From IMG/VR virus record IMGVR_UViG_3300044613_002919, positions 1 to 22,831 of that record: a stretch of 22,831 bases of DNA; one strand, written 5' to 3'. The position numbers and the translations under genes were made by a program. Of this stretch, positions 1 to 22,831 are shown piece after piece. The first letter of the stretch is position 1; the number at the start of each line of letters is the position of its first letter. The stretch is from a virus. A model generated the notes under the pieces. It was not told the origin of the DNA, searched no databases, and worked only from the letters and a program-made list of their open reading frames with translations.

Positions 1-108
1 CAATCTCCCAAGGTGACCTTTGTCTTTGATCATTCGATCACTTTGCCAGCAAAAGTCTGCTAGAAAGTGTTTAAAAAACAACAAGGCCAATATAAGCCAA
101 GTGATCAT
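1..108 (-). CDS. Membrane protein, DUF3307-like (partial, N-terminus only)
   Basis: Only the first 36 codons are in the window; the frame is still open at base 1. The protein begins MITWLILALLFFKHFLADF and continues with CWQSDRMIKDKG. A hydrophobic first helix is followed by a short polar stretch with the pattern H-x-x-A-D-F-x-x-Q-[ST]-D-x-x-x-x-x-K, which resembles the N-terminus of DUF3307 membrane proteins as I recall the family. The ATG overlaps the TGA of the 5' nuclease gene as ATGA, so translation is probably coupled. Function is unknown. The reading frame and overlap are seen directly; the family call rests on one short motif. Confidence 0.6.
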   Translation of the reverse strand, partial: MITWLILALLFFKHFLADFCWQSDRMIKDKGHLGRL

Positions 109-1094
109 CCTGGATACTCCGCTCCTAAGAATTCTGCAAATTGTGTGCTGTTTTCACTTAGTCTATTCAACTCGTATTTGCCACAAAACTTTAAGAATTG
201 TGCGCCTACCATTGAGCAACTTTTACGAACTGCGCCTTTATTAATTGTATCTACAATTTTGGTCTTGATCTCTGCAGGCTGCGCAGAGAGATCAACTAGC
301 ACTCTATTGCGTTCATAGTCATCTAGCACTCGATGTTCTACACCGTTATGGTCTGTCCATCTTTGAAGCATGAGATTATTCCAATTGAAACCTTTTTTGT
401 CACGATCACTGTATGCTTCTAGTAGTCCAATTTTGTTTTTACTGCCCTTGGTCCTAACGCCCGGGTAGGCGGAAAAGATGTTATCTGTCGGATCTCCGCG
501 CATACACTTCTCAAACAGGATCCATTGCGGATCAGGTATTACTTTTGGTGCTTTGGTCTTTTTATCAATTACCAGTTTACCTTTCTTGTCAAGAATGCCC
601 TCTAGCGTGTGGAGTTCATCGGCAACACCATTATATTGCTGTACATTCGGCGCCAGTAACTGATAGAAATCTGTGTCTGAGGAAATAATAACGTGATTGT
701 CATTGGGGTGTTCGTGTATGAATCCTGCAATAAGATCATCTGCTTCAAGTTCTGGATGTTGAAGAACTGTGCAATTAGTCTTTTCCTGCAAGAATGTCTT
801 AAGGTTATCAAACGCTTCCCAGAATAGTCGGTCCTCTTCTTGTTCCGCTTCGGTGAGTGCTGCACGAGCGACAGCACGATTCTTTTTGTACGGCTCGTAA
901 TAATCTTTTCGCCATGACCGTCCCTCCAAACAGAATACCACATGATCGGCTTTCTGATCCCGCCAAGCCTTATTAACCGAACCGAGGGTAACATGGATAG
1001 CGAATCCTAACCTATCCCACGTATCCGATTGGCGGCTTGCTGAATGGCGAGCACGAAAGAATGTGTTTGCGGTGTCTACAATAAGATATCTCAT
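105..1094 (-). CDS. rnh: T4 RNase H-like 5'-3' exonuclease / flap endonuclease
   Basis: A FEN-1/T4 RNase H family nuclease of 329 residues (T4 RNase H is about 305) that would remove RNA primers and 5' flaps during lagging-strand synthesis. Visible metal-binding acidic positions are D7 (LIVDTAN), the ExADD cluster at E117-D119-D120, SSDTD at 138-142 and RGDPTDN at 199-205. The last is followed by a helix-hairpin-helix-like stretch (YPGVRTKGSKNKIG). R62-K63 after residue 60 fits the family's basic arch region. It sits 17 bases downstream of the SGNH-like gene. No clear Shine-Dalgarno precedes the ATG; the start is chosen because MRYLIVDTAN matches the usual family N-terminus. The gene overlaps the DUF3307-like gene by ATGA. 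The function call is strong; the symbol follows T4 usage. Confidence 0.88.
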   Translation of the reverse strand: MRYLIVDTANTFFRARHSASRQSDTWDRLGFAIHVTLGSVNKAWRDQKADHVVFCLEGRSWRKDYYEPYKKNRAVARAALTEAEQEEDRLFWEAFDNLKTFLQEKTNCTVLQHPELEADDLIAGFIHEHPNDNHVIISSDTDFYQLLAPNVQQYNGVADELHTLEGILDKKGKLVIDKKTKAPKVIPDPQWILFEKCMRGDPTDNIFSAYPGVRTKGSKNKIGLLEAYSDRDKKGFNWNNLMLQRWTDHNGVEHRVLDDYERNRVLVDLSAQPAEIKTKIVDTINKGAVRKSCSMVGAQFLKFCGKYELNRLSENSTQFAEFLGAEYPG

Positions 1095-1111
1095 GCGTTA
1101 ATAGTAGCATA

Positions 1112-1855
1112 TTATAATAATGCAGTCAAGTGAGGTAACAAGTAGTCTGCCCATTTTAAATGACCGTCCGGACCAAAATGATACCATTTATTTGGATTAA
1201 TGCCTGCTTGAATTAGATATTTTCCATAACTGAATGTTTCGGAATATGGAAAAATATAGTTCGGACCCCAATCTTTATAGCAATCTTTATTGTTTTTAAG
1301 TAGGTCGTAAAATGTAAGATGACAATTAAAAAATAAATGAGGTATACTTTTATTCTTTAAGTCTTGATGAAAGTTCCAAATTTTTTCATGTGCTTCTTCT
1401 AACTTCGTGTTCCAATCAATCTCTGTTACATACTTCTTGTAACGGTTAGTCCATTTTTCAGGAACACTGTCTATTCCTGACCCATTTACCTGATACCACT
1501 CGCGATCTTCGTCATTATACCATTCTTCGCGTTCCCAAGTACTCCAACCTATTAAAATAAAATCAGGTATATGATCATTTAGGTACTCATATGTTGTTCT
1601 TATTATTCTATCGTTTGATCCTGCTGACCTTGCATGACAATGTAATTGTGCGCCAAGTCTATTTGCTAAAATTTGACCATACGAAACATTTAGATTATCA
1701 GGATATGGAGCCCAGTTAATTTCATCTTTCCAAAATTCAAAAGAGTTTTTTACATCATTATTATAATTATATTTCCAATTATCAACTATAAAACATGCTG
1801 GGTTCACTGCTTCGGCACCGGCACTATGGCTGTCTCCGTTCACGTAAAGAATCAT
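1112..1855 (-). CDS. SGNH/GDSL-hydrolase-like protein
   Basis: A 247-residue protein. The N-terminus VNGDSHSAG (residues 5-13) matches block I of the SGNH fold, with S9 as candidate nucleophile. A Gly/Asp/His-rich stretch close to the C-terminus (HFGPDGHLKWAD, with D230 and H232) could supply the Asp and His of the triad. The middle has RSAGSNDRII (about 77-86), which could be the Gly and Asn blocks, and the aromatic motif IGWSTWEREEW. Such enzymes are esterases or acetyl-hydrolases on lipids, sugars or peptidoglycan; the substrate cannot be read here. No signal peptide or membrane helix is visible, so it probably acts in the cytoplasm or on virions. It lies in the queD-queE operon between an unknown gene and the 5' nuclease. 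It may instead be a non-catalytic member of the fold. Confidence 0.6.
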   Translation of the reverse strand: MILYVNGDSHSAGAEAVNPACFIVDNWKYNYNNDVKNSFEFWKDEINWAPYPDNLNVSYGQILANRLGAQLHCHARSAGSNDRIIRTTYEYLNDHIPDFILIGWSTWEREEWYNDEDREWYQVNGSGIDSVPEKWTNRYKKYVTEIDWNTKLEEAHEKIWNFHQDLKNKSIPHLFFNCHLTFYDLLKNNKDCYKDWGPNYIFPYSETFSYGKYLIQAGINPNKWYHFGPDGHLKWADYLLPHLTALL

Positions 1856-1880
1856 TATTTGTATACAGGAATTGTTTCCA

Positions 1881-2267
1881 TTAACTTATTTCAGTCCTTC
1901 CATTACCTAAATCATTACGATCAACTCTGCGTGGTCTTGTATCATAAGGTTGATTAGCTTCCCATTGCTCATAATTTTCGTTTAGAATGTTACGACAAAT
2001 ACTTTGAAACCATCTATCCACAATTTGATCGTCGGTATCATCTTTCTTTTGCATATAACCGGCTTTGACCAATCTAGCAACAAAAACATCATTCCAATCT
2101 AGTTCAAAGCTTCCGTTACCAATATCATCTGGATCTAACTCGACACTTATAATGTTAATGTAAGGTTCGCCTGCTTCAGTAGCTAACTCTTTTGGTGTCT
2201 TTGTTTTAGATTTTACACGCGGTGTTTCTAACTTAGGTTCTGGCTTTTTCTTTAACCAATCAAACAT
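1881..2267 (-). CDS. Conserved-looking hypothetical protein downstream of queE
   Basis: I do not recognise a family for this 128-residue protein. It begins MFDWLKKKPEPKLETPR, a Lys/Pro-rich probably disordered N-terminus, and then has a folded-looking region containing ELDPDDIGNGSFELDWND and VDRWFQSICRNIL. The end is polar and Arg-rich. The ATG at 2267 is preferred over an upstream in-frame ATG at 2279. It is preceded by GGGGA at good spacing and overlaps the queE stop in the TAATG arrangement used elsewhere in the window. Its place directly after queE and before an SGNH-like gene shows co-transcription, not function. Confidence 0.7.
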   Translation of the reverse strand: MFDWLKKKPEPKLETPRVKSKTKTPKELATEAGEPYINIISVELDPDDIGNGSFELDWNDVFVARLVKAGYMQKKDDTDDQIVDRWFQSICRNILNENYEQWEANQPYDTRPRRVDRNDLGNGRTEIS

Positions 2268-3112
2268 TATGTTCCCCACTCATTTTTAAATAATGGCACC
2301 TGCAATCTATCAGAATATCTTAATCCATTACGCATTGCTAGTTCTGCTACTCTGCGATTGTTTAATGTATATACATTCTCAACGCCGCCAACTGGCATTA
2401 AGTATACCGGCCCTTCAAATCCTGCATCTCTATATTCTTGAACTGCTTTTAATGCATCTTCAACATCTTCATCTGTTGCAACTACAAATTTTAGATATAC
2501 ATATCCGTATTCATCATACTCTTTGATGATATCCGGACGAATCGCATCCTTCCATGCCTCCCCCGAACACGGAAGTTTAGCACTAACACTAAATGTGAAT
2601 GTATTAAACCCTTTGTAATGATGCCAGTTACGATGTATCCAAGTTTTTAATTCATCTGTAAGTTTTTGTGTACCGTTCGTTTCGAATGTTATTTCTTTTA
2701 GCGAACGCATACTAGGGTTTTCTAGTAGATCAATGTATGCTCGTTGCCATCCTAGCAATGGTTCGCCGCCAGTGATTACCAAGTGTTCATCGCGCCATTC
2801 GCCGTGTGGAAGTATTTCCATAATCCGATCGACAATGGCATCAGACTCTAACATGGGACTTAGATCTTTGAATCTTGGATCCCAACTTGCGTAACTATCA
2901 CATCCAGTGCTTACTAACGGTAGTTCTTCGTACTTGGTATATTGGTCAGGGGTTACTTTATTTGCTTCCTCGCTTAATTGTCCCCGAGGCATGCCAAATC
3001 CAGCACATCGAAAGTTACAACCAAATGTGCGAAGGAATACACTAGGCACACCCATGTATCTACCTTCGCCTTGTATTGAATAAAATAGTTCTGCTACTTT
3101 GATTTTACTCAT
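2267..3112 (-). CDS. queE: QueE-like 7-carboxy-7-deazaguanine synthase (radical SAM)
   Basis: A radical SAM enzyme of 281 residues that converts 6-carboxy-tetrahydropterin to 7-carboxy-7-deazaguanine (CDG). The substrate-binding motif SIQGEG is at 12-17 and TGGEP at 114-118, both typical of QueE. The cluster cysteines are C32 and C36 (CNFRC); the third is apparently C71 in CDSYASWD, which resembles the CDS..(T)W that follows the normal QueE cluster. The spacing is thus CX3CX34C instead of CX3CX2C. The start at 3112 is chosen because MSKIKVAELFYSIQGEG is the normal N-terminus and the ATG overlaps the queD TGA (ATGA). It follows queD in one operon, as expected for the pathway. It may feed DNA modification through the DpdA-like protein at 15648-17186. 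Confidence 0.88.
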   Translation of the reverse strand: MSKIKVAELFYSIQGEGRYMGVPSVFLRTFGCNFRCAGFGMPRGQLSEEANKVTPDQYTKYEELPLVSTGCDSYASWDPRFKDLSPMLESDAIVDRIMEILPHGEWRDEHLVITGGEPLLGWQRAYIDLLENPSMRSLKEITFETNGTQKLTDELKTWIHRNWHHYKGFNTFTFSVSAKLPCSGEAWKDAIRPDIIKEYDEYGYVYLKFVVATDEDVEDALKAVQEYRDAGFEGPVYLMPVGGVENVYTLNNRRVAELAMRNGLRYSDRLQVPLFKNEWGT

Positions 3113-3624
3113 GCAAACAAATCCTCGTTCCATTCTCTATGGCCTTCTCTGAAAGCCATATTGCTCTGTGTTTCTCTTACTTCTACTCTATAGCACCAAA
3201 GTCGTTTTGCTTCACTAGGCCCCCACATGTCAGGGATATAAACTCCGTTTACATATTTGTATAGCATATCAGCTAGACCTTCGCAACCTAAACGAGGCAG
3301 CACAACAATCTTGGCCATATTCTTTTCTTGTAGCAGTTGGAAGGTTGCCATTTCTGGATCATCTTGGGCAACAATAAGCGTATGATCAAATTGATCTTCT
3401 AAAATCGTCTTGAGTTCTTTGAGACCACCATAGTCAGCGGCCCAATTGCGCACATCTAAATGATCTGTGCCAAAGAAAAATTTCATTGAAAAACTATAAC
3501 CGTGGATTAGATTGCAATGACTGTCAGCACGCCACTGACGATATGCACACGGAAATGCGTCGTGATATTCTTTGGTGCTGGTGTATTTGTAAACTCTTGA
3601 TGGATATGTTTCGTTAAGATACAT
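3109..3624 (-). CDS. queD: QueD-like 6-carboxy-tetrahydropterin synthase
   Basis: A T-fold protein of 171 residues acting between FolE and QueE (dihydroneopterin triphosphate to 6-carboxy-tetrahydropterin). Matches to QueD are catalytic C37 four residues before H41 (CNLIHGY), the catalytic D80-H81 pair (FDHTLI), the pterin-binding Glu E115 in CEGLADMLY, and E151 in VRETQSN. Two of the usual three zinc histidines differ: the family HGH is HGY (Y43), and the upstream His, eleven residues before the catalytic Cys, is C26. The start is supported by AGGAG followed by AATTCA before ATG. This is the first gene after the late-promoter motif at 3710-3717 and it overlaps queE by ATGA. The family is well supported; full activity is less certain because of the altered ligands. 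Confidence 0.85.
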   Translation of the reverse strand: MYLNETYPSRVYKYTSTKEYHDAFPCAYRQWRADSHCNLIHGYSFSMKFFFGTDHLDVRNWAADYGGLKELKTILEDQFDHTLIVAQDDPEMATFQLLQEKNMAKIVVLPRLGCEGLADMLYKYVNGVYIPDMWGPSEAKRLWCYRVEVRETQSNMAFREGHREWNEDLFA

Positions 3625-3671
3625 TGAATTCTCCTATATTATATTTTAACATAGGCTTGCAGAATTTGTAA

Positions 3672-3698
3672 AGCGGGATGAAAGACCTAAAGGCCGCT
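3672..3698 (-). other. Possible stem-loop in the queD leader
   Basis: On the minus strand AGCGG (3698-3694) can pair with CCGCT (3676-3672). A nested CCT/AGG pair lies just inside the 5' arm. It lies at the start of the leader expected from the late promoter. It lacks the U-run of an intrinsic terminator, so a role in RNA stability or translation is only a guess. Confidence 0.25.
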
Positions 3699-3709
3699 GT
3701 GTAGTACAG

Positions 3710-3717
3710 TATTTATA
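3710..3717 (-). promoter_or_regulatory. T4-type late promoter motif (TATAAATA)
   Basis: Read on the minus strand, the bases are exactly TATAAATA, the T4 late promoter -10 box recognised by gp55-type sigma with the gp45 clamp. It sits three bases after the stop of the phosphoribosyltransferase gene, in the longest intergenic gap of the window. It would start transcription near 3704, about 80 bases before queD. It is the only exact copy I found on the coding strand. Confidence 0.65.
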
Positions 3718-3720
3718 CTC

Positions 3721-4251
3721 TCAACTTTGCCACCAATTTTCCCAAGGAAAAACTATCCAACAAGGATCATCAAGTTTATTAATATTGCGTCCGCTGTAAT
3801 CAATTTTTTCGTAAGGACTATCTTCGTTGTTTATGAGTACAGCAAATCTTACATTACTGTTCCAAATAACATTCCAGGCAGCATGATTAGGCAAACAACC
3901 ACTGGTCCAATCTTGCCTTATCCACTCAAGTGTAGCACCAGTATCGTTTATGTCATCTACAATTAATATCTTCTTACGATAGGCAGGATCAGTGTCAGCA
4001 TTGCCTGATCCTCTTTCGTCTTTTGGTACGTATCCAAAAGCGTCTTCGGCCATCCAACAGTTACTTTCTGATCGCGGTTTAAGAGTCTCCATTGGTACAT
4101 CAAAATAATGGCTTATCATTGTTGCTGCTGCTAATCCGCCACGAGTCAATCCTACCACGTAATCAGGTCGCCAATCACTATTAGTAATATCTCGGCAGAG
4201 TTTATGTACAAGACTCTTAAACTCTGCATCGGAAATAACTAACTGTTTCAT
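3721..4251 (-). CDS. Phosphoribosyltransferase, Gpt/purine type
   Basis: A type I phosphoribosyltransferase of 176 residues. The PRPP-binding loop ILIVDDINDTGATLE occupies about 95-109, with the two adjacent acids and the DTGAT turn. The N-terminal half has VGLTRGGLAAATMI (33-46), which resembles the start of bacterial xanthine-guanine PRTases. Such enzymes attach purine bases to PRPP and so salvage guanine, xanthine or hypoxanthine; the base specificity cannot be read from the sequence. The ATG overlaps the stop of the 62-residue gene as TAATG. Lying next to queD-queE and in the same window as a base-exchange enzyme that would release guanine, a guanine-salvage role is attractive but inferred. 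Confidence 0.8.
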   Translation of the reverse strand: MKQLVISDAEFKSLVHKLCRDITNSDWRPDYVVGLTRGGLAAATMISHYFDVPMETLKPRSESNCWMAEDAFGYVPKDERGSGNADTDPAYRKKILIVDDINDTGATLEWIRQDWTSGCLPNHAAWNVIWNSNVRFAVLINNEDSPYEKIDYSGRNINKLDDPCWIVFPWENWWQS

Positions 4252-4439
4252 TAGTCTCTCTCCAAAACAGACGCTTCTTTAATTAAACCAATTAATTCAT
4301 CCATGTCTTTACATAGAATTTTAGCAGTTGCCCAATCACCATTATCGTCGCGCCCACTTATTTCTAACATAAATCCATTGTCATACATGTTAATAGAAAA
4401 GCTGTCGTTTACTTTAGCAAGTTTTTCATTGAGTTTCAT
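4251..4439 (-). CDS. Small hypothetical protein (62 residues)
   Basis: I do not recognise this protein. It is mixed alpha/beta in appearance, with a likely beta hairpin (SINMYDNGFMLEISGRD) followed by an amphipathic helix (DMDELIGLIKEAS). GGAG inside the end of the preceding gene is well placed before the ATG, and the junction is TAATATG. It shares its stop/start bases with the phosphoribosyltransferase gene. Nothing points to a function. Confidence 0.72.
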   Translation of the reverse strand: MKLNEKLAKVNDSFSINMYDNGFMLEISGRDDNGDWATAKILCKDMDELIGLIKEASVLERD

Positions 4440-4440
4440 A

Positions 4441-4995
4441 TTACTCCTTGTCTTTAGGGTCTGGGAATGGCCAGACTGGTTGAGGTTTTGGTGCTTCGTC
4501 GTCTAAATTTCCTAGTGCTTGTTGAAAATGATTTTGTAGTTCTGGCGTGATTTCAGCTTTGATCCATTCTTCGTCGCCGGGCATTTGCCAATCGGACTTC
4601 AAAATATCTAATGGGCCATGGAACCAACATTCAGTATCGTACTGTTCCCATCCTTCTTCAATTTCTAATGCCTCATAAGCGCCTAACTCGTTTATTAATT
4701 CTAGTAGCCTATCACGCTCATCTTCGGGCATGTCGTCCGGGAAGATATAATCCTCATACCAACCATCATCTAGGCTATCTAGTTCATAGTCATAATCAGT
4801 GTTGTACATATCAACACCGTCTGCACTAGGACCATCCGTTTGTTCTAGTACAGGCGGATCGTCATCTTCGGTATTAATTAGTATTGTGCCCCAACGAAAG
4901 CCAGACACACGTCTAATTACATAATCATCTTTTTGATATAATTCGTGTTCAAATACAGATTTTTTTTCTTTAGTTGAAACTTGCCACCAAGTCAT
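4441..4995 (-). CDS. Acidic hypothetical protein (184 residues)
   Basis: A soluble, strongly acidic protein. Residues about 60-125 are rich in Asp, Glu and Tyr (for example YDYELDSLDDGWYEDY), and the tail is Pro-rich (PKPQPVWPFPDPKD). WEQYDTECWFHGPLDI is a distinctive aromatic motif that should be useful for searching. I do not recognise a family. The extreme acidity could suggest DNA mimicry or binding to a basic partner, but this is speculation. The ATG overlaps the stop of a 48-residue membrane protein gene as ATGA, so the two are probably coupled. Confidence 0.72.
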   Translation of the reverse strand: MTWWQVSTKEKKSVFEHELYQKDDYVIRRVSGFRWGTILINTEDDDPPVLEQTDGPSADGVDMYNTDYDYELDSLDDGWYEDYIFPDDMPEDERDRLLELINELGAYEALEIEEGWEQYDTECWFHGPLDILKSDWQMPGDEEWIKAEITPELQNHFQQALGNLDDEAPKPQPVWPFPDPKDKE

Positions 4996-5138
4996 TGATT
5001 ATCTCCGTCAAGTTGTTCGGCTAGATCGTAAAGTACAAGGAAAACTAAACTTAAAACTAGTATAGCAAAAAAATTGCCTAGACGCAAGGCCATAGTCATT
5101 GAAATGAGAAAAAAACCAAAAATGGCAATCTTCCTCAT
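4992..5138 (-). CDS. Small membrane protein (48 residues)
   Basis: A short gene reading MRKIAIFGFFLISMTMALRLG, then a second hydrophobic stretch (NFFAILVLSLVFLVLYDLAEQ), ending in polar LDGDNQ. This suggests one or two membrane helices; the first could be an uncleaved signal anchor. The evidence that it is real is the fit on both sides. Its ATG overlaps the TGA of the 78-residue gene as ATGA, and its own TGA overlaps the ATG of the 184-residue gene in the same way. It therefore fills a gap that would otherwise hold no gene. Function unknown. Confidence 0.65.
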   Translation of the reverse strand: MRKIAIFGFFLISMTMALRLGNFFAILVLSLVFLVLYDLAEQLDGDNQ

Positions 5139-5371
5139 TTCAATCCTTTTTTCTTTTTGGATTCTTCCATTCCCGATGAAATCATTTTTTTGAAAATTAG
5201 CAACACTCGGCCTTTTTCTTTTTCTGTCAAGTATTTTACTAACATTAGTTTATCATCATAACTATTTGCGCCTTTCAAAAACTCTTCTGGTACTGCTAGT
5301 TTAGGTTTTTTTGGTTTAAATTTTTTTAAATTAGCTTTTACATCGTCGTTGTTATTATTATTATCAGACAT
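5135..5371 (-). CDS. Small basic hypothetical protein (78 residues)
   Basis: It starts with an Asn/Asp-rich stretch, followed by a Lys-rich segment (LKKFKPKKPKLAVPEEFL) and a probable helical C-terminal half, and ends KKKKGLK. The charge suggests nucleic-acid or membrane-surface contact, but no family is recognised. An AGGA lies rather far (about 15 bases) upstream of the ATG. It is followed without a gap by the 48-residue membrane protein gene. Confidence 0.6.
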   Translation of the reverse strand: MSDNNNNNDDVKANLKKFKPKKPKLAVPEEFLKGANSYDDKLMLVKYLTEKEKGRVLLIFKKMISSGMEESKKKKGLK

Positions 5372-5378
5372 TTATTTT

Positions 5379-6056
5379 TTATTCTTTCCTATCTCCAAAC
5401 AAGTGAAGTAAACTTAGAAATAAATTAATAAAATCCAAGTAAAGGGTAAGAGCACCCATAACTTCAATTGCAGGACCGTCAGATTCCATTAATTGCTCTC
5501 TAATCTTTTGAGTATCATATGCTGTTAGGCCTAAGAAAATAACAACTGCTGCGGCACTAATTAGGGTTTGAAGTAGACTTGATCCTATAAAGATATTTAC
5601 GATGCTTGTGATAATAATAGCGATTAAAGCCACAATCAAGTACTTTCCTACGCTATCTAAACTTTGTTTTGTAAAATACCCATACCCACTCATAGTCACA
5701 AATAAAATTGCTGCACCGAAAAACGCACTGGCAATACTAGCGGCTGTATAAATTACAAAAATGGTTGCAAAGCTCAATCCCATTAGAGCTGCAAAACCAT
5801 GTAAACAAAGTATAGCAGTGGACTTACTTGGATTATTACCAAGTACGTAACCTACAGCAAAGATTGCAGCCAATGGTGCAAATACCACAATCCATTTCAC
5901 TATACCTGTAAATAAAAATGCCATCAAGGCAGCATTTGAAGATACCAAGGCACTTACAATCATACTAGTCACAACAGCCAATGCCATGTTATTGTAAACA
6001 CGAATCATGCCGCTGTTGATTTCTGCTGGTGTTTTATAAGTTAAAGCATATTCCAT
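5379..6056 (-). CDS. Bax inhibitor-1 (TMBIM/YccA/YetJ)-like membrane protein
   Basis: A 225-residue integral membrane protein with about seven hydrophobic segments between residues 22 and 221. The C-terminal part has two family-defining acidic motifs: YDTQKI with D181, and LYLDFINLF with D208. These match the di-aspartyl pair of bacterial BI-1 proteins such as YetJ, which form pH-sensitive calcium leak channels. GYGYFTK near 124-130 is also typical. The start at 6056 is chosen over an upstream in-frame ATG at 6146 because AGGAGA sits at good spacing and MEYAL leads straight into the fold; the longer form would run deep into folE. In a phage it may modify host membrane ion balance or lysis timing, which is inference. 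The family call is confident. Confidence 0.85.
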   Translation of the reverse strand: MEYALTYKTPAEINSGMIRVYNNMALAVVTSMIVSALVSSNAALMAFLFTGIVKWIVVFAPLAAIFAVGYVLGNNPSKSTAILCLHGFAALMGLSFATIFVIYTAASIASAFFGAAILFVTMSGYGYFTKQSLDSVGKYLIVALIAIIITSIVNIFIGSSLLQTLISAAAVVIFLGLTAYDTQKIREQLMESDGPAIEVMGALTLYLDFINLFLSLLHLFGDRKE

Positions 6057-6066
6057 TATAGTCTCC

Positions 6067-6762
6067 TTATCTTGGTGCAAATTCTTGTTGAAGCTTGATG
6101 TTATCAAAAAATTCTTTCTTGGTGCTCTGATCGTCTTTAAATGCACCTCTTAACACTGTGGTCTGGGTGAGACTACTGTGTGCCATAATTCCTCTATTCT
6201 CGCAGCATCCATGGGTGGCCTGGATATATACAGCCACATCCTTACTTCCAGTTGCAAATTCAATTTCTCGTGCAATGTCCATGCAAAGCTCTTCTTGTAG
6301 CGTTCCACGACGAGCGCACCATTGGGCAATTCGGGTGTATTTAGAAAGTCCGATGAGTTTGGGACCAGCAATAATACCAATATATGCAACGCCTGTAACA
6401 GGTTGGTGATGATGACTGCAAACACTCTTAAGCTCGGAACGGACGACGAGCATGCCGTCATAGGCTCCTTCAGTATCATTTGGAAACGCAGTTGCGTTAG
6501 GTGTCGGATCATATCTACCTGCCATTAATTCGTTATAATACATTTTAGCCAGACGCCTTGCTGTACCTTGACTGTTAGGATCCGTTTCTCTATCAATGAG
6601 TAATGTGTCTAACACTTTTTCAAATGCTTCAGTAGCCTCGTTAATCAGATGTTCCTTGTCGGATGGAGCAATGTAATCACTGATATTGTCGCCAGCCCAA
6701 TATCTTTTGCCATCTCGTTTCATGCGTTCTTTAATTGCCTGTGCTAGATATTTCTCTGCCAT
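6067..6762 (-). CDS. folE: GTP cyclohydrolase I (FolE)
   Basis: It converts GTP to 7,8-dihydroneopterin triphosphate, the entry step for both folate and 7-deazaguanine synthesis. The 231 residues compare with about 220 in bacteria. Zinc and catalytic residues are present: C115, H117 and H118 in VCSHHHQPVTG, and H184 and C186 in HGCCENRG. KLIGLSKYTRI (135-145) is the usual GLSK/R-type segment before the Zn cysteine. The Glu of the common CEHH motif is Ser here. GGAG lies just before the ATG, directly after the aminotransferase stop. With queD and queE in the same window, a role in base modification is more likely than folate supply. Confidence 0.92.
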   Translation of the reverse strand: MAEKYLAQAIKERMKRDGKRYWAGDNISDYIAPSDKEHLINEATEAFEKVLDTLLIDRETDPNSQGTARRLAKMYYNELMAGRYDPTPNATAFPNDTEGAYDGMLVVRSELKSVCSHHHQPVTGVAYIGIIAGPKLIGLSKYTRIAQWCARRGTLQEELCMDIAREIEFATGSKDVAVYIQATHGCCENRGIMAHSSLTQTTVLRGAFKDDQSTKKEFFDNIKLQQEFAPR

Positions 6763-7347
6763 TTATTCTCCGATGATTGTAATATCTCTAAGATCTGGAT
6801 ATTCGTGGTATTTAGGCGGTTCAGTTACTGAGTATAATTTTTCCAAACCAATTTGTGCATCTTCAATAGTGGGCCTATAATGGTAGCCAACCTTGAAAAT
6901 ACGTTGTTCCTGCCACGGCGAAACGGATAAGTCTCTACCATCATACCTACACTCCAGTAAAGCATCGTATGCTTCCTTGTCATCTAATAGTATAGCACCA
7001 CCGTGACCTATCTGTAAAGGCTTGTTGTGACCAAAACTTAAACATTGCATCTGACCTGGTCTATACATTCCCTCTTCTAAACGTCGAGCACTATCCCAAA
7101 TATCCGTGCCATAGAATCTATATTCTCCTATCCATTTTTCTGGCACAAGTTCGTATTCAATACCTAATTTGTGCATGGTCATTGGAATAGAAAGATAGGT
7201 GTATGCTGTGAACTGCACTCGCTTTACTTTTCGATATCGCAAACATAGTTCAATTGCATGTGTGCAGCAATCGGTCATGATTGCATAAGGTGCTCCAGTT
7301 TTGGTCGCTAGTAATTTTTCGAACTGTGCTATTTCTTCAAATGCCAC
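6763..7347 (-). CDS. DegT/DnrJ/EryC1-like aminotransferase, short form
   Basis: A PLP enzyme-like protein of 194 residues, about half the family's usual length of roughly 370-400. It has the catalytic-Lys motif SFGHNKPLQIGHGGA (K109), the PLP-ring Asp motif IWDSARR (D85), and YHYRPTIEDAQIGLEKL (155-171). The last matches the family GYNYRM..QAAIGL.QL segment. The C-terminal small domain is missing. The only usable start is GTG at 7347, eleven bases inside the end of galE and without a clear Shine-Dalgarno. The frame is open further upstream to a TAA but has no ATG, GTG or TTG there. These enzymes aminate keto-sugars on nucleotide carriers. The pairing with an epimerase and a glycosyltransferase fits sugar synthesis. 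Confidence 0.78.
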   Translation of the reverse strand: MAFEEIAQFEKLLATKTGAPYAIMTDCCTHAIELCLRYRKVKRVQFTAYTYLSIPMTMHKLGIEYELVPEKWIGEYRFYGTDIWDSARRLEEGMYRPGQMQCLSFGHNKPLQIGHGGAILLDDKEAYDALLECRYDGRDLSVSPWQEQRIFKVGYHYRPTIEDAQIGLEKLYSVTEPPKYHEYPDLRDITIIGE

Positions 7348-8302
7348 TTGTGTACCATTTATACGCTGAATCGATAATTTGATCGATGGTTGAATAATTT
7401 GGTTTCCATTTTAAAACCGACTGTGCTAATGTTGCATCGGCAATCAATTGATCAGGATCGCCAGGTCTACGTTCTCCTACTATTAACTTTAGTGGACCGT
7501 ATTTTAAATTAATATAATCAACAATTTGTTGATTGCTAATACCGCTGTTAGTACCCAAATTAAACACTGCAAATTGTTTATTAGTGTTCCATTGTATTGC
7601 TCTATAATGTGCATCTGCTAGATCCCAAACATGAATATAATCTCTTATGCACGTTCTGTCTGGTGTGTTAAAGTTTATTCCGTTTAGTGTAAAAAATTGA
7701 TCTCGAATTCTTGATTCTAATAATCTTGCTATAATATGTCCTGCTCCAGGTGCTTGGCCAAGGTCAAAGGTGAGAGGTTCTGCACCTGCTGCATTAAAAT
7801 ATCTAAAGCATACACTAGGTAACTCGTATGCTTGATTATAGTTTAATAGTACCTGTTCAATTATATCTTTTGTATGGCCATACGGACTGATAGGTTTTAT
7901 CCTGTCTGTTTCAACCAATGGAACATGATCAGGGTTACCGTACACACTAGCACTAGAACTGAAAAGAACAAGCGGTTTCTTTTTATAATCCTTAACATGA
8001 TTTAAAAATGTAATTGTCTTTGCAACATTGTTATCATAATATTTTGCAGGATCTTCGACACTTTCTCTGACACTAATATCTCCGGCACAATGCACAATGA
8101 CGTCTGGTTGTATTTCATCTAACCATAGCAAACTTTGTCGTGACACATAATCGGTATGTAAAAAACCATCAACGTTTTTAAGTGTATGATCTCTACGTTC
8201 TCGATCGATTACATACACTTTTGAATTTTCAATGTTTTGTTTTAAATAACGAGAAATGTGGCTACCAATATAACCACATCCACCAGTAACAATTATTTTC
8301 AT
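7337..8302 (-). CDS. galE: NAD-dependent sugar epimerase, GalE-like
   Basis: An extended short-chain dehydrogenase/reductase of 321 residues. It shows the dinucleotide motif TGGCGYIGSH (6-15), the SSSASVYG segment (115-122) and the catalytic YGHTK (Y141, K145), with upstream S116-S118. RYFNAAGA and GERRPGDPDQLIAD in the C-terminal half are hallmarks of UDP-glucose 4-epimerase. It would interconvert UDP-glucose and UDP-galactose, or the N-acetyl forms. Length is close to bacterial GalE (about 338). It overlaps the aminotransferase gene by eleven bases and is followed by sugar-active genes, suggesting production of a nucleotide sugar for a phage or host glycan. The exact substrate is not determined. 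Confidence 0.85.
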   Translation of the reverse strand: MKIIVTGGCGYIGSHISRYLKQNIENSKVYVIDRERRDHTLKNVDGFLHTDYVSRQSLLWLDEIQPDVIVHCAGDISVRESVEDPAKYYDNNVAKTITFLNHVKDYKKKPLVLFSSSASVYGNPDHVPLVETDRIKPISPYGHTKDIIEQVLLNYNQAYELPSVCFRYFNAAGAEPLTFDLGQAPGAGHIIARLLESRIRDQFFTLNGINFNTPDRTCIRDYIHVWDLADAHYRAIQWNTNKQFAVFNLGTNSGISNQQIVDYINLKYGPLKLIVGERRPGDPDQLIADATLAQSVLKWKPNYSTIDQIIDSAYKWYTSGI

Positions 8303-8325
8303 TATTGTGCTCTATTTTTTATTGC

Positions 8326-8517
8326 CTACAATAAAGACGAAACGTAACGATATAACTTGAATATAACAAATAAACATATAAAAAACACAATCAAATATAA
8401 TGTGTCTGAAGAATCATCTTTTTGTATCGGAGGATCGCTAAAACTAGTGCATTGTGGACATCTAACCGCATAAAACGGCATCTTGGAATGACAATAAACA
8501 CAAGTTCTATAATTCAT
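8326..8517 (-). CDS. Small zinc-ribbon membrane protein (63 residues)
   Basis: The N-terminus carries two CxxC pairs (C6/C9 and C20/C23), a zinc-ribbon knuckle. A polar linker rich in Asp and Ser follows, then a single membrane helix near 40-58 (LYLIVFFICLFVIFKLY). The likely topology is a soluble metal-binding head on a membrane anchor. The ATG shares a base with the glycosyltransferase TAA (TAATG). Such small proteins are common in phage genomes and no function is known. The Cys pattern and helix are seen directly. Confidence 0.72.
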   Translation of the reverse strand: MNYRTCVYCHSKMPFYAVRCPQCTSFSDPPIQKDDSSDTLYLIVFFICLFVIFKLYRYVSSLL

Positions 8518-9710
8518 TAATACTTGCTTTCGTGAGTATGTTTTCTATAGTCTGTACTCATACGCAACCACCTTTCTCCGTTACCTTCGAGAATATCGCA
8601 GATGCGATCAATTGTTCCGTTGTTCCACGCACTAAATCGACCCATGTTGTTGTGCGGATGTTGTAAGAGGGGTACAAGTTTTTGTACTGCATCTCTAATC
8701 GACCACGGGACATAAAGTCTCTCGCTATCATTTGCAAAAGCTTCTGGGAAACTTCTGTATGCGGGGTATAAGATATTAGCCCCAAGAGCGTCAGCTTCAC
8801 TTGCTGTGTTCGAAACCCAATCCTGAAGAGCACAATTAAACAACACTCGCGTATCATTGAGTAGAGCATAGTAATCATTCTTTTCAAGATCTTCATATAC
8901 AGTCAGTTTACCTTCTGCTTGTAGTCTGCGTGTACGCTCCATATACGAACTATTGTTACTACGTAACTTGCTGCCGCTGAATACACAAAATTCCACACGA
9001 GGCCAATCATTGTAAGGTAGTGATTGTAGTCTATGATATTCTTCGATAAGATCCATGTAGAAGTCGGGCTGTTTCTCTTGATCCCATCTAGCAGCAAAAC
9101 CTACACGGTAAGCTCTATCTTCGAATTTCTTTAGCTCACCGGGTACACGACCACGCACTTCTTCTTTACCAAATGCCAGTCCACTGATATTATACAGTCT
9201 ACCTCGCCATCCTGCAACCTTCATGTGCATGACCATCTCTTCATTGGTAGCAAGAATAATATCTGCAAATGAGTCTACCATCTTTTCGTAATGTGCCATC
9301 CATTCCTGCATGCCCCAGACATGAACAAAGTCATCTGGGTCAATAGTTTGTGCAAGACAACGAACGGCAATGCGAGGACGCATAGTAGGATCAATTTGAT
9401 CGAGAATGTAAGGTAAGCTCTCGATGCCGGGTTGAAACATGTCTTCAAAGTAGATAATGTCTTCACTAGTAACTTCTCCTGCTTTCATTTTACGAACTAG
9501 ATTCATCAACTGGCTCATGCCAAAATATGTACGACCATGTGCGTCTAACACTTGGCCGGTTACGATAGCTTGATCATTGCTCAGTGTTTCACCAGATACG
9601 ATTTCATAGTCGATACCACGACGTTCAAATACTGCACGATTCCACTCTTGAAGCTGTAATGTATATCTTGCTTTGTAAGGTTCAAGACCCATGTACCATA
9701 ATTTACGCAT
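8517..9710 (-). CDS. Glycosyltransferase, GT-B / family 4-like
   Basis: A 397-residue protein. The second half has features of GT-B glycosyltransferases: VGFAARWDQEKQPDF (about residue 200 on, the start of the donor domain), and later SNTASEADALGANILYP, which resembles the E-x-x-A-x-G-x-x-I donor-binding loop. The start at 9710 is preferred to an ATG three codons upstream at 9719. GGAGG then sits nine bases before the chosen ATG, and the ATG overlaps the TAA of the preceding gene as TAATG. With GalE and the aminotransferase downstream it probably transfers a sugar to a glycan, protein or DNA base; the acceptor is unknown. The glycosyltransferase call is probable, the subfamily uncertain. Confidence 0.68.
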   Translation of the reverse strand: MRKLWYMGLEPYKARYTLQLQEWNRAVFERRGIDYEIVSGETLSNDQAIVTGQVLDAHGRTYFGMSQLMNLVRKMKAGEVTSEDIIYFEDMFQPGIESLPYILDQIDPTMRPRIAVRCLAQTIDPDDFVHVWGMQEWMAHYEKMVDSFADIILATNEEMVMHMKVAGWRGRLYNISGLAFGKEEVRGRVPGELKKFEDRAYRVGFAARWDQEKQPDFYMDLIEEYHRLQSLPYNDWPRVEFCVFSGSKLRSNNSSYMERTRRLQAEGKLTVYEDLEKNDYYALLNDTRVLFNCALQDWVSNTASEADALGANILYPAYRSFPEAFANDSERLYVPWSIRDAVQKLVPLLQHPHNNMGRFSAWNNGTIDRICDILEGNGERWLRMSTDYRKHTHESKY

Positions 9711-9973
9711 TATAACCATCCTCCGGCTCTAGCAATGCCAACAATACCTACCAAAATCCAAAAACCATTTAGTAATGTGTATGCTTTATCTTTCTTAAGT
9801 GTAGCACAGTAGGTTAACAAGATTGCATCCAAAGTGTTTACAATCCAAACTAACATAAATGGACTTGCTGGTCCTAACCATGACACTAGAGTAAAACAAA
9901 AAATACGCATAACAACCCCGGCCATTTCCATAGCCGGAATATTATTTTTTATAAAATTAATTATAGGTTGCAT
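9710..9973 (-). CDS. Small membrane protein (87 residues), paralogue of the one at 22203
   Basis: Three hydrophobic segments are visible: about 17-33, 38-57 and 66-83. The second half reads PASPFMLVWIVNTLDA, then a basic loop (LKKDKAY), then LLNGFWILVGIVGIAR. This aligns almost without gaps with the C-terminal half of the small membrane protein at 22203-22493 (Pro-rich turn, basic loop, LLN, final helix ending in Arg). AGGAA precedes the ATG at good spacing. It lies two bases after the radical SAM gene at 9976-11184. It weakly recalls small transporter halves, but I would not assign a function. Confidence 0.7.
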   Translation of the reverse strand: MQPIINFIKNNIPAMEMAGVVMRIFCFTLVSWLGPASPFMLVWIVNTLDAILLTYCATLKKDKAYTLLNGFWILVGIVGIARAGGWL

Positions 9974-9975
9974 TA

Positions 9976-11184
9976 TTATTCCTTTGTGTAATTTTTTATT
10001 AAATTATAAAATTCGGGCACAAAATCTTGCATTCTGATATTCTTTAAATGATCCTGTTCTATAATTTTACTTAAAAATTTTTCAAAAAGCAAGTCATCAT
10101 TTTCATTATGCGTCGATATAAAAATTGAATTGTAGCTGTTACTAATTTTGTTTTTAATTTTTTTAGGTAAACTGGTAGGACGAAAATAATCCGGACTATA
10201 TATACTATTGTTGAGATATTTGATTTTGTTTGTGTTAAACCATTCAACAGTTTCGCTATAATAAAGCATGTTGATATTGCTTAGAGTAAATGAAGCACTT
10301 AACTCTATATTATTAGTTCGGTATTGCTCAATGTTCTCTAACACAGTGTTCCATTTTAAGGGATATCTCAAATACTCAAATGTTTTCTCTATACCGTCAA
10401 TACTTAGGCAAAAGTTAAGTCTACTAAAATTTTTTAAAATTTTAATTTGTTCTTGATTTAGTCTAATAGAACCATTTGTAGTAAAACTTATAAAACAATC
10501 AGTGTTTCCATATTCAATCAATTTTTTTAGTATTTCAAAATTTGTCCTACTCAGTAAGGGTTCGCCTCCGCGAAAATTTACTGACCGTGCATTAGTATAA
10601 TCTAAATCAATTTGATCCAGCAACAAGTTCCAAGGTTTGTTTACTAAACGTCCTTGTTGTTTCTCTAGACCGATCCAAGCACTACTAGACGCTCCGTCGC
10701 AGGTTATGCAGGTAGCATTGCAGGTGTTATTTGTATCAATCTTGTAATGCAACAGACTATAATTGCCATCATTGCATTCGTTTTCAATAACTTTTAAATC
10801 ACGATTCAGAACTATATCAATAAGATTGTTTTTAGTTATCCTATCACTTACAATGCCCTGATCTTCCAATGTCCAGCATCTGTAACACGCCGCAGGTCTT
10901 ATCCCCGATAACATTTTTTGTTTAATTTGTTCTATATTTTCTTTAGAATAATCAATTAAACAACACTCAATGTTTGATGGATATTCTATTCCATAAAAAG
11001 GAAGCACACAAAAAGCAGGGTTATTAAATTTTTCAACTTTACTAAATGTCTCGTTAATTTCTTGGTAAACAAAATCAGGTACATTGTAATGTTGAATAAA
11101 GTTATCATAGCTAGGCCAATCTGCTCCAGCCAAAGCCGTATAATCTCTTTCTGTTATAGAAAGATATTTTGAAACTTCTCTCAT
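9976..11184 (-). CDS. Radical SAM protein with N-terminal auxiliary-cluster domain (I)
   Basis: A 402-residue protein. The radical SAM cluster motif CNATCITC (C155, C159, C162) is followed by RGGEPLL (205-211), the SAM-binding GGE motif, and by LSIDGIEKTFEYLRYPLKW, typical of peptide-modifying SPASM/twitch relatives. Before the core lies a second cysteine set: C59, C74-C75 and C100-x2-C103. It resembles a SPASM/twitch auxiliary [4Fe-4S] domain placed at the N-terminus. The same order occurs in the protein at 11856-13049. The substrate is unknown; related enzymes modify peptides, proteins or RNA. No iron-sulfur partner or precursor peptide is obvious nearby. The start is one base after the TGA of the 73-residue gene (TGAAATG). 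Confidence 0.82.
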   Translation of the reverse strand: MREVSKYLSITERDYTALAGADWPSYDNFIQHYNVPDFVYQEINETFSKVEKFNNPAFCVLPFYGIEYPSNIECCLIDYSKENIEQIKQKMLSGIRPAACYRCWTLEDQGIVSDRITKNNLIDIVLNRDLKVIENECNDGNYSLLHYKIDTNNTCNATCITCDGASSSAWIGLEKQQGRLVNKPWNLLLDQIDLDYTNARSVNFRGGEPLLSRTNFEILKKLIEYGNTDCFISFTTNGSIRLNQEQIKILKNFSRLNFCLSIDGIEKTFEYLRYPLKWNTVLENIEQYRTNNIELSASFTLSNINMLYYSETVEWFNTNKIKYLNNSIYSPDYFRPTSLPKKIKNKISNSYNSIFISTHNENDDLLFEKFLSKIIEQDHLKNIRMQDFVPEFYNLIKNYTKE

Positions 11185-11185
11185 T

Positions 11186-11407
11186 TCAAAGTTGTTTTTC
11201 TTTTTTCACATACCACATATTTCGTGGTTCACGGCCTCTTAAGCTACGTTGAAATTCGCCCCATGGCGATTTTTCGTTGTACAAGTGTCGTTCGTCGAAT
11301 GGATGACCATACTGTACACAAAATTCACGATAACGATCAAGATCGTCGAAGATGGTTGACACTTCTGGTTTCATTACCAGATATTTTTTGAGCCATTTAG
11401 CGGCCAT
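11186..11407 (-). CDS. Small hypothetical protein (73 residues)
   Basis: A basic, aromatic-rich soluble protein beginning MAAKWLKKYLVMKPEV and ending in RGREPRNMWYVKKEKQL. The central YGHPFDERHLYNEKSPWGEF is distinctive. AAGGAGAT lies at good spacing before the ATG, which supports the gene. I do not recognise a family. It sits between the T-fold protein and a radical SAM gene. It could be an accessory subunit or peptide substrate of the latter, but there is no direct sign of this. Confidence 0.7.
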   Translation of the reverse strand: MAAKWLKKYLVMKPEVSTIFDDLDRYREFCVQYGHPFDERHLYNEKSPWGEFQRSLRGREPRNMWYVKKEKQL

Positions 11408-11417
11408 TTTTATCTCC

Positions 11418-11846
11418 TTAAATTTTTATTGATAGAGAGGGTTGATGTGTATTATAAGTGATCTCACAACCGTTTTCGTTGTCTTCACTTACGCTTATTG
11501 TAACATTTCTTTCTGGATATCTGTTAGCAATCTGGAGGTACAAATCATCTGCTATCATTTCGCATGATTTATAGTCAAGATCTAAAGTGGAATTGCTATA
11601 CAGACTCTCCAGCCATCTTTTAAACTGGATGAATTCGATGTCCCGGTCATTATGGAACACATCGATTGACACCCTAAAGTGGAAGATATGACGATGAGGA
11701 TAACCAAGAAAAGATACGTCCGCAAGATGAGGATTCTCCAATGCTGCTGGGTATTTATGAATACCTTCACGGTTAAATGTTATCCAAATTTGTCTTGCTG
11801 CACGTTCTAGAATTCTTTCTGCAGTTTGTCTTTGCTCTAGATTCAT
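11418..11846 (-). CDS. T-fold protein, QueD-like paralogue (142 residues)
   Basis: It resembles the QueD/FolE T-fold but is not a standard QueD. Shared features are a His pair in YPHRHIFHF (H51, H53), where QueD has HGH, and DIEFIQFKRWL (69-79), where QueD has its DF..LK helix. Others are SCEMIADDLY (94-103), nearly the same as CEGLADMLY in this window's QueD, and VSEDNENG with E121 at the pterin-binding Glu position. The catalytic Cys before the His pair and the catalytic Asp-His dyad are missing; LDLDY stands at the latter place. It could be a pathway variant such as a CDG decarboxylase or other late step, or a binding subunit. That is inference from fold and context. Confidence 0.65.
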   Translation of the reverse strand: MNLEQRQTAERILERAARQIWITFNREGIHKYPAALENPHLADVSFLGYPHRHIFHFRVSIDVFHNDRDIEFIQFKRWLESLYSNSTLDLDYKSCEMIADDLYLQIANRYPERNVTISVSEDNENGCEITYNTHQPSLSIKI

Positions 11847-11855
11847 AATTCTAAT

Positions 11856-13049
11856 TTAATTAAATGAGTTGTATATGTCAGGAAAAATTTTTTTACTGTC
11901 TAAATTACGTCTTTGATCTAAAATTTGTAAATCTTGTAATAATGTTGATTTGTAATTAGAATTGTTATTTAAAAAAGAAATTAAGGTATTAAGTTGATTG
12001 TTATACCTTTCATCCTTTGAATTATACAAAGGTGTATTATTGTCAATAAGGTTTTGTTTGATTATACTAACAGTTTCATCTATGTAAGTCTGTGGTAAAC
12101 TTCTCGGATCTAAGAAATCCTTTTTTTGTCCTGCATGAACATAGTAAATGTTGAAACAATTTTTTTCAAACCCTTCTTTTGTTAATGTTTTTATGGCTTG
12201 AAAAATTGTTTTAGCATTCAATGATGTGTAAGTCATACTAAAACTTATATTGTCTACGCCCACGGCGTTCTTAAGTGATAGTAAATTGCTGTAGAAATTA
12301 TTCCAATTACCTGGATATCTGATGTAGTTGTAACGGTCTTCCATGTCATCAAAACTAACTATCCAGTGACAGCTTTTAAATTTTAATAAAGTTTCATAAA
12401 TTTTGTTGTTTTTTATCAAAGAAAGATTTGTATTAACACTGATATTACAATTTAAATTTACTTCTGCTAATTTATCGAGAATAATTTGATTTTCTTTTAT
12501 TAACAACGGTTCGCCACCAGCTATGTAAAGATAATTTATTTTTGAAATATTGTCAAGATAATATTGAATCAAATCATCAATTTTATCTTTGCCCAATGCA
12601 TCGTGCTGATTTAGTTCTTCGGCCCAAAGTGAACTACACAATGGACCGCAATAGACACATGCATAATTACATGTGTTTCTAAATCTAAGATCGGCGTATC
12701 TATATTCAAATGCATTCACATCAGAATAAATCTCTTTGCTGTTATTTTCCTGAAATTCAAGAAAATCATAACGCATTGTGCTTTTATAGTTAAAATTCTC
12801 AGACTTAATTGTATTATCTTGAGGGTAGCATGCCCTACACCCAGCTACTTGTTTTCCTGATAACATATCCTGCTTGATTTTTATAGCTTTATAACCATTT
12901 AAAATCGAATATATTGAATCTTGATTAAGATCACCTAATTCATTTTTTGATTGACAGCAACTTTCTACTCTACCATCTCCCCAAATATAAAAAGTTGTCC
13001 ATGGTGCAGGACAAAATGCTGTATTGTTATAGAATTCTTCGTTAGTCAA
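11856..13049 (-). CDS. Radical SAM protein with N-terminal auxiliary-cluster domain (II)
   Basis: A 397-residue protein with the same design as the one at 9976-11184. N-terminal cysteines C13 (FCPAPW), C31-C32 (RVESCCQ) and C71-x2-C74 form a likely auxiliary cluster site. The radical SAM motif CNYACVYC (C127, C131, C134) and AGGEPLL follow. The WGDGRVESCC region matches the opening of SPASM-type domains. The start is TTG at 13049, overlapping the TGA of the 171-residue gene (TTGA); no ATG occurs before the conserved FCPAPW. It lies directly upstream of the T-fold gene. The reaction is unknown; peptide or nucleobase modification are both possible. Confidence 0.8.
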   Translation of the reverse strand: MTNEEFYNNTAFCPAPWTTFYIWGDGRVESCCQSKNELGDLNQDSIYSILNGYKAIKIKQDMLSGKQVAGCRACYPQDNTIKSENFNYKSTMRYDFLEFQENNSKEIYSDVNAFEYRYADLRFRNTCNYACVYCGPLCSSLWAEELNQHDALGKDKIDDLIQYYLDNISKINYLYIAGGEPLLIKENQIILDKLAEVNLNCNISVNTNLSLIKNNKIYETLLKFKSCHWIVSFDDMEDRYNYIRYPGNWNNFYSNLLSLKNAVGVDNISFSMTYTSLNAKTIFQAIKTLTKEGFEKNCFNIYYVHAGQKKDFLDPRSLPQTYIDETVSIIKQNLIDNNTPLYNSKDERYNNQLNTLISFLNNNSNYKSTLLQDLQILDQRRNLDSKKIFPDIYNSFN

Positions 13050-13561
13050 TTTACTATTATATCCTGTTTATATTTTGACCAATCAGTGAAACAGTCTTCT
13101 CTGCGCATTAGGTTATGAACACTATGACACCACACACCTGGATTAGTTGCAGCAAAATCTTTGTCGTCTAGTTTAATTGTAGCATTATATCCTAGTTGTT
13201 GTATATAGGGCATTTTAACCGATATCATTGGAATAAATTTATTATGTTCTGGTAATCCAGTTTCTAATAGACCTTCTGCGTTATTGACATCAATGTCTAA
13301 TGTACACCAATATCCACGACCAATAAAAGGCATAATCATATTCTCCCATCTAGTCCAATCTGAACTGTCTGCCCGGCTGTTAGGAAAACTTTGATTAGCA
13401 CCAAAATAAATGTGTGTGCATTTATGAGCAATGGCTGCTGCCTCGATTAAGTCTTGTTCTTGTACACCAATTACGAACAGCGTCTTTTGACCGTATGCAG
13501 GTGTGTGCTCAACTTCTACACCTACAAACAGTTTTGTATTTTCAAATTTATCTCTATTCAT
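13046..13561 (-). CDS. Hypothetical protein (171 residues) in the radical SAM cluster
   Basis: No family recognised. It is a compact soluble alpha/beta protein starting MNRDKFENTKLFVGVEVEH. Glycine-bearing beta-alpha turns (LFVIGVQEQDLIEAAAIA, HIYFGANQSF, YWCTLDIDVNN, MISVKMPYIQQLGYNATIK) look like a partial TIM barrel. C and H residues near the end (WCHSVHNLM, REDCF) could bind metal. It overlaps the upstream 128-residue gene by eight bases and the downstream radical SAM gene by TTGA, so all three are one translational unit. A link to deazaguanine or radical SAM chemistry is suggested only by place. Confidence 0.72.
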   Translation of the reverse strand: MNRDKFENTKLFVGVEVEHTPAYGQKTLFVIGVQEQDLIEAAAIAHKCTHIYFGANQSFPNSRADSSDWTRWENMIMPFIGRGYWCTLDIDVNNAEGLLETGLPEHNKFIPMISVKMPYIQQLGYNATIKLDDKDFAATNPGVWCHSVHNLMRREDCFTDWSKYKQDIIVN

Positions 13562-13940
13562 GATTTGATAACAAGTAAAGTAATAAGTTTTGACTTACAG
13601 CGTTTGAATGAATATTAATTATACATGAACCTACTTCGTCAATCCAACCGTAAGTTTTTTTTATTTTACCATTTACAAAATATTTACAATATGAATCAAA
13701 ATGGTTGAGTTCAATATCACCTAATCTAATTTTAAAAATATGCAAATAAGAATCTAAATGCCTTTTTTCATTGAAATTAACAACAATTTTATTTTTAACA
13801 TTGATGTTTAAATCAAGAGTATAAACAATTTGATTTGGCTCTAAATATGTAAATATTCCGTTTGGGGCAATCAAAAAATCATCTAATTCTACTTTATTTA
13901 GATTGAGAAATATAGATAATTTTTTTTCTGTTTTGATCAT
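13554..13940 (-). CDS. Hypothetical beta-rich protein (128 residues)
   Basis: No family recognised. It looks rich in beta strands (VYTLDLNINVKNKIVVNF, HIFKIRLGDIELNHF), with a terminal segment YGWIDEVGSCIINIHSN followed by a short helix, like a small beta-sandwich. Its start overlaps the end of the cobalamin-type radical SAM gene by 47 bases, an unusually long overlap here. GAGG lies about 15 bases upstream, which is far for a Shine-Dalgarno. There is no later Met, so the only ATG is used. The gene is likely but the start is less sure. Confidence 0.58.
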   Translation of the reverse strand: MIKTEKKLSIFLNLNKVELDDFLIAPNGIFTYLEPNQIVYTLDLNINVKNKIVVNFNEKRHLDSYLHIFKIRLGDIELNHFDSYCKYFVNGKIKKTYGWIDEVGSCIINIHSNAVSQNLLLYLLSNHE

Positions 13941-15441
13941 ATATTTTTTTAAGATCCTCTAACTCGCCAAAATGTTTTTTTAAATCAACCACCCAAAAGA
14001 AAGTATAACCAAATTCTATAGCTGATTCAATTATTTTTTTATATCTGTGATATCGTACATCAAAAGTATTATGGGGATTTGCTACTGTTGTCCAAAAATA
14101 ACGAGAATAAGGATTTTTTGCATCAGTATCGTTCCACTGAAATTCATCAATAAATTTTTGCTCTCGGGTCAAAGGAACAATATCATTTAATTGAAATGGT
14201 AATGTAATAGCTAGTCTTATCATACCGTTTTTATTAAATTTTTTGCTTCTGTCTAATAATTCTATTGTTTCGTTGAAATCTTTATCAGTTTCAGATGGAT
14301 ATCCTACAATAAGTGACCAACTTTGCATAATACCATTTTTGTGCAATTGATGTACACCATAATCTAAATCATCATTGGAAAAATTCTTACGCATGTGTTT
14401 TCTTACAGATTCACTACCTGATTCAACACCTATACTCCAGCGATAACATCCGGCCTGACCGGCCAATTCAAAATCATATTCTGGCATGGATTTTCTATCT
14501 CTAAAAATAGCATAACCTCCGTACCTTATTGTTTTTGGTATTTTTTCAACTAATAATTGATTCATTTTACGATAATTTGGTATACTGCCATTGATTAAAT
14601 TATCAGTAAATTCAAAATTAGTATTGCCAGTTTTATGATATATATCTATAATATCGGCAGCAACATTTTCGCCACGTCTAAAAATATATTTTGGCCAATA
14701 CTCCGGCACATCACAAAAACTGCAATTTCTTACACAACCCTTACTGGCTGTAATAACCATAGATCTGGGATCATAATATCTTCTAGTTTTATCTTCCGCA
14801 ACTGCTATATTTTGTAGTTGTTTATAATAATCAAAGTTGTAATTGCTCCAATCCGGACTAGGAATATTGTCAAGATCTTCACTTGTTTGACTGGCTGAAA
14901 AAATTAATCCCACTGACTTAGATTTAATTGCTCTTATAATTTCTGTTTCAGCATCTCCTACAATAACAATATCTGCTAATCCGTGATCTATGTATTTTTT
15001 ATAATGTGGTTTATGTTCAATATTACAATTAGATTCTAAACCACGCCCGCCTAACATTATTTTAACATCAGGTATATATTTTCTTATATACGGAATTAAA
15101 AAGTAACTAAAATTTATACTTTCAGCTGTAAAAATTGATAAGCCAATTATTGTAGGGTCAAACTCTTTTTTAATGGCAATTAATTTTTTTTTAATAAATT
15201 TTAACGTGTCAACTGTTGGCCTAAAATAGTTTAAATCTTTATCTATTGCGCCCGAAGATAAAAATAATTTTAAGTTATTCCAATAAGGTTTGTTGACAAA
15301 TGCAGTTGCAAATTCAATACTAAGATCAACTCCGGTTGCTTTTATACCAGCATTGTTTAAACATGCACTAAGAAGAGCAGGCGCCATAGCAGGCACCATT
15401 TCATTGTAAGGAACACTTACAATAACAACATGTTCAGTCAT
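13894..15441 (-). CDS. Cobalamin-binding-domain radical SAM protein
   Basis: A 515-residue protein laid out like class B radical SAM methyltransferases and relatives. The N-terminal Rossmann-like B12 domain spans about 1-185 and contains VPAMAPALLSACL, IIGLSIFTAES, IMLGGRGLE and DIVIVGDAETEI. The radical SAM core has CVRNCSFCD (C236, C240, C243), RWSIGVESGSESVRKHMRK and SLIVGYPSETDKDF. No DxHxxG motif is seen in the B12 domain, so any cobalamin would lack that His ligand, as in many family members. The substrate is unknown. It overlaps the DUF465-like gene by eight bases and lies two genes after DpdA in transcription order, which makes tailoring of the modified base an option. Confidence 0.8.
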   Translation of the reverse strand: MTEHVVIVSVPYNEMVPAMAPALLSACLNNAGIKATGVDLSIEFATAFVNKPYWNNLKLFLSSGAIDKDLNYFRPTVDTLKFIKKKLIAIKKEFDPTIIGLSIFTAESINFSYFLIPYIRKYIPDVKIMLGGRGLESNCNIEHKPHYKKYIDHGLADIVIVGDAETEIIRAIKSKSVGLIFSASQTSEDLDNIPSPDWSNYNFDYYKQLQNIAVAEDKTRRYYDPRSMVITASKGCVRNCSFCDVPEYWPKYIFRRGENVAADIIDIYHKTGNTNFEFTDNLINGSIPNYRKMNQLLVEKIPKTIRYGGYAIFRDRKSMPEYDFELAGQAGCYRWSIGVESGSESVRKHMRKNFSNDDLDYGVHQLHKNGIMQSWSLIVGYPSETDKDFNETIELLDRSKKFNKNGMIRLAITLPFQLNDIVPLTREQKFIDEFQWNDTDAKNPYSRYFWTTVANPHNTFDVRYHRYKKIIESAIEFGYTFFWVVDLKKHFGELEDLKKIYDQNRKKIIYISQSK

Positions 15442-15646
15442 CTGAGTAGCCAGTACGCTGGGTATCTTCGTCCCATTGTAGTTTGTTTAATCTGCTTATC
15501 TCATCTTTTAATTGTAATTTTTTCTTTTTGAGTTCAGTTAAATGCTCGATATCTACACCTGGATGATTGCTTTGCATTTCGTTAATTTGTTTGTCTAATA
15601 GTTTATGCATCTCTTCCAAATGTTTAATTCTACCTTTGTAACTCAT
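15434..15646 (-). CDS. DUF465/YdcH-like small coiled-coil protein
   Basis: A 70-residue helical hairpin. HLEEMHKLLDKQINEM and HLTELKKKKLQLKDEI carry the Leu/Lys pattern of DUF465, with its K-K-x-L-x-L-K-D-E-I signature. The start at 15646 is chosen over a longer in-frame form reaching 15814. GGAGG sits ideally before this ATG, which follows the dpdA stop by one base (TAATATG), while the longer form would read through the dpdA coding sequence. Function in bacteria is unknown. It may be an adaptor or RNA/DNA-associated small protein. Confidence 0.78.
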   Translation of the reverse strand: MSYKGRIKHLEEMHKLLDKQINEMQSNHPGVDIEHLTELKKKKLQLKDEISRLNKLQWDEDTQRTGYSDD

Positions 15647-15647
15647 A

Positions 15648-17186
15648 TTATTCCTCCAAGTGTGATTGAATGATATTAGTGGCATCAGAATCTGATATTT
15701 CGTTTTCAGTATCTTCCACAGTTTCAAAAAGAGCATTATACATTGTGTTGCTATTTTTTGTTTTTTTACCTTTAAATCCTCTTGTTCCGACAATGTCCAT
15801 CCAGTATCTATCATAGTGTTCTATAATTGACTCAGCAGTGTTACGATCCGGTGCTGCAAATATTGCATCGACTATGTCTTCAAATTTTGTATGATCGCCA
15901 TTGCGATGCCAAAGCATAGCAGGTCTTTCTCCTGAATCAAATTTTTTATTTGCACGTTGAACTGATTCTATATGCATCCATACATTATGCCCCATCATTA
16001 ATGCATAACTAAAACTATCCCAGCTGGTTTTACCTTCTTTACCATTCTTATTTAGATCTCCAGGTTTGTATATACAAATATCTTTTATTTGTAAATGCCG
16101 GCTGATAGGAGACTCATCAAATATATCAAAAATACCATCCTGTAAGACAGCATCTCTGAATGTTCTTGTATCAGTTGCATACTTTTTATCATCTGCGCTA
16201 GGACTCATCCTATAACACCATTTTGCATCGTGAGGTAAATCAATGTGATGATAGATCTGACCGTTAGCTGTGGCAAGAAATGGACTTGCACAATCAAAGC
16301 TGATGGTGAAGTTGGGGTTAACATATCTACGTATTGCTCGTTGTATTACAGTGAGTAACACAGCCCATTCAAGTTTACTAGTTCCCAAGAAGTGCATCCA
16401 GTCGTGTTTTCCCTCTTGCAATAAATTATCGTATCGCAGTGACACAAGACGTTTAAGAACCAAATGAATATCACACATGTTTTGACCACCCATAGCCCAA
16501 CCATCAAAATGTGTATCTGGATATCTGGAAGGATCACAGAACTCTTTCATTTCCTGATACCATTCTTCGGCTGATGTGTGATTATCGCCTTGTAGTACAT
16601 TTAAAAATTTTGCACCACCATTGTTCTTGCCCTTGCGGTGCTGCATAAAATAATGGTTGTTATATTTGGTAGCATCAACTGCTTCTTGTAATGTAGTAAT
16701 GCCACATGCCTTACTTGCCTTCTTGTCGTGAATAACCCAAGTTGGAATATCAAGAATCATTCCATAATCAGCAATACCATCTAACCATTTTAACACAGAC
16801 GATCGCTTTTTTTCTGCTTTGACACAACCCGAGTTGGCTTTCCAGTCACCCTCCCACAACCCCTTGGCGATCTGGAATCCACCTGAGTCGCCTAGCATAA
16901 ACGTTCCGATTTCGCGCTTACGAACCATGTCTTCGCTGGCGTCTTCTTTAGTCAAATCTAGGTTTGCGTGTCCGCCTGAGTAGAGACTCCATCGGTACGG
17001 AAACAGGGCTTGTTTGCTATTGAGCCAATTGAATTGCTCCATGTCTTGTAATGCCTGTGGCATACGAGCAGGATCAACATAGTCATTGTTAACACGTTGT
17101 TTTCCTATAAAAGTTGCGTAAAACCCAGATATAGCAGGCAAGAATACTGCATAGTCTGATTGTTTTGAAGTTAAGTTATCCTGCAT
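15648..17186 (-). CDS. dpdA: DpdA-like DNA guanine transglycosylase (TGT fold)
   Basis: A 512-residue paralogue of tRNA-guanine transglycosylase that would swap guanine in DNA for a 7-deazaguanine base. TGT landmarks are in order: GDSGGFQ (99-105, general-base Asp D100), LDIPT (145-149), LNVLQGD (195-201, the TGT QGG loop), DGWAMGG (228-234, TGT GYAIGG) and SFDCASPF..TANGQ (296-310). The last matches the FDC..P.R..RNG nucleophile segment, with D298 as candidate nucleophile. The CxCxxC zinc motif of bacterial TGT is not seen. No tRNA-binding PUA domain is evident in the C-terminal 200 residues. It starts at ATG 17186, overlapping the sulfotransferase-like gene by eleven bases. With folE, queD and queE present, DNA rather than tRNA is the likely target. 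Confidence 0.85.
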   Translation of the reverse strand: MQDNLTSKQSDYAVFLPAISGFYATFIGKQRVNNDYVDPARMPQALQDMEQFNWLNSKQALFPYRWSLYSGGHANLDLTKEDASEDMVRKREIGTFMLGDSGGFQIAKGLWEGDWKANSGCVKAEKKRSSVLKWLDGIADYGMILDIPTWVIHDKKASKACGITTLQEAVDATKYNNHYFMQHRKGKNNGGAKFLNVLQGDNHTSAEEWYQEMKEFCDPSRYPDTHFDGWAMGGQNMCDIHLVLKRLVSLRYDNLLQEGKHDWMHFLGTSKLEWAVLLTVIQRAIRRYVNPNFTISFDCASPFLATANGQIYHHIDLPHDAKWCYRMSPSADDKKYATDTRTFRDAVLQDGIFDIFDESPISRHLQIKDICIYKPGDLNKNGKEGKTSWDSFSYALMMGHNVWMHIESVQRANKKFDSGERPAMLWHRNGDHTKFEDIVDAIFAAPDRNTAESIIEHYDRYWMDIVGTRGFKGKKTKNSNTMYNALFETVEDTENEISDSDATNIIQSHLEE

Positions 17187-17802
17187 AAAATTTCACAGAT
17201 TCAATAAGTTGATAATCTTCGGAAAAATATTTTTTAAGATTTTTCATGTATTTAGAATTATTTTTTAGTGCGTTACGAAAAATATTTTTAAATCTTTGAC
17301 GTTCTTCACTTGATTCAGATGTATGTTGATATTCATAATTATGATATCTATTATTCATACCATGTTCTTTTAAAAAAGCACTAAAATTAATTCTATAATT
17401 TTCATCGCATAAAAAGAAAGTGCAGTTTGACAATGTTAAACCTTCAATGAATAGAACCTGTTTTTCTGTGTGATCGTCTAGTGCTATTTTATCAAAAATA
17501 ATATCATAGAAATTTTTTGAAAAATAAGCAATATCTAAACTATTATGATACAAATACATGTATTCGGCGATACCACTTAACCATCTTTCAATTGGATCTC
17601 TTAAAACTATTAATGATTTTTTATAATAAAGATTGTCGGTATGATAATTGTAGGTTTCCCAATTCCAATCTTTAAGATTTGGTTTAGTCCACGAACTTGC
17701 ATTTTTAGGTATATATACATACATTAGATCTGTAGATGGATGCGACATACATTCTCCAAAAACATGACCTTTGTTGATGTAATACTCGAAAAATTTTTTC
17801 AC
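17176..17802 (-). CDS. Sulfotransferase-like protein
   Basis: A 208-residue protein with both PAPS-binding signatures of sulfotransferases. The 5'-phosphosulfate loop is MYVYIPKNASSW (27-38), and the 3'-phosphate motif is IVLRDPIERWLSG (65-77). It is short for the family (usually 250 or more), with an apparently reduced C-terminal half. The start is GTG at 17802, overlapping the clamp TGA (GTGA). It would transfer sulfate from PAPS to a sugar, protein or other acceptor, if PAPS is available in the host. Lying between the sliding clamp and dpdA, it may belong to the modification block or to the glycan genes further downstream; neither is shown. Confidence 0.68.
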   Translation of the reverse strand: MKKFFEYYINKGHVFGECMSHPSTDLMYVYIPKNASSWTKPNLKDWNWETYNYHTDNLYYKKSLIVLRDPIERWLSGIAEYMYLYHNSLDIAYFSKNFYDIIFDKIALDDHTEKQVLFIEGLTLSNCTFFLCDENYRINFSAFLKEHGMNNRYHNYEYQHTSESSEERQRFKNIFRNALKNNSKYMKNLKKYFSEDYQLIESVKFYAG

Positions 17803-18521
17803 TTAGTTTGTGCTGGTAATATGTAATTGTAAATGGCTAAACCAGAATCAACAGTAATTTGTGCAGCACCTTCGTCGCTGAACTTAATCATTTTGTCTCC
17901 AGACAAACTTAGAATACTTATAACCGCGCTAATTGGCCAATGCCATGCCTTTGATAGACTACCAGCAATATCATGAGCAAATACAAAATTACCAGCATGA
18001 CTGCTATGATCACCAAAATAAAATACTAAATTATTGTTTTCGGTTTTTGCAATAAACGTTGTTTCTTCACTATTAGCCTGTGCCTGGAATTTTAATCTTT
18101 GTATGGCTGCTACACTAGGTTCAATTTCTACTCCCCACTTTACACCTTTAAACTTAACTGTCTTTAACTGGTCATTGATTATTTCTGCACTCATAAAACG
18201 ATAATCATTTTTAAAATCACCAGCTGAGTTTTCAAAATGTATGCCAGTGGGGATGTTAGTGTCCTTGGTAGTAATGGTTAGTTTGGCATCTTCGCGATAT
18301 TCAGGAATGTTTAAAATTGTATTTAATTTTCCTAAATTGGGCATACCAAACGTGCCAATGAATTCTGGCACAGGATTGTGAAAAGTGGCATTGACAATAA
18401 CTGTTCTTTCCTCGCTTACAGCTTCAATGTTTGTACTGTTTTCATTACCTACTATTTTAATTAAATCAATTATTCCTAGGCTATGAGTGTGTTGTACAAT
18501 ATCTTGCAAATAGTCTTTCAT
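17799..18521 (-). CDS. 45: Sliding clamp, T4 gp45-like
   Basis: A 240-residue trimeric clamp subunit (T4 gp45 is 228) that tethers the gp43 polymerase and, in T4, also activates late transcription. The call rests on overall similarity to gp45-type clamps: length, position next to gp43, and segments such as NPVPEFIGTFGMPNLGKLNTIL, DYRFMSAEII and the C-terminal YNYILPA. GGAGA sits six bases before the ATG. A strong sigma70-like promoter lies in the 50-base gap upstream, so this gene can be expressed apart from gp43. It overlaps the sulfotransferase-like gene as GTGA. gp44 and gp62 (clamp loader) are not in the window. Confidence 0.85.
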   Translation of the reverse strand: MKDYLQDIVQHTHSLGIIDLIKIVGNENSTNIEAVSEERTVIVNATFHNPVPEFIGTFGMPNLGKLNTILNIPEYREDAKLTITTKDTNIPTGIHFENSAGDFKNDYRFMSAEIINDQLKTVKFKGVKWGVEIEPSVAAIQRLKFQAQANSEETTFIAKTENNNLVFYFGDHSSHAGNFVFAHDIAGSLSKAWHWPISAVISILSLSGDKMIKFSDEGAAQITVDSGLAIYNYILPAQTK

Positions 18522-18542
18522 GTTTTTCTCCAGTATGTAGTA

Positions 18543-18571
18543 ATTTTACTAATTGTTGGTAGAAGTGTCAA
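18543..18571 (-). promoter_or_regulatory. Sigma70-like promoter upstream of the clamp gene
   Basis: On the minus strand a perfect TTGACA (18571-18566) is followed after 17 bases by TAAAAT (18548-18543), five of six matches to the -10 consensus. It lies wholly in the gap between the methyltransferase stop and the clamp start. Transcription would begin near 18536, giving a leader of about 15 bases that contains GGAGA. This is the best promoter match in the window and suggests early host-polymerase expression of gp45 and the genes after it. Confidence 0.68.
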
Positions 18572-19501
18572 TTAGTTTTTTGATTTAATTTCGCCAAGGA
18601 CCTGACCGGCTTTGTTTGTTGTAAGTATACCTGGCTTGGTAAATTCAACTATAGAAAAAGAAGGGTTTATATCAGCTGAAAATGATTTTATAAACCCTAT
18701 ACTTTCTATCATTGGCACAAGTATGCTTTTTGGGACGTAAGTCATAAAGTAGGATTCTGCGTAGGCTGCTGGTATTGGCAAATCTGCGTTGTTATAGGTA
18801 AAAAGAACGGTTCCGCCTGGTCGCAGCCAATTAAAGGATTGGATCATTAATTGTTTAATACTATCAAGGCTTAAGTAGTTAAAAAAATTATAACTAAAAA
18901 TAAAACCAAATTGATTCAAAGGTAAATTATTAATTTTGAAATAATCGTTTATTATATATTTTCGTACTCTATTTTGATATAAAGATGGGAATTGTTGTAT
19001 CGAACTTTCTATAAATTCTGGAAAGTAGTCAGATATGTATAAAGGATCATTGGCCACTAGATGTTTTGTCCACTCGCCATCTCTACAACCTAATTCTAGT
19101 GCAGGAAATTTCCAACTACTGTGATGGCTGATCCTTTGAAACAACATAGTTTCAAATTCGTCATTTTTTGCCATTACTCTTACTTTTCTAATAGCATCGA
19201 TATTATGATAAAATAATTCAACTTGATAGTTGTCAGAAAAAAATTTGATAGATAAGTGATTTATTTTATCTTGAACAATGTTGATTACTTTATTTAGATA
19301 TTCTAAATCTGAACTAAGATAACCTAAACTTTGTTTATGCTGATTTATTAAATTTGTAAGTTCAATTTTTACATCAGATTCTTCAGTTCTTTGTAAGAAC
19401 TCAAGTCGATCTAAATTGCTTTCAATTTCTCTTTTGATAATTGATAAGTCAATAGAACTACTAAGAGAATTTCTTAATTGTACTAATTGTTGTAAGTTCA
19501 T
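18572..19501 (-). CDS. Class I SAM-dependent methyltransferase with N-terminal coiled coil
   Basis: A 309-residue protein. Residues about 1-90 are helical and probably coiled coil. The methyltransferase domain has motif I LELGCRDG (135-142), the SDYFPEFIESS acidic-loop region (157-167) and WLRPGGTVLFTYNN (225-238), the post-motif typical of Rossmann methyltransferases. FSYNFFNYL stands where the catalytic segment of motif IV is expected; it is not a DPPY/NPPY, so N6-adenine or N4-cytosine DNA methylation is not indicated. The substrate is unknown. It lies between the polymerase and clamp genes, an unusual place for such an enzyme. No clear Shine-Dalgarno precedes the ATG. Confidence 0.72.
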   Translation of the reverse strand: MNLQQLVQLRNSLSSSIDLSIIKREIESNLDRLEFLQRTEESDVKIELTNLINQHKQSLGYLSSDLEYLNKVINIVQDKINHLSIKFFSDNYQVELFYHNIDAIRKVRVMAKNDEFETMLFQRISHHSSWKFPALELGCRDGEWTKHLVANDPLYISDYFPEFIESSIQQFPSLYQNRVRKYIINDYFKINNLPLNQFGFIFSYNFFNYLSLDSIKQLMIQSFNWLRPGGTVLFTYNNADLPIPAAYAESYFMTYVPKSILVPMIESIGFIKSFSADINPSFSIVEFTKPGILTTNKAGQVLGEIKSKN

Positions 19502-19527
19502 TGAAAATCATTAAATACATACTTTAT

Positions 19528-22188
19528 TTATTCAAACGAAAATAAGCTATCAAAAGTAGTTTTAATATCGGTATGTGATGGAATGTCCCATTCTAGTACA
19601 CCTAGTAAGTTTTCTACCTTTTGATTGACAATAGTGCCTTCCATTTCACTATCATCAAATGGAAGTTCCTTAAACCATGCTGGTAAATGACTTTCATCTG
19701 TGGGATAGCCTACGCTAGTGTATCCCAATGGATTATCTTTTAATTTACATACAATTGTTTTCATTCCATCAACGATCGCCATACTATACTGATCACCATG
19801 CATGCGGCGCAAGTTGTTCCAATTCATTGCCGCTCGTACATGCCCGGGCATGTTTGCTCGACCTAGCCGTTCTTCTTCCTTGCTGTATTTGGTCAAATTG
19901 TTTACACGTTTTGGCGTACCCTTTTCCCAGGCCGGTCTATCTTGGAAGGCCAATTTAAATTCTCTTACTTTATCGTAAACATGTTCTTGTGTTGCACCTG
20001 TAAGAACATCAGTAAGCAGTTCACTCAAGAAGTCTTGCACAACCTTGGGTGTATCTGATCGTTTAAGATCTAAACCCATGGCTTTGACTTTACCTGGTTT
20101 GCCATGTGTATCCAGTCTGTGCCCTTCAAGATCATAAATTAGAACAGCATAGCGTTTCTTCTTTATGAAGAGTCCCTTCGACGCAACGAGTTCACGTCCA
20201 CCTTTAATAAGTTCGCCCATTGATCTAGGCACATGACAAGCTCGTTCCATAAAGGATGGAAAACTTGCGTTGACCTGGTCGGCGATTGAGTCATAGAGTT
20301 GGGCACAGATTTCTTTGTTCCACTCCATTCGACCTGATTCCACTTCTGATCGAATCGCAGGCCAAGCAGTAAAATAGCATGAATCAGTGTCTCCGTAGAT
20401 TATACTTTCACCTGTGTGGTTGTACTCTCCAAATATGCATTCATTGATATACGCATCCATATGTCTGGCGATGATACGTCCAGTGAGCGTAGTACTTTGA
20501 CCAATTCTTTTATCAAAAAATCTACAACCCGGGTTGAGAATTGCTCCGTAGAGACTGTTAAGGTTAATCTTCTTGACCAGCTGTCGCTTGTCCCAGAATG
20601 CTTTATCTTCATCTGTGACAGATTCCTTTTTCTTTGCTTGCAGTTCTTTACGTTCCGCATACCATCTCTCTAGTAGCCCCGGCACGATTGCCTTTTGTTC
20701 ATAACTAAAGATGGTTCCATTAGCAGATAACATCCAAGGTTGATTACTATCAAATATCATTCGCCAAATATCAGCAGCACTCATTACATCACTTCCGCCA
20801 GCTTCCCAGTCAACGGTAATTTCTGTGCCAATTTCGCCAGCCATTACCGCAGTGTATTCAAGACTACCAAACATGTTTTCCCAGGCATCTGCGAAACTTG
20901 AACCCGAAGCCATTTTGTCTTGAATATACCTGTCTGTCATTATCGGCCGGAGTTGTCCGACGATCGACTCTTGTGCCATGTTAAGAGCGCGGATTGCTGA
21001 CGGGTAGAGACTGTTGATGTCGATTGCGCCGATCCAGTCGTGCATGCCTCTTTTCGGGAAAGCAACATAGGCACCTGCTGCTTGTGTGTCTCCTTGATCA
21101 TCTCTTCCTTTCCTATTAGGTACAACCATACCTCGTTGATGTGCTTCATTGATAATTGCCTGCTCGGTCACTGCCACTGCTCCCATTGTGGTAGGAAGCA
21201 ATACTGTGTTATCGTGTGCGAGTTCATTTGCCAAATCTAAGAATCTTAATTTCTTATCTAATTTGGCAACAAGCATGGTATCTTGTCTGTTGTAGTCAAT
21301 GAACTTGGGAAAGTCTTTGTTGTATAATTGATCTAGAGTGCCTTCGTATTGTGTTTTGCGCTCGTCTAGTTCATATTCGCCGATGGCATCCAAACTGTAG
21401 CTATGGCGTTCTTCATATGTGTATTTGCGATACAGTTGCATATAGTCCATATGCACACGACCAATTAGATCAAAGGTCAGGTTCTCTGCGCCAAATCGTT
21501 CAAAGGTTCTTTGTTTGGGCAGTTGACCCCATAGACAAAATCGACGAGTGTCATCTTTGTTCAGCACTCGAGTTATACGCATGACCATGTATGGAATATC
21601 AAAACCTTCACTGTTCCAGCCGCTCAAGATATCTGCGTCATCGATGATATCTAGAAAAGTGTTAAGTAGATCTTCTTCGCGTTCAAACAAGAAACAGTTA
21701 TCATATTGATTGCAAATTTCTTGTGCCGTTTCCCATGAATAACTTTTAGGAGGAACGACCAACGTAACTAGTCGATCCATCCAATCTAGATATACACTTA
21801 TTGCTGTAATTGGATTAAAAGGATCTTCGGGCTTACTAAAACCTCTTACCGGATCAAAGTCAACCTCAATGTCAAAAAATGCAGTATGTAGCCGAGGAGA
21901 GTTTGCCCCCAAATAGTTTTCTTCGAGACAACGGAATACTGGATTAATATCTGATTCCCAAAGACGTTTGTTGCTGTTAATACGAAGCTCTTTTTGAAAT
22001 TCTTTATTTGATCTGGATGAAAACCTACTAACTGGAGTACCGTAAACAGTACGAAATTTACCACGCGGATCGTCGTAGTAGAATATGTAGTTGGCTGGAT
22101 ATTCTTTGTATACCCTCTCTCCTCCGACACGTTCCACGATATGGATACGATCTTGGCCGCGGTCATATAGTGCGTCAACATAACTCAT
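19528..22188 (-). CDS. 43: DNA polymerase, T4 gp43-like family B
   Basis: An 886-residue replicative polymerase (T4 gp43 is 898). The proofreading domain has Exo I FFDIEVD (D106, E108), Exo II GWNSEGFDIPY (190-200) and Exo III YNRQDTM (D303). The polymerase domain has motif A DINSLYPSAI (D390), motif B KKINLNSLYG (539-548) and motif C YGDTDS (598-603). The C-terminal tail SLFSFE is a clamp-binding peptide like that of T4 gp43. No catalytic residue is missing. The ATG has no clear Shine-Dalgarno. A TTGTTA-N17-TATAAT candidate promoter ends eight bases before it. The gene is complete. Confidence 0.96.
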   Translation of the reverse strand: MSYVDALYDRGQDRIHIVERVGGERVYKEYPANYIFYYDDPRGKFRTVYGTPVSRFSSRSNKEFQKELRINSNKRLWESDINPVFRCLEENYLGANSPRLHTAFFDIEVDFDPVRGFSKPEDPFNPITAISVYLDWMDRLVTLVVPPKSYSWETAQEICNQYDNCFLFEREEDLLNTFLDIIDDADILSGWNSEGFDIPYMVMRITRVLNKDDTRRFCLWGQLPKQRTFERFGAENLTFDLIGRVHMDYMQLYRKYTYEERHSYSLDAIGEYELDERKTQYEGTLDQLYNKDFPKFIDYNRQDTMLVAKLDKKLRFLDLANELAHDNTVLLPTTMGAVAVTEQAIINEAHQRGMVVPNRKGRDDQGDTQAAGAYVAFPKRGMHDWIGAIDINSLYPSAIRALNMAQESIVGQLRPIMTDRYIQDKMASGSSFADAWENMFGSLEYTAVMAGEIGTEITVDWEAGGSDVMSAADIWRMIFDSNQPWMLSANGTIFSYEQKAIVPGLLERWYAERKELQAKKKESVTDEDKAFWDKRQLVKKINLNSLYGAILNPGCRFFDKRIGQSTTLTGRIIARHMDAYINECIFGEYNHTGESIIYGDTDSCYFTAWPAIRSEVESGRMEWNKEICAQLYDSIADQVNASFPSFMERACHVPRSMGELIKGGRELVASKGLFIKKKRYAVLIYDLEGHRLDTHGKPGKVKAMGLDLKRSDTPKVVQDFLSELLTDVLTGATQEHVYDKVREFKLAFQDRPAWEKGTPKRVNNLTKYSKEEERLGRANMPGHVRAAMNWNNLRRMHGDQYSMAIVDGMKTIVCKLKDNPLGYTSVGYPTDESHLPAWFKELPFDDSEMEGTIVNQKVENLLGVLEWDIPSHTDIKTTFDSLFSFE

Positions 22189-22196
22189 AAATTGTA

Positions 22197-22225
22197 ATTA
22201 TATTATGAAAGCAATAATCTAACAA
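22197..22225 (-). promoter_or_regulatory. Candidate sigma70-like promoter just before gp43
   Basis: On the minus strand TTGTTA (22225-22220, four of six) is 17 bases upstream of a perfect TATAAT (22202-22197). Initiation would fall one or two bases before the gp43 ATG and give an almost leaderless mRNA. In such AT-rich DNA this may be chance. Confidence 0.3.
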
Positions 22226-22493
22226 GGCCAATGGCATCAATGGCTGTTATAAGCAAATAATTTAAAAGCATACCAAAACTTTTCCTTGTCCAAGCAGCCC
22301 ATGAATACAACAGACAACCAGTTATCCAAAAAGGATAAAGCCAATACAATGGCGGATTAGGCACAGTCAAGGCAAAGGTCAACGCACAGCCAACACTGCA
22401 ACCCCAAGCTAATACTTCAATGAAAAATCTTAGACGATTACTTTGCCAATCATCTTGAATCCAATTGAAAATTTTGTATAAATGATCGTTCAA
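22203..22493 (-). CDS. Small membrane protein (96 residues), paralogue of the one at 9710
   Basis: Three hydrophobic segments lie at about 22-43, 49-66 and 74-95. The Pro-rich turn (VPNPPLYWLYP), the basic loop (WTRKSFG) and the final helix (LLNYLLITAIDAIGLVR) align with the small membrane protein at 9710-9973. The start is TTG at 22493, overlapping the TGA of the dsbA-like gene (TTGA); the only other Met is far inside. It is placed directly before gp43. Function unknown. Confidence 0.68.
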   Translation of the reverse strand: MNDHLYKIFNWIQDDWQSNRLRFFIEVLAWGCSVGCALTFALTVPNPPLYWLYPFWITGCLLYSWAAWTRKSFGMLLNYLLITAIDAIGLVRLLLS

Positions 22494-22750
22494 AGAGTTT
22501 TGCCTACTGTTTGAAGAATAGTATTTAATTCTTCATTATCGGCATTTTCTTCACCAAGTTTTGATTTGAATGCAGTGCGAATAGCTTTTTTAAGAATGGC
22601 AGGTTTAATTTCCATTTCTTCAGCAACTGCTTTAATAGTATCACTAAGTCCGGCATTTAAATCTTCGACCTCTTGCATAATGGTCATGCCTTCATTAATT
22701 ATTTGCGTGAGTTTGGCCTTTTGTTCTGAAGAGAACATTCTTGAACTCAT
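22490..22750 (-). CDS. dsbA: DsbA-like double-stranded DNA-binding protein
   Basis: An 86-residue helical, charged protein (T4 DsbA is 89). Its second half (LSDTIKAVAEEMEIKPAILKKAIRTAFK, then an acidic stretch and a closing helix) resembles the T4 DsbA layout: a helix, a short linker with a Gly/Lys-containing turn, and a helix leading to an acidic end. In T4, DsbA binds DNA and modulates late transcription. AGGAGA stands six bases before the ATG. The similarity is to pattern and size, so the symbol is tentative. It is followed by a TTGA overlap with the small membrane protein gene. Confidence 0.6.
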   Translation of the reverse strand: MSSRMFSSEQKAKLTQIINEGMTIMQEVEDLNAGLSDTIKAVAEEMEIKPAILKKAIRTAFKSKLGEENADNEELNTILQTVGKTL

Positions 22751-22778
22751 AGTATCTCCTAATAGGTTAAGTTAAATT

Positions 22779-22807
22779 ATTATAAATGATTTTTTATTGA
22801 AACACAA
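22779..22807 (-). promoter_or_regulatory. Candidate sigma70-like promoter before the dsbA-like gene
   Basis: On the minus strand TTGTGT (22807-22802, three of six) is followed after 17 bases by a perfect TATAAT (22784-22779). It lies in the only non-coding stretch at this end of the window, which supports a regulatory role. The -35 match is weak. Confidence 0.4.
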
Positions 22808-22831
22808 CATTATATTGCTCACTTTTATCCT

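Follow-up and report, generated by a model that had tools for sequence, protein, structure and literature searches.

The viral DNA analysed here (22,831 nucleotides, hereafter the window) appears to encode a QueC-less pathway of 7-deazaguanine DNA modification, in which the T-fold protein Tf142 and the enzyme-like protein h171 take the place of QueC, DpdA inserts the base and GT400 glycosylates it, with cargo genes lying between the core genes. We give this reading a chance slightly better than even (about 0.55). The gene association itself is well supported, and the pathway would represent a variant of phage 7-deazaguanine DNA modification not seen before. In the proposed scheme FolE, QueD and QueE would lead to 7-carboxy-7-deazaguanine (CDG). 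Tf142, aided by h171 where present, would then replace QueC and convert CDG to the base actually used, DpdA would swap DNA guanine for it, and GT400 (GT4-type) would place on it a sugar whose nucleotide form may be shaped by a GalE-like epimerase. We infer every chemical step after CDG, DNA glycosylation included, the latter from gene linkage only.

The ten-gene run that the earlier note had described at 9976-17802 is real, and all of its genes are on the minus strand (Table 1). The overlaps were also seen: 4 nt (GTGA) between the sulfotransferase and clamp genes, 11 nt between dpdA and the sulfotransferase gene, and 4 nt (TTGA) between radical SAM II and h171. They had been taken as a sign of coordinated synthesis; however, 22 of the 30 neighbouring gene pairs across the whole window overlap or are at most 10 nt apart, so that overlaps are no special mark of this run. 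No near DNA match to the window was found in phage records.

Table 1. Predicted genes of the pathway and of the cargo in the window, with their occurrence in related loci.
Feature	Position	Strand	Class	Occurrence and evidence
QueE, CDG synthase (radical SAM)	2267..3133	-		phrog_2076, 181.8 bits
QueD, CPH4 synthase	3109..3624	-		PF01242, 52.9 bits; phrog_2389
Phosphoribosyltransferase	3721..4251	-		PF00156; also in PA5oct cluster; 4/7 MAG loci
FolE, GTP cyclohydrolase I	6067..6762	-		PF01227, 134.7 bits; 26/27 full h171-anchored loci
Half-length DegT/DnrJ aminotransferase-like protein	6763..7347	-	conserved in lineage	25/27 full h171-anchored loci; PF01041, 50.8 bits
GalE-like nucleotide-sugar epimerase	7337..8302	-	core in window's lineage	26/27 full h171-anchored loci; phrog_540
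GT400, GT4-type GT-B glycosyltransferase	8517..9719	-	core, outside 9976-17802	55/55 loci (by locus choice); 27/27 full h171-anchored loci
Radical SAM I (twitch, NF033640)	9976..11184	-	accessory cargo	0/55 loci
h73, small protein	11186..11407	-	core in window's lineage	55/55 loci
Tf142, QueD-type T-fold without QueD Cys	11418..11846	-	core	55/55 loci; fold comparison
Radical SAM II (twitch, NF033640)	11856..13049	-	accessory cargo	6/55 loci, between clamp and GT
h171, enzyme-like protein	13046..13561	-	core	55/55 loci
h128	13554..13940	-	accessory	only together with B12 radical SAM (loci L019 and L023); GC3 0.17
B12-type radical SAM enzyme	13894..15441	-	accessory cargo	2/55 loci; GC3 0.18
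DUF465 small coil protein	15434..15646	-	accessory	22/55 loci; Pfam, 44.5 bits
DpdA, 512 aa, TGT-like DNA base exchange enzyme (predicted), DSGGFQ type	15648..17186	-	core	TGT motifs; hhalign
Sulfotransferase-like protein	17176..17802	-	accessory	18/55 loci, 24-67% identity; GC3 0.19

Two sets of related loci were compared: 55 viral loci spanning the region from clamp to glycosyltransferase (46 after dereplication), and 77 h171-anchored loci, 27 of them full. DpdA, h171, Tf142, h73 and GT400 were each present in every locus of the first set, in the case of GT400 by the choice of loci, as the set runs from clamp to GT. DpdA was found in 76 of the 77 h171-anchored loci. All 27 full loci had DpdA, Tf142 and the GT, and 12 had a twitch radical SAM anywhere in the ~20-kb locus. 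The partners kept with DpdA are h171, Tf142 and h73, together with GT400 and the GalE-like epimerase from outside 9976-17802. The notion of a tailoring-enzyme island around DpdA holds insofar as further tailoring enzymes are present, but they are not the ones named in the earlier note, which had assigned the radical SAM enzymes and the sulfotransferase to the pathway. Most relatives possess DpdA without these genes, whose distribution among the 55 loci is patchy (B12-type radical SAM, 2; radical SAM II, 6; radical SAM I, 0; sulfotransferase, 18). On this distribution, and by the refuting condition that the earlier note had itself set, we reject them as deazaguanine-tailoring steps; the three radical SAM genes, h128, DUF465 and the sulfotransferase gene are exchangeable cargo between core genes.

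It is very improbable that in this particular phage the base inserted by DpdA is turned into a methyl- or sulfo-bearing deazaguanine by the radical SAM enzymes and the sulfotransferase. Their genes are interleaved with the core in the window, and in another locus (L019/L165) the same slots are occupied by the B12 radical SAM, h128 and a twitch radical SAM; yet, beyond the distribution given above, the relatives of radical SAM II occur at several different junctions, and homologues of the B12 radical SAM occur in loci where the nearest 10 kb contain no dpdA; for one of these homologues none was detected on its entire 172-kb contig. The GC3 of the cargo is also lower than that of the core. The chances seem evenly balanced that the cargo belongs to a lineage-specific set for surface or peptide modification (twitch radical SAM plus sulfotransferase), unrelated to DNA and placed at insertion-prone junctions. 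Inserts of up to 3 kb occur at nearly all core junctions, and 12 radical SAM genes have been recorded in one T4-like environmental phage (PMC5332604), but the analysis identified neither a substrate peptide nor a surface locus. Such a role concerns the cargo only and is compatible with a QueC-less glycosylation pathway.

Both twitch radical SAM enzymes exceed the curated NF033640 cut-off of 170 (208.5 and 241.2 bits). A scan of viral contigs with radical SAM I returned no relative. DUF465 is well above its cut-off of 25; its frame from 15814 is too long, and since the domain begins at residue 64 and GGAG lies upstream, the ATG at 15646 is the better start. In the B12-type enzyme a radical SAM domain scores 60.9 bits, whereas the B12-binding match is sub-threshold (E 4.8e-4). 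Assignment to the PhpK-type B12 radical SAM methyltransferases was rejected (TIGR04479, 115.8 bits vs. a cut-off of 600), and only superfamily membership stands. Likewise, the sulfotransferase-like protein resembles PF03567 (20.1 bits) but falls below the gathering cut-off of 22 for membership.

The earlier identification of DpdA was confirmed by motifs and profile comparison. The protein carries GDSGGFQ and ISFDC...ANGQIY, in agreement with the TGT active-site motifs (DSGG[FL]Q and FDC...NG with the nucleophilic Asp), and D100 and D298 are invariant among 40 homologues. In hhalign the alignment to E. coli TGT (FDCVMPTRNARNG; pairwise E 0.0019) runs through FDC...NG, and TGT-like phage proteins aligned with the catalytic core of DpdA. 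Pfam gave no match, PF01702 (TGT) being silent even at E 10 while control genomes matched. Membership in the TGT superfamily is based on profile-profile comparison, as is to be expected for a distant homologue. Sequence-only PDB searches with DpdA, h171 and Tf142 as queries gave no real match.

FolE, QueD and QueE of the preQ0 pathway are all present in the window. These three and a TGT-like DpdA are also phage-encoded in the known deazaguanine DNA system (Hutinet et al., 2019; PMC6884629); in contrast to that system, the lineage of the window almost entirely lacks QueC and has Tf142, h171 and a GT4-type glycosyltransferase instead. The window itself is a fragment, and among 15 long relatives QueC (PF06508) was absent from all but one, which scored 25.1 bits. 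No full-length QueC match was found in any Tf142 isolate examined; D479 had a partial QueC-family match (32.8 bits). QueC is strong in CAjan, 9g, and nt-1, three phages in which neither Tf142 nor, by tblastn, a relative of the GT was found.

Tf142 was present in 11 phage genomes checked. As the earlier note had proposed, it has a T-fold: the AlphaFold2 model (pLDDT 88) matches E. coli QueD (Foldseek E 2.9e-5; VIA Z 10.8 over 109 residues, 2.6 A). The T-fold, His triad and anchoring Glu are shared with the QueD/6-pyruvoyltetrahydropterin synthase family, whereas the catalytic Cys of the QueD CxxxHxH motif is replaced by Leu47, invariant in 10 lineages, and Cys95 and His65 are new invariant residues. 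Tf142 is a QueD-derived T-fold protein that has lost the QueD Cys.

The h171 protein is highly conserved (mean column identity 64%, many invariant residues). Its AlphaFold2 model shows an alpha/beta fold (pLDDT 81) with no confident structural match, and Foldseek against the PDB gave nothing below E 0.05. A possible origin from QueE was raised by strand motifs judged by eye; comparison with a QueE-like partial barrel gave a VIA Z of 6.1 over 132 residues, level with unrelated folds, and hhalign against QueE gave E 0.23. In PA5oct the h171 gene is located apart from the cluster, and the BUCT-ZZ01, X1 and Phosso loci yielded no h171. h73 was not detected in other isolate phages examined.

The single-protein Pfam match of GT400 is below threshold, while its profile (A5) matches the group 1 glycosyltransferase of PDB 7ec1/7ec7 (E 4.4e-5, TarM-like). 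Homologues were found beside Tf142/DpdA in ACP17, PA5oct, Phosso, X1 and BUCT-ZZ01. DpdA, GT and Tf142 adjoin in ACP17, PA5oct, X1 and BUCT-ZZ01; in these unrelated phages and in MAG contigs the GT relative is again accompanied by Tf142 and by DpdA, which comes in two types. The GT400 query gave six matches among 50,697 phage records, every one in a Tf142 carrier. The Phosso GT gave 20, of which all 16 near-full-length ones carry Tf142 and the remaining four come from PhiXhv/Ep032 phages; a Gat-QueC fusion is two genes away from the GT of PhiXhv-12. When MAG contigs were retrieved with Tf142 alone, six of seven had DpdA and the GT, the seventh being a fragment of just 5.3 kb that has QueD and QueE.

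Several points count against the proposed pathway, the QueC-family matches in D479 and one relative and the phages with h171 away from the cluster or not found among them. GT400 is only 20-25% identical to the enzymes of ACP17, PA5oct, Phosso and X1, GT-B enzymes form a large superfamily, and an ordinary glycosyltransferase would find neither a free hydroxyl nor a free amine on CDG. In RHph_I1_18, phiST, Bakedbeans, Ahp1 and D479 the surroundings of Tf142 showed no detectable GT, so Tf142 does not depend on the GT. These phages, together with the lack of QueC, would also suit a simpler product, with CDG inserted unchanged or stripped of its carboxylate by Tf142 or h171 (dCDG or dDG) and some other target for the GT, such as a phage protein or the surface of the host. 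Both dDG and dCDG are reportedly among known phage bases, and work by Cui and co-workers in 2023 is said to have added four 7-deazaguanines. We regard this alternative as unlikely, though well short of negligible: the GT adjoins or is close to Tf142 in every GT-bearing Tf142 lineage examined, a distant relative lies by Gat-QueC in PhiXhv-12, and a surface role of the GT leaves this linkage unexplained.

Extending the glycosylation pathway beyond the window, we tentatively suggest, at somewhat less than even odds, a widespread QueC-independent branch in which Tf142 turns CDG into a new base that, after DpdA action, is glycosylated by a dedicated GT4-type enzyme, giving a sugar-bearing deazaguanine in phage DNA. 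GT400 would then resemble in function the T-even phage DNA glycosyltransferases (T4 alpha- and beta-GT), phage-encoded GT-B enzymes that transfer sugar onto a modified DNA base; the T4 enzymes act on hydroxymethylcytosine, whereas GT400 is GT4-like and linked to deazaguanine genes. No report of glycosylated deazaguanine in phage DNA was found in the literature searched (Cui et al., 2023, not included), and a search of the Paride, MIJ3 and PA5oct papers for terms of DNA modification showed no measurement. If true, this would bring deazaguanine replacement and DNA glycosylation, each a protection strategy, together in one base and extend known DNA chemistry. It would also offer a testable answer to the fate of CDG in QueC-less DpdA phages. 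The same module occurs in cultured phages (PA5oct/Paride, ACP17, X1, BUCT-ZZ01) and is thus open to direct mass spectrometry. In PADLOC the pathway core had no match to any defence family; the twitch radical SAM enzymes matched the viperin model weakly, which we read as superfamily similarity.

Besides the ten genes that the earlier note had placed in one run at 9976-17802, which are real and all on the minus strand, the window encodes FolE, QueD, QueE, a phosphoribosyltransferase, a GalE-like epimerase, a half-length DegT-like protein and a GT4-type glycosyltransferase (GT400); QueC was not seen in it. All 31 genes considered in these 22.8 kb lie on the minus strand. Gene overlaps, previously taken as a sign of coordinated synthesis of the run, are uninformative because they are the rule genome-wide, with 22 of 30 neighbouring pairs of the window overlapping or no more than 10 nt apart. 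By DNA polymerase, the phage is nearest to a set of large phages that includes Sinorhizobium phage Phosso, and contigs of relatives reach 347 kb.

Positions of the features discussed
Feature	Record	Position	Strand
Membrane protein	window	5379-6146	
DegT/DnrJ-like aminotransferase	window	6763-7347	
GT400, glycosyltransferase	window	8517-9719	minus
rSAM I, twitch radical SAM	window	9976-11184	minus
h73	window	11186-11407	minus
Tf142, T-fold protein	window	11418-11846	minus
rSAM II, twitch radical SAM	window	11856-13049	minus
h171	window	13046-13561	minus
h128	window	13554-13940	minus
B12-rSAM, B12-type radical SAM	window	13894-15441	minus
DpdA, base exchange enzyme	window	15648-17186	minus
Methyltransferase-like gene	window	18572-19501	
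QueE	9.9-kb viral contig	3383-4246	
PAPS-reductase/PP-loop protein	Xanthomonas phage X1	7843-8373	
Second GT-B glycosyltransferase	BUCT-ZZ01	9340-10680	
Gat-QueC, deacetylase, glycosyltransferase	PhiXhv-12	7618-10852	

From 80 dpdA-bearing viral loci, 55 run from the sliding clamp to GT400, a choice that fixes the presence of dpdA and GT400. The run is not conserved as a whole in these relatives: only DpdA, h171, Tf142 and h73 are constant (55/55), with core junctions that are tight or hold inserts of up to 3 kb. The sulfotransferase occurs in 18 loci, DUF465 in 22, an rSAM II-like gene in six, B12-rSAM and h128 in two, and rSAM I in none of the 55. Dereplication to 46 loci did not alter this division, and anchoring on h171 gave the same picture (DpdA, Tf142, h73 and the glycosyltransferase in 27/27 full loci); twitch radical SAM matches were found in 12 of these 27, at varied positions. 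Relatives of B12-rSAM were located at seven loci with no deazaguanine core genes nearby; three of their contigs have dpdA elsewhere, and a 172-kb contig bearing one yielded no dpdA when searched. Third-position GC of the cargo genes (0.17-0.26) is lower than that of most core genes. On this evidence, the radical SAMs and sulfotransferase, proposed earlier as a possible pathway around DpdA, are most plausibly exchangeable cargo. Twelve radical SAM genes have been reported in one T4-like environmental phage (PMC5332604).

DpdA was not recognized by Pfam. Its invariant motifs GDSGGFQ and ISFDC...ANGQIY align with the tRNA-guanine transglycosylase (TGT) active site, and E. coli TGT connects to it directly (pairwise E 0.0019) and by a second route via the type of DpdA found in ACP17, X1 and BUCT-ZZ01. 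The NCBIfam TGT superfamily model matches ACP17 gp123 with a score below the model cut-off. Tf142 has an AlphaFold2 model with a T-fold that most resembles QueD. The His triad (H30, H51, H53), H65, E71, C95 and E121 are invariant across ten lineages, whereas the position of the QueD catalytic Cys is Leu. Tf142 is a relative of QueD whose active site differs, rather than QueD itself, and the window has a distinct QueD gene.

QueC is lacking in 14 of the 15 long relatives, and likewise in ACP17, phiST, PA5oct, RHph_I1_18, Phosso, Bakedbeans, Ahp1, BUCT-ZZ01 and Paride. One long relative gave a weak match (25 bits), as did another large contig (17 bits) and X1 (16.2 bits, under the cut-off), and a partial match in D479 (32.8 bits) covers the C-terminal part only. 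Strong matches were obtained in CAjan, 9g, nt-1 and PhiXhv-12, all four without Tf142. Tf142 and full-length QueC therefore look mutually exclusive in the sample examined. The X1 deazaguanine cluster contains a PAPS-reductase/PP-loop protein, a possible QueC substitute.

Homologues of GT400 have in common an LEPxExRYT-like start and a C-terminal half that is GT4-like. They adjoin Tf142 and DpdA, or lie close by, in ACP17, PA5oct, X1 and BUCT-ZZ01; in Phosso the homologue is beside Tf142, with DpdA about 170 kb away. Two different DpdA types occur among these phages, and therefore the association holds across DpdA types. With GT400 as query, six of 50,697 phage records matched, all Tf142 carriers. 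The Phosso protein matched 20, of which 16 were near-full-length and all in Tf142 carriers; the other four were partial, in PhiXhv and Ep032 phages. The hypergeometric probability is 3e-52 for 16/20 and 3e-18 for hand-collapsed lineages (5/7), both rough as records are not independent. Seven MAG contigs found by Tf142 only are an independent test of the association: six carry DpdA and the glycosyltransferase, and the seventh, a fragment of 5.3 kb, has QueD and QueE. BUCT-ZZ01 has, in addition to its GT400 homologue, a second GT-B glycosyltransferase beside DpdA. In PhiXhv-12, a Gat-QueC fusion (annotated GlmS), again a deazaguanine gene, is followed by a PIG-L-type deacetylase and then the adjoining GT400-like glycosyltransferase, two genes from the fusion. 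This cluster suggests a preQ0 or archaeosine base that bears an amino-sugar.

FolE, QueD and QueE lead to 7-carboxy-7-deazaguanine (CDG) by an established pathway (PMC13329287). With QueC missing, the fixed presence of Tf142, accompanied by h171 in several lineages, suggests that the two would make a usable base from CDG. DpdA, judged by its family, would insert this base into DNA, and GT400 with the epimerase would, from their linkage, glycosylate it. The glycosylation proposal is weakest at the acceptor group: CDG offers a carboxylate only, so that the product would be a glycosyl ester unless Tf142/h171 create another acceptor. Phage 7-deazaguanine DNA modification is a known kind of system, and CDG was suggested as a possible base for Bipper, a phage with DpdA and lacking only QueC (Hutinet et al., 2019; PMC6884629). 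The literature searched contained no report of a QueC-less variant with a glycosyltransferase and T-fold protein; its novelty is less certain because that search did not cover Cui et al. (2023), the later paper with most bearing on it.

Several other genes were observed. The methyltransferase-like gene (SAM-dependent, with an N-terminal helical region) lies between PolB and the clamp and has matches in 74 of 80 relatives, for the most part with just 20-64% identity. The DegT/DnrJ-like aminotransferase is about half the normal length, yet is kept at 192-205 aa in relatives. A multi-pass membrane protein, by eye like Bax inhibitor-1/YccA, has an 80-nt gene overlap with FolE. The QueE of a 9.9-kb viral contig is identical to that of the window, and this contig may be a near-identical relative.
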